Positions 1-64,000 of a stretch of DNA of 64,000 nt are shown here, one piece after another. The stretch spans positions 1,655,988 through 1,719,987 of the forward strand of contig NZ_CP011272.1 in the NCBI RefSeq assembly GCF_001610875.1, in the 5' to 3' direction. The notes below the pieces were generated by a model, which worked only from the letters and a program-made list of their open reading frames with translations, was not told the origin of the DNA and did not search any database. A program made the position numbers and the translations under genes. The DNA is from Pirellula sp. SH-Sr6A (lineage in GTDB: Bacteria > Planctomycetota > Planctomycetia > Pirellulales > Pirellulaceae). Position 1 is the first letter of the stretch, and each line of letters starts with the position of its first letter.

Positions 1-1179
1 ATCGTAGCACGGGTCGAACAAGCGATCGGGAGGAGCAATGAGACGATCCTTCTGCATCGCCCCTACTTCCCTCCCTCGACCAATCGATACGTCCAAGAAT
101 GCGTGGACACGGGGTGGGTAAGCTCCGCCGGTTCCTATGTCACGCGTTTCGAGCAGCTCCTCGCCCAAACCACCGGTGCCAAAAGAGCGGTTGCCACCGT
201 CAATGGGACCGCAGCATTGGAAATGTGCTTTCGTTTGGCAGGAGTCCAGAGCGGCGATGAAGTTCTCGCACCCTCGCTTACATTCGTCGCCACCGCCAAT
301 GCCATCCACCACTGTGGAGCCATCCCCCACTTCGTCGACGTTTCGGTCGAACGGCTTTCCATTTGCCCTGAAGCATTGCGCCGGTATTTGCAGGCGATTG
401 CGACGACCGGAAGCCATGGAAAGCTGGTAAACAGGCAAACAGGTCGACGCATAGGTGCACTATGCGTGATGCATTGCTTTGGACATCCCGCAGCACTCGA
501 TGACCTCCTCGCGATCTGTCGGGAATTCGATCTCACTCTCATCGAAGATGCGGCGGAATCGCTGGGTTCCTACTACCGGGGCTCGCACACCGGCAGGCTC
601 GGGCTTTTGTCCGCGGTGAGCTTCAACGGGAACAAGATTGTCACGACTGGAGGTGGTGGTGCCATCTTGACCGACGATGAGCAATTGGCCGATTTGGCAA
701 AACATGTGACAACCACTGCGAAAGTCCCTCACCGATGGGAATTCCACCACGATCGCATCGGGTGGAACTTTCGAATGCCTAACATCAACGCCGCGCTCGG
801 CGTAGCGCAACTCGAAATCTTCTCTCAGCTTCTGGCGGCCAAACGGGAGTTGAAGGACCGTTACGAACGAGCGTTCGGCGATCTCGAGCCAGTCACCTTG
901 CTCAGCGAGCCATCCGATGGCCAAAGCAACTATTGGCTCAACGGATTCCGCATCCCTGGAGCCTCGGTAGCCGAACGAGACGCAGTACTCGATGCGCTCA
1001 ATAGCGCCGGATATCAAAGCCGTCCAATCTGGGAGCCGATGCATCAACTTCCGATGTTCGCGAACAGCCCCCGTGACGACTTGCCCCGAACCGAACAACT
1101 GAAAGGGGAGATCGTCAACATCCCCAGTTCGGCCGACCTCGTACCTTCCCACCTATTAGAGGCCGTGACTCCCCTATGA
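1..1179 (+). CDS. DegT/DnrJ/EryC1-family sugar aminotransferase (LegC/PglE-like), 5' end outside window
   Basis: PLP-dependent aminotransferase that would aminate C4 of a nucleotide-linked 4-keto-6-deoxy sugar. The frame is open from base 1 and already reads family sequence (TGWVSSAGSYV and upstream residues), so the true start lies before the window; the GTG at 103 is internal. Seen: NGTAAL cofactor-binding turn, EDAAESLGS region, and FNGNKIVTTGGGG, which holds the Schiff-base lysine. The stop overlaps the next start as ATGA, implying translational coupling to the acetyltransferase. Family knowledge: LegC-type enzymes serve legionaminic acid and PglE serves bacillosamine. With the neighbouring dehydratase, acetyltransferase and phosphoglycosyl transferase, the bacillosamine-type role is the simpler inference. 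Confidence 0.9.
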   Translation: MVARVEQAIGRSNETILLHRPYFPPSTNRYVQECVDTGWVSSAGSYVTRFEQLLAQTTGAKRAVATVNGTAALEMCFRLAGVQSGDEVLAPSLTFVATANAIHHCGAIPHFVDVSVERLSICPEALRRYLQAIATTGSHGKLVNRQTGRRIGALCVMHCFGHPAALDDLLAICREFDLTLIEDAAESLGSYYRGSHTGRLGLLSAVSFNGNKIVTTGGGGAILTDDEQLADLAKHVTTTAKVPHRWEFHHDRIGWNFRMPNINAALGVAQLEIFSQLLAAKRELKDRYERAFGDLEPVTLLSEPSDGQSNYWLNGFRIPGASVAERDAVLDALNSAGYQSRPIWEPMHQLPMFANSPRDDLPRTEQLKGEIVNIPSSADLVPSHLLEAVTPL

Positions 1180-1826
1180 AACCCATCGCGATCATCGGCT
1201 GTGGTGGGCATGCGAGCGTGGTGCGGTCCGCTTTGCTCGCGCTCCATCGAACGATCCTTGTTTCGACCTGTATGGATCCAACACAAGTAGATCGGACCAT
1301 GTTCCCTTGGGAAATCATGACCGATGGAGAACTACTTTCACGATACAGCCCAGACCAGATCGAGTTGGTATTAGGGATCGGCTGGACTTCCCCCAACAAC
1401 GCCTCCTCTCTGGCGCAACGGATTGTTCACGAATTTCAAGTGAAGGGATTCCGGTTCACCGGTTTTCAACATCCTTGCGTTTGGGTTGCCCCCGAAGCGA
1501 AAGTCGACTCGACGGCGCAGATTCACGCAGGTGCCGTTGTCCAGCCCGGCGCGGCCATCGGTCCTTTTGCATTGATCAACACCAAAGCGTCCGTGGATCA
1601 CGACTGCACCATCGGCTCTTTTTGCCATTTGGCTCCCGGCGTAACCTTATCCGGAAACGTTCGTGTCGGATCGGGTTGTCATTTAGGGACAGGCGCCTCC
1701 GTCATCCACGACATTGAGATTGGGGCGGAGAGTTTGATCGCAGCTGGCTCCGTCGTCGTCACCTCTCTTTCACCGCATTCCCGGGTGCGCGGCGTTCCCG
1801 CAAAGCCATTTCCTCCTCAGACCTGA
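1176..1826 (+). CDS. NeuD/PglD-like sugar O/N-acyltransferase
   Basis: 216-residue trimeric left-handed beta-helix acyltransferase. The N-terminal nucleotide-binding half starts IIGCGGHASVV, and the C-terminal half carries hexapeptide repeats (AQIHAGAVVQPGAAIGPFALINTKASVDHDCTIG and on), including the family's conserved ASVDHDC histidine. Length suits NeuD/PglD. It would acetylate the amino sugar made by the upstream aminotransferase. The start is fixed by the 4-bp ATGA overlap with the preceding gene. A close paralogue lies at 11407-12075. Substrate is inferred from context; O-acetylation of another sugar is possible. Confidence 0.88.
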   Translation: MKPIAIIGCGGHASVVRSALLALHRTILVSTCMDPTQVDRTMFPWEIMTDGELLSRYSPDQIELVLGIGWTSPNNASSLAQRIVHEFQVKGFRFTGFQHPCVWVAPEAKVDSTAQIHAGAVVQPGAAIGPFALINTKASVDHDCTIGSFCHLAPGVTLSGNVRVGSGCHLGTGASVIHDIEIGAESLIAAGSVVVTSLSPHSRVRGVPAKPFPPQT

Positions 1827-1850
1827 CCGCATCTGTAATCGCGAGACCTT

Positions 1851-3056
1851 ATGAATACGAAACTATTGGAGCAGATCGGTCGGTACGAACCGTTGTTTGT
1901 CGAGGACTTGCGCGCGTCGGAAGCGGAGTTTAGCGAGTTGGTCCGTTCCTCGCGTTTCTTGGTCGTCGGTGGCGCGGGATCGATTGGGAGCGCGGTGGTG
2001 CGCGAGATTTTCGCTCGGAATCCCAAAGTGCTCCATGTCATCGATACCTCCGAAAACAACTTGGCCGAGATGGTGCGCGATGTGCGGTCATCGCTCGGGT
2101 ACATCGATGGCGAGTTTCACGCGTATTGCTTCGATGGCTTGGGACCCGAGTTCGAGTCATTTGCGAAGAACACGCTCGAAGAGGGGAAGGGATACGACTA
2201 CGTTCTCAATTTCTCCGCGCTCAAACATGTGCGGAGCGAGAAGGACCCGTATACCTTGATGCGTCTGATCGACGTCAATGTGTTTCTCACCAAGAAACTG
2301 CTCGACTTCGCTAGGGCCTGCCATGCAAAAAAGTTTTTCTGCGTCTCGACGGACAAAGCTGCCAATCCCGTGAACATGATGGGGGGCTCCAAACGGATCA
2401 TGGAGATGTTCCTTTTGGGGGAGAACAGCCAAACACCCGTTTCGACAGCACGATTTGCCAACGTCGCTTTCTCGGATGGTTCGCTGCCCCACGCTTGGAC
2501 GCAGCGTATTCAGAAGCGACAGCCGCTCTCCGCGCCAAACGATGTCCGCCGATACTTCGTCACTCCGCAAGAGGGCGCCCACCTGTGCTTGTTCTCCATC
2601 TTGCAAGGGAACGATCGAGAGATTTACTTTCCGAAACTGAGTCCTCGACTCCACCTAATAACCTTTTCATCGATGGCGGTGAAGTATCTCTCGTCGCTGG
2701 GCTATGAAGCGGTCGAATGCGAGACCGAGGAAGAGGCGCGTTCCCGTGTCGAGGAGTTCGCGGCTCAAAAGAAATGGCCTGTTTATTTTTTCCCAAGCGA
2801 TACGACAGGCGAAAAGGATTTCGAAGAGTTCTACACCGATACCGAGGAAGTCGATTGGGATCGCTACAAGGAGATCGGAGTGGTGAAGAACGAATTGTTG
2901 GTCGATGCCGGGCTCCTTCGCGAATTCGAAACGACTCTGCAGCGGATGCGAGAAACCCACCGGTGGACGAAGGGGGAATTGTTGGAAGCGTTTTCAAAAC
3001 TGCTACCCAACTTTGCCCACAAAGAGACCGGCAAGACACTTGATAACCGGATGTAA
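1851..3056 (+). CDS. UDP-N-acetylglucosamine 4,6-dehydratase-like SDR protein (CapD/PglF short form)
   Basis: 401-residue extended short-chain dehydrogenase. It has a GGAGSIGSAVVREI dinucleotide-binding loop near residue 40 and STDKAANPVNMMGGSKR around residue 168, the CapD/FlaA1/PglF signature. No membrane helices precede the fold, so this is the short soluble form rather than full-length PglF. It would remove water from a UDP-HexNAc to give the 4-keto-6-deoxy intermediate used by the aminotransferase. It lies 24 bp after the acetyltransferase and ends next to the phosphoglycosyl transferase, consistent with one operon. The last ~100 residues beyond the SDR core are less recognisable. Confidence 0.88.
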   Translation: MNTKLLEQIGRYEPLFVEDLRASEAEFSELVRSSRFLVVGGAGSIGSAVVREIFARNPKVLHVIDTSENNLAEMVRDVRSSLGYIDGEFHAYCFDGLGPEFESFAKNTLEEGKGYDYVLNFSALKHVRSEKDPYTLMRLIDVNVFLTKKLLDFARACHAKKFFCVSTDKAANPVNMMGGSKRIMEMFLLGENSQTPVSTARFANVAFSDGSLPHAWTQRIQKRQPLSAPNDVRRYFVTPQEGAHLCLFSILQGNDREIYFPKLSPRLHLITFSSMAVKYLSSLGYEAVECETEEEARSRVEEFAAQKKWPVYFFPSDTTGEKDFEEFYTDTEEVDWDRYKEIGVVKNELLVDAGLLREFETTLQRMRETHRWTKGELLEAFSKLLPNFAHKETGKTLDNRM

Positions 3057-3074
3057 GTGAAAAGAGAGGCGAAC

Positions 3075-3767
3075 GTGAAGCGTTTGATGGATTTGGTGAT
3101 TTCCGGGACGGTACTCCTCCTGTTATCTCCAGTGCTAGTAGTGGTCATTCTCATTCTCAAACTGACGGGAGAACGTGAAGCCTTTTACTTTCAGGACCGA
3201 GTGGGTTTCATGGGGAAGATCATTCCCGTGACGAAGTTTGTCACGATGGTCAAGAACAGTCCCAATATCGGGACGCGGGACATCACGTTGCGCAATGACC
3301 CACGCGTCCTACCCGTTGGCAAGTTTCTTCGCAAGTCGAAGCTCAATGAAGTACCGCAGCTGTGGGACGTCTTCGTAGGCAAACTGTCATTGGTCGGATG
3401 GCGACCGCTGATGCCCAAGGGCTTTGCCGATTATCCGCAGTGGGTGCAAGAAAAAATCGTGCACGTGAAGCCGGGTTTGACGGGGATCGGCTCGCTCGTT
3501 TTTCGAGATGAAGAAGCGATCATCGCTCGGGCACAAAAAGATGGTCGGGATTTGCGGCAGTGCTACCGCGAGGACATCATGCCTTTCAAAGGGGAGCTTG
3601 AAAGTTGGTATGTGGACCATCCGGGGATCCTCACCGATTTCAAGATTCTCGTCGCGACCGCCATTGCAGTCCTTTTTCCACGCTGGCGAGGATTTTGGAA
3701 TTGGTTCCCAGGCATCCCGAAGCCTCAGTCTCCGATCCTCCAAGATGTCCTTGGCGTTACACCGTAA
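3075..3767 (+). CDS. Bacterial sugar transferase (polyprenyl-phosphate phosphoglycosyl transferase, PglC/WcaJ type)
   Basis: Monotopic phosphoglycosyl transferase that moves a sugar-1-phosphate from UDP-sugar to undecaprenyl phosphate, starting a repeat unit at the inner membrane. Seen: N-terminal MKRLMDLVISG followed by a hydrophobic re-entrant helix (about residues 8-28), then KSKLNEVPQLWDVFVGKLSLVGWRPLMP and VKPGLTGIGS, both diagnostic. I place the start at GTG 3075, six bases after an AGAGAGG ribosome site and giving the usual KRLxD beginning. GTG 3057, directly after the previous stop, would add six residues. It is the last gene of the glycan operon before a hairpin. Confidence 0.9.
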   Translation: MKRLMDLVISGTVLLLLSPVLVVVILILKLTGEREAFYFQDRVGFMGKIIPVTKFVTMVKNSPNIGTRDITLRNDPRVLPVGKFLRKSKLNEVPQLWDVFVGKLSLVGWRPLMPKGFADYPQWVQEKIVHVKPGLTGIGSLVFRDEEAIIARAQKDGRDLRQCYREDIMPFKGELESWYVDHPGILTDFKILVATAIAVLFPRWRGFWNWFPGIPKPQSPILQDVLGVTP

Positions 3768-3787
3768 ACCAGCAGCCTCAAGTAGTA

Positions 3788-3804
3788 GCCTTTTTCAAAA
3801 AGGC
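3788..3804 (+). terminator. Perfect hairpin after the glycan operon, possible terminator
   Basis: An 8-bp perfect inverted repeat (GCCTTTTT / AAAAAGGC, one-base loop) lies 21 bp after the phosphoglycosyl transferase stop. A short T run (CCCGTTTT) and a second imperfect GCCTG...CAGGC repeat follow. Either a transcription terminator or one of the hairpin repeats common in this window. The rest of 3805-3998 shows no gene. Confidence 0.45.
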
Positions 3805-3998
3805 GTCCCGTTTTAGCCTGTCTCAGGCAGGCATTCCCACCCCACTTCGCATCCCCAGTGATCTCTTTCAAGATATCATAGGGAGCAAGTATCGCGTTCG
3901 GAGAACGCGGGAACAGAAACGCGGGTCGGGGGACCGGCTACTACTGTGCGACGGCTTCGAGGACTGATGTTGAGTACTTGGTAGGTTACGAAAGACGA

Positions 3999-5729
3999 AT
4001 GGGAATGATGGATAACGCTCCAACCACGACTCCAGCGGCAACGCCGCCGACGACATCGGGCACCACTTCGACCTCGAGTCCGGTCCGCATCGCCTCCCCG
4101 ATCGACATCGTTTACGCGTTGATCTTGCTGAGTTTGGGGCCAATGGTCTGGCTCCAAGCCAACAGTTTGTGGAATCGCCCGCACCTGCAGTTCTTCCCGC
4201 TCGCTTGGTTGGCATTTGGATATTTTCTCTTCGATCGCAGCAAGGGCGTGCTGGGAATCGCCAATTCGCAGCGTCAAGTTGCTGCGATCGGAGTCATGCT
4301 CGTCAGCTTGGTGGCCGCTGTCGAGGCGGTGTTGATTTCTTCGCCGTGGCTCTCGTATGTCGCTGGCGTTTTGGTCATCGTCTCCTGGATGTTGCTTCGC
4401 GTAACCAGATTGGGATGGCATCAGGTGCTCGGAATCTCCAGTTTGCTCTGGATCACCGTCCCCTTGCCCGCGGGTTACGACAACAAGCTCATTCAGTATC
4501 TGCAAGCGCAATCGAGCTACACAGCGAGCATGGTGCTCGACGCGATTGGGATCCTCCATGTCCGCGAAGGAAACATTCTTCAGTTGATGGAGAAGAGATT
4601 GTTTGTCGATGAGGCTTGCAGCGGCGTTGACAGTCTTTATGCGTTGATGGCCATTTCACTGACGCTGGTTCTTTGGATGCGTCAACCACTTTCGGTCGCT
4701 ATTGGAGCATTGTGCATGGTCCCCGTGTGGGCCTCGTGCAGCAACATCCTCCGATTGGTAACCATCGTTTTATCCCTTGAGTGGTTGGGGCTCGATTTGT
4801 CATCGGGTACTCCCCATACGATTTTGGGTTTGGTCGTCTTCGTCATTGCGTTCGCTTGCGACTTTGCGTTCATTCAGTTCTTAGGCGCTGTCGTGGAGCT
4901 TCCCCATCAAACCAAAAAAGCCAACTTGTTGAAAGATCGCCCGGGCCGTTCGTTTGGATTCACACGTTCCGAACGCCACTTGCAGCGTGGTCCTGAATTG
5001 GCTTTACCCGTGGCATCGTCCAATTCCTCCACCGCGCTGCGATGGGCATGGATTCTTTCCGGAGCCTTAGCTCTTTGCTTTCTAGGTGTTGGCGCTTATT
5101 CGACTCGCGTTTTGTCGGGGGGCACTATTTTTCGATTCCCTGAGTTCACCGAAGCGTCCCTGGCGAAGCTGAAAGAGTCGTTGCAGTTACCAAACGACTT
5201 GAATGATTGGAAGCTTTTCCGAACCGAGTTGGTGGAGCGAAGCAAAGAGAACTCAATGGGACAGTTCTCGCATGTGTGGCTTTACAACTCCACCAGTACG
5301 ACGGGAACCCTCTCCGTCGATTTCCCATTTCGCGGCTTCCACTTGCTCGACATTTGCTACGAAGGTGCCGGGTGGCGTCAGCAAGAAACGCAGCCTGTCA
5401 TCGAAAGCCCCTTGAACGATCCTCAGTTTGCCAGCAAGGGAGATTGTCAGGTTCACTTTTTGGATTTGATCAAGGACACCGGGGAGTACGCCTATGTCGC
5501 GTATGTGCAGTTCCAGTTGGACGGCACACCGGTCAAGAGTGCTGCGGTATCGCGTGGCTTCGAGCGATTTGAACAGACATTCTTAGAACCGGTCACTTAC
5601 CAGATCCAGTCGATCGCATTGTCCAACCAACCGATTCCCGCCAGCGCGCGCGAAGCCACGCTGAAGAACCTTTTGGCTGCTGCGACCAAGGTACGTCCCA
5701 CATTCGTCGGAATTGAAACCAAAGACTGA
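3999..5729 (+). CDS. Exosortase with C-terminal EpsI/DUF3485-like domain
   Basis: Integral-membrane transpeptidase of the exosortase/archaeosortase superfamily, which cleaves and re-anchors C-terminally tagged surface proteins. About eight hydrophobic helices occupy residues 30-300. The catalytic triad is visible: Cys207 in DEACSGVDSL, Arg252 in SNILRLV and His273 in SGTPHTILG. Residues 330-575 form a periplasmic tail with an ICYEGAGW motif resembling EpsI (DUF3485), as in planctomycete XrtU-type enzymes. ATGs at 3999, 4005 and 4008 are all possible; a TTG at 3978 seems too far upstream. It follows the glycan cluster on the same strand. No PEP-CTERM-like substrate was recognised in the window. 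Confidence 0.88.
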   Translation: MGMMDNAPTTTPAATPPTTSGTTSTSSPVRIASPIDIVYALILLSLGPMVWLQANSLWNRPHLQFFPLAWLAFGYFLFDRSKGVLGIANSQRQVAAIGVMLVSLVAAVEAVLISSPWLSYVAGVLVIVSWMLLRVTRLGWHQVLGISSLLWITVPLPAGYDNKLIQYLQAQSSYTASMVLDAIGILHVREGNILQLMEKRLFVDEACSGVDSLYALMAISLTLVLWMRQPLSVAIGALCMVPVWASCSNILRLVTIVLSLEWLGLDLSSGTPHTILGLVVFVIAFACDFAFIQFLGAVVELPHQTKKANLLKDRPGRSFGFTRSERHLQRGPELALPVASSNSSTALRWAWILSGALALCFLGVGAYSTRVLSGGTIFRFPEFTEASLAKLKESLQLPNDLNDWKLFRTELVERSKENSMGQFSHVWLYNSTSTTGTLSVDFPFRGFHLLDICYEGAGWRQQETQPVIESPLNDPQFASKGDCQVHFLDLIKDTGEYAYVAYVQFQLDGTPVKSAAVSRGFERFEQTFLEPVTYQIQSIALSNQPIPASAREATLKNLLAAATKVRPTFVGIETKD

Positions 5730-5782
5730 GAAGCCCCCTTTCAAGCCGTCGTCCTCGGCTGCTCGACGCTTGGTGCGGGGGA

Positions 5783-6160
5783 GATTTTTGGCCAAAGGCC
5801 ATATACACCTTAGCCTAGGGCAACGCCCTAGGTACACGTCCCCGCCCTGGTCCTTTTGGCTGAAAGCCATGCACAACGGTGTTTCTGGCGGAAGGACAAA
5901 CGGACCGAGGACATGAAGCAATTCAGGGATCGAACGTACAGGGGATTTGAATTCGATTCCCTGCGCAATGGAACGCAACGGATTTGTGTATGGCTTTCCG
6001 CCAATTGGATCGTTGTGGGTTGCCAACCTAGGGCGTTGCCCTAGGCTACGTTGGGCATGCCCTTCAGGCAAAAGAATCCGTCGAGACGACGGCTCTACAT
6101 TAGAAAACCATTGAGACGACGGCTCACCATTGGGAAAGGTCGAGAGAGACTATTCGGCAC
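5783..6160. repeat. Composite hairpin module, copy i
   Basis: The forward half carries three hairpins: TGGCC-AAA-GGCCA near 5790, CCTAGGGC-AAC-GCCCTAGG near 5816-5834, and GGCT-GAAA-GCC near 5857. The reverse half (about 5985-6080) holds CCTAGGGC-GTT-GCCCTAGG and a TGCC/GGCA hairpin. It then runs into CCGTCGAGACGACGG-type hairpins up to about 6160. The same layout recurs at 19.07, 33.37 and 45.15 kb. It fills the gap between the exosortase and tRNA-Val, which converge. No coding sequence is seen here. Confidence 0.85.
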
Positions 6161-6189
6161 GAAAAACGGACGAGAAAGACCGTTCGAAG

Positions 6190-6218
6190 ACAAAGAAAAA
6201 CGGTTGATGCAACCGTTT
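6190..6218 (-). terminator. Rho-independent terminator of tRNA-Val
   Basis: Read on the minus strand this is AAACGGTTG, a three-base loop, CAACCGTTT, then a T-rich tail (TTTTTCTTTG). The 9-bp stem is perfect and lies about 70 bp past the 3' end of the tRNA. A second 7-bp hairpin (CTTGAGC-AAC-GCTCAAG, 6272-6288) directly abuts the tRNA end. Confidence 0.75.
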
Positions 6219-6288
6219 CCACATGGGTTCGGAAGAAAGCTCTACTCTCCACTCACTCCCATCTACTTACTCTTGAGCAACGCTCAAG

Positions 6289-6362
6289 TGGACGATATTG
6301 GACTCGAACCAACGACCCCCACGATGTCAACGTGGTGCTCTAACCAACTGAGCTAACCGTCC
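6289..6362 (-). tRNA. tRNA-Val, anticodon GAC
   Basis: The minus strand folds as a complete 74-base cloverleaf. The acceptor GGACGGT pairs with ATCGTCC (one G-T pair), followed by discriminator A. The D arm is TAGCTCAGTTGGTTAGAGC. The anticodon stem CCACG/CGTGG has loop TTGACAT, giving GAC, which reads valine GTC/GTT codons. The T arm contains GGTTCGAGTCC. The 3' CCA is not encoded (CACTT follows). Confidence 0.97.
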
Positions 6363-6500
6363 ATTTGTCCCCGCATTCTCTAAATTGGCCGCCAGATGTC
6401 AAGAGCATGCTGCGCATAGATGCGAGATGTGAGGCGCGAGCGGCGAGGAAGAAACTGTCCCTGAAACGGTGATACCCCACTATCCTACCCATATTTCGCC

Positions 6501-6642
6501 ATGCTCCATGCCCCATGCCCCATGCTCCATGCCCCACGCCCCTCGCCCCTCGCCCCTCGCCCCTCGCCCCTCTCCACTCGCCACTCGCCACTCGCCACTC
6601 GCCACTCGCCACTCGCCACTCGCTACTCGCTACTCGCTACTC
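6501..6642. repeat. Heptanucleotide tract 1
   Basis: About 20 tandem 7-mers grade from ATGCTCC/ATGCCCC through TCGCCCC to ACTCGCC and ACTCGCT. On the other strand these are GGAGCAT, GGGGCGA, GTGGCGA and GTAGCGA. It sits upstream of the ketosynthase-like gene. Nothing else is recognised in 6363-6776. Confidence 0.95.
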
Positions 6643-6776
6643 TTGACTTGAACGAGCGGGTATGCTCTTCTGATTCGCTCCCTCGCTGAATCTTTCCAGC
6701 GCAGGTAGCGTCCCCATTTTTTTTACGAAACCGACGACGCCTAAGGTCTCTTCAGTTCCCGCATTCACGGATTCCC

Positions 6777-8129
6777 ATGTCATCTGCCTGTTCGCTGTTG
6801 CCTGACCACCAACGTGTCGTCATCACAGGACTGGGAGTGGTTTCTCCGCTCGGCCGCGACTTGGAGTCCTTCTGGAAAAACATTTCCGCCGGTGCTTGCG
6901 GGATCTCCCAACTGGACTGCCTTCCCCAAGACAGCCAAACCGCTAGCTTTGGCGGGCAAGCCAAATGCTTCACCGGCGACATCGGAGATTTCGGCCCCCT
7001 CGACAAGGCTTTGCAGAGAGCGATCAAAAAGAATCAAAAGGTGATGTGCCGGGAGATCGAACTCGGCGTCGCCGCTTGCCAGCTGGCTCTCCATCATAGC
7101 GGTCTGTCCGATCCCTCGCTTCGACAGCCGGACCGGACAGGTATCGTCTTCGGAAGTGACTACATTCTCACCCGGCCGGAAGAGTTTGCCGACGGCGTGA
7201 AGGCTTGCATGGACGACCACAACCAATTTCCAATGCCTCTCTGGCCGGGGACGGGACGTCCTCAAGTCAATCCGCTCTGGCTTTTGAAATATCTCCCCAA
7301 CATGCCCGCTAGCCACGTGGCGATCTACAACGATCTCCGCGGCCCTAGCAACTCGGTCACCATTCGAGAGGCGAGCAGCGCGGCTTCGATCACAGAAGCG
7401 GTCGCGACCATCCGCCGAGGCTCGGCTGATGTCATGCTGGCCGGCGCGACCGGTTCCCGCCTGGAACCCCTACGTGCCCTCCATTTCGCCACCTCCGAAA
7501 AACTTGCCGATGAAGCCGATCCGACGAAGATGTCACGGCCTTTCGGCAAAGAGCGGAGCGGCGGGATCCTCGGCGAAGGAGCCGGGGCTTTGGTTCTCGA
7601 ATCGCTGGCACATGCCAAGGCCCGTGGCGCGAAGATTTGGGGAGAAATTATGGGTGGTGCTGGTTCTGCAGTCTGTGCGGAATTGCACGAAGCCGAAATC
7701 GATAGCATCCGCATCGCGACCTCCAATGTTTTGCGAAGCTTGATGCGCAAGGCAGAAGCCGCGGGTGCAAACCTTGCCCCCGAAGCGTGGCATATCCATG
7801 CGTGCGGCAAGAGCGAGCCGGACCACGACCGATCCGAGGCGCTCGGGATCGTGGACTGTGTTGGCGAATCGGGGCCGGTGGTCACCGCTGCCAAGAGCTA
7901 CTTCGGTAATCTGGGAGCCGGAAGCGCGGCGGTGGAAATCGTCGCCAGCTGCTTGGCTTTGGAACATCGCGAGCTGTTCGGACTGGTCGCCCCCCAAAAT
8001 ATCGACGAAGCCTGCGCTATCCGCCCCGCAACGGCCGGAGTCGCACCTGGAGATTGGTTCGTTAGCCTTTCCTACTCGAGCCAAGGCCAAGCGGCGGGTG
8101 TTTGCGTCCGACGTTTCGTTTCGGCTTGA
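6777..8129 (+). CDS. Beta-ketoacyl synthase-like protein without catalytic triad (chain-length-factor-like)
   Basis: 450-residue thiolase-fold protein of the FabF/KAS II family, starting RVVITGLGVVSPLG. Ungapped alignment to FabF from memory puts Glu198 (VTIREASS) at the nucleophilic cysteine, Cys343 (HACGKSEP) at the first catalytic histidine and Asn378 (KSYFGNLGAG) at the second. Lys373 is kept. So C-H-H becomes E-C-N, and condensation should be impossible. Family knowledge: chain-length factors of type II polyketide systems also lose the cysteine (usually to Gln). It precedes rpmF by 86 bp and lies upstream of fabD, but no active ketosynthase or acyl carrier protein is in the window. A regulatory or partner-subunit role is inference. 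Confidence 0.85.
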   Translation: MSSACSLLPDHQRVVITGLGVVSPLGRDLESFWKNISAGACGISQLDCLPQDSQTASFGGQAKCFTGDIGDFGPLDKALQRAIKKNQKVMCREIELGVAACQLALHHSGLSDPSLRQPDRTGIVFGSDYILTRPEEFADGVKACMDDHNQFPMPLWPGTGRPQVNPLWLLKYLPNMPASHVAIYNDLRGPSNSVTIREASSAASITEAVATIRRGSADVMLAGATGSRLEPLRALHFATSEKLADEADPTKMSRPFGKERSGGILGEGAGALVLESLAHAKARGAKIWGEIMGGAGSAVCAELHEAEIDSIRIATSNVLRSLMRKAEAAGANLAPEAWHIHACGKSEPDHDRSEALGIVDCVGESGPVVTAAKSYFGNLGAGSAAVEIVASCLALEHRELFGLVAPQNIDEACAIRPATAGVAPGDWFVSLSYSSQGQAAGVCVRRFVSA

Positions 8130-8215
8130 CAGCCTTTCCGGGAGCAAGTACCCTTTTCGCTCCCAAAAATTCTTAAAAGCCCTTTGTTTTTGCTGATTTT
8201 TGCTGAGTTTCCAAC

Positions 8216-8395
8216 ATGGCAGTACCTAAGAGACGACATTCGAACGCACGATCTGGCAAGCGACGAGCGCATCACCAAAAGAAGCCCCGTCAAATCCAGT
8301 TTTGCCCCAAGTGCAGCAGCCCTACCCCTACGCACCATGTATGCCCCAAGTGCGGCTACTACATGGGCCGTGTTGTCGTTCAAGCGAGCGAATAG
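8216..8395 (+). CDS. rpmF: 50S ribosomal protein L32
   Basis: 59-residue ribosomal protein. It begins MAVPKRRHSNARSGKRRAHH, the typical L32 N-terminus after Met, and carries two CPKC zinc knuckles at residues 30-33 and 43-46, the zinc-binding form of L32. The gene is short but complete, from ATG 8216 to TAG. In many bacteria rpmF heads the plsX-fabH-fabD cluster. Here fabD is about 2.1 kb downstream on the same strand, separated by a repeat array, and plsX is absent from the gap. Confidence 0.95.
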   Translation: MAVPKRRHSNARSGKRRAHHQKKPRQIQFCPKCSSPTPTHHVCPKCGYYMGRVVVQASE

Positions 8396-8519
8396 TACAA
8401 CGGGCGAGAGTCTAGCAGCCCCAGGCTAAGCGGTAGCAGGTTCAGCAGTTGTAGGTCAAGTATCCGCAGTCGACTGCATCCCTCCGTGTTGGGGCTACCT
8501 GCAAATACGGCTTGGTTCG

Positions 8520-8665
8520 TAGTGGCCGGTCGCCGACCGGCGTTCCCCCGCTCGCATGCTATCGGCGAATCGACTGGTTCATTACGGTTGAATTGTCGGG
8601 CTGCGCCTGCGGAGACCCGTTCTGAGAACGGTTGGAACAGAAACGCCGTTTAAAAAACGGCTTAT
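8520..8665. repeat. Cluster of three different perfect hairpins
   Basis: Successive inverted repeats: GCCGGTCG-C-CGACCGGC (about 8525-8541), CCGTTCT-G-AGAACGG (about 8617-8631) and GCCGTTT-AAA-AAACGGC (about 8646-8662). The first matches the hairpins at 41.53-41.60 kb. They lie between rpmF and the large array. 8396-8519 shows only degenerate GCAG-rich sequence. Confidence 0.7.
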
Positions 8666-8721
8666 GCTGTAGCGGCCGCCTGGATTGATTGCTTAGGTCC
8701 GCTGCGTCTTTCTTCTCCGCA

Positions 8722-10254
8722 GAAACGGTCGAGGACGACCGTTCGACACTGTCGATCTGTTGTCCTCAACAGATCTGCGTCGCCTAACGCATCGCGGAAA
8801 ATAAGTATCTCTCCCAGACAGCGTGCGGGACTTCCCACGACTGCGTGAGGGAGAGGTGGACTGGTCGATAGTATGGTGGTACTCGGTGCTGGAACGGTCG
8901 AGGACGAGCCATTCGACATTGTCGATCTGTTGTCCTCAACAGATCTGGATCGCCTAACGCATCGCGCAAGATAAGTATCTCTCCCAGACCGCGTACGGGA
9001 GAGGTGGCTTAGCCGATAGTAGGATGGTACTCGGCGCAGGAACGGTCGAGGACGATCGTTCGACACTGTCGATCTGTTGTCCTCAACAGATCTGCATCGC
9101 CTAACGCATCACGCAAGACAAGTATCTCTCCAAGACCGCTTACGGGAGAGGTGGCTTAGCCGATAGTAAGGTGGTACTCGGTGCTGGAACGGTCGAGGAC
9201 GAGCCGTTCGACAATGTCGATCTGTTGTCCTCAACAGATCTGCGTCGCCTAACGCATCACGCAAGATAAGTATCTCTCCAAGACTGCCTGCGGGAGAGGT
9301 GGCCTAGCCGATAGTAGGATGGTACTCGGCGCAGGAACGGTCGAGGACGAGCCGTTCGACGGTGTCGATCTGTTGTCCTCAACAGATCTGGATCGCCTAA
9401 CGCATAACGCAAGATAAGTATCTCTCCCAGACCGCGTACGGGAGAGGTGGCTTAGCCGATAGTAGGATGGTACTCGGCGCAGGAACGGTCGAGGACGATC
9501 GTTCGACACTGTCGATCTGTTGTCCTCAACAGATCTGCGTCGCCTAACGCATCACGCAAGATAAGTATCTCTCCAAGACTGCCTGCGGGAGAGGTGGCTT
9601 AGCCGATAGTAAGAGGGTACTCGGTGCAGGAACGGTCGAGGACGAGCCGTTCGACATTGTCGATCTGTTGTCCTCAACAGATCTGGAGCGCCTGACGCAT
9701 AACGCCAGTTAGGAAGCTCTCCCAAGACAGCGTACGGGAGAGGTGGCTTAGCCGATAGTATGGTGGTATTCGGCGCAGGAACGGTCGAGGACGAGCCGTT
9801 CGACAATGTCGATCTGTTGTCCTCAACAGATCTGGAGCGCCTAACGCATAACGCCAGTTAGGAAGCTCTCCTAAGACAGCGTACGGGAGAGGTGGCTTGG
9901 TCGATAGTATGGTGGTATTCGGCGCAGGAACGGTCGAGGACGAGCCGTTCGACAATGTCGATCTGTTGTCCCCAACAGATCTGGATCGCCTAACGCATCA
10001 CGCAAGTTAGGAAGCTCTCCCAAGACAGCGTACGGGAGAGGAGGCTTAGCCGATAGTAAGAGGGTACTCGGTGCAGGAACGGTCGAGGACGAGCCGTTCG
10101 ACAATGTCGATCTGTTGTCCCCAACAGATCTGGATCGCCTAACGCATCACGCAAGTTAGGAAGCTCTCCCAAGACAGCGTACGGGAGAGGTGGCTTAGCC
10201 GATAGTAAGGTGGTACTCGGTGCAGGAACGGTCGAGGACGAGCCGTTCGACATT
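8722..10254 (-). repeat. REP-like tandem array 1 (11 A hairpins, 10 B hairpins)
   Basis: Ten units of about 145-151 bp (the first is 169 bp). Each joins hairpin A (stem AACGGTCG / CGACCGTT, loop AGGA, usually with one bulged G) to hairpin B (stem GATCTGTTG / CAACAGATC, loop TCCT). A CGCCTAACGCAT(C)ACGCAAG segment and a GGGAGAGGTGGCTTAGCCGATAG-type segment follow. The array begins and ends with hairpin A. Strand is set relative to array 2, which is inverted. It separates rpmF from fabD. Open frames inside it are repeat artefacts. Confidence 0.95.
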
Positions 10255-10272
10255 GCCTCCCGCCTCCCACCT

Positions 10273-10343
10273 CTCCTTGCTCCTTGCTCCTTGCTCCTCG
10301 CCACTTGCTCCTCGCCACTCGCTACTCGCCACTCGCCACTCGC
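10273..10343. repeat. Heptanucleotide tract 2
   Basis: Tandem 7-mers CTCCTTG grading into CTCGCCA and CTCGCTA, directly after the last A hairpin of array 1. An open frame in phase with fabD runs back into this tract, but the FabD fold begins only at 10488. 10344-10487 shows no gene. Confidence 0.93.
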
Positions 10344-10487
10344 GAACGCGGTTTGGAAAGCGGTTATTTCATCGGGGATAAGCATTCGTTAGCAACTGCT
10401 GTACAATGCTCCGTTCCGGTTGCTACCGATGCGCCGACGTTGCCACTCGCAATTCACCACCTTTCACTCTCCTACCCGACTACCATC

Positions 10488-11399
10488 GTGCCGAAAACTG
10501 CTCTTTTATTTCCAGGACAGGGCGCCCAAGCCGTAGGCATGGGCAAGGGACTTCTCGAGCGAAGTGCGAAGGCTCGTGAACTCTTTGCCGAAGCCTCCAG
10601 CATCCTTGGTTTCGATTTGGCCAAGCTCTGCACCGAAGGTCCCGAAGCGGAATTGCATTTGACGAACAACTCGCAGCCCGCGCTCTTCGTCCATTCCATG
10701 GCTGCCTTGGCAGTATTCCTGGAAGACAAACCGGAGTGCTTGGATTCCGTGGCCGCCGTCGCCGGCTTGAGTTTGGGCGAGTATTCCGCCCTCTGCGCCG
10801 CCGGAGCTATCTCGTTTGCCGATGGAGTCCGATTGGTCAAGGAGCGAGGGGCTGCGATGCAAGAGTCCGCTTCCGCGATCGCGAGCGGTATGGCGAGCGT
10901 GCTGGGTTTAGAGGAATCGCAAGTAGCGGAGTTGTGCGACCTAGCAAGACAGCCCGGTGAAGTGTTGCAAGTCGCGAATCTGCTCTGCCCGGGTAACATC
11001 GCTATTTCCGGCCAGATCGCTTCACTCGACGCCGCCGAACAGCTTGCCCCCGAGGCAGGGGCGTCCCGATTCATCCGCTTGAACGTGGCGGGTGCGTTTC
11101 ACACGGATATCATGAAACCCGCCGTCGAGAGACTGGCGGCTGCTATTGCCCAAACGAACCTCCAACCGCTCCGCTTCCCCCTAATCGCCAACGTGGATGC
11201 CGGCGAACACCGGGTGCCAAGCGAACTGGCGGGCCTCCTTACCCGGCAAATGGTTTCCCCTGTATTGTGGGAAGCATCGCTTCGCAAGCTGTTATCGCTG
11301 GGGGTCGATCAGTTCTATGAAATTGGAGCGGGTCGCGTTCTCGCTGGAACACTCAAACGTATCGACCGCAAAACACCTTGCGAATGCTTCGGCGACTAG
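10488..11399 (+). CDS. fabD: Malonyl-CoA:ACP transacylase
   Basis: Loads malonyl groups onto acyl carrier protein for fatty-acid synthesis in the cytoplasm. GTG 10488 gives MPKTALLFPGQGAQ, the standard FabD start, and 303 residues, the usual length. Catalytic Ser95 is in GLSLGEY (Leu replaces the usual His before the serine), and the catalytic histidine is in GAFHTDIM. The open frame extends upstream into the 7-mer tract but carries no FabD sequence there. Seven bp separate it from the next gene, so the pair is probably cotranscribed. The usual fabG/acpP neighbours are absent. A promoter must lie in or after the repeat array, or transcription must pass through it from rpmF. Confidence 0.93.
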   Translation: MPKTALLFPGQGAQAVGMGKGLLERSAKARELFAEASSILGFDLAKLCTEGPEAELHLTNNSQPALFVHSMAALAVFLEDKPECLDSVAAVAGLSLGEYSALCAAGAISFADGVRLVKERGAAMQESASAIASGMASVLGLEESQVAELCDLARQPGEVLQVANLLCPGNIAISGQIASLDAAEQLAPEAGASRFIRLNVAGAFHTDIMKPAVERLAAAIAQTNLQPLRFPLIANVDAGEHRVPSELAGLLTRQMVSPVLWEASLRKLLSLGVDQFYEIGAGRVLAGTLKRIDRKTPCECFGD

Positions 11400-11406
11400 A
11401 GAGCTT

Positions 11407-12075
11407 ATGAAACCTGTCGTAATCCTGGGTTGTGGCGGACATGCGAGCGTCGTGAGCTCCGCATTGCTAACACAGAATCGAATGATCCTGGCATCGACGA
11501 CTCCTGACCCGAAGGCTGTCAATCGATCGTTGTACGCGTGGGAAATCATCACAGACGAAGACCTTCTCGCGCGTTACAATCCGGACGATATCGAGCTTGC
11601 TTTAGGGATCGGCTGGACGTCGCCGAACAACGCAACGTTCTGGGTGCAGCGGATTGTTCAGCGGTTCCTGGAAAAGGGATTTCAATTCACCGGTTGTCGG
11701 CATCCTTTTGCATGGATCGCCCCCGAAGCTTGTATCGATCCGACCGCACAAATCCATGCAGGTGCAGTTATTCAACCTAGGGCAACCATCGGCCCCTTTG
11801 CGATCATCAATACGAGAGCGTCTGTCGATCACGATTGCACCATCGGGGCATTCAGCCACTTGGCGCCAGGGGTAACCCTATCCGGCAGCGTGAAAGTTGG
11901 CGACGGATGCCATATAGGAACCGGTGCCTCCGTCATTGATCAAATTGAGATTGGCACGGAATGTTTGATCGCCGCCGGTTCAGTCGTCGTTTCTTCTGTT
12001 CCTGCGAATTCGAAAGTGCGCGGCGTCCCCGCCAAGCCATTCTTCACAGTCGCCCAACATCAGCCGGATACCTAA
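11407..12075 (+). CDS. NeuD/PglD-like acyltransferase, second copy
   Basis: 222-residue paralogue of the protein at 1176-1826. It shares the GCGGHASVV nucleotide-binding start, the central LGIGWTSPNNA block, the ASVDHDCTIG histidine segment and the C-terminal RVRGVPAKPF (here KVRGVPAKPF); I judge roughly two thirds of residues identical by eye. It follows fabD by 7 bp rather than sitting with other glycan genes. The segment it occupies is bracketed by the inverted arrays 1 and 2. Its acceptor sugar is unknown; a duplication of the glycan-cluster gene is the simplest origin. Confidence 0.88.
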   Translation: MKPVVILGCGGHASVVSSALLTQNRMILASTTPDPKAVNRSLYAWEIITDEDLLARYNPDDIELALGIGWTSPNNATFWVQRIVQRFLEKGFQFTGCRHPFAWIAPEACIDPTAQIHAGAVIQPRATIGPFAIINTRASVDHDCTIGAFSHLAPGVTLSGSVKVGDGCHIGTGASVIDQIEIGTECLIAAGSVVVSSVPANSKVRGVPAKPFFTVAQHQPDT

Positions 12076-12162
12076 TTGGCAAGCCCTCATACTCCTTGAC
12101 AACCTCTCACCCCCATCCTTCGACCGGTCACTACCCTCGCCACACTATCACCAATTCCCACC

Positions 12163-13449
12163 ATGACGACTTCTCCGAATTCCGATATCCACCCTCGCCG
12201 CCGCTGGATCTCAGGTGCAACACTTGGTTTCGCGGCCCTTCAATGGACCGGTCCCGACTCGCTCCTTCGTGCGGCAACTTCAACGACGAAGAATCGCGTT
12301 CGGGTTTATGTGGGTACATTTAGCTCACCCTTGAAAGACGTATTGCCGACGCAAGTCGATTTGCCACCCGGCAATGGCCGTGGCATCCATATTTTTGAAA
12401 TGGACACAGAGTCGGGCGCATTCCAAGAGATCGGCATTGCAGAGTTGGGAACAAGCCCCAGCTGTTTGGTCCTCGACAAACGGGAGTCGTTTCTCTATTC
12501 GGCCAACGAAACCGATCGAATGGGAGCCGAAAACCACGGTACCGTATCGGCTTGGAAGATCGACTCTCAGTCGGGAATGCTATCGCTGGTCAATTCGGTA
12601 ACTTCGGGAGGCTCGGGCCCCACCTATGTGAGTTTGCATCCGAATGGCAAGTTTCTCTTTGTAGCAAACTACTTCGGGGGTTCTATCGCAGTCCACCCGG
12701 TCTTGCCCGACGGTTCCGTAGGGGAAGCAGTCGCGGTCAAGACGGATGAAGGGAACATCGGTCCGACACGTGCCAAGCATGCACCGAAGGGAAGTTTTGC
12801 CATAAGCGGGCACGATCGAACGCATGCGCACATGATTGAAACCGATATCACTGGCAAATGGGTGATCCATTGCGATCTCGGGCAAGACCGCATCTACATT
12901 TGGCAATTCGACTCAACGACGGGTAAACTAACTGCTGCACCGAAGCCCTTTATCGCGTTGCCGCCCGGGGACGGTCCTCGGCACTTTCACTTCCACCCGA
13001 ATGGAAAATGGTTCTATTCGATTCAGGAAGAGGGCTCAACCGTCGTCTTATTCGACTTCGACGCGAGTACCGGCGAACTGACCGAACGCCAAACGATTTC
13101 GACGTTGCCTAACAAATTCGAAGGGAGCAATTTTTGCTCGGAGATTTTGGTATCTCAGGATGGACGATTTGTCTATGCAGGAAACCGGTTGCATGACAGC
13201 ATTGCCATCTTCCGGATCAGCGAAACAGGCGAGTTGACTTACTTGGGAGAGGTATGGACGCAGGGGAACTATCCACGCAGTTTCACGGTGGATCCAAGCG
13301 GCAATTGGTTGGTTTGTTGCAACCAACGGAGTGATAACCTTGCCATTTTCCGCGTCGATCGCACCAGTGGCCAGTTGGAGTTCAGCGGCCAATTCGCCGC
13401 TGTCGGAAACCCATCCGTCGTCCGATTTAGCAAACCGATGTCGAACTAA
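12163..13449 (+). CDS. Lactonase-family seven-bladed beta-propeller protein, Tat-exported
   Basis: 428 residues. N-terminal PRRRWISGATLGFAA is a twin-arginine signal, so export of the folded protein is expected. The mature part starts RVRVYVGTFSSPL and continues with repeated blades (YVSLHPNGKFLFVANYFGGS, GPRHFHFHPNGKWFYSIQE, GNYPRSFTVDPSGNWLVCCNQ), the pattern of the YbhE/Pgl 6-phosphogluconolactonase family. Export argues against a housekeeping pentose-phosphate role; many planctomycete members are of unknown substrate. It converges on the HTH-receiver gene across repeat array 2. Confidence 0.88.
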   Translation: MTTSPNSDIHPRRRWISGATLGFAALQWTGPDSLLRAATSTTKNRVRVYVGTFSSPLKDVLPTQVDLPPGNGRGIHIFEMDTESGAFQEIGIAELGTSPSCLVLDKRESFLYSANETDRMGAENHGTVSAWKIDSQSGMLSLVNSVTSGGSGPTYVSLHPNGKFLFVANYFGGSIAVHPVLPDGSVGEAVAVKTDEGNIGPTRAKHAPKGSFAISGHDRTHAHMIETDITGKWVIHCDLGQDRIYIWQFDSTTGKLTAAPKPFIALPPGDGPRHFHFHPNGKWFYSIQEEGSTVVLFDFDASTGELTERQTISTLPNKFEGSNFCSEILVSQDGRFVYAGNRLHDSIAIFRISETGELTYLGEVWTQGNYPRSFTVDPSGNWLVCCNQRSDNLAIFRVDRTSGQLEFSGQFAAVGNPSVVRFSKPMSN

Positions 13450-13525
13450 GAATCGGTGTTCCCTGTAATGGGAGTAGCAGCCGAATTTACAATGGCGCAT
13501 ACGGTCCAATCGTTCTCAGACCGGC

Positions 13526-13664
13526 GAGGAGCAAGTAGCAAGTAGCAAGTAGCAAGTAGCAAGTAGCAAGTAGCAAGTAGCAAGGAGCAAGGAGCAAGGA
13601 GCAAGGAGCAAGGAGCAAGGAGCAAGGAGCAAGGAGCAAGGAGCAAGGAGCAAGGAGCAAGGAG
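13526..13664. repeat. Heptanucleotide tract 3
   Basis: About 20 tandem 7-mers, first GTAGCAA then GGAGCAA, between the lactonase gene and array 2. It mirrors tract 2, which borders array 1 on the other side of the fabD segment. Confidence 0.95.
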
Positions 13665-13685
13665 AGTCGGGAGGGGGATGCTCCC

Positions 13686-15198
13686 TGTCGAACGGCTCGT
13701 CCTCGACCGTTCTTGCACCGAGTACCACCATACTATCGACCAAGCCACCTCTCCCTCACGCGGTCGTGGAGAGATACTTATCTTGCGCGGTACGTTAGGC
13801 GCTCCAGATCTGTTGAGGACAACAGATCGACAGTGTCGAACGGTTCGTCCTCGACCGTTCCTGCACGAAGTACCACCATACTATCGGCTAATCCGCCTCT
13901 CCCTCAGGCGGTCTTGGAGAGTCCCGCACGCTGTCTGGGAAAGATACATATCTTGCGCGATGCGTTAGGCGATCCAGATCTGTTGAGGACAACAGATCGA
14001 CCCTGTCGAACGGCTCGTCCTCGACCGTTCCTGCACGAAGTACTAGCATACTATCGGCTAAACCACCTCTCCCTCACGCGGTCTTGGAGAGTCCCGCACG
14101 CTGTCTGGGAGAGATACTTATCTTGCGTGATGCGTTAGGCGATCCAGATCTGTTGAGGACAACAGATCGACATTGTCGAACGGCTCGTCCTCGACAGTTC
14201 CTGCACGGAGTACCACCATACCATCGCCCAATCCACCTCTCATTCACGCTGTCGTGGAAAGTCCCTCACGCTGCCTGGGAAAGATACTTAACTTGCGCGA
14301 TGCGTTAGGCGATGCAGATCTGTTGAGGACAACAGATCGACAGTGTCGAACGGCTCGTCCTCGACCGTTCTTGCACGAAGTACTAGCATACTATCGACCA
14401 AGCCACCTCTCCCTCACCCAGTCAGGGAAAGCCCCGTACGCTTTCTGGGAGACATACTTATCTTGCGTGATGCGTTAGGCGATGCAGATCTGTTGAGGAC
14501 AACAGATCGACATTGTCGAACGGCTCGTCCTCGACCGTTCCAGCACCGAGTACCACTTTTCTATCGGCTAAGCCACCTCTCCCTCACGCGGACTTGGAGA
14601 GTCCCGCACGCTGTCTGGGAAAGATACTTATCTTGCGCGATGCGTTAGGCGACCCAGATCTGTTGAGGACAACAGATCGACAACGTCGAACGGCTCGTCC
14701 TCGACCGTTCCAGCACGGAGTACCACCATACTATCGACTAAGCCACCTCTCCCTCACGCGGTCTTGGAGAGTCCCGCACGTTGTCTGGGAGAGTTTCTTA
14801 CCTTGCGCGATGCGTTAGGCGACCCTGATCTGTTGAGGACAACAGATCGACATTGTCGAACGGCGCGTCCTCGACCGTTCTTGCGCCGAATACCACCATA
14901 CTATCGGCTAAGCCACCTCTCCCTCACGCGGTCTTGGAGAGTCCCGCACGCTGTCTGGGAAAGATACTTATCTTGCGCGATGCGTTAGGCGACCCAGATC
15001 TGTTGAGGACAACAGATCGACAACGTCGAACGGCTCGTCCTCGACCGTTCTTGCGCCGAATACCACCATACTATCGACCAATTCACCTCTCCCGTACGCT
15101 ATCTGGGAAAGCTTCCTAACCGGCGTGGTGCGTTAGGCGCCCCTGATCTGTTGAGGACAACAGATCGACAATGTCGAACGGCTCGTCCTCGACCGTTT
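13686..15198 (+). repeat. REP-like tandem array 2 (10 A hairpins, 9 B hairpins), inverted relative to array 1
   Basis: The A and B hairpins of array 1 in reverse complement, with a very regular 170-bp period between 13838 and 15028. The extra ~21 bp per unit, compared with array 1, is a second copy of an internal 22-bp piece (CTTGGAGAGTCCCGCACGCTG-type). The last A hairpin ends about 10 bp from the stop codon of the HTH-receiver gene, so it may also stop transcription. No real gene is present in 13450-15207. Confidence 0.95.
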
Positions 15199-15207
15199 TC
15201 ATGGGGT

Positions 15208-15801
15208 TTAGGCAACGGCGACGGGTCGATCAATTTCGAGCATGTCGCAGACGCGGTCCAGGAGCTTGTCGGTCGTGAACGGCTTTTGCATGAAGTCGTT
15301 CGCGCCCGAGGCTCGCAGTTCGGCCACACGTTCGTGTTCGATCATACCGGAGATGCACAGAATCTTGACCGAATCCATGGTCCGATCGCTTCGCACTCGC
15401 TGACAAACTTCTTTGCCATTGATGTCGGGAAGCATGACGTCGAGGACGACCATGTCAGGACGGAATTCCTTCACCTGCATGCCCGCATCGAAGCCATTGT
15501 TGGCCGTTCGGATATCGAAACGGCCATCCCGATCGAACATGTCGTACATCAAGTCCACCAGATCTTGATCGTCATCGACGATCAATAGCTTCTTTTTACC
15601 GCTTTCTAAGGCATCGGTGGGGATGCCATTGTCCTTCATGAAGACGAACAGTTGGTCGCGGGGGATACGACGGAAGCGGCTTCCTGGAACTCGAAATCCC
15701 TTGAGCGTGCCGTTGTCGAAGCAACGAATGATTGTTTGTTGGCTAACCTTGCAGATCTTGGCAGCCTCGCCGGTCGTGAAAACCGTTTTTGTACTGGACA
15801 T
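15208..15801 (-). CDS. Excisionase-type HTH fused to response-regulator receiver domain
   Basis: 197 residues. The N-terminal ~60 form a MerR/excisionase-like helix-turn-helix (FTTGEAAKICKVSQQTIIRCFDNG), which binds DNA. The rest is a CheY-like receiver with acidic pocket VDDDQ, phospho-acceptor Asp in MVVLDVMLP, the switch residue in CISG and Lys in MQKPF. DNA binding precedes the receiver, the reverse of OmpR/NarL regulators. ATG 15801 is preferred, with an AGGAAGG about 12 bp upstream; an ATG nearer that site would add four residues. No histidine kinase lies nearby, so it is an orphan regulator. Target unknown. Confidence 0.87.
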   Translation of the reverse strand: MSSTKTVFTTGEAAKICKVSQQTIIRCFDNGTLKGFRVPGSRFRRIPRDQLFVFMKDNGIPTDALESGKKKLLIVDDDQDLVDLMYDMFDRDGRFDIRTANNGFDAGMQVKEFRPDMVVLDVMLPDINGKEVCQRVRSDRTMDSVKILCISGMIEHERVAELRASGANDFMQKPFTTDKLLDRVCDMLEIDRPVAVA

Positions 15802-16048
15802 AGGGGGAACCATCCTTCCTGAATGTTCTTTACTATATTGACGACGGGTCGCCAAGCTGACGTGCTCGGTCTATCCTGTGACCTTTCCTGGTCTTCCGAA
15901 CTTACCGAGCCTACCGTAGTTGGGCGGAGAATATCGAAGCGGGGGAAACCGGGTCAAGACGGATTTCAAAAAGAGTAAACTTGGTAAATTCGTGGCTTTA
16001 CGCGATTGGGGATTACCACGCGTTCTACATCAACTGGAAGGGAACCTT

Positions 16049-17137
16049 ATGTCGTCGGAGCTTGTTTCGTGCCGCTGGGGCATTCTGTCAGCCGCATCGA
16101 TCGCCAAAAAGAATTGGCGCGCGATCGCGCAAACGACTCGTAGCTCGGTAGTGGCGGTGGCCAGTCGACGTCGCGAGGCGGCTGAACAGTTTGTGCGGGA
16201 ATGCAGTCTCCACACGCCTCAACGTTTGAGTGTCGATGCGATGGACTCCTACGAGGCGTTGCTCAAGCGAAGCGACATCGATGCCGTATATATCCCGCTC
16301 CCAACGGGGCTTCGCAAAGAATGGATTCTGCGCGCTGCCGAACACGGAAAGCACATTTTGGCGGAGAAGCCTGCAGCCATCACGACCGAGGATATGGAAG
16401 AGGTTCTCGACGTGTGCCGAAAGAAAGGAGTGCAATTCATGGATGGGGTCATGTTCATGCACTCAGCCCGTCTCCCCCAGCTTCGCGAGTCTCTCCTTTG
16501 TCCCGATTCGATAGGGACGATTCGCAGAATCGCCTGCCAATTCTCTTTCAATGGTGGAGACGAGTTCGCCAAGTCGAATATTCGCACCGATAGCAAACTC
16601 GAACCGTTTGGATGCTTAGGGGATTTGGGATGGTATTGCATCCGCTTTATTCTTTGGGTGCATCGCTTCGCCATGCCAACGCGGGTTTCAGGACGTACGC
16701 TCTCGACGCTTCAAGGCGCGGGGAGCGAGGATCGAGTTCCTGCCGAATTTTCCGCAGAACTCGATTTCCATGACGGCTCGACGGCCTCGTTCTACTGTTC
16801 GTTCCTTACCGAGAATCAGCAATGGGCTCACGTAAGCGGGACAAAGGGGTACGCACGATTAGACGATTTCGTATTGCCCTTCTTCGGTAGCGAGGTGGCG
16901 TATGAGGTAAGCCAGCCGTCTTTTAACGTCCAGGGTTGCTCGTTTCATATGCAGCAGCACACCCAGCGCCACGCAGTCCGAGAGTACGATTCCGGTTTTG
17001 CCCCGGCACAAGAAATCAACATGTTCGAAACGTTTCAAAAGATAGTGGAGTCGAAGCAGCTCGATCCCACTTGGGGTGACATCTGTTTGAAGACCCAACA
17101 GGTCATGAACCAGTTGTACCAATCGGCAAACGGGTAA
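16049..17137 (+). CDS. Gfo/Idh/MocA-family NAD(P)-dependent oxidoreductase
   Basis: 362 residues. The Rossmann start ([19 protein letters not shown]) is a degenerate GxGxxA nucleotide loop. [14 protein letters not shown] and the EKPAA motif are typical for this family; the catalytic lysine lies in EKP. The C-terminal half is an open-faced beta-sheet domain ([13 protein letters not shown] segment). ATG 16049 is chosen for its AAGGGA ribosome site five bases upstream; the open frame continues further without family sequence. The substrate is probably a sugar or cyclitol, not determinable here. It lies 52 bp before the amidohydrolase gene on the same strand, so cotranscription is likely. Confidence 0.88.
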
Positions 17138-17189
17138 CACGGTGCGTGAGAAGACGGAACATAGAAGACGGAACATAAGGACAAATCGG

Positions 17190-18902
17190 ATGCTTCGAGA
17201 GTCGATCTTTACAGAGTCGATCTTTACATGGGGTACTGCTCTGGCGGTCTCCTGCTTGTCGCCTCTTTCCGCGTGCCATCAAGCTCTCGCTCAGTCCACA
17301 GAACGCGCGGATATCGTCATATTGGATGCGAAAGTCCACACGATGAATCCGGTGCGTCCGACCGCATCGGCAGTTGCTATCCGCGACCAACGAATCGTCG
17401 CGGTAGGAGACGACGATTCCATGAAGGCTTGGATGGGTGGCGATACCGAAGTGATCCGCGCCGAAGGGAGGGTGATTCTCCCGGGCTTCAACGATAGCCA
17501 TGTCCATTTTCTCCAAGGAGGTCAGCAGCTATCAAGCGTTCAACTGCGAGATGCGGCGACGCCCTCCGAGTTCCGCGCGAGAATTGAGAGTTTTTCGAAG
17601 GGATTAGAAGCGGGCCGCTGGATCGTGGGCGGGGATTGGGATCATGAGAACTGGCCAGAGGGCAATTTGCCCCATCGCGATTGGATCGATGCTTTTACGT
17701 TGGATCGAGGTGTTTTCATCTCCCGGTTGGATGGCCACATGGGTTTGGCCAACAGCTATGCGTTGAAATTGGCTGGCATAGATGAAAGCACCCCCGATCC
17801 TGCAGGTGGGACCATCGTGCGCGAGCCCGAGACGGGGCGACCGACTGGGGTGCTGAAAGATGCGGCTATGAATCTCGTTACAAAGCATATCCCAGCGCTT
17901 AGCTTTGAGGCCAAAAGGAGTGCTGCCAAAGCTGCGACGGAACACGCGGCTGCTCTCGGCGTGACCAGCGTTCAAGATATGTCGGGCGAGGAGTACGTCC
18001 CGGTATTCCAGTCTTTGCGGAAAGACGGGGAGTTGAAAACAAGGATTTATGCCGTAGCCCCACTTCCTCAATGGAAACGATCGGCGGAGCAAAATCTTCG
18101 TGCTGCGATCGGAGATACTTGGTTGAGGCGAGGGGGCCTTAAAGGGTTCGCCGACGGAAGTCTAGGTTCGACAACCGCCTTATTCTTTGAACCGTATTTG
18201 GATGAGCCCCGGACGAAAGGGCTACCTAGCGATGAGATGTTTCCCGACTGGGCGATGTTAGAGCGGGTAAGGGGTGCGGATGCCGCGGGCCTTCAAATTA
18301 TGATCCATGCGATCGGCGATGCCGCGAACGAGAAGATCTTGTCGATCTATGAACAGGTTTCATCTGCGGCAGGGGATCGCGATCGCCGATTCCGTATTGA
18401 GCATGCACAGCATTTGCGTCTGGTTGATATTCCGCGGTTCCGAACGACCAAGGTCATCGCATCGATGCAGCCATTCCATTGTGCCGACGATGGACGGTGG
18501 GCCTGGAAACGAATCGGAGACGAGCGTGCCAAGGGGACTTATGCATTTCGGGATTTGCTCGATGCCGGGGTCGTTCTTGCGTTTGGCTCCGATTGGAACG
18601 TAGCGCCCCTCGATCCAATTGCAGGGATCGAAGCCGCCGTGACGCGACAGACGCTTGACGGGAAACATCCCAATGGATGGGTACCGGAACAAAAAATCAC
18701 GGTAGAGGAAGCAGTAAGGGCTTACACAGTCGGTTCTGCGTTTGCCGAGTTCGCGGAAAGCGAGAAGGGAATGATCAAGCCGGGGATGTTAGCAGACGTG
18801 GTGATGTTGTCGGACGATATCTTTGAGAACGGATTCGACCGCTGGAAGACCACTCAAGTCCGATTGACGATCGTCGACGGTCGCATCGTCTTCGAACGCT
18901 AA
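17190..18902 (+). CDS. Exported metal-dependent amidohydrolase (YtcJ-like)
   Basis: 570 residues. ATG 17190 is preceded by AAGGA and gives a hydrophobic signal segment ending near CHQALAQ, so export is likely. The amidohydrolase fold follows: [18 protein letters not shown], the first metal site FNDSHVHF, later histidines in [10 protein letters not shown] and RIEHAQHL, and aspartate in [12 protein letters not shown]. These are hallmarks of the YtcJ subgroup. Upstream, a 14-bp piece (GAAGACGGAACATA) is tandemly duplicated. A 15-bp piece (GAGTCGATCTTTACA) is duplicated just inside the gene, giving [10 protein letters not shown]. Substrate unknown. The gene converges on 19760-20089 across repeats. 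Confidence 0.88.
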
Positions 18903-18934
18903 CGCACCACGGCTTAGCAGCCTGTCCCGGCCTA

Positions 18935-19050
18935 GCGGTCGTCCCCGTTTAAGCAGTCGTCTAAGGTCAGGCAGTCGTCTGAGGTCAGGCAGTCGTCCCC
19001 AGTCAGGCAGTCGTCCCCGACCAACCAGTTGTCCTCAACTGCCCGACACT
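18935..19050. repeat. Short GGCAGTCGTC tandem repeat and CAGTTG-TCCT-CAACTG hairpin
   Basis: Four or five copies of an imperfect 18-bp unit (GTCAGGCAGTCGTC core) are followed by a hairpin CAGTTG-TCCT-CAACTG that carries the same apical TCCT as hairpin B of the large arrays. Directly downstream of the amidohydrolase. Confidence 0.75.
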
Positions 19051-19059
19051 GGGAGTGGG

Positions 19060-19355
19060 GAGCGGTTTTTTGGCCAAAGGCCATATACACCTTAGCCTAG
19101 GGCAACGCCCTAGGTACACGTCCCGGCCCCGGTCTTTTGGCTGAAAGCCAACCACAACGGTACTACTTGCGTAAGGACCAACGGGCCAAGGACATGAATC
19201 CATTCGGAGATCGAACATACAGGGGATTTCCATTCGACGATATGTGCCATGGCGTGTAACGGATTTGTGCATGGCCTTCAGCCAAAAGAATCCGTCGAGA
19301 CGACGGCTCTACATTGGAAAACCGTCGGGACGACCGTTCGGCATTGCCGACCACC
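19060..19355. repeat. Composite hairpin module, copy ii
   Basis: The same three hairpins as copy i (GGCC-AAA-GGCC, CCTAGGGC-AAC-GCCCTAGG, GGCT-GAAA-GCC) at about 19073-19150. A partial reverse half (19258-19290) follows, then CCGTCGAGACGACGG and CCGTCGGGACGACCG hairpins. It sits in a convergent junction. Confidence 0.85.
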
Positions 19356-19357
19356 CC

Positions 19358-19478
19358 TCCATGCTCCTTGCTCCTTGCTCCATGCTCCATGCTCCATGCT
19401 CCTTGCTCCCTGCTCCCTGCTCCCTGCTCCTTGCTCCTTGCTCCTTGCTCCTTGCTCCTTGCTTCTTGCTCCTTGCTT
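19358..19478. repeat. Heptanucleotide tract 4
   Basis: About 17 tandem 7-mers, ATGCTCC, CTCCTTG and CTCCCTG variants. 19479-19759 has no convincing complete gene. A minus-strand frame entering the tract (see findings) begins MVSQQVRPLLSMALFANV and could be a gene remnant. Confidence 0.93.
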
Positions 19479-19759
19479 CGGCGACCGTGCGGTAAGTGGA
19501 TCCCGCAAACGCGATCGCGTTCATGACGCAAACGTTGGCGAAGAGAGCCATTGACAGGAGAGGCCGAACCTGCTGGGAAACCATATCACTCCAATTCGAG
19601 TGTCCCTCGCAACGAGGTCTGATCGCATGTTTTTCGCATCGCTGTCGAGAATGACACCCCATCCCAGTTAGAGAACAAAAAAGGGCCGGTCGGCATCCGG
19701 CACTCTTCGCCATGCGAAAAAGCCTTGCCAACCAGCCCGAAAGTGAACCGCGATGGTTC

Positions 19760-20089
19760 TCACCGACCCAACGCGCGTGTTGGTTGATCGCGTCTTTTCC
19801 ACGACGTGGAAACGACCACAATGACCAAACTTATTACCATTGCTTCCGCGATAGATACCAACATAAGATTCTTAAATCCATAACCTCCAATCCAGGCGAC
19901 AGGGTCCAAGATCCTTCTACTTAAATAGAACAAGAGCGCTCGAATCGAATTCGTGGGCTTCTTACCACTCGTACCCAACATGGCGAGATCACAGACTATT
20001 TCTGTTCCGAGGGCTAAGCAATTTACAAGCAATGCCGCAATGAGACTTACGCCGAAGAAAATCAAAACTCGCTTAAGAACTCTTATCAT
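19760..20089 (-). CDS. Small two-helix membrane protein, unknown function
   Basis: 109 residues not matching any family I know. Hydrophobic segments at about residues 7-34 (VLIFFGVSLIAALLVNCLAL) and 76-93 (LMLVSIAEAMVISLVIVVV) predict two transmembrane helices. Its ATG starts two bases after the stop of the large secreted protein and uses an AAGGG site inside that gene's end, so translation is coupled. GC is low here (about 40-47% in the lines counted) compared with roughly 53% upstream. Position and coupling suggest it works with the large protein, for example as an immunity or anchoring partner; that is inference. Confidence 0.6.
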   Translation of the reverse strand: MIRVLKRVLIFFGVSLIAALLVNCLALGTEIVCDLAMLGTSGKKPTNSIRALLFYLSRRILDPVAWIGGYGFKNLMLVSIAEAMVISLVIVVVSTSWKRRDQPTRALGR

Positions 20090-20091
20090 GA

Positions 20092-23000
20092 CTAACCCTT
20101 ATCGTTTGGATTTGATTCTGGGAAGCCGAAGTCCTGGGGCCTAACCATTAAGGCGTCAATCCCTACCCCAACCAGCTCATTAACAATTATTCCATGCACA
20201 GCGATACTGTTGCTGCGGTCAAGCGGATAGTTGTAGGAACTAGCTTCATCGCCGTCATTAAAACCGGGACTTCCGCCAATACCTCCGTGAGACGAATCGT
20301 AGACGTATGGAATTATCTGAGTCTGCAAATTATTAACAGCTGGGTATATTCGAGATTCATGAGCCATACGACTAAATCCGCGGTGATCATAATTCACGCC
20401 ATTGAAAACAGGGCCGATAACCACGACCTTTTTAATTCTATTCTGTACTATCGCTGCACTATCAGGTATCGAAGAAGCCATATCGACAGGATCCATGAGA
20501 AGAACGATGTCGACGGTTATTCCACGATTCGAAAGAGAATTCGCCACCCAGAGTGATATCATTGCACCACGACTGAATCCAAGTATGGCAATTCTCGGCT
20601 TCACGCTCTGCGAATTATAAATCGTTGTGATCTCAGCCAAAACGGTGTCATGTATTGCGTCAGAATCTCCTCCATGCCAGTCGTCGGGCCCATACTTGTA
20701 TATTTCGTGCCTAGCACTAACGTCCAATTCAACGAGGTTCCGCGTATGAGAATTCCATCGTTCCGGGTTTAAGAGAGTCTTTCCAAAAGGGCCTTCGAGC
20801 CATCCTCGGCTCCATGTACCATCAATGCCTACTAGAAGCACATTCTGGATTCGGGCCTTAACTATCACTTCGTCGAGCGCGACGGAGGACGAAGCACTTG
20901 CCTCAAGACTCCAAGAGATCTTATAGTCAGTTTCAACTTCTAGATCTGCATGTACAAAGACGACAGAAGGCCATTTTTTGATAAAATTCCACCTGTAAAT
21001 CTCTATTCGATTGTTATCCTCGGGTGCGGTTGTTTGTTGAGAGTCGAAAACTTTTTCCGTCATCTCTTCGTTTGCCCATATCGTGAGACCCGCTGGAACA
21101 GTAAGTTTGGCTATGTGGCCTTGTTCAACAAGTTGATGGACTAATCCGTTCGCATCCAAAACCATTGGGGTGGCTTTGTTTGCTTTGATGGTCAAGATCT
21201 TGCCCTGACCGGTTACGTTCTCGATGGCGTCTTCGGTCGAGGTGCGATCGACGATGTTGTTATTGTCGCTATCGATATCCAAATCGAGGACTGGGTCGAG
21301 TGGGTCGGTCGCGTTGACCAGGATAGAGTCATAAGTCCCTGAGAACTGGAAGGTGGAGTCGTGCCATCTCATCGCGATCGTCGTCTGGCCTTCCGCGATG
21401 CTCTCCACCCAAAGCTTGGTTGGATTGGAAATCCCGTTGAATGGGATCATGGTAAGCTCCGGTTTCACCTCGGAGTCTGTACCTCCAGTCGGTGTGGACT
21501 TATCCTGCTTGAACCAAACGCGAACCCGCGTGTTGTCAAAAGAAAGGGTGTAGTACCCCGTCTGCTGTGCTGTCATCTCTCCTCCTTTAGCAAGGAGTTC
21601 GAGCTTGTGAAGATCTGGATCATTGAATCCGGAATCGAATTGGTCCTCCACCGAGTTCGCGTTGTCATCGTCGTTATTGACAATGAGCTGAAGACCAGGA
21701 TTGTCCTCTTTCGCTTCCGTCAGTCGGTTCGACGCCGCATCGAAGGCATCTAGATCCATCGTGCCCAGCTCGAGGCTCGCTTGAACGGAATCACCGAGTT
21801 GGGTGATGACAGTGTATTTCAAACTATCGGAGCCTTCTGCATCCTCATCCGGTGTGTATCGGATTTTCCCACCTTCGACGACCGCAGTTCCCTCGTCGGG
21901 AGGATCGTTAATGACTAGCTTGGGAGCCGCATTGAACTTAAGCAGCCCATCACCCGCGATCGATTGCGATTGAGAAAATCCGTTGAAGTTGGGAAGAGCT
22001 AACTGGAAAGACCAATCGTGGGTGACGAACATCCCCGTCCCTTTGCCCAGCGTAGCAACCTCAGAATCCTCTTCGATCACGACTCCACCGATGAAGTAAA
22101 CGTTATCGATCGTTGTGACACCAAACGAATTGCTGATTTGGATTTTACCACCTCCCCACCAAGCCCATCGCATTGTTGTCGAGGCCGGAATCTCTTCTCC
22201 ATCCGAGATGCCGTCGGCTATCGCGGAGCAACCACCGTTAGGGTAATACGATCGCAATCCTAAATCATCACGAAACTCAAACCCAGTAATGGTGACGGTG
22301 GAGACTGCCTCTTTCTCACGCGTGGTAAACGTCGAACTTCCCTGAATATTTTCAAACCAGTAGAACGTGTCGTCGGGATCGCCATTGATGGATGAGAACG
22401 TGTAACCACTGTTCCCGCTGACTTGAACGGACGTTGTGTGATCAAAGCTCTCGCTCATATGAACCGTGTCATTGGCCAGAATCGGAATCGTCGAGATTTC
22501 CGATTTTGGTCTCAACAAAAAGTCGTTAACGGCCTTTAGACCAACACCATCGTCGTTGTCCGCATCGGCGTCACCGCACCACGAGTCACGAGATAATCCA
22601 GTCGTGGGAGGGACAGGAGCAGGTGGTGGAGGTGGCGGGGGCGCAGCCGGTGGTTCGGCAGAGTCGCCGCCACCTGTACTTCCACCTGTACTTCCACCTG
22701 TGCTGCCTCCTGTGCTGCCTCCTGTGCTGGTGTCACTGCTTGAGTTGGAGCCTCCCCCCGAGCCATAGTCAGGGTAACTACCCGATCCGGCGTCGGGCGT
22801 GCTCCCAGAGCCGGAATCGGGGTAGTCACCGAGACCATAGTCGGGGTAGTTGTCAGATCCGGAGTCGGGCGTGCCTCCGGTTCCGGAGTCGGGATAGTCG
22901 CCTAAACCGTAGTCAGGATAACTCCCCGATCCCGAGTCCGATCCCGAGTCCGAGGAACCTCCAGTACCAGAGTCTGGATACTCTCCAAGGCCATAGTCGG

Positions 23001-23646
23001 GGTAACTACCTGTTCCGGAATCCGAGGAATCTCCGGTTCCAGAGTCGGGGTAATCGCCGAGTCCGTAGTCAGGGTAGCTTCCTGATCCAGAGCCCGAGGA
23101 GTCCCCAGTACCAGAGTCTGGATAGTCACCGAGACCATAGTCGGGATAGCTACCATAGTCGGGGTAACTACCAAGGCCATAGTCGGGGTAGAGACCACGC
23201 GACGTATCTTGCAGTTGGGGCGTGCTCAGCTCGCTGGCTGAAGAGTTCAACGCCTCCGATACCGAGTGGACGACTGCCGTCCAATCCGAGTAATCAAAAG
23301 AGGTGTCACCATTGACATCAAAGTAATAGGACGACTCGAAACGATAAGCATTCGAGTCTCCCGTTCCATACAGATACTCCAATCCGTTGGCCACCAAGAG
23401 CGCGTCGGAGACGGCAATCGTTCCGTCGCCGTCGACGTCGCTCGCTAGGTTCGCGTTCTGTTCCCAAACCATTCCTGGCAAGGTATCCGCGGCCATCACG
23501 ACACGGGGCTCGAAAGATTCCAACTTAGGACGCCGAGAAGCCGCAAGCTCTCGGTGATGCGTTCGCTTTGACTGGATGAAGAAACATTTGATGGTGCGCA
23601 CTGTCCAGGCGCAAACGACCATCCACAGACCACGAAAACGGGGCAT
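20092..23646 (-). CDS. Large secreted multidomain protein: dockerin-like, Tyr/Asp/Gly repeats, Ig-like, DUF2235-like hydrolase end
   Basis: 1184 residues. Residues 41-54 (KLESFEPRVVMAAD) match the N-terminal LE.R..L.AD pattern of planctomycete secreted proteins. Residues 69-130 have paired DxDGDG and DVNGDTSFDYSDW calcium loops of dockerin type. Residues ~150-300 repeat a 23-24-residue YPDYGLGDYPDSG unit, followed by Gly/Ser and poly-Pro linkers. A cadherin/Ig-like segment with VEGGKIRYTPDEDAEGSD follows. The last ~260 residues look like an alpha/beta hydrolase: VGIDGTW, then a GFSRGA nucleophile elbow near residue 1024, as in DUF2235 phospholipases. The GC drop begins near 21.15 kb and continues through the coupled downstream gene. 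Enzymatic activity is inference. Confidence 0.75.
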   Translation of the reverse strand: MPRFRGLWMVVCAWTVRTIKCFFIQSKRTHHRELAASRRPKLESFEPRVVMAADTLPGMVWEQNANLASDVDGDGTIAVSDALLVANGLEYLYGTGDSNAYRFESSYYFDVNGDTSFDYSDWTAVVHSVSEALNSSASELSTPQLQDTSRGLYPDYGLGSYPDYGSYPDYGLGDYPDSGTGDSSGSGSGSYPDYGLGDYPDSGTGDSSDSGTGSYPDYGLGEYPDSGTGGSSDSGSDSGSGSYPDYGLGDYPDSGTGGTPDSGSDNYPDYGLGDYPDSGSGSTPDAGSGSYPDYGSGGGSNSSSDTSTGGSTGGSTGGSTGGSTGGGDSAEPPAAPPPPPPPAPVPPTTGLSRDSWCGDADADNDDGVGLKAVNDFLLRPKSEISTIPILANDTVHMSESFDHTTSVQVSGNSGYTFSSINGDPDDTFYWFENIQGSSTFTTREKEAVSTVTITGFEFRDDLGLRSYYPNGGCSAIADGISDGEEIPASTTMRWAWWGGGKIQISNSFGVTTIDNVYFIGGVVIEEDSEVATLGKGTGMFVTHDWSFQLALPNFNGFSQSQSIAGDGLLKFNAAPKLVINDPPDEGTAVVEGGKIRYTPDEDAEGSDSLKYTVITQLGDSVQASLELGTMDLDAFDAASNRLTEAKEDNPGLQLIVNNDDDNANSVEDQFDSGFNDPDLHKLELLAKGGEMTAQQTGYYTLSFDNTRVRVWFKQDKSTPTGGTDSEVKPELTMIPFNGISNPTKLWVESIAEGQTTIAMRWHDSTFQFSGTYDSILVNATDPLDPVLDLDIDSDNNNIVDRTSTEDAIENVTGQGKILTIKANKATPMVLDANGLVHQLVEQGHIAKLTVPAGLTIWANEEMTEKVFDSQQTTAPEDNNRIEIYRWNFIKKWPSVVFVHADLEVETDYKISWSLEASASSSVALDEVIVKARIQNVLLVGIDGTWSRGWLEGPFGKTLLNPERWNSHTRNLVELDVSARHEIYKYGPDDWHGGDSDAIHDTVLAEITTIYNSQSVKPRIAILGFSRGAMISLWVANSLSNRGITVDIVLLMDPVDMASSIPDSAAIVQNRIKKVVVIGPVFNGVNYDHRGFSRMAHESRIYPAVNNLQTQIIPYVYDSSHGGIGGSPGFNDGDEASSYNYPLDRSNSIAVHGIIVNELVGVGIDALMVRPQDFGFPESNPNDKG

Positions 23647-23911
23647 GATTCGTACTCGCTGCTATAGGTGAAGAAGGGGCGTAAGGGCGTGAGTAATACT
23701 CACAGCGATAACATGAAATTATCGATGGATGAAAGGAACGCAAGAAATTGGCGCGGAAATTTTTGAAGAATTTAAGAAGCCTTGTCCGGCCGTAAACGAA
23801 CCCCAACGGCCAGAACAAGAACTTCGCTGCAAAGAACAAGGGAATACGCTGCAAAGAACAAGGAATTCCGCTAGGCAAGCGTTCTTTGCAAACTTTCGAT
23901 CTTACTCGTGC

Positions 23912-24443
23912 AGGAACGGTCGAGGACGACCATTTCGATCTGTTGTCCTCAACAGATCTGCATCGCCTAACGCATCACGCAAGGTAAGTATCTCTCCAAG
24001 ACAGCCTGCGGGACTTTCCAAGACTGCCTACGGGAGAGGTAGCTTAGTCGATAGTAGGGTGGTACTCGGTGCTGGAACGGTCGAGGACGAGCCGTTCGAC
24101 ATTGTCGATCTGTTGTCCTCAACAGATCTAGAGCGCCTAACGCATCACGCCAGTTAGGAAGCTCTCCCAGACAGCCTGCGGGACTTGCCAAGTCAGCGTG
24201 AGGGAGACGTGACTTGGCCGATAGTAGGGTGGTACTCGGCGCAGGAACGGTCGAGGACGAGCCGTTCGACATTGTTGATCTGTTGTCCTCAACAGATCTG
24301 GATCGCCTAACGCATCGCGCAAGATAAGTATCTCTCCAAGACAGCCTGCGGGACTTTCCAAGACAGCGTACGGGAGAGTTGGTCTGGCCGATGGCATGGT
24401 GGTACTCGGTGTAGGAACGGTCGGGGACGAGCCGTTCGACAAT
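23912..24443 (-). repeat. REP-like array 3, upstream of the RAYT (4 A, 3 B hairpins)
   Basis: Same orientation as array 1, with units of about 165-170 bp that keep the internal 22-bp piece. The last A hairpin ends about 70 bp before the transposase start. 23647-23911, between the secreted-protein start and the array, shows two copies of a GCAAAGAACAAGG-type short repeat and no gene. Confidence 0.95.
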
Positions 24444-24513
24444 TTCTTGGGAAACTTCCCAAATAGCGTAGCATGACTCGATCAGGAGCGATCCAAGCTC
24501 TATCATTTGAGGT

Positions 24514-25224
24514 ATGCCCGAACCCCAAAAAACGCCTAATGTCTTTAACGCACTGGATCGCGACGCGCCCATTGATATATCGTCGCGAAATTTACCGCAT
24601 TGGTATCAAGCGGGAGCGGCAACCTTCGTAACTTTTCGAACAGCCGACTCGCTTCCGAAGCAGGCCATTGATCGAATGGTTGCGGAACTGACAGAATGGC
24701 TAGCTGCTCGAAATCTTCCGCTCCATATCGCTAGCGCATGTCTTCACAACCAGGGCGTTGCATACCGCAACGGTCTAAGCCAACTTGACAGGAAGCAGCA
24801 ACGTTTATTTCAAAAGGTTGTAAGCGACTGGATGCACCGTTCTCTGGACGAATGCTATGGCGATTGTTTGCTCCGATCTCCTGAGCTCTCAGTAATCGTC
24901 GCGGATGCAATTCGATATTTTAATGGAGTGCGATACGATTTGGATAGCTTTGTGGTCATGCCGAATCATGTTCATGTGCTCGTTCAGTTTCGTAAAGAAT
25001 TTGATTTGCAAGTGATTGGTTCGAGTTGGATGCGTTACACCGCTAGATTGATCAATCAGAAACTTGGTCGAAGGGGGATCTTTTGGAAGCCAGAGCCGTT
25101 CGATCATTTGATTCGTAGTCCGGAGCATCTTGCGCACTTCCGGAGTTACATTCGAGAGAACCCTCGCAAAGCAAATCTTCCAACCCGAGACTTCTTGTAT
25201 TGGAATAGGGCGGAGTTGGGGTAG
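24514..25224 (+). CDS. REP-associated tyrosine transposase (RAYT, Y1/IS200-like)
   Basis: 236-residue HUH-family single-strand nuclease. Seen: LPHWYQAGAATFVTFRT at the start, the HUH pair His152/His154 in VVMPNHVHVLV, and the C-terminal block WKPEPFDHLIRSPEHLAHF plus RSYIRENPRKANL. Tyr212 there aligns with the catalytic Tyr115 of E. coli TnpA-REP (YafM, from memory), so the active site appears intact. Family knowledge: RAYTs are single-copy genes flanked by the hairpin repeats they process. Here arrays 3 and 4 lie on both sides, with further arrays at 8.7 and 13.7 kb. No terminal insertion-sequence ends are seen, so it is probably domesticated rather than a mobile IS. Confidence 0.92.
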   Translation: MPEPQKTPNVFNALDRDAPIDISSRNLPHWYQAGAATFVTFRTADSLPKQAIDRMVAELTEWLAARNLPLHIASACLHNQGVAYRNGLSQLDRKQQRLFQKVVSDWMHRSLDECYGDCLLRSPELSVIVADAIRYFNGVRYDLDSFVVMPNHVHVLVQFRKEFDLQVIGSSWMRYTARLINQKLGRRGIFWKPEPFDHLIRSPEHLAHFRSYIRENPRKANLPTRDFLYWNRAELG

Positions 25225-25315
25225 GTAGTTTTGCGTTAAGCTGTCGTCCTCTGTCTAGTGGTCGTCCTCGACAACTTCTGCACGCGTAGCCAATAGGATG
25301 GTGGTACTCGGCGCT

Positions 25316-25729
25316 GGAACGGTCGAGGACGAGCCGTTCGACAATGTCGATCTGTTGTCCTCAACAGATCTGCATCGCCTAACGCATCTCGGAAGGTAAG
25401 AAACTCTCCAAGACTGCGTTAGGGAATTTCCCAGGCAGCGTGAGGGAGACGTGGCTTAGCCGATAGTAGGATGGTACTCGGTGCAGGAACGGTCGAGGAC
25501 GAGCCGTTCGACATTGTCGATCTGTTGTCCTCAACAGATCTGGAGCGCCTAACGCATGGCGCAACGTAAGTATCTTTCCAAGACCGCGTGCGGGACTTTC
25601 CAAGACCGCGTGCGGGACTTTCCAAGACTGCGTACGGGACTCTCCACGACAACGTGAGGGAGACGTGGTCTGGTCGATGGTATGGCGGTACTCGGCGCAG
25701 GAACGGTCGAGGACGAGCCGTTCGACAAT
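25316..25729 (-). repeat. REP-like array 4, downstream of the RAYT (3 A, 2 B hairpins)
   Basis: Same orientation as arrays 1 and 3. The second interval contains three to four tandem copies of the 22-bp piece (CGGGACTTTCCAAGACCGCG core) at about 25571-25650, more than in any other unit. Degenerate GTCGTCCTCGAC sequence extends back to about 25236. 25730-25830 has no gene. Confidence 0.95.
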
Positions 25730-25830
25730 GCGGCAATTTGGGTAGGTGAGTTTCGTGGAGTCGAGTATGCTTTCCGGCGACTCCTCCCCCGCCCCTAGGT
25801 GGACTGCGACTTTGCTAATCGGACACGAGA

Positions 25831-26796
25831 ATGAGTGGAACCAACCCAAACAACCTTCATGAGAAAAGACCTCCCGCACTCTTCATCGCCGGAGGGCTTG
25901 GCATTATCTATCTCGTCTGGGGTTCCACCTATTTGGCAATCAAAGTCGCGGTCGATACTCTGCCACCTTTCTTGATGGCAGGAGCAAGATTCCTTGTCGC
26001 GGGCGCAGTGATGGCTGTCATCCTTCTCGCGTTCGGCCGACTCCGCGCTACAGGTCGACAATGGCTGTGGAATGCTTGGGTTGGTCTTTTCATGATGGTG
26101 GGTGGAAACGGTTTGGTTTCGTGGGCGGAACAGACGATTCCCTCAGGCATCGCAACGTTGATCGTCGCGTTCAATCCCTTGATGATGGTCACTGCCGAAT
26201 GGGTGATTTGGGGCCGAACGAAAGGGAAGCTCGGCGCCAGTCCGAACCGAACTGTTTTCGCAGGACTTGCCATGGGATGCGCAGGCCTAGCCATGTTAGT
26301 AGCCCCGAGTTTGCAAGGAACCGGTTCTGCCAGCTACGACCTGTTACGCGTCGGGGCGATCGTCCTAGCCTGTCTGACTTGGACAATAGGTTCCATGATG
26401 ACTCGCTACGGAGGCAATCCGACGGATCCCTTTACAGGAGCTGCCATTCAAATGCTTTGCGGGGGATTGTGGCTCATCGCGTTTGGTGCATTGCTCGGAG
26501 AGACGAAGGAAGTGCAATGGACTCAATTTAGCCGCGAATCGATTTTCGCTTGGTGGTATCTGGTTATCGCCGGATCGCTCGTCGCATTCACCACCTTTGT
26601 ATGGTTAATGAAGCACGCCTCACCAACACTGATATCAACCTACGCGTATGTAAACCCTGTCGTCGCTGTCTTCTTAGGCTGGCTCGTCCTGAACGAACGT
26701 ATCGACAATTGGACGATCGTTTCGGCGGCGGTCATCGTCTTGGGAGTCGCGACAATCACGTGGGGGAAAAGGCCTCGAGTAGTAAGTAGTAAGTAG
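25831..26796 (+). CDS. EamA/DMT-superfamily transporter (YedA/RhaT-like)
   Basis: 321-residue integral membrane transporter with about ten hydrophobic helices in two EamA halves. The first begins IIYLVWGSTYLAIKVAVDTLPPFLMAGARFL, a signature of YedA-like members; the second ends with PVVAVFLGWLVLNERI. Substrate unknown; relatives export amino acids or other small metabolites. The last five codons (VVSSK) and the stop lie inside a GTAGTAA 7-mer tract, so repeat expansion has supplied the C-terminus. Confidence 0.9.
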   Translation: MSGTNPNNLHEKRPPALFIAGGLGIIYLVWGSTYLAIKVAVDTLPPFLMAGARFLVAGAVMAVILLAFGRLRATGRQWLWNAWVGLFMMVGGNGLVSWAEQTIPSGIATLIVAFNPLMMVTAEWVIWGRTKGKLGASPNRTVFAGLAMGCAGLAMLVAPSLQGTGSASYDLLRVGAIVLACLTWTIGSMMTRYGGNPTDPFTGAAIQMLCGGLWLIAFGALLGETKEVQWTQFSRESIFAWWYLVIAGSLVAFTTFVWLMKHASPTLISTYAYVNPVVAVFLGWLVLNERIDNWTIVSAAVIVLGVATITWGKRPRVVSSK

Positions 26797-26852
26797 TAAG
26801 TAGTAAGTAGTAAGGAGCGAGTAGCGAGGGGCGAGGGGCGAGGGGCGAGGGG
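26778..26852. repeat. Heptanucleotide tract 5, overlapping the EamA stop codon
   Basis: Tandem GTAGTAA (four to five copies), then GGAGCGA/GTAGCGA and GGGGCGA. The tract starts inside the coding sequence and provides the TAG stop. It lies in a convergent junction with the PAS-AraC gene. Confidence 0.94.
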
Positions 26853-26939
26853 AACAGGAACAATCGGAACAATCAGGACATACGTGGGGCGGTTTCGATC
26901 AAAATGCCACCGGTGCACGGCGAAGTTCGTTCGACAGGA

Positions 26940-27689
26940 TCATCGAAAGGCGTTGCGATAGTGGCTGGGACTGATGCCGGTGGCGGCGGAGAATTGCCGG
27001 CTAAAGGCGGCTTGATCGTAGAACCCACATTCCACGGCAATCACCGCAAGTGGCTTATCGGTATGAATCAACCGCGTGGCCGCTTGCTCCACTCGGGTCT
27101 TGGTTAGCAGTCCACGGGGGGACAAACCGACGATGCTACGCACTTTGCGCTCGAGTTGGCTCCAGCTATAGCCCGATCGAGCTACGAGCTCTTCAATCCG
27201 CAGGGGTTGGGCGAAGTCGCGATGGATCGTGTTGACGATATCCGCAACGGGCCCCAAGTCGCTTTTTGTCTCCGCCAAATCCCGAGAGATACCTGCCAGT
27301 GCGATGACTTTTCCTTCCCCGTCCAACACCGGGGTTTTCTGTGAAATGAACCATCCCATTCCACCGTCGGGCTGGGTAATCAGTTCGATGCGATCGCGAA
27401 TGGTGATCCCCTTTTCCAAGACTTCATCGTCTTGCTGCTCGTATCCGGCCGCCAAGATCGCTGGGAAAACCTCTTTGGCAGATTTCCCAACCAGTTGCTC
27501 AGTCCTCCAGCCGCCAGCACGCCTCGCAAAGGCCTCGTTGACGATGACGTAACAACGCGATCTGTTTTTGATGCAGAACAGGACATCGGTAAGGGTTCCA
27601 AATAGCGTCTCGGCAATAGCAAGACCGGGCGCTTGCTGGAGCAGCCATTCGCGGCCTTGCAGATTCCCCGCAGGAGGCTTTTTTTTCAT
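26940..27689 (-). CDS. PAS-domain AraC-family transcriptional regulator
   Basis: 249 residues from ATG 27689. Residues ~25-140 are a PAS fold (DVLFCIKNRSRCYVIVNEAFARRAG, then the PAC-like WFISQKTPVLDGEGKVIALAGISRDL). Residues ~155-245 are an AraC-type double helix-turn-helix (IEELVARSGYSWSQLERKVRSIVG and IAVECGFYDQAAFSRQFSAATG). The open frame extends 38 codons further upstream without family sequence. It is divergent from putA with 220 bp between, so regulation of proline catabolism is an attractive but untested inference. The PAS domain would bind a ligand or cofactor; which one is unknown. Confidence 0.88.
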   Translation of the reverse strand: MKKKPPAGNLQGREWLLQQAPGLAIAETLFGTLTDVLFCIKNRSRCYVIVNEAFARRAGGWRTEQLVGKSAKEVFPAILAAGYEQQDDEVLEKGITIRDRIELITQPDGGMGWFISQKTPVLDGEGKVIALAGISRDLAETKSDLGPVADIVNTIHRDFAQPLRIEELVARSGYSWSQLERKVRSIVGLSPRGLLTKTRVEQAATRLIHTDKPLAVIAVECGFYDQAAFSRQFSAATGISPSHYRNAFR

Positions 27690-27909
27690 GGTTATCCAGT
27701 GAGGACGTGCGGAGCGGGTTGGTAACCCAGACAGCGACCGATGGTCACGGGTGGGTCGTCTGGGACGTGTTCCGATTTTGTATTTTTTCGGCACAAGACT
27801 CAAACAAATTTACCACGACTGGAGAGGGCTGGAGGGATAGAATTTTCCGGCAATAGCATCTTGTCTTGTTTCGGGAAATCGAATCGGTCTCGCGAAGGAG
27901 TCTGGCATC

Positions 27910-30900
27910 GTGATAGCCCCCCCATCCAGTGACGTTGTGGCTGGACCTTTCGGCTCGGACGAAATCATTGTCGCCCGGGCATTGGCCCGAGCGGAATCGC
28001 TTCTCCAGGCTGCACTGGCCCAGCAGACCATCCCGGAAAAGAAGGAAGCAGCGAAACTGGGACGGATGATGAACGACCCGGCTGGCAAGGCGTTTACGTT
28101 TGCGATGGTCGACGAAGTCTTCCGAAGCCACACACCCTCCAAAACGGCCGCATCGCTTCGGCGAGTCGTTGAACAATTCGGTGCACCTCAGTACATGCCT
28201 TGGACGGACCGGCTTTTGATTCAAGCGGGTGCGTTTGTCAGTCGCTTTCTCCCAGGTTTGGTAACCCGCGGAGTTGCAAAGCGGATGCAGATGGATAGTG
28301 CGCGCGTGATACTGCCTGGAGAGGCCGAGCCACTTCATCGCTACTTGACCCAGCGCACCCAAGATGGCTTTCGCCTCAATCTGAATCATTTGGGCGAAGC
28401 GGTCCTGGGGGAACAAGAAGCGAAGCATCGATTGGATGCGATCTTGGACCATTTAGCCGATCCTGCCGTGAGCTACATCTCCGTGAAGATCTCTGCGATC
28501 TTCAGCCAAATCAATTTGGTCGCATGGGAGGACTCGCTTCTCACGATTTGTGATCGATTGCGGATCCTTTATCGCGAGGGCATGAAGCGGGGCAAGTTCG
28601 TGAATTTGGACATGGAAGAGTACCGCGACTTGGCCTTGACCCTCGCTGCATTCCAATCGTTGTTGGATGAACCGGAGTTCCATCGCTATTCCGCCGGTAT
28701 TGTCTTGCAAGCCTACTTGCCGGACGCGTGGGACGCCCAGCGCACCTTGACCGCTTGGGCGCAGCAACGTGTTCAGAACGGAGGAGCGCCGATCAAGATC
28801 CGATTGGTGAAAGGTGCGAACCTTGCTATGGAATCGGTCGAAGCCGAATTGCACGGTTGGCATGCCGCGCCTTATGCGAGCAAACATGAGACTGATGCCA
28901 ATTTTCGAAGGATGATGGAGTACGGCTGCCAACCCGATCATGCCGCTGCGGTTCGATTAGGAGTGGCGAGCCACAATCTGTTCGATGTCGCCCTGGCTTT
29001 GACTCTTCGAGAGGTAAATCAAGTCGAATCATCTGTAGAAATCGAAATGCTCGAAGGCATGGCGAATCACCAAGCCAGAGCGGTACGCGATGATGCGAAG
29101 GGATTGCTCCTCTATGCACCTGCGGTGAAGCAAGACGATTTTCTCAGCGCTATGGCTTATTTGGTAAGGCGATTGGATGAGAACACGTCCCCTGAAAACT
29201 TCCTTAAGGACATGTTCGCCATTCGGCCCGGTTCGCCGGAGTGGGGGTATCAAAAAAAGCGGTTCCTCGATGGCTGGAAGGGGCGGAGTGAGGTCAGCGA
29301 TCGCTCTCGGCGCCTGACGGTGGCGATCGACGCGAGCCATTCCACACGATTCTTGAACGAGCCGGACACCGATTGGTCCCAACCTTCTCAACGGGAAGAG
29401 TTGACCCGTCACAGCGAGTGGTCTCCCAGCGCGATCCCCAGTCTGCCCATTCTGGACACGATGCTCGATGCAGCGGTCGAGGCGCAAACAAATTGGGAGG
29501 GCATGGGCTTTGAAGCGCGCGAAGAAGTCATGAATCGGCTGGCGGAAATCATGAGTCGCGATCGGTTCAAGACTTTGCATGCGTTGCGAATCGAGGGAAA
29601 GAAGGCGATCATGGATGGAGACGGGGAGGTTTCCGAGGCGATCGACTTCGCGCGTTATTACGCTCGCCATGCCCTTCCACCCGCTGGGTCGCATTCCGAG
29701 CCATTGGGTGTTGTAGCCGTTGTGTCCCCTTGGAATTTCCCCTACGCCATTCCAGCAGGCGGAGTGATTGCCGCACTGATGGCAGGGAACAGCGTCGTGC
29801 TGAAACCGGCCCCCACAACGGTGGGTCTGGCCTGGCATTTGGCGAACCAATTTTGGGAAGCGGGAGTCCCGCGCGATGTACTCCACTTTTATCCTTGCGC
29901 GAACGAGCAGGGGAAGGCGTTCCTGACGGATGAGCGGATCCATGCGATCGTCTTAACAGGCAGCTATGAGACCGCCAAATTATTCCATGGTTGGAGGCCC
30001 TCGCTACCACTTTATGCCGAGACTAGTGGTAAAAACGCGTTGGTCGTTACCGCCCACGCCGACCGAGAGCAGGCGATCAAGGATCTGGTGCGTTCGGCCT
30101 TTGGCCATTCCGGTCAGAAGTGCAGTGCCGCCAGCCTTGCGATTTTGGAGGGGGAGGTCTATGACGATGAAGGTTTCCGTCGCCAACTCCAAGACGCCGC
30201 CCGAAGTCTTGCTGTGGGTCCGACGAGCCACTGGCAAAATGGTGTGACTCCGTTCGTGATACCTACGACCGACAAACTGCATCGAGCCTTGACTACCCTC
30301 GACGAGGGGGAGACCTGGCTCGTGGAACCTCAACAACTTGCTGCACCGAACTTGTGGTCACCCGGCATCAAGTTTGGTGTGAGACCAGGCAGTTGGTTTC
30401 ATCAGACCGAGTGTTTCGGCCCTGTATTGGGATTGATGCGAGCGGAGAATCTCGACGACGCAATCGTCATGCAAAATGGAACCGATTACGGACTGACAGC
30501 GGGGATTCATTCTTTGAATCAAGAAGAGATCCGCTATTGGAAAGAACGGGTACAAGCGGGCAATCTGTACATCAACCGACCGATCACGGGAGCGATCGTG
30601 CAGCGGCAGCCCTTTGGAGGTTGGAAGAAGTCGTGCGTAGGACCGGGAGCCAAAGCGGGCGGTCCCAACTACGTTTGGTTGTTCCGAAGATTTGCCGACC
30701 CTTCCCATTTTTCTGGCGCGAGCGAAGTGGATTATGAGCAAGCTTGGCGCGAGCACTTTTCCGTCGAGCAGGACCCGAGCGAGTTGCGATGCGAATCCAA
30801 TGTGTTTCGGTATAGACCGTCGCGCGGTGTTGTGTTGCGGTTGGCACAACGTGACTTGAAAACCGTCGAACGAGCGCGGCTTGCGGCGCAGGTGACTCGA

Positions 30901-31164
30901 GTTCCACTTGAGATCAGCATCCGCGAGGAAGAGTCGGACGAAGCGTTTGCGAAGCGTTTGCCCGAGTTGGCCAAACGAGCGGAGTTTTTACGGACAACGG
31001 ACGCTCCTGCAGGCGTAATCCTGCGCGTTGCATTCGATGCGGGACTGCAATGGATTCACGGACCGTTGCTGTCGGCGGGGCGTATCGAATTGACACGATG
31101 GGTTCGGGAGCAGAGCGTCTCGCAGACGTTGCACCGCTATGGGCAACTGCCATCGAAAAGTTGA
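27910..31164 (+). CDS. putA: Bifunctional proline dehydrogenase / L-glutamate-gamma-semialdehyde dehydrogenase
   Basis: 1084 residues. It oxidises proline to glutamate in two steps using FAD then NAD. The proline dehydrogenase barrel spans roughly residues 100-450, with VSYISVKISAIF, RLVKGAN and YASKHETDANF. The aldehyde dehydrogenase domain spans about 520-1000, with VSPWNFPYAIPAGG, the general base in ETSGKNALVV and the catalytic cysteine in GHSGQKCSAAS. There is no N-terminal ribbon-helix-helix, so it is not a self-regulating PutA. GTG 27910 follows an AAGGAG site nine bases upstream. A further ~80 residues at the C-terminus are less typical. The divergent PAS-AraC gene is the likely regulator. 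Confidence 0.95.
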   Translation: MIAPPSSDVVAGPFGSDEIIVARALARAESLLQAALAQQTIPEKKEAAKLGRMMNDPAGKAFTFAMVDEVFRSHTPSKTAASLRRVVEQFGAPQYMPWTDRLLIQAGAFVSRFLPGLVTRGVAKRMQMDSARVILPGEAEPLHRYLTQRTQDGFRLNLNHLGEAVLGEQEAKHRLDAILDHLADPAVSYISVKISAIFSQINLVAWEDSLLTICDRLRILYREGMKRGKFVNLDMEEYRDLALTLAAFQSLLDEPEFHRYSAGIVLQAYLPDAWDAQRTLTAWAQQRVQNGGAPIKIRLVKGANLAMESVEAELHGWHAAPYASKHETDANFRRMMEYGCQPDHAAAVRLGVASHNLFDVALALTLREVNQVESSVEIEMLEGMANHQARAVRDDAKGLLLYAPAVKQDDFLSAMAYLVRRLDENTSPENFLKDMFAIRPGSPEWGYQKKRFLDGWKGRSEVSDRSRRLTVAIDASHSTRFLNEPDTDWSQPSQREELTRHSEWSPSAIPSLPILDTMLDAAVEAQTNWEGMGFEAREEVMNRLAEIMSRDRFKTLHALRIEGKKAIMDGDGEVSEAIDFARYYARHALPPAGSHSEPLGVVAVVSPWNFPYAIPAGGVIAALMAGNSVVLKPAPTTVGLAWHLANQFWEAGVPRDVLHFYPCANEQGKAFLTDERIHAIVLTGSYETAKLFHGWRPSLPLYAETSGKNALVVTAHADREQAIKDLVRSAFGHSGQKCSAASLAILEGEVYDDEGFRRQLQDAARSLAVGPTSHWQNGVTPFVIPTTDKLHRALTTLDEGETWLVEPQQLAAPNLWSPGIKFGVRPGSWFHQTECFGPVLGLMRAENLDDAIVMQNGTDYGLTAGIHSLNQEEIRYWKERVQAGNLYINRPITGAIVQRQPFGGWKKSCVGPGAKAGGPNYVWLFRRFADPSHFSGASEVDYEQAWREHFSVEQDPSELRCESNVFRYRPSRGVVLRLAQRDLKTVERARLAAQVTRVPLEISIREEESDEAFAKRLPELAKRAEFLRTTDAPAGVILRVAFDAGLQWIHGPLLSAGRIELTRWVREQSVSQTLHRYGQLPSKS

Positions 31165-31374
31165 TCTGGGACGGCGGCTTTGTTCCCTCAAAGGTGCTTC
31201 GGTGCGAAACTCGACTCACACCCTGGGAAGCGTGCTATCCCTCCCGTGCGCTGCGGGTTACGATAATCTCCTGCTATGCCCTGCTCACACTGCAGATTGA
31301 GAAAACTGCGAGTTGAGGATACTGCCGCGACGTTGCTACTTTGCATTACGTAAGGAAAGAAGGAACGAAGGACT

Positions 31375-33231
31375 ATGAGTCAGACCGCCATGGATGCCAA
31401 GTTGGAGGGTGTTACGAATTCTGGCACGCCGTTGAGCACCAATGTCCACTTGATTCGTTGGGTTCGCAAGATGGCTGCGTTGTGCAAGCCGGATCGTATT
31501 CACTGGGTGGATGGATCGCAGGAGGAATACGACCGGCTCTGCAATGAAATGGTCGACAAAGGGACTCTCATCCGACTGAATCAAGAAAAGTGGCCTGGTT
31601 GTTTTCTGGCCCGCTCCAACCCCAACGATGTGGCTCGCGTCGAGGATCGAACGTTCATCTGCAGTGCATCGAAGGACGCTGCGGGACCGACCAACAACTG
31701 GATGAATCCGTTCGAAATGAAGAAGAAGCTGCGCGAGCTCTTCGATGGCTGCATGCAAGGCAGAACGATGTATGTGCTCGCCTTTAGCATGGGTCCGGTC
31801 GGTTCTCCCATGTCGCAGATCGGAGTTCAGTTGACCGATTCGCCTTATGCGGTCGTGAATATGCGTATTATGGCCCGTATCGGCAAACCGGTATTTGAGC
31901 TGATCGATCGAGCCGACAAACGCGTCGTGCCTTGTTTGCATAGCGTGGGTATGCCGCTTCGAGAGGGAGAGTCCGATGTTTCGTGGCCTTGCAATCCCGA
32001 GAAGTACATCGTGCACTTTCCAGAGACTCGCGAGATCTGGAGCTATGGATCGGGATACGGAGGGAATGCGTTGTTGGGCAAGAAGTGTTTTGCTCTTCGA
32101 ATTGCATCGGTGATGGCGCGCGATGAAGGCTGGATGGCCGAGCACATGTTGATCCTAGGGGTCGAGGATCCGAAGGGTAAGAAGACTTATGTCGCAGCGG
32201 CTTTCCCGAGCGCTTGCGGGAAGACCAATTTCGCCATGCTGATTCCGCCAAAGCACTTCTCCGATCAAGGTTGGAAGGTGTGGACCGTGGGAGACGATAT
32301 CGCTTGGATCAAACCGGGACTGGACGGTCGACTGTATGCGATCAATCCGGAAGCGGGGTTCTTTGGCGTCGCACCTGGAACGGGCGATGCGACCAATCCA
32401 AACGCCATGGCTGCGTTGCGCAAGAATACGATCTTCACCAATGTCGCGCTCACCCCGGACGGAGGTGTTTGGTGGGAGGGTATGACGAAGGAACCGCCAC
32501 CGGAAGCGATCGATTGGCAAGGCAACCCATGGACACCGCAGTTGGCGAAAGAAAAGGGAATCAAAGCCGCGCATCCGAATTCCCGGTTCACGGCCCCTGC
32601 CTCGCAATGCCCCACGATCGATCCTGATTGGGAAAAACCCGAGGGTGTACCGATCAGCGCGATCATCTTCGGAGGTCGTCGCGCCACCACGATGCCGCTT
32701 GTATATCAAGCGTTCAACTGGAGTTGCGGCGTGTACATGGGCGCGACGATGGGAAGTGAAATGACTGCCGCAGCAGCAGGAACGATCGGAAAGGTGCGGC
32801 GCGATCCAATGGCTATGCTGCCATTCTGTGGCTACAACATGGGCGATTATTTCCGGCATTGGATTCACATGCAGCGATCGCTCACCGAGACGCCTCGCGT
32901 CTTCCACGTCAATTGGTTTCGCAAGGATACCAACGGCGAATTCTTATGGCCCGGTTTCGGGGAGAACATGCGAGTCCTCAAGTGGATTGTGGATCGTGCC
33001 AACGGTCATGGAGTGGGCAAGGAGACGCCCATCGGCTGGGTACCTCGCTACGCCGACATCGACTGGACAGGTCTCGATTTTTCCGAAGTGCGATTCAATG
33101 CATTGCAAAAGATCGATCGGGAAGCGTGGCGTCAGGAGATTCTCTCCCATGAAGAGCTATTCTTTGACCTGAAAAGTCACTTGCCCAAAGAGCTCATCTA
33201 CGAGCGCGAACTCCTCATTTGCAGGATGTAG
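31375..33231 (+). CDS. pckG: Phosphoenolpyruvate carboxykinase (GTP)
   Basis: 618 residues, the normal length for GTP-dependent PEPCK. It converts oxaloacetate to PEP in gluconeogenesis. Seen: [17 protein letters not shown] at the start, the kinase P-loop [13 protein letters not shown], the metal/GTP region [13 protein letters not shown], and [21 protein letters not shown] 31375 is preceded by AAGGA repeats. It follows putA by 210 bp on the same strand; proline breakdown feeding gluconeogenesis would link them. A 7-mer tract begins at its stop codon. Confidence 0.97.
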
Positions 33232-33268
33232 GAGCACGGAGCATGGAGCATGGAGCATGGAGCACGAG
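33231..33268. repeat. Heptanucleotide tract 6, abutting the pckG stop codon
   Basis: Five 7-mers, GGAGCAC and GGAGCAT. The first G is the last base of the pckG TAG. This is the second tract in the window that begins exactly at a stop codon. Confidence 0.9.
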
Positions 33269-33790
33269 TGTATCAGTATCCGTGTCCGTACGTTAGTGCT
33301 CGGTAGGCGGAGAAAGCCGGTATCTGAACGTTGGTTCTACATTGGGAAACTGTCAGGACGACTGTTCGACATTGGCCAAAGGCCATAAACAACATAGCCT
33401 AGGGCAACGCCCTAGGTACGACACGCCCCGCACGACACTTATTGGCTGAAAGCCATAAACAAACCGTTGCACGTTACGACAGCATAGCCCGGGTGCAGAG
33501 ACGTAGCCCAGGTGCAGAAACGTAGATCGTTTGATATTCCTCGGGATCGTGACACCACCAGCGACGCCTAATTTGTGTATGGCCTTCAGCCAACAAACCA
33601 AATTTGGGAACCAAAACCTGGGGTGTTACCCCAGGCTATGTTGTGCATGCCCTTCAGGCAAAAGAAAACCGTCGAGGACGACGGTTCTACATAAGGCAAC
33701 CGTCGAGGACGACGGTTCTACATTGGGAAACCGTCGGGACCACGGTTCGACGTATGAAACCATCTGGACGATGGTTCCACGTTGGCCGTT
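33268..33790. repeat. Composite hairpin module, copy iii, with tandem AACCGTCG hairpins
   Basis: A leader (TATCAGTATCCG...GGTAGGCGGAGA) shared with copy iv is followed by the hairpins GGCC-AAA-GGCC, CCTAGGGC-AAC-GCCCTAGG and GGCT-GAAA-GCC at about 33373-33455. A reverse half (33575-33665) follows. Last come four ~30-bp tandem hairpins of the type AACCGTCG-AGGA-CGACGGTT, with compensated changes in the last (ACCATCTGGACGATGGT). No gene in 33232-33827. Confidence 0.88.
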
Positions 33791-33827
33791 GGCCATCTTG
33801 GAGGCCTTGCGGTCTGCAGCGGGGCGT

Positions 33828-34850
33828 TTAGAGGTAGAAACGTTGGATTCGATTGTTGCCGGAATCGACGACGTAGATGCGTTCTTTCGTATCGACGGCG
33901 ATGGCCCAAGGTTGATTTAGTTCCCCTGGCTTGCTTCCCGCTTGCCCCCAAGTCGCCACACTTTTGCCATTCCGGTCAAGTCGCTGAACCCGATGGTTTC
34001 CATATTCGCTCACCAGCAAGCCGTCACCGAACAAAGCCAAGCTGTACGGGTATTTGAACTGTCCCGGCTCGTCCCCTTCTTCGCCGAACATACGGAGGCA
34101 CCGAGGCTTGTCCCCTGTCCAGTCGATGACTTGCACGCGGTGATTGCAGGCGTCCGCTACCCACAGCCAACCTTCCGTATCGACGGCCAAACTTTGAGGG
34201 CGACTGAACTGAAGCGGTTCGCGCCCGTGTTCGCCCAAGCTTGCGATGTACTCTCCATTTGGGCTGTACTTATGAATGCGATCAAACTCGCCGTACTCGC
34301 CAAGCACAAATTCACCCGATGGAAGGCGGACGGCATCGGTAACGAATGCGAATTTGCCAGGCCCGCTGCCGTTGACCCCGCCGATCGTCCGCTCGTCGAG
34401 CAGATTTCCCTCGGCCGTGTAGAAGAGAAACCGAAAGTAATGCGTGTCGGCCACGATGAGCGTGCCATCCAAGTCGATGCTCAGACCGGTCGGTTTACCT
34501 TGTTCGATTTCCGGCGTTCGCCAACCGCGAACAAAAGTCCCTTCTTCATCGAAAACTTGGATGCGTCCGGTTTTGTCGACCACAAAGGCGCGGTTGGAAT
34601 CATCGATTGCGATGGCCCGTGGCTTTTGAAATCGACCATCCGCCATTCCCCGTTGGCCGATGATCGCATCGACTTGATAGGGAGTCTCGCTCTTCCGACC
34701 AGGAATACACCCTGTTAGCATCGCATGGGTCGCACCGATCGCTGTCGCTTTCATGGCGTGAACGAGCCAATCTCTCCTGGTCGAGGAAAGGCTCGGTTCA
34801 TTCATCGTCGCTATTCGATTCGGTATCATGGGGTGTTCTGTTGGCTCCAT
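33828..34850 (-). CDS. NHL-repeat beta-propeller lipoprotein
   Basis: 340 residues. A twin-arginine motif (STRRDWLVHAMKATAIG) leads to a lipobox (AMLTGC), so a Tat-exported lipoprotein is likely. The rest is six NHL-type blades, such as FQKPRAIAIDDSNRAFVVDKTGRIQVFD, FSRPQSLAVDTEGWLWVADACNHRVQVID and LNQPWAIAVDTKERIYVVDSGNNRIQRF. ATG 34850 is chosen because AAAGGA lies five bases upstream; ATGs at 34829 and 34805 are alternatives. It is divergent from rex with 35 bp between, so the two promoters would overlap. Ligand unknown. Confidence 0.88.
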   Translation of the reverse strand: MEPTEHPMIPNRIATMNEPSLSSTRRDWLVHAMKATAIGATHAMLTGCIPGRKSETPYQVDAIIGQRGMADGRFQKPRAIAIDDSNRAFVVDKTGRIQVFDEEGTFVRGWRTPEIEQGKPTGLSIDLDGTLIVADTHYFRFLFYTAEGNLLDERTIGGVNGSGPGKFAFVTDAVRLPSGEFVLGEYGEFDRIHKYSPNGEYIASLGEHGREPLQFSRPQSLAVDTEGWLWVADACNHRVQVIDWTGDKPRCLRMFGEEGDEPGQFKYPYSLALFGDGLLVSEYGNHRVQRLDRNGKSVATWGQAGSKPGELNQPWAIAVDTKERIYVVDSGNNRIQRFYL

Positions 34851-34885
34851 GCAAATCCTTTATCTTACGCGAAACCACTTCACTG

Positions 34886-35518
34886 ATGTTTTCTGACGCA
34901 ACGATCAGCCGATTGCCCCTTTATCTTCGAGAATTGCAACAGTTACAACGTGGAGGGAGCACTCGAGTGCAGAGCGGAGTTCTCGCGCGTCGATTGGGTC
35001 TGAACGACTCGCAGGTTCGCAGAGACTTATCCGGCTTCGGCCCCATGGGACAACGGGGAGTGGGCTACGAAATTCGGGGATTGATCGAAACCATTCAAAA
35101 CGCCTTGGGTGGAAATCGGTCTTGGAACGTCATCCTCGTCGGAGTGGGGAACCTGGGGACGGCGTTGTCGGGCTATCGCGGGTTCGAGCAACAAGGCTTT
35201 CAGTTGGTTGGGGCCTTTGACATCGATCCGAGCAAAATTGGAAAGAATCTTGGCAAGCTGCAAATCCAGTCCTTCGTCGCCCTAGAAGAATTCGTCGAAC
35301 GAGAAAAAGTGGAATTGGCGATTTTGTCCGTACCCGCAGCGTCGGCCCCGACTGTCGCGCGGCGGCTGGAATTGGTAGGGATTACAGGGATTCTGAACTT
35401 TGCCCCTGTCACGGTGACCCCTCCTCAGAGTTCTGTAACGATTGTCAACGTCGACTTAGCGGTGGAACTGCAGCGTCTGGCCTATGCCGTGTTGACGTCA
35501 AAAAAGGAAAACGAGTGA
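34886..35518 (+). CDS. rex: Redox-sensing transcriptional repressor Rex
   Basis: 210 residues, standard Rex length. The N-terminal winged helix contains RRLGLNDSQVRRDLSGFGPMGQRGVGY, almost the family consensus. The Rossmann domain has VILVGVGNLGTAL for NAD(H), and a C-terminal helix follows. It represses fermentation and respiration genes when NADH is low and is released when NADH is high. ATG 34886 gives the usual MFSDATISRLPLYLREL start. I saw no clear TTGTGAA/TTCACAA operator in the adjacent intergenic DNA. Confidence 0.96.
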   Translation: MFSDATISRLPLYLRELQQLQRGGSTRVQSGVLARRLGLNDSQVRRDLSGFGPMGQRGVGYEIRGLIETIQNALGGNRSWNVILVGVGNLGTALSGYRGFEQQGFQLVGAFDIDPSKIGKNLGKLQIQSFVALEEFVEREKVELAILSVPAASAPTVARRLELVGITGILNFAPVTVTPPQSSVTIVNVDLAVELQRLAYAVLTSKKENE

Positions 35519-35657
35519 GGCAGCACATGCCGGAGAACCCACTTTCCATTCGTTCCCATCACCGCGGGGACGGAAAATAGGGCGGGCTCTCGGAGCCAAA
35601 GTTGTGTATTCTATCTAAGGTCCTTTTCAATCGCCAAACCCGGACGGAACGATTGGT

Positions 35658-38090
35658 ATGCCACCGTTACACAAAATCTTGTTTAGCCCCCTCCTCGCGA
35701 GGGTGTTCGCCAGCTATTGGCTAGCTAGCATCGGGTTCGCAGCGACGGGCTCGATGGGCTTTGGGGCCGACGGACCCCTTCGATTCAATCGCGATATCCG
35801 TCCCCTACTTTCCGAGTATTGCTTGGCCTGCCATGGCTTTGACGCTTCCAAACGGGAGGCAGGTCTAAGGTTGGATACGTATGAGGGGGCGACAGCCGAA
35901 CTGGACTCAGGCGAGATTGCAGTAAGACCTGGGGATCCCGATGCGAGCGAACTGATAAGTCGCATCCTCTCGGAGGATGAAAGTTCGATGATGCCTCCTC
36001 CTGAATCGGGAAAGAAACTATCGCGAGAGCAAAAGGAACGGCTGACTCAGTGGATCCGGGACGGAGCTAAGTACGAACCCCATTGGGCCTTCGCAAAACC
36101 AGAGGCGTCTCTTCCACCAACCGATCCGAAACAGGTCGGTGATTTTGCAAATCCGATCGACGCGTTCATTTACCAAAAGCTGGAACAGCAGTCGATTGCT
36201 GCCTCACCTCGGGCAAGTGCGGAAACACTGCTCCGTCGAGTCTACCTCGATCTGATAGGTATCCCCCCAACACCGACCGAGATACAAGACTTCCAATCGG
36301 ACTATGCTTCGCGTGGTTTGAAGGCTTACACAGAGAGGGTGGAACAACTCCTTGAGAATCCGCATTACGGCGAAAAATGGGGGCGATGGTGGCTGGATCA
36401 AGCGAGATACGCAGATAGCCACGGCTACTCCATCGATGCTCCGCGTTCGATATGGCCTTATCGCGATTGGGTCATTCAGGCATTGAATGATGATATGGCA
36501 TTTGACCAATTCACGTTGGAGCAAATCGCCGGGGATCTACTCCCTCAAGCGACATCCTCGCAGATCGTCGCCACCGGTTTCCACCGCAATACGCAAATCA
36601 ATCAAGAGGGAGGAGTCGATCCCGAGCAGTTTCGCATCGAAAGCATTTTCGACCGCGTCGCGACGACAGGAACCGTCTTCCTCGGACTCACGGTAGGTTG
36701 CGCGCAATGCCACGATCATAAATTCGATCCGATCACGCAGAAGGAATACTACCGGCTCTTTGCGTTTTTCAACAACCAGGACGAACCAGAGCACAAAATT
36801 TTCCCCGAGGGAATCGATCCGGCCGCATTAAAAGCCGAGCGTGATTCAGCGATGCGTTCCCTCGATGACAAACTTCGCCCACTCGCCGAGAGCATCGAGC
36901 AGTGGGAGAAAGGGCTGGAGAAGGGCGAGCAGGAAAAATTGCCGAAGCCGGTGAAAGACGCTTTGAAAGTAGAGACAAAGAAACGCAATGCCCTGCATCG
37001 TGCATCGCTCTACACCGCCAGTCTTCAGCGAGAGAAAAACAGTCTTCAGCAAGAGAAAGAGGCCGAGACCGTCGATCCTGCGATCCGAGAGCTGCAGAAC
37101 CGAATCGTCGAGATCGACAGGGAGTTAGCCGCTGGGGTATCGACTCTGGTAATGAAGGAAAAGCCGGAGGGACGCAACACGACCGTCTTCATCCAAGGGG
37201 ATTTCACTCGCCCCGACGAACCGGTGCAGCCAGGTGTTCCGAGCGTGCTCCACCGTTTCGCGCCGCAAAGCGACAAACCCAACCGGCTCGATCTGGCGCG
37301 CTGGATTGTAGATCGGGAGAATCCCCTCACCGCGCGTGTCCTGGTAAACCGCGTATGGCAAGTCTACTTCGGACGGGGGATTGTCGAGACGGAAAATGAC
37401 TTTGGATTGCAGAGCGCGGTTCCCACCCATCCCGAGTTGCTGGACTGGCTAGCGATCGACTGGATGAAGGGTGGCTGGAGTTTGAAGTCCTTACATCGCA
37501 GAATTGTCTGCTCGGACGCCTACACGCGAAGCTCACTTGGGCGCAGCGACTTGATCCATGTTGATCGCGACAATTACTGGTTAGCAAAACAGAATCGCCT
37601 TCGGTTGGACGCGGAGTTGGTCCGAGATGTGGGGCTGGCCGCCAGCGGATTGCTCAGTCCCAAATTGGGAGGGCCTCCCGTCTTCCCACCGATCCCGGAT
37701 GGTGTCATGACACAGGGGCAAGTTAAAAGGGAATGGAAAGTGAGCCAGGGCGAGGACCGCTACCGCCGAGGGGTTTACACCTTTATCTTCCGCGCCACGC
37801 CACCCCCTTCTCTGAACGTGTTCGATGCACCGGAGGGAAACAGCAGTTGCACACGCCGCAATCGAAGCAACACGCCCCTTCAGGCTTTGACCCTTCTCAA
37901 TGACTCCGCCTTTGTGGAATTCGCGCAAGCTCTCTCGAAGATCGTCGAGCGCGAAGGAGTGGAGGTTGCCTTTCAGCGCTGTACGTCTCGATTGCCTACG
38001 GAAGAGGAACTGGCGGTTCTTCGCCAGCTTGATCCGTTTAGCGCGGCGAGGGTTCTCCTCAACCTCGATGAAACGCTCACTCGCGAGTGA
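35658..38090 (+). CDS. PSCyt1-DUF1549-DUF1553 (PSD1) planctomycete cytochrome protein
   Basis: 810 residues with a likely signal peptide. Residues 44-130 are the PSCyt1 cytochrome-like domain with a CLACH haem motif (Cys55, Cys58, His59). Residues ~165-375 are DUF1549/PSCyt2 (PIDAFIYQKLE, RRVYLDLIGIPPTPTEI, WGRWWLDQARYADSHGY). A Lys/Glu-rich, probably coiled-coil linker sits near 390-490. The remainder is PSD1/DUF1553 (NPLTARVLVNRVWQVYFGRGIVET, ELLDWLAIDWMKGGWSLKSLHRRIV). It is paired with the DUF1501 gene 57 bp downstream, the usual arrangement in planctomycetes. The pair is thought to act at the cell surface on polymers; function is not established. Confidence 0.93.
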   Translation: MPPLHKILFSPLLARVFASYWLASIGFAATGSMGFGADGPLRFNRDIRPLLSEYCLACHGFDASKREAGLRLDTYEGATAELDSGEIAVRPGDPDASELISRILSEDESSMMPPPESGKKLSREQKERLTQWIRDGAKYEPHWAFAKPEASLPPTDPKQVGDFANPIDAFIYQKLEQQSIAASPRASAETLLRRVYLDLIGIPPTPTEIQDFQSDYASRGLKAYTERVEQLLENPHYGEKWGRWWLDQARYADSHGYSIDAPRSIWPYRDWVIQALNDDMAFDQFTLEQIAGDLLPQATSSQIVATGFHRNTQINQEGGVDPEQFRIESIFDRVATTGTVFLGLTVGCAQCHDHKFDPITQKEYYRLFAFFNNQDEPEHKIFPEGIDPAALKAERDSAMRSLDDKLRPLAESIEQWEKGLEKGEQEKLPKPVKDALKVETKKRNALHRASLYTASLQREKNSLQQEKEAETVDPAIRELQNRIVEIDRELAAGVSTLVMKEKPEGRNTTVFIQGDFTRPDEPVQPGVPSVLHRFAPQSDKPNRLDLARWIVDRENPLTARVLVNRVWQVYFGRGIVETENDFGLQSAVPTHPELLDWLAIDWMKGGWSLKSLHRRIVCSDAYTRSSLGRSDLIHVDRDNYWLAKQNRLRLDAELVRDVGLAASGLLSPKLGGPPVFPPIPDGVMTQGQVKREWKVSQGEDRYRRGVYTFIFRATPPPSLNVFDAPEGNSSCTRRNRSNTPLQALTLLNDSAFVEFAQALSKIVEREGVEVAFQRCTSRLPTEEELAVLRQLDPFSAARVLLNLDETLTRE

Positions 38091-38147
38091 GCTTGCGAAA
38101 GCGCATCCACGACAACCCAAGCCAATGGACAACGCCAGAACGAAATC

Positions 38148-39605
38148 ATGAATCGATCCAACCATCCATTTGAACTAGCTCTGCAACAGGAAACGCGTCG
38201 CCACTTCTTTGAACGATGTGGAATTGGGGTAGGTGCTCTGGCGCTGCAACAGTTGTTGGCGCAATCTGGTTTTGGGGCCGGTTTCGAGAGCAATGCGCTC
38301 GCGCCGAAGGATCCGCATTTTGCTCCGAAGGCGAAGCGAGTCATCTTTTTGTTCATGGCGGGGGGCCCCTCCCAACTGGACATGCTCGACTACAAGCCCG
38401 CGTTGAACCAGTTGAACGGGCAACCAATTCCGCAGAGTTATGTGGAAGGGAAGCGGTTTGCATTCATGGACAGCAGTCACCGCATCAATTTGCTCGGAAC
38501 GCGGCGAACCTTTGCCCAGTATGGAGAGACGGGATCTTGGGTAAGCGATCTGCTACCTCATACGGCCAAGATCGTGGACGATCTCACATTTATCCGCACG
38601 TGCAAAACCGATTTGTTCAACCATGCTCCCGCCAAGCTGTTTATGAATACTGGGACTGGGCAGTTCGGTCGCCCCAGCATGGGGGCTTGGTTGACATACG
38701 GATTGGGAAGCGAGTGCAATGACTTGCCTGGCTTCGTGGTATTGCAGAGCGGCCCCCGCGGTCCTCGCGGAGGTGCGATTCTCTGGGGGAGCGGCATGTT
38801 GCCATCGACGTATCAAGGAGTGCCGCTACGAAACAAGGGTGAGCCGATCTTGAATTTAACGACACCGGAGCAAGTCACCGAGGAGAAACAGATTGAAGTG
38901 ATTCGCGCGGTGGGAGAGCTCAATGCGATGCGGTTTGCCAACACGGGGGACGACGAGATCGCAACACGAATCAATGCGTATGAAATGGCTTATCGTATGC
39001 AGTCCAGCGCGCCGGATTTGATGGATACTTCGGATGAGACCCAAGAGACCCTCGACTTGTATGGCATCCGGGATCCCAAGGAGTCGACGTTTGCCAGGAA
39101 CTGTTTGTTAGCCCGAAGGTTAGCAGAACGCGGGGTTCGATTCATACAGCTTTACCACACCAACTGGGACCATCACGGAGGTCCGACCGAGAACTTAGAA
39201 AAGCACTTGCCCGAAATCAGCAAGGAGATCGATCAGCCCTGCGCGGGGTTGGTTCAAGATCTACAGCGTCGTGGGCTTCTCGATGACACGATTGTCATTT
39301 GGGGAGGAGAGTTCGGCAGGACACCGATGGGAGAGGTGCGAGAATCGACGGGGCGAAACCATCACATCGATGCATTCACCATGTGGTTTGCCGGAGGCGG
39401 TTTCAAGCCGGGTGTGAGCTATGGCGAGACCGACGAGTTTGGATTTGGACCGATCGATCAGTCGGTGCATGTGCGCGACATCCATGCAACCATCTTGCAT
39501 CAGCTTGGACTGCATCACGAGCGTCTGACGGTGCGTTCTCAAGGACTTGATTTCCGTTTGACCGGTGTCCTCCCAGCGCGTGTTGTGAAAGAAGTTTTGG
39601 CGTAG
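38148..39605 (+). CDS. DUF1501 protein, alkaline-phosphatase/sulfatase-fold, Tat signal
   Basis: 485 residues. TRRHFFERCGIGVGALAL near residue 17 is a twin-arginine signal. The body has AKRVIFLFMAGGPSQLDMLDYKP, FIQLYHTNWDHHGGP, VIWGGEFGRTPMGE and GRNHHIDAFTMWFAGGG, all DUF1501 hallmarks; the metal-type Asp/His residues resemble the alkaline phosphatase superfamily. It is almost certainly cotranscribed with the preceding PSCyt1/PSD1 gene. Substrate unknown. Confidence 0.93.
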   Translation: MNRSNHPFELALQQETRRHFFERCGIGVGALALQQLLAQSGFGAGFESNALAPKDPHFAPKAKRVIFLFMAGGPSQLDMLDYKPALNQLNGQPIPQSYVEGKRFAFMDSSHRINLLGTRRTFAQYGETGSWVSDLLPHTAKIVDDLTFIRTCKTDLFNHAPAKLFMNTGTGQFGRPSMGAWLTYGLGSECNDLPGFVVLQSGPRGPRGGAILWGSGMLPSTYQGVPLRNKGEPILNLTTPEQVTEEKQIEVIRAVGELNAMRFANTGDDEIATRINAYEMAYRMQSSAPDLMDTSDETQETLDLYGIRDPKESTFARNCLLARRLAERGVRFIQLYHTNWDHHGGPTENLEKHLPEISKEIDQPCAGLVQDLQRRGLLDDTIVIWGGEFGRTPMGEVRESTGRNHHIDAFTMWFAGGGFKPGVSYGETDEFGFGPIDQSVHVRDIHATILHQLGLHHERLTVRSQGLDFRLTGVLPARVVKEVLA

Positions 39606-39887
39606 TTCTACTCCTTTCCTTCACGAAATCTTCTAAGTGCCCAGCAGCCCGACATTATGACGCAGTATGCGCTCTTCTTTTCCAGAATCGGAAAGAGCGC
39701 ACAGAAACCCATTATTAGAAAATCCACTACCACGCGTCTCAGAACTGTGCAAAACTGCAACGAAAGACCCCATTGCAGTAAACTTTTTGATAGTCAAGCA
39801 ATGGATTTAAAAAAACAACTAATCAAACGACTCAAAAACGATCGAAAAAACCTGCACAAATCCTGCATGGGCGCGTAAACTCTCTAA

Positions 39888-39938
39888 ATATCCCTCGTTA
39901 GGGGCGTCGGAGTCCCCCACAAAGAGTGCGAGGGATAT
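39888..39938 (+). promoter_or_regulatory. Nested inverted repeat in the leader of the DUF1559 gene
   Basis: A perfect 10-bp inverted repeat (ATATCCCTCG / CGAGGGATAT) encloses 31 bases that hold an inner GGGG/CCCC pair. It ends 37 bp before ATG 39976. It could be an RNA leader structure, attenuator or operator. The remaining part of 39606-39887 is AT-rich with A runs and contains no convincing gene. Confidence 0.5.
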
Positions 39939-39975
39939 GAGGTTGGTGAAATCATTTTTTTGCGAAGGGGAACGT

Positions 39976-40995
39976 ATGTTACAGAAGCGTAAAGGCTTCA
40001 CGCTCGTTGAATTGTTGGTCGTTATTGCGATCATCGGAATTTTGGTCGGGCTGCTGTTGCCCGCCGTGCAAGCGGCTCGGGAAGCGGCACGCCGTATGAG
40101 CTGCAGCAACAACATGAAGCAGTTGGCATTGTCGATGCACAACTATGAGAGCTCATTCAAGAAAGTCTCGCGTTTGGCGACTTGGGTCGACAAGGGACTT
40201 GGAATGCAGCAATCGAACTGGAATGGATATTCCGCACACGTCGGAATCCTTCCGTTCATCGAACAGAACAATCTGTTCCAGCAGTTTACCTTCACCCTCT
40301 ATCACTACGACAACCCGGCACCACCCCCTGCCGGTGTTAGCGTAACGCCTTTGATCTTGGGACGTACCCCGATTCCAGCATTCCTTTGCCCATCGGATCG
40401 CCCTTATCCGTCGGCAGCTGAATTGGGACAAAACAATTACGGCTGGAGCGAAGGCTCGAACGTGGGTTGGAACACCGCTGCAGGAAATCAAAACGGTTTC
40501 TACAAGCGAAACGTCGATACCAAGTTTGGGGACATCACCGACGGTCTTTCCAACACCATTATGATGGCGGAATTCGTCAAGGGTGACGCAACAACAGCGA
40601 TCCTCACCAACATGGGTGACTTCGCTCGTAACATTCCCCTTCCTTTCGCCATGAAGCCAACTCAAGCTCAGCTTGATGCTTACGGTGCTCTCACCGCAGC
40701 AGCTGGTGCGACCCACCGTGCCGACGCAGGATTCCGCTGGGCTGCTCCTGGCTTCTACAACACGGCCATTAACACCGTTGCACCACCAAACTGGCGGTTC
40801 CCCGCTGGTATGGCGTGTGATGGTTGCGGTCAAGGAGACTCCTCCGGTGTATTCCCAGCACGAAGCCGACACACCGGTGGCGTAATGCACGCTCTCGGTG
40901 ACGGTTCGGTTACTTTCATCAGTAACAGCGTGGATCTCATCACCTACCAATCGCTGGGTTCAGCTATTGGTGCCGATGTGCCTGGCGAGTACTAA
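39976..40995 (+). CDS. DUF1559 (SBP_bac_10) pilin-like protein with type IV prepilin N-terminus
   Basis: 339 residues. N-terminal KRKGFTLVELLVVIAIIGILVGLLLPAVQAAREAARR is a class III (type IV pilin) leader cut after KG (shown here by its features: Gly-Phe-Thr cleavage site, Glu at +5, hydrophobic helix). The C-terminal HTGGVMHALGDGSV is the H-X9-DG tail of DUF1559. This family is greatly expanded in planctomycetes and thought to form pseudopili or surface proteins. ATG 39976 follows GAAGGGG. The gene ends at a strong terminator, so it is mainly transcribed alone. Confidence 0.94.
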   Translation: MLQKRKGFTLVELLVVIAIIGILVGLLLPAVQAAREAARRMSCSNNMKQLALSMHNYESSFKKVSRLATWVDKGLGMQQSNWNGYSAHVGILPFIEQNNLFQQFTFTLYHYDNPAPPPAGVSVTPLILGRTPIPAFLCPSDRPYPSAAELGQNNYGWSEGSNVGWNTAAGNQNGFYKRNVDTKFGDITDGLSNTIMMAEFVKGDATTAILTNMGDFARNIPLPFAMKPTQAQLDAYGALTAAAGATHRADAGFRWAAPGFYNTAINTVAPPNWRFPAGMACDGCGQGDSSGVFPARSRHTGGVMHALGDGSVTFISNSVDLITYQSLGSAIGADVPGEY

Positions 40996-41021
40996 GAGCT
41001 CTTGGTAGCTTAATCAACATT

Positions 41022-41057
41022 CCCTCTGGGCTCTTTTTGGAGTCCAGAGGGTTTTTT
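41022..41057 (+). terminator. Rho-independent terminator after the DUF1559 gene
   Basis: Perfect 8-bp stem CCCTCTGG / CCAGAGGG with a 14-base loop, immediately followed by TTTTTT. The next start is 40 bp downstream, so partial read-through into the lipoprotein gene is plausible. Confidence 0.88.
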
Positions 41058-41096
41058 ACTTTCGGAACCGCGTTTAAGAGATTTAGGAATTCAATC

Positions 41097-41420
41097 GTGT
41101 TGCGAAATTTGCTTCTAGGAACGTTGGTCCTTGGTGCGTTTGTCGGTTGTGGTGGCGGTGGTAACGTGGAGTATTCCCAAGTGATTGAAGGGGTCCCGAC
41201 AGAGGGGATCGATCAATTGCGAGTAATGCTCGAGGAGACCGCTAAAAACGGCAAGCCATTGGGAAGTGGTGCGGTGGTTTATCAACGTCAGTTGAACATG
41301 CTGAGCACGACCGATATGGAAAAGGCGAAGGCCCTCCAGCCCTACATGGACGAACTGATGGGGCTCACCGATCCTGCGAAGATCAAAGCCAAAGCCAAAG
41401 AGTTTCTTTCGAAGCTGTAA
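41097..41420 (+). CDS. Small lipoprotein, unknown function
   Basis: 107 residues from GTG 41097, preceded by AGGA. The hydrophobic signal LLLGTLVLGAFVGC ends in a lipobox cysteine, and a Gly-rich linker follows. The mature part (EYSQVIEGVPTEGIDQLRVMLEETAKNGKP... ending KAKAKEFLSKL) is helical and charged, with no family I recognise. Such small lipoproteins often follow DUF1559 genes in planctomycetes; a surface-assembly partner role is inference. Confidence 0.75.
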   Translation: MLRNLLLGTLVLGAFVGCGGGGNVEYSQVIEGVPTEGIDQLRVMLEETAKNGKPLGSGAVVYQRQLNMLSTTDMEKAKALQPYMDELMGLTDPAKIKAKAKEFLSKL

Positions 41421-41525
41421 GCCAATCGGCCGGTAGCGGCAGGGTGATCGATTTTTCAAACGAGGGTGGCGTTCGTTTCATACGGTGCCACCCTCTTTTG
41501 CATCACTACCCGTCCCACACAATAA

Positions 41526-41605
41526 CCGGTCCCCGACCGTCGCTTGCGTAGTAGCCGGTCTCCGACCGGCGTTTTTGTTGCAACCGGTCTCCGACCGGTA
41601 TTGGC
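41526..41605. repeat. Two tandem CCGGTC hairpins
   Basis: GCCGGTCTCCGACCGGC and ACCGGTCTCCGACCGGT, about 30 bp apart, with a third degenerate copy upstream (ACCGGTCCCCGACCG). The same class as the hairpin at 8525-8541. They lie between the lipoprotein and TPR genes. Confidence 0.75.
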
Positions 41606-41646
41606 CGAGCTCGGCACGTCATACGGAAAGACCAGCCAACCAGACA

Positions 41647-43017
41647 ATGGGAAAGTCGCATCCACACTCCAATTCCAAACGCGCGTCTTCGACGACGACG
41701 TCTTCCAATAGGACGCGTCTTTGGGGCCTACTAGGAGTCTTGCTTTTCCTCCTTATTCTCTTTTTTGCTTGGGGGGGCGTGCCGCGCATCGTCCATTCGT
41801 CCGCGATCGTTGCTTTGCAAAAGCACGATCTGGATCAAGCAGAGGGTTGGCTGTCCGCGCTCGATCGCATGCATCTTGCCAATGGTGAAACCGCGTTCCT
41901 ACACGCGAGGCTCGCGCGGAAGCGTGGGGATCTCGATGCCATGGCAACACAATTGAAGATAGCGTTCGATGGTAAGTTCGATTCCAAGCGACTGAATCGA
42001 GAGCAGCTTCTCGCATTGGCGAGTCTCGGACGACTGGAAAGTTCTACTGAATCGACGTTGAAGCATTGGATCAAAGAGCAGGATAGTGATTTGGGCGAAG
42101 TGCTCGATGCCTACAGCACGGGCCTTACCGTTCTATCCAGATTTCCAGAGGCCGTAGAACTTCTCGAGATCTGGGAAGAGGAATGCCCCTGGGAGCCCAT
42201 GGTGCATTACAAGCTAGGACGGATTCATGAACACCTTCTTCAAAACGAACCTGCTGAAGAGGAGTACCGAAAGTCCGTCGCGAAAGACCCAAATTTTATT
42301 CAGGGATGGTTCAGTCTTGGGCGTCTGCTGTTGCTGATTCGCAAACCAGCCGATGCAATCTTGGTATTGAAACGATGCGATCAAGGCAATTCAAGGCTCG
42401 CGGCCAAAACGAGCATTGCCCAATGCGAGAAGGCACTGGGAAACGTTGAAAAAGCCAAAGAAATACTCCTAGATGTCATGCAGCATTCTCCCGAGGATAT
42501 TCGCGCATCGTATCGTTCCGTCGACGAAACTCCGGAACGATTTATCGCCGCATCCGAGCTTGGTGGGATTGAAACCGAGTTGGGAGAATACGAGTCGGCA
42601 AGAAGGCATTTGGATATGGCACTCGATTATTTCCCACTCGATTCCATCGGTCGCTATTCCTACGCCGTGGCGTTGCGAGGACTGGGGGAACGAGACAAGG
42701 CTGAGGAAAACTTTGACAAAGTGAAGGAGTCACGCGCCGAGCTGGATCAAGTCACGCAGCTTCAAGAAAGGATCGGGATGAATCCCAAAGACACCGACGC
42801 TCGAATTCAAGTCGGGAAGATCATTCTCAAAAACGAGTCGGAGAAGACGGGCGTGTACTGGATCAAGAGCGTCTTTTCGTATGATGTACGCAACGAGGCC
42901 GCGCACGGTGCGTTAGCGGACTATTATCAATCCAAGATCGGTAGCGATCCGGCATACCAACAACTCTATGAGTACCACCAACAATTTGTCAAATCGCCAA
43001 CACCTACTCCCAAATAG
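41647..43017 (+). CDS. Membrane-anchored TPR-like repeat protein
   Basis: 456 residues from ATG 41647. Ser/Thr-rich cytoplasmic start, then one transmembrane helix (LLGVLLFLLILFFAWGG) near residues 27-45. Tetratricopeptide-like helical pairs follow (ALQKHDLDQAEGWLSAL, VHYKLGRIHEHLLQNEPAEEEYRKSVAKDPN, LGEYESARRHLDMALDYFP, ALRGLGERDKAEENFDKV). Its end overlaps the ASPIC/UnbV gene by 50 bp, implying coupled translation. TPR plus ASPIC/UnbV pairs are common in planctomycetes and likely form a periplasmic complex. An upstream in-frame start at 41485 would run through hairpin repeats and is unlikely. Confidence 0.85.
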   Translation: MGKSHPHSNSKRASSTTTSSNRTRLWGLLGVLLFLLILFFAWGGVPRIVHSSAIVALQKHDLDQAEGWLSALDRMHLANGETAFLHARLARKRGDLDAMATQLKIAFDGKFDSKRLNREQLLALASLGRLESSTESTLKHWIKEQDSDLGEVLDAYSTGLTVLSRFPEAVELLEIWEEECPWEPMVHYKLGRIHEHLLQNEPAEEEYRKSVAKDPNFIQGWFSLGRLLLLIRKPADAILVLKRCDQGNSRLAAKTSIAQCEKALGNVEKAKEILLDVMQHSPEDIRASYRSVDETPERFIAASELGGIETELGEYESARRHLDMALDYFPLDSIGRYSYAVALRGLGERDKAEENFDKVKESRAELDQVTQLQERIGMNPKDTDARIQVGKIILKNESEKTGVYWIKSVFSYDVRNEAAHGALADYYQSKIGSDPAYQQLYEYHQQFVKSPTPTPK

Positions 43018-44749
43018 GCGTGTTGGTTTCGCTACGCCTTTATTGTTACTCTTGTTCTTTGTTTCGATGGGGTGCAAGCCAAGCGCGAAGACCGACAGCG
43101 CATCTACATCGCCAAAGACAACGGTTGTAGCCAATAGTGCATCGCCATTGACCCCTGTCCTCTTCGAGGATGTCACGAAGCAAATCGGTCTCCATCATGT
43201 TTACGATAACGGTGAAGACTCGAACCTCTATGTGTATTTGGAGTCGGTTGGCAGCGGAGTCGCTGTCGTCGACTTCGATTTGGATGGTTGGCCTGATTTT
43301 TTTTTCCCGGGAGGGGGAAGGCTTCCTGCACTCGGGCAGATCCAAGGGTTGCCAGGTACCGCATGGCGCAACCAGTTCGGAGAGAGAGTGGTCAACATCA
43401 CAGCGGAATCTTCGCTGAACGTGACCAAGCACTACACCATGGGGGCACAGGCCGCCGACATCAATTGCGATGGCTTTCCTGATTTGCTCATCACCGGTTA
43501 CGGAGGTGTGCTGATCATGATGAACCAAGGAGACGGGACCTTCATCGACGTCACTTCGAACTCCGGTGTGGATGCATCGTTATGGTGCACGAGCGCCGCC
43601 TTCGCCGACTTCAACCAGGATGGAGTTCTCGATTTGTTTATCGCCCAATACATCGATTGGTCCTGGGAGAACAATCCAGATTGCAAATCGACAGCGGGCG
43701 TTCGAGACATCTGTCCACCGGCTGCTTTCAAAGGATTGAGCGACCGCATGTACTTGGGCAAGGGTGATGGCTCCTTTCTAGATGCCAGCGACCGGCTCGA
43801 TGCAGAGGCGAAAGGAAAAGGGCTCGGTGTCCTCGCTGGAGATTTCGATCAGGACTCTTGGGTCGATGTCTACGTCGCGAACGATACGACCAATAACCTT
43901 TATTATCACAATCTCACGGAGGGGAAGTTTGAAGAGGTCGGTGTATCGAGCGGATCTGCACTCGATGAACGAGGGCTTCCGACCGGTAGTATGGGTGTTG
44001 CCACGCTCGACTACGATAACGATCTGAAGCCGGATCTTTGGGTTTGCAACTACGAACAGGAATCGTTCGCCCTTTACAAGAATGAAGGGAACAGCGTTTA
44101 TCGCGGGGTGAGTTCCTTGGCCGGTCTTACGGCACTAGGAACCATGTTCGTCGCCTTTGGGACTGCGACCGCGGACTTCGATTCTGACGGTGACGAAGAC
44201 ATAGCTGTTACAAACGGTCACGTGCTCCGGCATCCACCAGGCAATACCGTCGAACAGTTACCGCTGTTTCTGTCCAACAATGGCAAAGGAAAGCTAATAC
44301 GACAGGAGTTCCATCCCGATTCCTACTTCAGCCAAAAGTGGCGAGGACGCGGTATGGTCGCTGCGGATATCGACCAAGACGGCGACCTCGACTTGATCGT
44401 CTCCCACGTCAATCAACCCTCCGCAGTCCTCAAGAACAAAACTCAAAATAGCTCCCAATGGTTGCAAATCGAATTGAAAGGGACCCGATCGAATCGCGAT
44501 GCCATCGGCAGCCAAGTCGTGATGGTCACGAACAAAGCAAAACGACTTCGACTGGTGTGTGGGGGAGGGAGCTACCTGAGTCAGGGGCCATACAGTTTGC
44601 ACTTCGGAATCCCCCCGGGTGAAAAGATCGAATACGCCGAAATCACTTGGCCCGATGGACAAAAGCAGCGCGTCGATGGTCTGAATCCCAATCAAAAACA
44701 TGTGCTGATCGAGCCTGTGAGCGCTTCGATTTCCGCTGCCACGAAGTGA
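42968..44749 (+). CDS. FG-GAP/VCBS and ASPIC/UnbV (CRTAC1-like) lipoprotein
   Basis: 593 residues. The signal with lipobox FVSMGC indicates an outer- or inner-membrane lipoprotein. The body is a beta-propeller of calcium-binding FG-GAP/VCBS blades (VVDFDLDGWPDFFFPGG, AADINCDGFPDLLITGYGG, DFNQDGVLDLFIAQY, DYDNDLKPDLWVCNY, DIDQDGDLDLIVSHV). The C-terminal ASPIC/UnbV domain has SRDAIGSQV-like (SNRDAIGSQVVMVT) and YLSQGPYSLHFGIPPGEKIEYAEITWPDG. The start lies inside the TPR gene. The propeller probably mediates adhesion or protein contacts; no enzyme activity is assigned. Confidence 0.9.
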   Translation: MSTTNNLSNRQHLLPNRRVGFATPLLLLLFFVSMGCKPSAKTDSASTSPKTTVVANSASPLTPVLFEDVTKQIGLHHVYDNGEDSNLYVYLESVGSGVAVVDFDLDGWPDFFFPGGGRLPALGQIQGLPGTAWRNQFGERVVNITAESSLNVTKHYTMGAQAADINCDGFPDLLITGYGGVLIMMNQGDGTFIDVTSNSGVDASLWCTSAAFADFNQDGVLDLFIAQYIDWSWENNPDCKSTAGVRDICPPAAFKGLSDRMYLGKGDGSFLDASDRLDAEAKGKGLGVLAGDFDQDSWVDVYVANDTTNNLYYHNLTEGKFEEVGVSSGSALDERGLPTGSMGVATLDYDNDLKPDLWVCNYEQESFALYKNEGNSVYRGVSSLAGLTALGTMFVAFGTATADFDSDGDEDIAVTNGHVLRHPPGNTVEQLPLFLSNNGKGKLIRQEFHPDSYFSQKWRGRGMVAADIDQDGDLDLIVSHVNQPSAVLKNKTQNSSQWLQIELKGTRSNRDAIGSQVVMVTNKAKRLRLVCGGGSYLSQGPYSLHFGIPPGEKIEYAEITWPDGQKQRVDGLNPNQKHVLIEPVSASISAATK

Positions 44750-44789
44750 AAAGGCGGGCGTTGGCCCCCAGTTCATCGCCGTCGGCGCA

Positions 44790-44852
44790 CGTAGAACCGT
44801 CGTTCTCGACGGTTTCCATTGTAGAACCGTCGTCCTCGACGGTTTGTGCACG
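44790..44852. repeat. Two tandem GAACCGTCG hairpins
   Basis: AACCGTCG-TTCT-CGACGGTT and AACCGTCG-TCCT-CGACGGTT, 36 bp apart. Same class as the tandem hairpins at 33.67-33.78 kb and with the apical TCCT of the large arrays. Confidence 0.85.
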
Positions 44853-44924
44853 AAGGAAATACACAGCGTGACTTAAGTCGATCCCTTGGTGGTTGTATTT
44901 ACCGTTATTCGAAACGGGGATTTC

Positions 44925-44992
44925 GTTCTTGGTTCTTGGTTCTTGGTTCTTGGTTCTTGGTTCTTGGTTCTTGGTTCTTGGTTCTTGGTTCG
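44925..44992. repeat. Heptanucleotide tract 7 (TTCTTGG)
   Basis: Nine to ten nearly perfect TTCTTGG copies (GAACCAA on the other strand), the most homogeneous tract of the window. It lies in the ASPIC/RND convergent gap. Confidence 0.95.
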
Positions 44993-45545
44993 CAGGGCGA
45001 TGAGCATGGAGCATGGGGGTATCAGTATCCGTATCAGTACGCTAGTTCCCGGTAGGCGGAGAGAGCCGGTTTCTGAACGTTGGTTCGACACAAGGAAACT
45101 GTCGGGACGACGGTTCAACATTGGGAAACTGTCGGGACGACTGTTCGACATTGGCCAAAGGCCATAGACGACATAGCCTAGGGCAACGCCCTAGGTACGA
45201 CGCGCCCCACACGGCCCTTATTGGCTGAAAGCCATAAACAAACCGTTGCACGTTACAACAGCATAACCCGGGCGCAGAGACCTAGCCCAAGTGCAGGAAC
45301 GTGCTCGTTTGATATTCCTCGGGATCGCGACGGCACGAGTGACGCCTAATTTGTGTAGGGCCTTCAGCCAACAAACCATATTCGGGAACCAAAACCTGGG
45401 GAGTTAACCCAGGCTACGTTGTGTATGCCCTTCAGGCAAAAGAAACCGTCGGGACGACGGTTCTACATTGGGAAACCGTCGAGGACGACGGTTCGACGTA
45501 AGTCAACCATCGGCACGATTGTTCGATAACAAAAACAGTCGAGAC
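44993..45545. repeat. Composite hairpin module, copy iv
   Basis: The same leader and order of elements as copy iii over roughly 430 bp. The three hairpins are at about 45153-45235 and the reverse half at about 45352-45440. It ends in AACCGTCG-type tandem hairpins (45446-45545). Copies iii and iv look like a recent duplication or a conserved composite. No gene in 44750-45565. Confidence 0.88.
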
Positions 45546-45565
45546 GGCTAGACAGGGGATGACTG

Positions 45566-48500
45566 CTAGGTACTGGCGGGGATCAGCGCTTTGCGGATCC
45601 AACTGAAGCGTCGTCCGAGCCATGCCTTCGCGTCATCCAGGAGCGAATACATGACCGGGGTCGCGACCAGACTCAATACCAGCGATAGGGCTTGACCACC
45701 GATAATGACCTTGGCCATGCTCGCCCGGGCGCTCGCCCCTGGTCCCTGCCCCAGCGCAATGGGTATCATCGCTGCCATGAGCATGACAGTCGTCATAAGA
45801 ATAGGCCGGAGTCGCGTGTAATTCGCTTCGAGAATCGCTTGCTCGCGAGGCATTCCCTTGTCGCGCAGTTCGTTGGTCTTGTCGACCTGCAAGATCCCAT
45901 TCTTCTTGACGATTCCGATCAACATGAACAATCCAAACATGGCGTACAGATCGAGAGGAGTCCGGAACAAGAGGAGGGACAACAAACCAAAAGGTATCGT
46001 CACAGGGAGCCCTGACAGAATACTGATCGGGTGAACCCAGCTTTCGAACTGTGCCGCTAGGATCAAATACATGAACGTGACGCTCAGCCCGAGCGCGACC
46101 ATGAAGTAATAAGCGGTCTCGCCCAGCATTTCTGCTTGTCCGCCGTACACGATTCCGTACTCCGGCGGGAGATTCATTTCGGTAATGCATTGATTGGCGT
46201 ACCGCACGGCCTCATTGAGCGATACACCGTCCGGGTGGGCCATGATCGTCACGGTTCTCTGTCGGTTCAATCGATCGATCTGATTGGGGCCTTGCTTCTC
46301 GTTTAAACTCGCCAAACTTCCGAGTTCCACCAGCCCGACGGTAGGGGAAGGGATCGCGAGGGCCATCAGATCCTGGGAGTCGCTTCGGAATTGCCGATCG
46401 GCGCGAAGCCAAACATCGTATTGTTCGATCCCATCTTTGAAGCTCGATACGATTTGGCCCCCGACTAGCACATTGAGCGAATTCGCGATGGCTTGAACGG
46501 GAATCCCCAAATCCATGGCCCTTTCACGGTCAATATCGACCTGCAACTCCGGCTTGCGCATCGACAAAGTGGAATCGATGTCCACCAACCCTGGGAGGGA
46601 ATTGAGTTTCTCCCGCAATTGCTCCGCGTACTCGGCTAATTGGTCCACCTCAGGGCCTTGCAAACTGAGTTGGAAAATGCGGTTGTCCCCGTTGGGTCCA
46701 CCACCGAGGGCCGAAACGTCCGACACGGATGTTCTGAGATCCGGGTATTGCTTGAGGATCTCGCGCACGCGATCCATCATCCCGAATTGGCTGTACTCGC
46801 GATCTTCTAGCTCTACGAGTCTCAAATAGATCGAGCCTCGTGTCACATCACCTTGCCCTTTTGCCGACCCGCTTTGACCGATCGAAACAAAACGATGCAC
46901 CACACCTGGCAATTTGGCTAAACGGTCCTCGATCTCCCGAACGACGGCATCGGTCCGCTCCAGCGTATAGCCTTCGGGGGTGATGAAGCTGACTTGTAGT
47001 TCGCTCTGATCGTCTCGCGGGATCATATTGACCCCCAGGTTCATTGCGATTGGGACGGTCGAAATGACTACAAGCACCGAGAGCAAAATCGTCAGCCAGC
47101 GATGCCGCATCGACCATCTCAGAACCCAGCCGTAAAACGTCTCCATCCATCGGTAGACCCATCCCGATTTCGACTGCGCACCATGCCCGTTTTCCAGTTT
47201 CAGGAATCGGGAGCAGAGCATGGGTGTGAGCGTAAAGGAGACGAACAAGCTCATTACGATAGCAAAGGCAACCGTCAAACCAAAGCTGCTAAAAAATCGC
47301 CCCACCATTCCCCCCATGAAGGCGACGGGGACGAAGATCACCACGAGGGAGATGCTCGTCGCGAGGACCGCGAGGGATATTTCCTTCGTTCCGATGATCG
47401 ATGCCCGCATGGCATCGAGACCGTTCTCTTCCATATGCCGGAAAATGTTTTCATGAACCACCACCGCGTCGTCGATCACGATCCCAATTGCTAGGATCAG
47501 ACCGAGCATGGTGATGTTGTTGAGGGTGAACCCCATGAACTGCATGAATAGAAACGTGGGAACAATCGACGTCGGGATTGCCAACGTCGCAATGATGGTC
47601 GTTCGCCAATCCCGAATGAACAACAGGATCGTCACCGCTACCAAGCCGGCGGCCAAAAGCAAATGGAACTTGACCTCCTCCATCGATACGCGAATGAACC
47701 GCGATTGATCTTGCGTGATCTCGACGCGAATATCGCTGGGGAGTGCCTTCTTGATCCGTCCCAAACGGTCCTGGATTGCGTCGGAGATGGCAACCGTGTT
47801 GGTCCCTGATTGTTTTTGAACAAACAAGCTCACGGCATTCTGTCCGTCCAATCGACTGAGACCTCGGGGTTCTTCGATCGAATCCTCGGCGTGACCAATG
47901 TCTCGAATCCGAATGGAATACCCCCCTCGGTTGGCGACGATCAAGTCGTTGAATTTTTCGGATTGGGAAACGCGTCCCAGGGTTCGCAGTACCATTTCCT
48001 TCGCGCCCTGATCCACGATTCCCCCAGGGACTTCGAGATTCTGAGCGACGAGGGAGCGACGGACTTCCTCGACCGATATGCCATAGGCTCGCAAACGGTC
48101 GGTGTCGATGCGCACGTTGATCGCACGGCTTCTCCCACCGGTGAGGAACACATTTCCCACTCCGGGAACGGTCTGCAACATTTCTTGAATCTGCCGTTTG
48201 GCAATCTCGGTGACTTCTCGGATGTCGCGATTTCCTGATACTCCGAGAGTGATAATGGGAGCGGCGTCGAGGTCGAATTTATTGACCAAGGGCGTTTCCA
48301 TACCTTCGGGCAATGATCGCGAGATCGACGAGACTTTGTCGCGAGCCTCCTGAGCTCCAACATCCCCGTTTTTCTCTAAGACGAAACGAACAACAACGGT
48401 CGTGCTCCCTTCGCGGGTCGTCGATCGCAGCTCATCGATACCAGCAATCGTGTTGAGCGCCTCCTCCAACGGTTTAGTAACCGAGCTTTCCATCTCCTCG

Positions 48501-48667
48501 GCGCTAGCTCCTGGGAGGGACGCCGAGATCGAGATGACAGGAAAGTCGACTTTGGGAAACAAGTCGACCCCCAGTTCCATGTAGGAGACGATTCCCAGCA
48601 CGACGGGGATGAGGACGAGAACCCACGTAAAAACGGGACGTCGAATGCAAAGGTCAGAGATACTCAT
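45566..48667 (-). CDS. RND-family multidrug/metabolite efflux permease (AcrB-like, HAE1)
   Basis: 1033 residues from ATG 48667, normal for a trimeric proton-driven RND pump of the inner membrane. It starts SISDLCIRRPVFTWVL, then has the long periplasmic porter domains (PGASAEEMESSVTKPLEEALNTIAGIDEL). TM helices 2-6 contain AIGIVIDDAVVVHEN, which holds the paired aspartates of the proton relay. The second half repeats the plan (GIVKKNGILQVDKTNELR). GGAGGAG precedes the start, and the ATG overlaps the stop of the adaptor gene (ATGA), so translation is coupled. Substrate not deducible. No outer-membrane channel gene is in the operon. Confidence 0.95.
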   Translation of the reverse strand: MSISDLCIRRPVFTWVLVLIPVVLGIVSYMELGVDLFPKVDFPVISISASLPGASAEEMESSVTKPLEEALNTIAGIDELRSTTREGSTTVVVRFVLEKNGDVGAQEARDKVSSISRSLPEGMETPLVNKFDLDAAPIITLGVSGNRDIREVTEIAKRQIQEMLQTVPGVGNVFLTGGRSRAINVRIDTDRLRAYGISVEEVRRSLVAQNLEVPGGIVDQGAKEMVLRTLGRVSQSEKFNDLIVANRGGYSIRIRDIGHAEDSIEEPRGLSRLDGQNAVSLFVQKQSGTNTVAISDAIQDRLGRIKKALPSDIRVEITQDQSRFIRVSMEEVKFHLLLAAGLVAVTILLFIRDWRTTIIATLAIPTSIVPTFLFMQFMGFTLNNITMLGLILAIGIVIDDAVVVHENIFRHMEENGLDAMRASIIGTKEISLAVLATSISLVVIFVPVAFMGGMVGRFFSSFGLTVAFAIVMSLFVSFTLTPMLCSRFLKLENGHGAQSKSGWVYRWMETFYGWVLRWSMRHRWLTILLSVLVVISTVPIAMNLGVNMIPRDDQSELQVSFITPEGYTLERTDAVVREIEDRLAKLPGVVHRFVSIGQSGSAKGQGDVTRGSIYLRLVELEDREYSQFGMMDRVREILKQYPDLRTSVSDVSALGGGPNGDNRIFQLSLQGPEVDQLAEYAEQLREKLNSLPGLVDIDSTLSMRKPELQVDIDRERAMDLGIPVQAIANSLNVLVGGQIVSSFKDGIEQYDVWLRADRQFRSDSQDLMALAIPSPTVGLVELGSLASLNEKQGPNQIDRLNRQRTVTIMAHPDGVSLNEAVRYANQCITEMNLPPEYGIVYGGQAEMLGETAYYFMVALGLSVTFMYLILAAQFESWVHPISILSGLPVTIPFGLLSLLLFRTPLDLYAMFGLFMLIGIVKKNGILQVDKTNELRDKGMPREQAILEANYTRLRPILMTTVMLMAAMIPIALGQGPGASARASMAKVIIGGQALSLVLSLVATPVMYSLLDDAKAWLGRRFSWIRKALIPAST

Positions 48668-50022
48668 TCGCGGTTCTCCTCCGATGAACTCTTCGGTGCA
48701 TTCGCCTGTTCCGAACGGCTCAGGCTTTCTCGTTCGACAACTGCTATGCCATCCGAAAGCAGCCGCTGGCCGCTGGTCGCGACCCTCGCGTTGACAGGTA
48801 GATCGGGGCTTGCGATTTCGATCCAATCGGAGGATTGTTCGCCAAGGGTCACGCGAACTTCTTTGGCGATATTTCCTTCGATCAAAAAGATCTTTTGGAT
48901 ACCCGCGAGGGAGTAGAGGCTCGAAGGAGGAACGGTCTTAGCGGTTTCTGTTTCCCCGACCAAGATCTGCGCTTTGGCAAATCCCCCGGGTTTGCAGAGT
49001 CCGGAGTCGTTGGGAACCGTCACTTCGACTTGAAATGTCCGATTGTTCCGCTCGATCGAGGGGCTGAGATTGGAGACGATTCCATGTTCGGGATTGGTGG
49101 TAGAAGCGATTTGAACCACGACAGTTTGGCCGATCGCAATTTTTGCGGCGTTGGATTCGGGGACGGCCAACCGCAGCTTGAGCGACTTTCCTAGCACGAG
49201 ACGAAAGACCTCGGTCCCGGGACGCAGCAATGTACCTTCGGTGACCATACGTTCCGAAATAGTGTAGAAGAGTTCGTTCGGGTTGTCGTGGAGGGTGGGA
49301 ACGGGAACCCGGATCTCGCAGTCGGAGAGTCTTTGTTGGGCGATTTCAAGATCCGCGGCACGGAGGCGGGCCGTAGCAGCGGCAGCATTGGCGAGCAGAA
49401 CTTGGTTCTTCCATTCCGATTCCATGACCTTGGCATCCGATCTCGCTTGCTCCAGATCCTCCACGCTGATGGCATTGCTCGCTTGCAAAGGGAGCATACG
49501 GCCAAGCCTGGATTGGGCCAATTCAAATCGGAGCTTCGCAGAAACAACACTGGGGAGGGAGCTCACATCGACATCAGGAGACGGAACGGACTTGAATCCC
49601 CATTTGGCCAACTCCGTTTGCAGACTCCTTTCTGCCTGCTCCAATGCCAAACGAAAGTCGGTGGAGTCAATTTCCAGCAGGACATCGCCTGGCTTTACCA
49701 CCGCGCCTAGATCGAAATGGATTTTGGAGACTCTTCCTTCGAGTTTCGAACTGAGAGCGAGTTCTTCGAATCCGAAGAAGGTTCCGACGGCTTGTACGGA
49801 TCGCTGCACATCGCGTTGCATGATAGGTGCGCTCGTGACAACCACGGCGTCGTCGGGAATCTCTGCAGAGTCTTTAGGACCGAGCTGCAAGGAATGGGAT
49901 CCGCCGCCATGTCCTTGCAACAAAAAGCGACCGGCGATGAAACTGACGGCAATGGTTCCTATCCAGATCCAAACGGGAAAGGAGCGCCGCGGGGCGATAG
50001 GTGTGGCAGTGGACTGCGTCAT
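48664..50022 (-). CDS. RND periplasmic adaptor (membrane-fusion protein, HlyD/AcrA family)
   Basis: 452 residues. N-terminal anchor helix (FPVWIWIGTIAVSFIAGRFLL) at about residues 15-35, then a lipoyl-type half (ALSSKLEGRVSKIHFDLGAVVKPGDVLLEID). A helical hairpin runs over about residues 120-230, followed by the second lipoyl/beta-barrel part (VVVQIASTTNPEHGIVSNLSP) and a membrane-proximal end. It links the RND pump to an outer-membrane channel. Cotranscribed with the permease and probably with marR, 86 bp upstream. Confidence 0.93.
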   Translation of the reverse strand: MTQSTATPIAPRRSFPVWIWIGTIAVSFIAGRFLLQGHGGGSHSLQLGPKDSAEIPDDAVVVTSAPIMQRDVQRSVQAVGTFFGFEELALSSKLEGRVSKIHFDLGAVVKPGDVLLEIDSTDFRLALEQAERSLQTELAKWGFKSVPSPDVDVSSLPSVVSAKLRFELAQSRLGRMLPLQASNAISVEDLEQARSDAKVMESEWKNQVLLANAAAATARLRAADLEIAQQRLSDCEIRVPVPTLHDNPNELFYTISERMVTEGTLLRPGTEVFRLVLGKSLKLRLAVPESNAAKIAIGQTVVVQIASTTNPEHGIVSNLSPSIERNNRTFQVEVTVPNDSGLCKPGGFAKAQILVGETETAKTVPPSSLYSLAGIQKIFLIEGNIAKEVRVTLGEQSSDWIEIASPDLPVNARVATSGQRLLSDGIAVVERESLSRSEQANAPKSSSEENRE

Positions 50023-50108
50023 GTTGGATCGAATACCCGCGTGGGGCTACCCGTATGGGCAAGGAGTGATGAGCAAAAGGGAAAAGGAAGTTTGTCGCGA
50101 GCGGAGTG

Positions 50109-50579
50109 CTAGGGAGACTCCAATTGTTTGACTTGCGCGGATGCCTGCCGGGCAATTTTGCGGAACAGGACCAAGAGGATTTCCTGCTCGTCGGGAGTGA
50201 GCGCCGAAAGAAGCGAGGAATGGAATTGATGCTTCATGCCGTGTGCGAAGTCGTAAGCGCGGCGTCCCTCAGGGGTCAAATCAACGTTCACGACCCGTCG
50301 GTCCGACTCCGATCGAGTTCGCTGCACATAGCCCCGCTGTTCTAAGGAATCGACAATGGGAGTCATGGAATTCACGGCCAATCCCAGATGCTCCGCGAGG
50401 GCTCGCATCATTTGAGGCCCTGACTCTCCGAGATACTCGATCACGACGAAGTCGTGATGCCCCAGATTCATGTGCGGGTTGCTCGCAGCGGCCGCATGCA
50501 ACGATTGAAAATGTTTGAAAATCTCGCGGATGCTCCGCTCAAAGTCAGAGATCCGCGTCTCCAGTTCGTTTTGTTCCAT
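50109..50579 (-). CDS. MarR-family transcriptional regulator
   Basis: 156 residues. The winged helix contains GPQMMRALAEHLGLAVNSMTPIVDSLEQRGYVQRTRSESDRRVVNVDLTPEGR; the DRR wing and D.R.V.. pattern are typical MarR. It dimerises through N- and C-terminal helices and usually loses DNA binding when a phenolic or oxidative ligand is present. It heads the adaptor-permease operon, with a palindrome over its own promoter, so autoregulated control of efflux is likely. Confidence 0.93.
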   Translation of the reverse strand: MEQNELETRISDFERSIREIFKHFQSLHAAAASNPHMNLGHHDFVVIEYLGESGPQMMRALAEHLGLAVNSMTPIVDSLEQRGYVQRTRSESDRRVVNVDLTPEGRRAYDFAHGMKHQFHSSLLSALTPDEQEILLVLFRKIARQASAQVKQLESP

Positions 50580-50605
50580 TAGCCAACCATTCCGAATAAT
50601 TCGAA

Positions 50606-50622
50606 GTTAGAACTATTCTAAC
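50606..50622 (-). promoter_or_regulatory. Probable MarR operator
   Basis: Perfect 17-bp palindrome GTTAGAA-CTA-TTCTAAC, 26 bp before the marR start and just downstream of a predicted -10 element. A second, overlapping repeat (ATTCTA-ACAC-TAGAAT, 50615-50630) suggests a paired site. Size and symmetry match MarR-dimer operators. Confidence 0.7.
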
Positions 50623-50649
50623 ACTAGAATGATTCGTTCGCCGAGTCAA
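50621..50649 (-). promoter_or_regulatory. Predicted promoter of the marR-efflux operon
   Basis: Minus-strand TTGACT (plus 50644-50649), 17-bp spacer, TAGTGT (plus 50621-50626). The operator palindrome overlaps its -10 edge, which would block RNA polymerase when MarR is bound. Confidence 0.55.
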
Positions 50650-50806
50650 GCGCACGTCGAACAAAAAATACGGAGGAATGGGCTGGGCGTATGCAGTTGT
50701 TGGATTGCGACTCGCCCGACCTGACTTGGGAGGTATAGTATCACTCCCCGTCACACCGGCGCGCACCAGCGCCGATCTGCCGACTGCTCTTTCATGAATC
50801 CAGCTT

Positions 50807-53593
50807 ATGCCAGTTCCTGTGCCTGCCCAACCGTCGATGTGCTTCCCCAGTTCCGAAGCACTCCGTGCTACCGCTGAGCACCAACGACTTGTCGCTGCTC
50901 GAGCGAGGAAGGAGCATTGGCAGCGATGGGGCTCTTATCTTCCAGAGAGGCAGTGGGGTACGGTTCGAGAGGATTACTCGGAGAATCAAGAGCCGTGGTT
51001 TTACCTGCCTCATGATCACGCCCGTTCTCGCGCCTTCCGATGGGGCGAGGATGGATTGCTGGGAATTTGCGATCGGCGTGGGAGGCTTTGTTTTTCGTTC
51101 GCGTTCTGGAATACCCGCGATCCGATTCTCAAAGAACGGCTCTTCGGTTTGAGCGGTCCTGAGGGGAATCACGGGGAGGACGTGAAAGAGTGCTATTACT
51201 ACTTGGACGCCACGCCGACCCATTCCTACATGAAGGGTCTTTACAAGTATCCCCAGGCCAGATTCCCGTACGAGGAGCTCGGCGACGTCAATCGACAACG
51301 ATCGCGACTGGAGGAGGAGTTTGAGATTCTCGACTCCGAGGTCTTTACCAACGACGCTTACTTCGATTGCCAGATGGAGTATTGCAAAGCGGACCCCAAC
51401 GATCTGTTGATCCGACTCACGGTTCACAATCGAGGGGATGCGCCGGCGGTTCTTCATATCCTCCCAACTCTTTGGTTCCACAACTCCTGGATCTGGGGTT
51501 GCAATCACGAGGGGTGCGAGATGAAGCCTCGCATGGTTTTGCAACGAACCGCAGAGGAACCCGATGGGTTCGTGGCCTGCGATCACTCCACGCTGGGCAA
51601 ATTTGAGTTCCGTGTCGAGAGCGACGGCGACGATCTGACCCCGCGCTGGCTTTTCACGGAAAACGAGACCAACCCGAATCGGCATCCAGGAACGCCCACT
51701 TCCGGAAAAGCCTACAAGGATGCATTTCACGAGCATGTGGTCGGCGGGGCTGTCAATGGTGCGGACACCCGTGCGAGTGGGACCAAATGCGCTGCCCACT
51801 ACGTGTTGATTGTACATCCCAACAAACCGCTGGTTCTCCGCTGCCGATTGACGGGCCAGCCGCCGGAGTCGAGTTCCACCCCACCTCGTAGGGCCGCATC
51901 ATCGAGCGACAAGAAATCGTCCATCACAGCAAACCGGTTTGGTTCCGATTTCGATTCATTGTTTACAAAAAGAATCACCGAAGCCGACGAGTTCTACTCG
52001 CACGTCATTCCGGAAAAGCTTTGCCCGGAACAGCGCCGGGTCGCGAGGCAAGCGTACGCTGGCCTGCTGTGGTCGAAGCAATATTACTACTACGTCGTTG
52101 ATTCATGGATAAAGGGGGACTCGAACAGTCCACCGATCCCGTATGGTCGAGATTCGGGTCGGAATCGAGATTGGATGCACTTGTTCAACAGCGACGTGAT
52201 TTCGATGCCCGACAAGTGGGAGTACCCCTGGTACGCCGCTTGGGATCTAGCCTTCCACATGATTCCCTTGGCTCGAGTCGATGCCGAGTTTGCCAAAAGC
52301 CAATTGGTTTTGTTCCTTCGTGAATGGTACATGCATCCCAACGGCCAGATCCCCGCTTACGAATGGGCCTTGAGCGACGTCAATCCACCGGTTCACGCTT
52401 GGGCGTGCTGGCAGGTATACCAACTCTCGAAAGATCGCGAGTTCCTAGCTAGAACCTTCCAGAAATTGCTGCTGAATTTCACTTGGTGGGTGAATCGAAA
52501 AGACGAACGTGGTCGGCATGTGTTCAGCGGAGGGTTCCTTGGACTCGATAACATCGGAGTCTTTGATCGAAGCAAGCCGTTGCCTGGGGGTGGGACGTTG
52601 GATCAAGCCGACGCGACCGCTTGGATGGCGTTTTATTGTGGCTGCATGCTTCAGATGGCCCTCGAGTTGGCCGATGAAAACCAAGCCTACTCGGACATGG
52701 CCAGCAAATTCTTTGAGCATTATGTTGAGATCGCCGAGGCGATGAATACGCTCCACGGGACGGGTCTTTGGGAGGAGGAAGATGGCTTCTACTACGACCA
52801 TCTATTTCGAGATGGAAAGAGTACCGCCATGCGTGTCCGATCGCTCGTCGGGCTGATTCCCCTTTGCACCAATGTAACGATCCATGAGTCCAAGATTCGC
52901 GCTCTGCCCGGATTCCAACGGCGCATGAATTGGTTTCTGAAGTATCGTCCCGAGATGGCCAAGCACATGTCGTACATGGAGCAGCACGAGGGGGATAGTG
53001 GCGAAGGGATCATGAGGCTCCTCGCGATACCATCGCCGGAGCGTTTCCGACGATTGCTTGCGTACATGCTCGATGAGAACGAGTTCCTGTCTCCCTTTGG
53101 CGTTCGATCTTTGTCGGCCGTGCATCGGGAGAAGCCGTTTGTTTTCGACCATGCGGGGGGGCGTGAAGCGGTCGGATATGTGCCGGGGGAAAGCGATACG
53201 GCGATGTTCGGGGGAAATAGCAACTGGCGAGGTCCGGTGTGGTACCCGCTGAACTACTTGATCGTCCGTTCGCTTCGCGAGTACTACGAGTTCTACGGCG
53301 ATTCCTTTCAAGTCGAGTGCCCCACCGGATCGGGCAACCAAATGAACTTGAAGGAGGTAGCCGACGAAATCGAGCGTCGCTTGATCAGTCTCTTCATGCC
53401 GGATTCCGATGGCAGACGGCCTTGCCACGGAAATGATCCCCGTTACAGCGAGAATCCCGATTGGAAGGACTTGATCCTGTTCTACGAGTACTTCCATGGC
53501 GATAACGGCCGAGGGCTGGGAGCAAGCCATCAGACGGGGTGGACAGCGTTGGTAGCGACGATGCTCGAACATCAGTCCGATTGCGTCGAATAA
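50807..53593 (+). CDS. GH63-type glucosidase-like protein (MGH1-like, yeast YMR196W family)
   Basis: 928 residues. The motifs WGSYLPERQWGTVREDYS, YLPHDHARSRAFRWGEDG, DPILKERLFGL and EGNHGEDVKECYYYLDATPTHSY match a widely conserved GH63-related family. The C-terminal (alpha/alpha)6 barrel includes WKYPWYAAWDL-like (WEYPWYAAWDLAFH), LDNIGVFDRSKPLPGGGTLDQADATAWMAFYC and WRGPVWYPLNYL. No signal peptide is evident, so it is probably cytoplasmic and acts on a glucoside or trehalose-like compatible solute; substrate unproven. ATG 50807 or 50837 could start it. A hairpin follows the stop. Confidence 0.88.
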   Translation: MPVPVPAQPSMCFPSSEALRATAEHQRLVAARARKEHWQRWGSYLPERQWGTVREDYSENQEPWFYLPHDHARSRAFRWGEDGLLGICDRRGRLCFSFAFWNTRDPILKERLFGLSGPEGNHGEDVKECYYYLDATPTHSYMKGLYKYPQARFPYEELGDVNRQRSRLEEEFEILDSEVFTNDAYFDCQMEYCKADPNDLLIRLTVHNRGDAPAVLHILPTLWFHNSWIWGCNHEGCEMKPRMVLQRTAEEPDGFVACDHSTLGKFEFRVESDGDDLTPRWLFTENETNPNRHPGTPTSGKAYKDAFHEHVVGGAVNGADTRASGTKCAAHYVLIVHPNKPLVLRCRLTGQPPESSSTPPRRAASSSDKKSSITANRFGSDFDSLFTKRITEADEFYSHVIPEKLCPEQRRVARQAYAGLLWSKQYYYYVVDSWIKGDSNSPPIPYGRDSGRNRDWMHLFNSDVISMPDKWEYPWYAAWDLAFHMIPLARVDAEFAKSQLVLFLREWYMHPNGQIPAYEWALSDVNPPVHAWACWQVYQLSKDREFLARTFQKLLLNFTWWVNRKDERGRHVFSGGFLGLDNIGVFDRSKPLPGGGTLDQADATAWMAFYCGCMLQMALELADENQAYSDMASKFFEHYVEIAEAMNTLHGTGLWEEEDGFYYDHLFRDGKSTAMRVRSLVGLIPLCTNVTIHESKIRALPGFQRRMNWFLKYRPEMAKHMSYMEQHEGDSGEGIMRLLAIPSPERFRRLLAYMLDENEFLSPFGVRSLSAVHREKPFVFDHAGGREAVGYVPGESDTAMFGGNSNWRGPVWYPLNYLIVRSLREYYEFYGDSFQVECPTGSGNQMNLKEVADEIERRLISLFMPDSDGRRPCHGNDPRYSENPDWKDLILFYEYFHGDNGRGLGASHQTGWTALVATMLEHQSDCVE

Positions 53594-53599
53594 ATAAAA

Positions 53600-53653
53600 A
53601 ACGCTGCTCAAATCGTTGTTGGCCGATTCTGCAGCGTTGAAAGCTTTTTGTAG
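53600..53653 (+). terminator. Hairpin terminator after the GH63-like gene
   Basis: Perfect 8-bp stem AACGCTGC / GCAGCGTT (53600-53607, 53631-53638), then GAAAGCTTTTT. This is the only convergent junction in the window with a plain terminator and no dispersed repeat. Confidence 0.6.
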
Positions 53654-53720
53654 TGGCACGATGCGACAAGTCATGCGTCCACGTTATGGTTTGGGTATCG
53701 ATTACCCCCGACGGGCCTCG

Positions 53721-53924
53721 CTAAGCGGCGCGTCGTGCGTTTTTTTGTTCATGGACTGGTTTGATGTCTTGCGCAGAGACTTCCAGTTCCGTACGAAGGA
53801 TTTTAACATGCGGTGGAGCTTCCACTCCAATCCGTACTTTATCACCGTTAACACGAACAATGGTTAGCACGATATCGTCGCCCAGATGGACTCGCTCGGA
53901 CTCTCTTCTGGACAGTATCAACAT
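53721..53924 (-). CDS. csrA: Carbon storage regulator, mRNA-binding CsrA
   Basis: 67 residues. MLILSRRESERVHLGDDIVLTIVRVNGDKVRIGVEAPP... is the CsrA consensus (shown by MLIL.R...E, the GDDI turn and RIGVEAP). It binds GGA motifs in mRNA leaders as a dimer and controls translation. In other bacteria CsrA is countered by FliW or small RNAs; neither is visible nearby. It converges on the GH63-like gene. Confidence 0.96.
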   Translation of the reverse strand: MLILSRRESERVHLGDDIVLTIVRVNGDKVRIGVEAPPHVKILRTELEVSAQDIKPVHEQKNARRAA

Positions 53925-54018
53925 ATTGAGATTCCATTCCCCTTATGCCGCTGGGCTATTGGTGTTAGTCGACGTTCGCAGCCCAAGTCACGAACGTCGA
54001 ACCCATGGCTAACGCCTA

Positions 54019-54285
54019 TCACGCGGCCGTCAGGACAAGTTCCTTGACACAGCGCGTTCCAGCACGTTGACCGGTGGAGTCATAAAACAGGACCCGAGCA
54101 GTCGCGATATCAAAGACCGCAGTCAATCGGATGCTACGTGGTCCATGCAAACAATACAAAATTCCGCAGGCATTTCCCTGCTTGTGCAATCGTTTCTCCG
54201 TCAGCGGAAACGCTTTCGGGACTAGTTGGTTTAGATTACAGATCTCTTCTTCAACAATCTCACGAATTTGAGCAAAGTCTGACAA
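54019..54285 (-). CDS. Small conserved-looking protein of unknown function
   Basis: 88 residues from TTG 54285, with GGATGG six bases upstream. No family recognised. The start is acidic and helical (DFAQIREIVEEEICNLNQ). A strand-rich end follows (GILYCLHGPRSIRLTAVFDIATARVLFYDSTGQRAGTR), whose composition looks like real protein. It lies 94 bp upstream of csrA on the same strand, so it may be cotranscribed. The TTG start and lack of a known family keep confidence low. Confidence 0.45.
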   Translation of the reverse strand: MSDFAQIREIVEEEICNLNQLVPKAFPLTEKRLHKQGNACGILYCLHGPRSIRLTAVFDIATARVLFYDSTGQRAGTRCVKELVLTAA

Positions 54286-54496
54286 TTGAAACCATCCAAC
54301 GCTTGAGTAAACATGATGTTATCGCCACCTACTCCACTCCTCGACCATCGACCTTGTCGATTTGCGAAGAGGTAACGTCTCGGCAAGAGAGTCTATCGAC
54401 TACCTGTCCAGCAAGAGTTACTCGGGCATCGTCAAAAGCCGGTAGAATCAAGAGCTCCAACCGAACTCCTAGCAAGGTTGGTGAAGATGAAATCCT

Positions 54497-55702
54497 TTGA
54501 CCAATCCGACCACTTTACCACCGAAGGAACACAGGATTTTGAGATACGCTCAAGTCGTCGCGATCACCTGTTTGTTTCTATGGTTCGAGCCTATCGCCTC
54601 TGAAAAACCGGCGCATGCTCTATTTCAAGAGATTACGAATGCGGCCGATGCGACGACAGCTTCCAAGGCCGCGATTCGCCGGATGGAGTTCAGCCACTCC
54701 CTACAAGAAACGGTCGCCAATGCAACTCCTGTAGCGCCTCCCGCAGTACCCTCCGTTACGTCCTCCGAACAGCCTCCCTCGTCACCATCGAATTCGTCGA
54801 CCAATTTGGAGGTCGCAAACGAGCGAACAATCGACTTGCACATCCTACTACCGCCCCACACGACCGCGGCTCCGATAATTCTTGTTCTTGGGGACTTGGG
54901 ATCCAATCCGAAAGCGTGCGATTATTTGATGAACCATTGGGCGCAACAAGGCCTTGCCTGCATCTTCCTCTCCCACGGTGATAGGATCGATACGATTCTC
55001 GCACAGGCACCTCTGGTGAACCGGATTTCTGCTTACCAGTCGCTCGGTAACACTCACACTTTGCATACTCGAGCTGATGATGCGGCGCGAGCTATTTCCG
55101 TGCTCCGACAATGGTCCGAGTCGCCGAACCATCCACTAACAGGGCAATTCGATTGGAATCGATTTGGAATCGTGGGGCATGGCTTTGGGGCGAGCGTTAC
55201 CCTTCAAGTTTTGACCGATACCACACGAATGCGTCCATCCTCGCATTCGAACGTATCGACCGCTGGCCTGCTGGCTCCAATCCTCCCCAAAGCGGTCTGT
55301 CTCTTAGGACCCACGCCACTCTCCGGAGAGGAACAAAGAGAGCTTGCATCGTTACCATGCCTACCGGGATTGATCATCAGCGCCGATTTGGACGAATCGT
55401 TGATTCGCCGACCTGATCCACTTCGGCGCAACCATTGGTTCGCAAGCTATCCAGATTGTGCAGATCGTTTTGAATTGCGCATTCTCGACGGCAGGCACTT
55501 CGATTTCACCAGCACACCCCTCCGCTTCGGTCGTGCGAATCGCAATCCGAATTACCATCCGCTGTTGCAATCGATCACGACAACATTTTTTCAAGCCTAT
55601 TTGGAGGCCGATCCCGCTGCCAGCGAGGCATTGGTGACCCCCGATTTAAACCCTGCGATCCAATCGACCATCCGGTGGTCGCGCACTTTGGCGAAACCGT
55701 GA
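54497..55702 (+). CDS. Alpha/beta-hydrolase-fold protein with nucleophile Ser replaced by Gly
   Basis: 401 residues. A hydrophobic N-terminal segment (VVAITCLFLWFEPIAS) and a Ser/Pro-rich linker precede a PAF-acetylhydrolase/dienelactone-hydrolase-like fold: LHILLPPHTTAAPIILVLGDLGSN, a beta strand plus FGIVGHGFGASVTLQVL, and late Asp and His (ISADLDES, DGRHFDF). The nucleophile elbow, expected as GxSxG, reads GHGFGA, so the catalytic serine is glycine. The protein may be inactive or use another residue. TTG 54497 is the available upstream start; the true start is uncertain. Likely exported. Confidence 0.7.
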   Translation: MTNPTTLPPKEHRILRYAQVVAITCLFLWFEPIASEKPAHALFQEITNAADATTASKAAIRRMEFSHSLQETVANATPVAPPAVPSVTSSEQPPSSPSNSSTNLEVANERTIDLHILLPPHTTAAPIILVLGDLGSNPKACDYLMNHWAQQGLACIFLSHGDRIDTILAQAPLVNRISAYQSLGNTHTLHTRADDAARAISVLRQWSESPNHPLTGQFDWNRFGIVGHGFGASVTLQVLTDTTRMRPSSHSNVSTAGLLAPILPKAVCLLGPTPLSGEEQRELASLPCLPGLIISADLDESLIRRPDPLRRNHWFASYPDCADRFELRILDGRHFDFTSTPLRFGRANRNPNYHPLLQSITTTFFQAYLEADPAASEALVTPDLNPAIQSTIRWSRTLAKP

Positions 55703-55703
55703 G

Positions 55704-56965
55704 AGTTTCTCGCAAAGGCGCGAAGCTCGCAACAATCCAGCAGGAAGAAGGTCCTCGCAACGGCGCAAAGCTCGCAGGGGGAAAGCAGGGGATGAAGAGA
55801 GAGGGGATCATGATGGATGACGAGCTTTGATAAGTGACCCGAAGCCAGTCCGATAAAGTTCGCAATTCATTCGATTCTCTCCCTTCTTCTCCCCGCATCC
55901 TTTGCGCCTTGGCGCCTTGGCGCGAAACTTCCTCCAGAACTCAGAAGTTTCTCGCAACGGCGCAAAGCTCGCAGGGGGAAAGCAGGGGATGAAGAGAGAG
56001 GGGATCGGGATGGATGACGAGCTTTGATAAGTGACCCGTAGCCAGTCCGATAAAGTTCGCAATTCATTCGATTCTCTCCTTCTTCTCCCCGCATCCTTTG
56101 CGCCTTGGCGCCTTGGCGCGCAACTTCCTCCAGAACTCAGAAGTTTCTCGCAACGGCGCAAAGCTCGCAGGGGGAAAGTAGGGGATGAAGAGAGAGGGGA
56201 TCATGATGGATGACGAGCTTTGATAAGTGACCCGAAGCCAGTCCGATAAAGTTCGCAATTCATTCGATTCTCTCCCTTCTTCTCCCCGCATCCTTTGCGC
56301 CTTGGCGCCTTGGCGCGAAACTTCCTCCAGAACTCAGAAGTTTCTCGCAACGGCGCAAAGCTCGCGAAAGGAAAGCAGGAGATGAAGAGAGAGGAGATCG
56401 TGATGTGCGACGAGCTTGAAGAAGTGATCCGATGGCAACTCCAATCGAAGTTTGATTTACTCCATTCCCACCATCTCTTCTCCCCCCATCCTTGGCGCCT
56501 TGGCGCGCAACTTCCTCCAGAACCAAGAAGTTTCTCGCAAAGGCGCAAAGCTCGCGAAAGGAAAGCAGGAGATGAAGAGAGAGGAGATCGTGATGTGCGA
56601 CGAGCTTGAAGAAGTGATCCGATGGCAATCCCAAACGAAGTTTGATTCACTCCATTCCCACCATCTCTTCTCCCCCCATCCTTTGCGCCTTGGCGCCTTG
56701 GCGCGCAACTTCCTCCAGAACCAAGAAGTTTCTCGCAAAGGCGCAAAGCTCGCGAAAGGAAAGCAGGAGATGAAGAGAGAGGAGATCGTGATGTGCGACG
56801 AGCTTTAAGAAGTAATCCGATGGCAACTCCAATCGAAGTTTGATTCACTCCATTCCCACCATCTCTTCTCCCCCCATCCTTTGCGCCTTGGCGCCTTGGC
56901 GCGCAACTTCCTCCAGAACCAAGAAGTTTCTCGCAACGGCGCAAAGCTCGCAGGGGGAAAGCAGG
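55704..56965. repeat. ~195-bp tandem array with large imperfect hairpins (7 units)
   Basis: The GAAGTTTCTCGCAACGGCGCAAAG motif (first ~12 bases invariant) recurs near 55947, 56140, 56337, 56528, 56726 and 56921, with degenerate copies near 55705 and 55757. Each unit ends in GCGCCTTGGCGCGAAACTTC-type sequence, which pairs across CTCCAGAACTCA with the next GAAGTTTC, an 8-bp perfect core extended by imperfect GCGCC/GGCGC pairing. Early units share one middle segment (AAGCCAGTCCGATAAAG) and late units another (CCGATGGCAACTCC). Open frames inside are artefacts. It fills a convergent junction. Confidence 0.95.
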
Positions 56966-57015
56966 GGGTGAAGAGAGGGGAGGTTGGAGCGGCGGGATTA
57001 GTGCCGACAGTGGGG

Positions 57016-57951
57016 CTACTTCAGCGGAAGGTAGATGTCGGTGCGAAGGTCCTCTTCTGGCACTTGGTCGGGCGTGTTGCGGTAGATCTCAAAAGTCCCA
57101 ACGCGCAACTGCTTCATCTTTTTGCATTGGACCCATTGATTGGCGACGCTCCAAGCGTTTCCAAGATGTCGATAAGCTCCGATGTGCTCGACGCGGAACG
57201 CTTTGCATGCTGGCAAACTCCAAAGCTTGAGTGGAGAACTTGCTGGAATCTGTTCATTGTCACCCAGCAAGTAACCGGCGATGAAGTGCAGCCCCGCATC
57301 TTTCATACGGAACTTGGTGTAGACAGTGACCATGGGTTTGTCGATCGACATTCCCGATTGACGAAATGCTTCATCGGTTTGCTTCATCGTATCCGCCAAC
57401 GCCTTGCCAATCCCCTCCATCGGGCTGAACCCCACGATGCCAGCCATCCGAACAGGGCCGACATCGGACTTACCGTGAATATTCACTTTTGAGGGGATAG
57501 CATTCGTTTCAAGTAGATCCTTGATCATGGTCAATCCCCGCTGGTAGTCGAGTCCTACCATTGTTCTGATCATGGGCACTAAAAAGAAGAGGAACCAAGG
57601 CATCGAACCATCCATCGTCCAGCGAATTTTGGTTCCGCTTCCGCTCGGTTCGAAGAAGAAATTCGTCTTGCAGATCGCCTTGAACGGTTTGATGAACCGA
57701 AGTTCATCCGCAATCGATCGGTTCGGAGTTAACTGCAAATGTTCCAATTCCCCTTGTCCGGTAATTTCGCCTTCCCACGCGTACCGAGAGCCGATCGATG
57801 TGGCGTTGTCGGAAATGGTCACTTGGGCTTGTGGGTCCGAGATCAACCAGGGAGACCAGGTCGACCAAGAATGGTAATCGGCTAGAAGCTCGTATGCTTG
57901 TTGTGGTGGAACGGAGACCGTAATGGAACGATCGATGTGGTACTTTGGCAT
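57016..57951 (-). CDS. SRPBCC (polyketide-cyclase-like) domain fused to GyrI-like ligand-binding domain
   Basis: 311 residues from ATG 57951, preceded by AGGTG. Residues 1-145 are an SRPBCC/START-like fold (YHIDRSITVSVPPQQAYELLADYHSWSTWSPWL, GTKIRWTMDGSMPWF). Residues 160-311 resemble the GyrI/AraC effector-binding domain (PMVTVYTKFRMKDAGLHFIAGYLL, RVEHIGAYRHLGNAW, DIYLPL). Both domains make hydrophobic small-molecule pockets, and there is no DNA-binding part. Function is probably ligand sequestration or lipid handling; unknown. Confidence 0.85.
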   Translation of the reverse strand: MPKYHIDRSITVSVPPQQAYELLADYHSWSTWSPWLISDPQAQVTISDNATSIGSRYAWEGEITGQGELEHLQLTPNRSIADELRFIKPFKAICKTNFFFEPSGSGTKIRWTMDGSMPWFLFFLVPMIRTMVGLDYQRGLTMIKDLLETNAIPSKVNIHGKSDVGPVRMAGIVGFSPMEGIGKALADTMKQTDEAFRQSGMSIDKPMVTVYTKFRMKDAGLHFIAGYLLGDNEQIPASSPLKLWSLPACKAFRVEHIGAYRHLGNAWSVANQWVQCKKMKQLRVGTFEIYRNTPDQVPEEDLRTDIYLPLK

Positions 57952-58093
57952 GGAGAACACCTGAAAAGAAATTGGCTAGGGGAAGCCGGACCGCGAGAGG
58001 GCCTGAGCGACCAGTATACCACGGCGTTCCACGGGCTGGCTCCGACGCGTCCCCTTGGCAGCCCAAGCGGGGGGCGATGGATGATCCCAAGCC

Positions 58094-59923
58094 CTACTGG
58101 TGCACGAGGAACTCGGCATGTTCAAGCAGTGGGTCTTCGTATCGCAATTTGATGACACCCTTGGCCCGGAGGTCTTCAAGCAATCGATGCTCCTCAGCTA
58201 ACGTCCGGGTTGCCAATCGGCGGACTTTACTGTGGCGCTGCCACCAACTCAGAACCACCATGCAATACACCAGCAAGGGGAGTACCGAGAGCAATACGCT
58301 GCTCAAAAAAATGCTCGAACCGAATTCAAATCCTTCTACTGCGGTATTCGACTCCACCAGCGATCGCCAACTCGCTTCGAAATAGCGTCGGTAGACAGCG
58401 ACAATGGGCCCGGCCATCATACCCCAGAACAGGAGAGTGCCGACGAGACCGAACAGTTGCAAACGCCAAGCAGCGGGGAGCTCGCGATCGACCGACCATT
58501 CGAATACCGTTCGCGCTTGATCCTGCAACTCATCGATACCGGTGAGCCGCACGTGCAATCCGGCGTTCGCTTCGTTCTCTTTGGGTTGCTCTCCCTTCAA
58601 TCGATGGACGCTCCGGTAAAAGGAATCTTGAACGGGCTGCAATCGATCTTCCATTTGCCGATTCAGACGCTCGCGAATGCCTTGCTGAAGCTCCCATTGG
58701 ATACTTCGCGAACGGCTGACGTTCTTGGCCCAAGCCAGAAAGGTGCCAAAGATTGACGGGAGGCTCCCTGTCAGTGAAAGAATGAGGCGATCCCAGGCGC
58801 CGGTGGTGTATCCGAGCAACGACAAGATGGTGCGATAGGGAAACCATATCAACGCGGTGTCAGACAGAACATGAGCGCGCAGACGGCCCCGTATCGCGGC
58901 CTGCAGTTCCTCTTGGGAGCCGAGAACGGTTTCCAAGGTCTGGGCCGGCAGGGAGTCGGCTTCGCGATGCAGCGTCTGAACCGCATGAACCAGCCCCTGT
59001 AACTCGGTCTGCACATACTGACGCACGCGCCCCTTTAGTCTATCACGCGCAGCCTCCAATCGGCTCCCCTTCGTTGCCGCGATGCGTTCAAACGATTCCG
59101 ACTGCAATCGCTGCTGCATGGTGATTCGAAATCGTTCCCCGCAGCCTGATTCATCTCCTGAGGCTTCGAAGTCTTCCACCAAGACCGGAGATAGGAATCG
59201 AGTCGAAGGTGCGAAGCTGCGCAACGATCGCTGAAACATCTCCATGTCGGCTTGCAGGGAAGAAGAGTATCGGACCGATGCTTCCTGCGAATGCGTCCCC
59301 TGCTCGGATGGCGTCCAATCTTTGGGAGGGACGCAAGTGATCACTGGAATGCAGATGGCTCCTTCCGCGTTGTGCGCGAGCGAACCTAGGACGGCTCCTC
59401 GCAGTTGGTCACGGCGCACGACCAAGAGTTGAATCGGGGAAAGACTCATCGCTTCCCGCGCTAGCTTGGCCGCTTGCTTGTCGTCGTCGGTCACTCCCGG
59501 AGTATCCAGCAAAATATAGGCCGACTGGAGGTCGAGCATCATCTCGCGGCGACAGGGCAGGTAGATTTCCCTGGTCGAATCCATGTTCTCAGGAGGTGAT
59601 GGCCCGATCCAGTAAAGCTGTGTCGTCGCCTCGCGACTCAGCACTCCGCTCGGCAGCCGGCTCGCCACGAGAGGATCGAGAATCCATTGCCTGGCAATCC
59701 AAGTCTTCCCTTGTCCCTTGGCTCCGATAATCGCAATGGATGGTAGATTAAGCCCTCGCGATTCCTCGATATCCCGACACTGGCTTCGAAATTGTTCGCA
59801 CCATCGACGGATTTGTTGCGCACCCTGCTGCGTCCCGAGGACTGCATCGGCGGCTCGTTCCAATCGATCGGCATAGCTCAAATAGGATTGCATATGGATT
59901 TGATTCAAAGAAATGAAAAGCAT
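58094..59923 (-). CDS. Membrane-anchored P-loop GTPase-like protein B
   Basis: 609 residues from ATG 59923, 16 bp after the upstream partner gene. Walker A GAKGQGKT (residues 67-74) and a G3-type LLDTPGVTDDD (Asp140) indicate an Era/dynamin-like NTPase. Long helical regions follow (residues ~260-480), then hydrophobic hairpins at about 505-530 (LFGLVGTLLFWGMMAGPIVAV) and 550-575 (IFLSSVLLSVLPLLVYCMVVL). The G4 N/TKxD motif is not evident. No known family name comes to mind. The arrangement resembles bacterial dynamin-like or FzlA/LeoA-type membrane GTPases. An upstream extension to 60235 overlaps the partner in another frame and is not credible. Confidence 0.7.
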   Translation of the reverse strand: MLFISLNQIHMQSYLSYADRLERAADAVLGTQQGAQQIRRWCEQFRSQCRDIEESRGLNLPSIAIIGAKGQGKTWIARQWILDPLVASRLPSGVLSREATTQLYWIGPSPPENMDSTREIYLPCRREMMLDLQSAYILLDTPGVTDDDKQAAKLAREAMSLSPIQLLVVRRDQLRGAVLGSLAHNAEGAICIPVITCVPPKDWTPSEQGTHSQEASVRYSSSLQADMEMFQRSLRSFAPSTRFLSPVLVEDFEASGDESGCGERFRITMQQRLQSESFERIAATKGSRLEAARDRLKGRVRQYVQTELQGLVHAVQTLHREADSLPAQTLETVLGSQEELQAAIRGRLRAHVLSDTALIWFPYRTILSLLGYTTGAWDRLILSLTGSLPSIFGTFLAWAKNVSRSRSIQWELQQGIRERLNRQMEDRLQPVQDSFYRSVHRLKGEQPKENEANAGLHVRLTGIDELQDQARTVFEWSVDRELPAAWRLQLFGLVGTLLFWGMMAGPIVAVYRRYFEASWRSLVESNTAVEGFEFGSSIFLSSVLLSVLPLLVYCMVVLSWWQRHSKVRRLATRTLAEEHRLLEDLRAKGVIKLRYEDPLLEHAEFLVHQ

Positions 59924-59939
59924 CTCGGTGGGCAGGAAG

Positions 59940-62306
59940 CTACTCGTTGAGCAAGGAACGGCACAGGGACTCGAACCTCTCGAACGTTCCGCGATGGATC
60001 CGCAGGGACTTCGGAACAACCTGATGCACCGCACCCTGCAAGCCGTCGTTCCCATCAGGCAATGGGTTTTGTTCGTCGAGAACCGTGGCAATGCTGCTGA
60101 TCGGGAGCGATTTCCAAGTTTCCCCGATTCGCAGGGAGATGGGCTGGGCTTCGCTGGGTCGTTCCAAATCCAGAGTGTCGCAGAGGGTGGCAACCAAATC
60201 TCCCATCTGTCGCCAGGCGGCCTCGCTCTCGGCAATCTTCGGCATTTGGTCTGGACTTAGAAGGGCGAATCCCAAGCCTGCCACCCCGGCCCCGAGCAAC
60301 TCTTTCACCGACGCAAACACCAACACACTTGATCCGCCAAAATCGAGCGGCAGCATAATCACGGCGAGCAAAGGTGCGAAGAGAATCGCTGCGGGGGCCA
60401 GTCCGGTCGCAATCTTCTTTCCCCAAGGCATCTGGTGCCACATCTGGCTGGTTAACGCATCGAGTTCTAGGTCGTCCAGTTCGATCAAGCTCTCGGCTTG
60501 GAAACGGTCAATGCCCCGTTGAAGCTTCTGAACCAGCCATGACCGATCGCCGGTGCTCCCCGCGACGGATCGCCCAGGTGCATCGATTTGCCATACAAGC
60601 TCTTGATCAAGTCGCTCGATCGATCGTAACAGGGACTCGGCAGAAACAACACGAGCCCCTTCGTTTGCATTCCAGCGACTTCGAATGAATCGGAGCAAAC
60701 CCTCTGTCTTGCCACCGATCCATGCGGGCAGACGGAGCCATTCCCCTAACTGTTGCACCCGTGACTTTCCAGCTTCGGCCAATTTGGACGTCCAACGCCC
60801 GGGGCGTGCCCACCAAGGGGCCGTTCTCTCCAACGAATGCGAGATCTGCTCCACAATTTTTTGAGACGCTTGCAACCGAATGCGTCCACCCGAGGATGGG
60901 TCGCGGGAAAAATCAAGACACGCTTCCGCGAGCACGCGGCGCATGGCATCTCGACGTTTCGATGCGTCTTGAACCCACTGCTGCACCTTTTCCGCAACGT
61001 CTCGCCAACGATGGTAAAGCGATGCGACATGGGAACGTACCGCGTCTTGCAGGAGCGAATGGCTGGTCAACTCGCTCCCGATGGCCAAAAACCAATCGCG
61101 ATCGTGGATTGCCCCTGGTGGTAGCGGACACACTGGAGAATCGATTCGAAAGAAAAGGGGAAAGGATTCACCCGTCTGGGAGGATTCGAAGAAAACCGGT
61201 GGATTGGGGATCCGCTCTCGCTGCTGGGGGCCATCGTACCCGTAGGCCATATAGACCCGTTCCAGATATCGGTCGCCGTAAAGCTTGGCAATCTCATCTC
61301 GAATTTCCGTGGTCGCGTAGCGTCGCGGGACTCGGTTGACAGCTGCAATTTGAAGAGTGTGGGGCATGCGAGCTCGGATCGCTTGCATCAGTTCGCTCAC
61401 CTTCTCGTCATGCAACGCGTTCGCAGGCAACACAATCACGAACGCGGAACAGATCGGTGCAGCACGAGTCAAGATCTCCATTCTTCGCTTGGCGGTCAAT
61501 TCGGCTTGCTGAACATACGATCCACTCGGTATTGCCGGGGCTCCAGCTGGCAGAGAAACGGTTGTGGATCCAGCGATCATTCCAGTTTGCACATCTGGAC
61601 AATCCATCAACGCGATTTGGAGTCGATCAAGGCCAGGGTCGAATGCGACCAAAGGTATCTCCATCGCCGACACAGGGACCGGTCCAGGAGACGCGGCCGG
61701 TCCGGCAGACCCAGCGGGTGAAGAAAGATTTGGAGCCGACGAATGAACATCTACATGCACCGGGGCTCGCGTCGAAACGTCGTTGTACTGCTCGGAGGCT
61801 CGGTCAGGATCGTCAGACAGGAACTCGAATCCAGCCGAAAAGGCTCCTAACAGTCGCGACTGAACGAACTGCCACACGACTCCATTCGCTTTCCACTGCG
61901 AGGGTAGCCAGAGGATAAAACGATGCGTTCCCTCGCGATTTCCCGACCCGATCAAGATTCGTCGACGACCTTCTTCGGAGAGACAGGACCCTACCAACGA
62001 GCTTTTCCCCGCATTCAAGAGCCCCATGACTGCCAGGATGGGAGCGTCGGGGGCGTCGACACAAAGCCGAGCATCCGCGATCCGCAGAGAAAGCGAGTCG
62101 ACATCCACAATTCCCCTGGCACCCGCTAGCTCGATAAGCTGCAAAAGACTGATCGGAATGCGTTCCCCCATGCGTTCCCAACTACCCCACTCCACCTCCC
62201 TGGCAGAGGAGGAGAGGAGGCGAGCCAGCTCTTGAAGGGCGGTCGCGGTTTCGCGAGAACCAGTGGTTTCCTGGCTCGCATCCGCTTTGTTCCGACTTGG
62301 CTCCAC
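59940..62306 (-). CDS. Membrane-anchored P-loop GTPase-like protein A
   Basis: 788 residues from GTG 62306, with AAGGA nine bases upstream. Walker A GLLNAGKSS (residues 95-103, the GxxNxGKS form of dynamins and TrmE-type GTPases) follows VMG. The switch threonine may be in REGTHRF. DCPDVQTG stands for the G3 DxxG. A Pro/Ser/Ala-rich insertion (residues ~185-215) interrupts the G domain. Helical stretches extend to ~640. A hydrophobic hairpin (LAPAAILFAPLLAVIMLPL and ELLGAGVAGLGFALL) at about 645-690 would insert in the membrane. It is cotranscribed with GTPase B. A paired dynamin-like membrane-remodelling system is the inference. Confidence 0.72.
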   Translation of the reverse strand: MEPSRNKADASQETTGSRETATALQELARLLSSSAREVEWGSWERMGERIPISLLQLIELAGARGIVDVDSLSLRIADARLCVDAPDAPILAVMGLLNAGKSSLVGSCLSEEGRRRILIGSGNREGTHRFILWLPSQWKANGVVWQFVQSRLLGAFSAGFEFLSDDPDRASEQYNDVSTRAPVHVDVHSSAPNLSSPAGSAGPAASPGPVPVSAMEIPLVAFDPGLDRLQIALMDCPDVQTGMIAGSTTVSLPAGAPAIPSGSYVQQAELTAKRRMEILTRAAPICSAFVIVLPANALHDEKVSELMQAIRARMPHTLQIAAVNRVPRRYATTEIRDEIAKLYGDRYLERVYMAYGYDGPQQRERIPNPPVFFESSQTGESFPLFFRIDSPVCPLPPGAIHDRDWFLAIGSELTSHSLLQDAVRSHVASLYHRWRDVAEKVQQWVQDASKRRDAMRRVLAEACLDFSRDPSSGGRIRLQASQKIVEQISHSLERTAPWWARPGRWTSKLAEAGKSRVQQLGEWLRLPAWIGGKTEGLLRFIRSRWNANEGARVVSAESLLRSIERLDQELVWQIDAPGRSVAGSTGDRSWLVQKLQRGIDRFQAESLIELDDLELDALTSQMWHQMPWGKKIATGLAPAAILFAPLLAVIMLPLDFGGSSVLVFASVKELLGAGVAGLGFALLSPDQMPKIAESEAAWRQMGDLVATLCDTLDLERPSEAQPISLRIGETWKSLPISSIATVLDEQNPLPDGNDGLQGAVHQVVPKSLRIHRGTFERFESLCRSLLNE

Positions 62307-62436
62307 GCTGAAGGGTCCTTATCTTGATAGCACCTCCAGCCGCCTTCATCGAACGAATTCGGGCCGAATTGCCAAGGGGGTAAACTGTCAGCGTCCAGTT
62401 TAGCACTTGCCGAGATCCCCAACAGCACCTGATTGT

Positions 62437-62943
62437 ATGCCTCAGCCTCGAACCGTCACACGCACGCAGCTGGCCATCCTCATGCTGACGCTCATCGCCG
62501 TTCCGATCGCATGCGGATTGCTCCTTTACGCACTAACCCCCAAGCTCGGGGAACCTCCCCTCCCCGCATTGATCAAATTCCAAAGCGAGTGGATAGGAAA
62601 CGAAGAAGTCAATCGACGACTTGTACCCTGCATCGTGATCAAAAACGATTCCGATGGAGAGCTTGGCAAACTATCGATCGGGTTGAACAAACAGTTTTAC
62701 AGCACGGGCAATCGAATCCTGCAATCGGGCGAGCAAACCTCCATTCCTCTCGAGTCATTCATCGCCCGAAATGGCAGCGTCCGATTCCCCGTCGGTCAAC
62801 GTGTGATCGAGCAAGTCACCGTTTTTGGCCAACTCCCCAATGGCGCTCGGGGCGTCAGTGAATACGCGCTATCCGAGCACGACGACGATAGCATGTTCGA
62901 CAAATCAGCCGGTTGGCTCGCCCCCCAACATCCACCGCAGTAA
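62437..62943 (+). CDS. Single-pass membrane protein, unknown function
   Basis: 168 residues from ATG 62437. One N-terminal transmembrane helix (LAILMLTLIAVPIACGLLLYAL, about residues 11-32) is followed by a periplasmic beta-rich part (LVPCIVIKNDSDGELGKLSIGLNKQFYS, IPLESFIARNGSVRFPVGQRVIEQVTVFGQLPNGARG) that resembles an immunoglobulin-like or NPCBM-type sandwich without a clear match. It is divergent from the GTPase pair, sharing a 130-bp promoter region. Function unknown. Confidence 0.72.
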   Translation: MPQPRTVTRTQLAILMLTLIAVPIACGLLLYALTPKLGEPPLPALIKFQSEWIGNEEVNRRLVPCIVIKNDSDGELGKLSIGLNKQFYSTGNRILQSGEQTSIPLESFIARNGSVRFPVGQRVIEQVTVFGQLPNGARGVSEYALSEHDDDSMFDKSAGWLAPQHPPQ

Positions 62944-63099
62944 ACGCCAGCACCATTAGAGGCTCTCATGATCGCCATGGTCAATGCAGGCTCTCTTGGT
63001 CGACACGAGGCGAGAATTGGGTAAGCTCTTACTGTTCTCATCGGCATGAGATCTCTTCATGACAGTACGTTGCGCTCCCTCGCCCGAACAAGGTGAACT

Positions 63100-64000
63100 A
63101 TGGCTTCTAATGACAAGCTTTCTCAAGCAGTGGATAACGGTTGGTTGATCGATGCACCCGATCGCATGCTGAGTTGGTCCAGATTAGCGGAGCGAGACGA
63201 AAAGGCCGCGAACCAATTGCGGCAGTACATCTACATGCAAATGGCGGCCACCGATTTGGTTCTCGACGATGACGCCAAAGCCCGCGTGGAACTTCCGGAG
63301 GGCTTGCTCGCGAACTTAGAAGAAAAGAACCGGCTTTTAACTCAGCTGAAAGCACCGATCGATCAACGTATCGAAGCCTTCTTGCAACAGTATTTTGCAG
63401 ATTGCGACCAAGCCCCCCAGCTGAAGCTTCCGACAACGACCTTGGTCTTGGACCATCACGGACTGGCCCGGCAATTGAGTTTGCCCGATGGAGGGCATCG
63501 ATTCGAAAATGAGATGCTAACGTCGATCCGCGTGGACAACGGAGTGCTCCACAATCCTCGCGCCGATCGCAGGACAACCAAAGGAACGTTTCATGTTGCC
63601 GATGGCGGATTGCCGATCGCCGGCGACAAACGAGTCGTTCCTAAGCATGTCTTCGCCAACCTTTTCATTCAAGCCCTTCGGCAGCCGGAAGGGATTATGG
63701 AGCTACCCTTCACTCGAGGGAATGGAAATCCAGCCAGGACGTTCGTATCGCTCCTCATCCGGCCGCTGGTTTGCCCTCCCGTCCCTGGCTACTGCGAGAA
63801 GAAGACGATGGAGATTCGTTTCTTCGCACCCGGAGGATTGGTGAGCAACCTTGACTTTGTCGAATCGATCTTCGGAAACGCTGGAGACCCCCTGGTTCCT
63901 GACAACGATGCCTCCCTCGACACGATGCACTGGACTGGACACACAGGCTGCGTGATTCTCGCTCCGCATCTGGTTCAGTTGACCAAGAAGGAACTGGGAC
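63100..64000 (+). CDS. Large conserved-looking protein of unknown function, 3' end outside window
   Basis: Open from ATG 63100 (AAGGTG five bases upstream) through the last base, at least 300 residues. No domain I can name with confidence. The N-terminal ~110 residues are helical (SWSRLAERDEKAANQLRQYIYMQMAATDLV). Then come strand-rich segments with many conserved-looking polar motifs: RRTTKGTFHVADGGLPIAGDK, SLLIRPLVCPPVPGY, MEIRFFAPGGLVSNLDFVESIFGNAGDP and MHWTGHTGCVILAPHLVQL. No signal peptide, so probably a cytoplasmic enzyme. It is separate from, but codirectional with, the preceding membrane protein. Confidence 0.75.
   Translation, partial: MASNDKLSQAVDNGWLIDAPDRMLSWSRLAERDEKAANQLRQYIYMQMAATDLVLDDDAKARVELPEGLLANLEEKNRLLTQLKAPIDQRIEAFLQQYFADCDQAPQLKLPTTTLVLDHHGLARQLSLPDGGHRFENEMLTSIRVDNGVLHNPRADRRTTKGTFHVADGGLPIAGDKRVVPKHVFANLFIQALRQPEGIMELPFTRGNGNPARTFVSLLIRPLVCPPVPGYCEKKTMEIRFFAPGGLVSNLDFVESIFGNAGDPLVPDNDASLDTMHWTGHTGCVILAPHLVQLTKKELG

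Follow-up and report, generated by a model that had tools for sequence, protein, structure and literature searches.

A RAYT gene between arrays of tagged hairpins

The window (the whole 64,000-nucleotide stretch of the Pirellula sp. SH-Sr6A chromosome that was analysed) carries at 24514..25224, on the forward strand, a gene for a RAYT, a TnpAREP-like HUH/Y1 single-strand DNA transposase of 236 aa, bracketed by two of four hairpin arrays. Array 3 (about 23915..24441; seven REP hairpins in the order b(Ab)3, in 170-bp units) finishes with a B hairpin just upstream of the gene, and array 4 (about 25318..25727; five REP hairpins, b(Ab)2) follows directly downstream, with a unit's tail (about 25283-25317) ahead of it. 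Array 1 (about 8724..10252; 21 hairpins, b(Ab)10, period 149 bp by TRF) ends approximately 14 kb upstream of the RAYT, and array 2 (about 13687..15198; 19 hairpins, the element of array 1 in opposite orientation, period 170 bp by TRF) approximately 9 kb upstream. All four sit between long ORFs. A sequence-only reading of this DNA had described the RAYT as intact and arrays 1 and 2 as made of the same two hairpins as arrays 3 and 4, and both points hold: the open frame is uninterrupted by stop codons, residues H152, H154 and Y212 are unchanged in all 45 aligned sequences, and the two hairpins recur in the two upstream arrays. The transporter gene adjoining array 4 has matches in 10 of 27 genus genomes (48-57% identity). 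Further along the window an unrelated array (55745-56982) holds approximately six copies of a 197-bp unit. Across window positions 8000-27000, no Rfam match was found at E<=0.1.

Hairpin A is GTCG.ATCTGTTGTCCTCAACAGAT, a perfect palindrome; hairpin B, GTCG.AACGGCTCGTCCTCGACCGTT, has a single bulged base in the majority of its copies. Both have the make-up of a REP, on the proper strand a 5' tag followed by a hairpin with a TCC-bearing loop, and, read on opposite strands, both show TGTCG followed by a hairpin whose loop core is GTCCTC, a likeness that the sequence-only reading had missed. For example, an A hairpin at 24103..24128 (+) reads TGTCG (24103-24107) and then ATCTGTTG-TCCT-CAACAGAT, and lies tail-to-tail with a B hairpin at 24076..24101 (-), which reads TGTCG and then AACGGCTCGTCCTCGACCGTT. 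Folded as DNA, the consensus oligos reach -8.3 kcal/mol (z -4.8) for A and -7.7 kcal/mol (z -2.9) for B, the last G of the tag also pairing in both. The two form tail-to-tail heterodimers, tags inward, with loop cores 31-34 bp apart, and the dimers are repeated in tandem with a longer spacer that usually puts 116-138 bp between loop cores. The earlier counts of 28 A and 24 B were recovered (28 copies of the AACGG..CCGTT hairpin in the four window arrays, 24 of GATCTGTTG-N4-CAACAGATC in the window), the two names being exchanged here. The same loop core is seen in a third hairpin, AACCGTCGTCCTCGACGGTT, which stands at window positions 33674, 33705, 44832 and 45481, three of the four copies having a GTAG tag.

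The literature drawn on consists of parts of PMC3733652, PMC6006769, PMC8266576, PMC6749651 and PMC8049555. The pair of inverted REPs, B on one strand and A on the other, has the composition of a BIME or REPIN, but its tags point inward, and at many sites it has multiplied, up to 10 or more copies. Because the great majority of the genome's own copies carry GTCG, they fall outside the strict GTAG REPs (GTAG, or GT[AG]G, the REP tag given in excerpts of Quentin 2018). They are not CGTC REPs either, a class with the tag CGTC and no dedicated transposase: T precedes GTC in most copies, and a RAYT lies between the arrays. As far as the excerpts of Di Nocera 2013 go (PMC3733652), REP families of R. 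baltica were described in that year, as were large tandem clusters of REP dimers, degeneracy of the tag to GTMG was allowed, and the GTAG superfamily shares with our locus tagged hairpins, tail-to-tail dimers and tandem dimer clusters with flanking segments. The locus differs from that superfamily in its GTCG standard tag, its adjacent RAYT and its regional concentration in the genome; the excerpts name no GTCG class, and the passage on the GTAG-23 elements of T. roseum gives no link to RAYT position. Among the best matches in open-licence literature no use of GTCG as a REP tag was found, absence from print being unproven; the same literature yielded nothing closer on planctomycete RAYTs, and for Rhodopirellula repeats just one table entry.

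The HVH motif of the RAYT is H152-V153-H154, and Y212 is its putative catalytic tyrosine, by analogy with the Y-I-x-x-N-P motif. An HUH/Y1 fold with the HUH motif and this tyrosine, tagged REP hairpins on both flanks and a low copy number (a single copy of this type in the genome) are all features of RAYTs, or TnpAREP in the broad sense. Its top structural match is TnpAREP bound to a REP (PDB 4er8; 19% identity, 137 aligned residues). The NCBIfam model NF047646 (REP_Tyr_transpos) scores 53.6 bits over residues 128-224, below the curated cut-off of 80, and we thus regard the protein as a relative outside that equivalog. The motifs NHVH, W-K and YIRENP match no Quentin subclass row exactly (table compared by eye), and PADLOC gave no match for the RAYT. 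The locus resembles the E. coli REPtron (TnpAREP of RAYT group 2, 4er8) in the HUH/Y1 fold, the 5'-tagged flanking hairpins and the inverted REP pairs, but differs in its perfectly palindromic A, its GTCG tag and its kilobase arrays; at 236 aa, the window RAYT is also predicted by the structural model to have additional helices that separate the first core strand from the second. With the group 3 REPtrons of Stenotrophomonas and Marinomonas it shares perfect palindromes and important loop bases, whereas its stems are longer than the 5 bp of Marinomonas, its tag is GTCG and its alternating heterodimers form tandem arrays.

Besides the window RAYT, the genome encodes one 45%-identical relative and one IS200-like protein. 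The relative (L048; G000:C1:1925401-1925922, minus strand) has GTAG.AAGCGGCGTCCCGCCGCTT-type hairpins on its flanks, one apparently lying inside its open frame ahead of the conserved part, so that two REP types with different tags coexist in this genome. The other (L049; G000:C1:864235-864576, minus strand) is an IS200-like Y1 transposase with an open frame of 157 aa and a score of 93 bits.

RAYTs and their hairpins in related genomes

A RAYT is present in 59 of 119 family genomes at E<=1e-3 and in 101 of 241 genomes at E<=1e-20 (own genome counted in both). One tagged hairpin core recurs on both flanks of 53 of 71 RAYT loci vs 0 of 30 RecA loci; the controls were the 30 best RecA matches, chosen without genome-by-genome pairing to the RAYT loci, and their flanks near contig ends were cut at fixed offsets, a few boundaries being approximate. 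GTNG stands ahead of the hairpins at RAYT loci in 343 of 910 readings (both strands), the top of 64 classes (median 65). A wider set, which adds loci from a GTDB scan (best 80 of 270 relatives) and 20 family loci, comprises 171 loci, 163 of them distinct. Recurring tagged hairpins were found at 112 of the 163, and on both sides of the gene at 104, leaving 59 loci without them on both sides; among the 112, the third base of the tag is most often A (53 loci), followed by C (30), G (17) and T (3), and it is mixed at 9.

At four loci (L055, where the tag is GTAG, L238, L297, L298) the RAYTs are 47-58% identical to the window RAYT and lie among paired hairpins with other stems, the order of the pairs differing at L298. 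These differing stems, together with the tagged hairpins that flank RAYTs in the family and in the wider set, support the proposal that the locus is a REPtron. At L297 (7298-7992, the RAYT of G154, one of the closest relatives of the window RAYT) two overlapping frames match, as if the gene were broken, and the GTCG hairpins are intact. We also note relatives' RAYTs with 7 to 23 recurring hairpins of their own within 1.5 kb (L061, L062, L099, L106, L122); by eye, the units of L061 measure about 68-75 bp, those of L062 about 251 bp. At least six recurring tagged hairpins lie within 1.5 kb at 34 of the 163 distinct RAYT loci. With this figure, and with R. baltica REP families and tandem dimer clusters in print since 2013 (PMC3733652, in part), there is less to be said for the earlier remarks that such systems are known mostly from gammaproteobacteria and that kilobase tandem arrays are unusual.

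The counter-case named by the sequence-only reading, relatives in which the arrays are as abundant but a RAYT of this type is lacking, was looked for in two ways. No copy of the own-type A core turned up in the 118 other family genomes searched, and in the genus 25 of the 26 other genomes lack it too; G150 alone has matches (five), which carry a different outer stem. The REP GTCGNCTTTCGCTCCGCGAAAG has a wider distribution, in 66 of 241 genomes (control 0), and occurs in 48 of the 101 with a RAYT at E<=1e-20 vs 18 of the 140 without. All 15 genomes with an assignable cognate RAYT carry it, in 3-268 copies (median 37), a result that is partly circular through the flank copies; in the 86 remaining RAYT genomes the median is 0. 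At least five copies are found in 11 of the 140 genomes without a RAYT at E<=1e-20. For this REP the link to RAYT is strong without being absolute. We had considered a strict dependence of the REP on a RAYT of the same genome; it did not hold up in view of G072 (68 copies, no RAYT match), G017, G042 (504 copies, the only detected RAYT flanked by GTGG/GTAG hairpins) and others. G109 has 155 copies and a weaker RAYT match (E 2e-12). REP-rich genomes of this kind may have lost the RAYT once the REP had spread, may miss it in assembly gaps, or may owe their copies to cross-mobilisation. Tagged hairpins in random 80-kb samples, which are small, showed no clear difference between five RAYT-bearing and five RAYT-less genomes.

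With mixed-tag loci left out, 103 labelled RAYTs entered the tests of tag against protein sequence; they carry four tag versions, with at least 25 tag changes on their tree, and GTCG is the standard tag at 30. Of the 30 GTCG RAYTs, 28 have R or K at residue 27, as do 4 of the 73 others. Pagel's test of the GTCG tag against this residue gives a likelihood ratio of 27.3 (p 1.7e-5; about 0.003 when corrected for 155 columns), compared to 14.9 for the next column and a median of 4.5 over the 155; the tree was a quick one, built without column 27, and for every column a single split was used, that of the best Fisher class. An independent-pairs test, with four pairs only, counted two to three for, none against and one to two without difference. 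Residues 107, 230 and 231, which scored high in a plain Fisher test, lost their covariation with the tag once the tree was used. These results support co-evolution of the GTCG tag and residue 27 across the 103 loci, the window RAYT itself being an exception: L254 (47% identical to it) has a GTCG tag with R27, yet the window RAYT and L253, one of its two nearest relatives (whose gene, seen at L297, reads in two frames), combine GTCG with L27, and a second solution must therefore exist.

The structural model has one short strand at 21-24 and another at 28-31; residue 27 sits between the two, ahead of the first core strand (35-43). The alignment with 4er8 starts at model residue 24 and chain residue 1, which would place residue 27 near the N-terminus of the chain. 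In E. coli, regions comprising beta-1 contact GTAG, according to excerpts of PMC8266576, and residue 27 may fall within that contact area.

Distribution and ends of the arrays

The A core CTGTTGAGGACAACAG occurs 132 times in the 6.53-Mb genome (reversed control 0), and GTCGAGGACGA 186 times (control 11). At least 82 of the 132 A cores fall within 1,545,474-1,681,524, a 136-kb region that ends at the RAYT (start 1,680,501) and makes up 2.1% of the chromosome; this is a hand count over the first 100 of the 132 places by position, the other 32 being taken as beyond 3.594 Mb. A search with one unit gave 198 matches, which, among the matches listed, are at the same loci as the A core. The stretches fetched contain 26 arrays of at least three hairpins, 14 of them in this cluster. 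Proximal arrays are of the form B(AB)n, some imperfect, and distal arrays often start or end with A. Among 107 units genome-wide, 44 are 170 bp long, 18 are 161 bp, 11 are 148 bp and two are 192 bp; those of proximal arrays are mostly 170 or 148 bp, and the spacer has a 22-bp sub-repeat of varying number.

B-type hairpins stand at both ends of all 14 proximal arrays (at least three hairpins each), and at these ends likeness to the array interior ceases within a few bases of the tag, the left-hand ends being less uniform. By hand reading, CA stands at -4, with other sequence just upstream, at 7 of the 14 tag-side ends of proximal arrays. Across RAYT loci, CA at -4 has a weighted share of 44% at GTCG, 29% at GTAG, 17% at GTGG and 28% at GTTG loci (n=3 for the last), and it is the commonest C-dinucleotide ahead of the tag at GTCG and GTAG loci. 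In Marinomonas, TnpAREP cleaves at CA or CT selected through the tag, CA being chosen through T2 and G4, as excerpts of PMC8266576 have it; T2 and G4 are two of the three bases common to all tags in our set. On the other side, CG is found at +3 in 48% of GTCG loci (weighted) vs 12% of GTAG loci. A predicted cut at C[complement of N3] 3' of the hairpin was dropped, as GTAG loci show no CT enrichment.

Array 1 separates an acyltransferase gene from a ketosynthase gene (6777-8129). In our genome the gap between the two, counted from the ketosynthase match as far as residue 68 of the acyltransferase, is 2,359 bp long and holds 12 tagged hairpins. Elsewhere in the genus 22 genomes have the ketosynthase; the flank examined includes the acyltransferase in 15 of them, and in all 15 the gap is shorter and has no tagged hairpins: it measures 276-451 bp in ten and 993-1003 bp in two, where the acyltransferase match starts at residue 59-69, and in the other three that match begins at residues outside this range. 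The array-free orthologous gap offers a before-and-after view of insertion. Among the remaining seven genomes, two (L274, L275) have GTAG-tagged hairpins of another type just after the ketosynthase, and the gap may thus be a recurrent insertion site.

Heptamer microsatellites (CTCCTTG, CTCGCCA, CTACTCA) were seen near proximal ends, e.g. at window positions 10273-10343 and 13527-13664, the C-rich strand pointing outward from the array in the listed cases. A period-7 tract lies at most 120 bp from 8 of 28 proximal array ends vs approximately 3% of random positions there; within the same distance, none was found at 24 distal ends, and the idea that the tract belongs to the element was not adopted.

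The locus as a probable REPtron, and the alternatives

We read the locus as a REPtron of a Pirellulaceae-type planctomycete, with a probability of roughly 0.8; its RAYT would be a TnpAREP-like HUH/Y1 nuclease and strand-transferase acting on GTCG-tagged REPs. The substrate is probably the guide tag GTCG followed by a hairpin with the loop core GTCCTC. The RAYT would bind tag and loop on single-stranded DNA and cut close to the hairpins. On the tag side the cut would probably fall at C^A, four bases before the tag on its 5' side, with the C opposite G4 and the A opposite T2 of the guide. The RAYT would then join the B-bounded segment into new intergenic sites, mostly within approximately 140 kb of its own gene, and there the units would multiply in place into B(AB)n arrays, by slippage, unequal exchange or repeated strand transfer by the RAYT. 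Mobilisation of the arrays by the RAYT appears to be the best explanation of what we observe.

It is unlikely, in our estimate, that the RAYT has been domesticated and has stopped moving the repeats, that the arrays persist because they serve the host (for instance at mRNA 3' ends, or in gyrase or nucleoid binding) and that the co-evolution is one of binding alone. Such domestication is the published view of TnpAREP (PMC8266576, in excerpt), and it agrees with the single copy of the window RAYT type and with the position of the four window arrays between long ORFs; but none of the other genomes searched has the own-type hairpin, which makes the family look young here, and units of the proximal cluster differ from those at distal sites (73.2% identity), which indicates recent spread.

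We consider it quite improbable that the arrays are satellites of the ordinary kind, which owe their growth and spread to slippage and homologous recombination, with the RAYT gene a mere passenger. Units are 92.4% alike within arrays vs 84.3% between proximal arrays, and for 85 of 107 the best match is a unit of the own array. Tandem growth in place must thus have contributed, and plain recombination would give the same pattern; REP-rich genomes without a close RAYT are also in keeping with a passenger. Left unexplained are the different GTNG hairpins that flank RAYTs at 53 of 71 loci and RecA at none of 30, the matching REP in genomes with a cognate RAYT and the co-evolution of tag and residue 27, and the sharp B-hairpin ends, together with an array in a gap that is array-free in relatives, call for a joining step. 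Four units of the array at 1669674-1671185 best match the array at 1576174-1578490 (G000:C1), 93 kb off, which suggests transfer between arrays. Hairpins stand at the left and right ends of IS608, and a classical IS200/IS605 insertion sequence with B hairpins as its two ends would have the same fold and the B hairpins that flank the gene as direct repeats, yet this is highly improbable for a single-copy gene whose product scores 14.7 bits with the typical TnpA profile, where 55 are required.

Within the REPtron reading, comparison with relatives suggests that enzyme and hairpins change together. We offer more tentatively, and at rather less than even odds, the idea that in one RAYT lineage the guide has changed its specificity (from GTAG to GTCG and others) alongside residue 27, which lies at the core fold's N-terminal edge, and that the enzyme of this lineage makes satellites locally, founding B(AB)n arrays and multiplying them mainly in the adjoining 140 kb. 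Tandem REP-dimer clusters, degenerate tags and R. baltica REPs are already in print; what stands out here is the GTCG guide, the satellite-like B(AB)n arrays with their concentration in one region, and the co-evolution of the tag with a single residue. As these arrays demonstrate, REP dimers are able to turn into kilobase satellites that cluster beside their own transposase gene. A joint change of enzyme and hairpin would make the spread of such bacterial repeats testable. The natural enzyme-hairpin pairs, with four tags, at least 25 changes between them and a candidate specificity residue, make guide choice and retargeting directly testable.

The GTCGNCTTTCGCTCCGCGAAAG REP is arranged differently in two other genomes. 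In G011, the 16 sites listed lie at 2.59-2.98 Mb, around one of two RAYTs (2.72 Mb), with 23 more sites beyond those listed, and in G080 its 14 sites are scattered over the chromosome.
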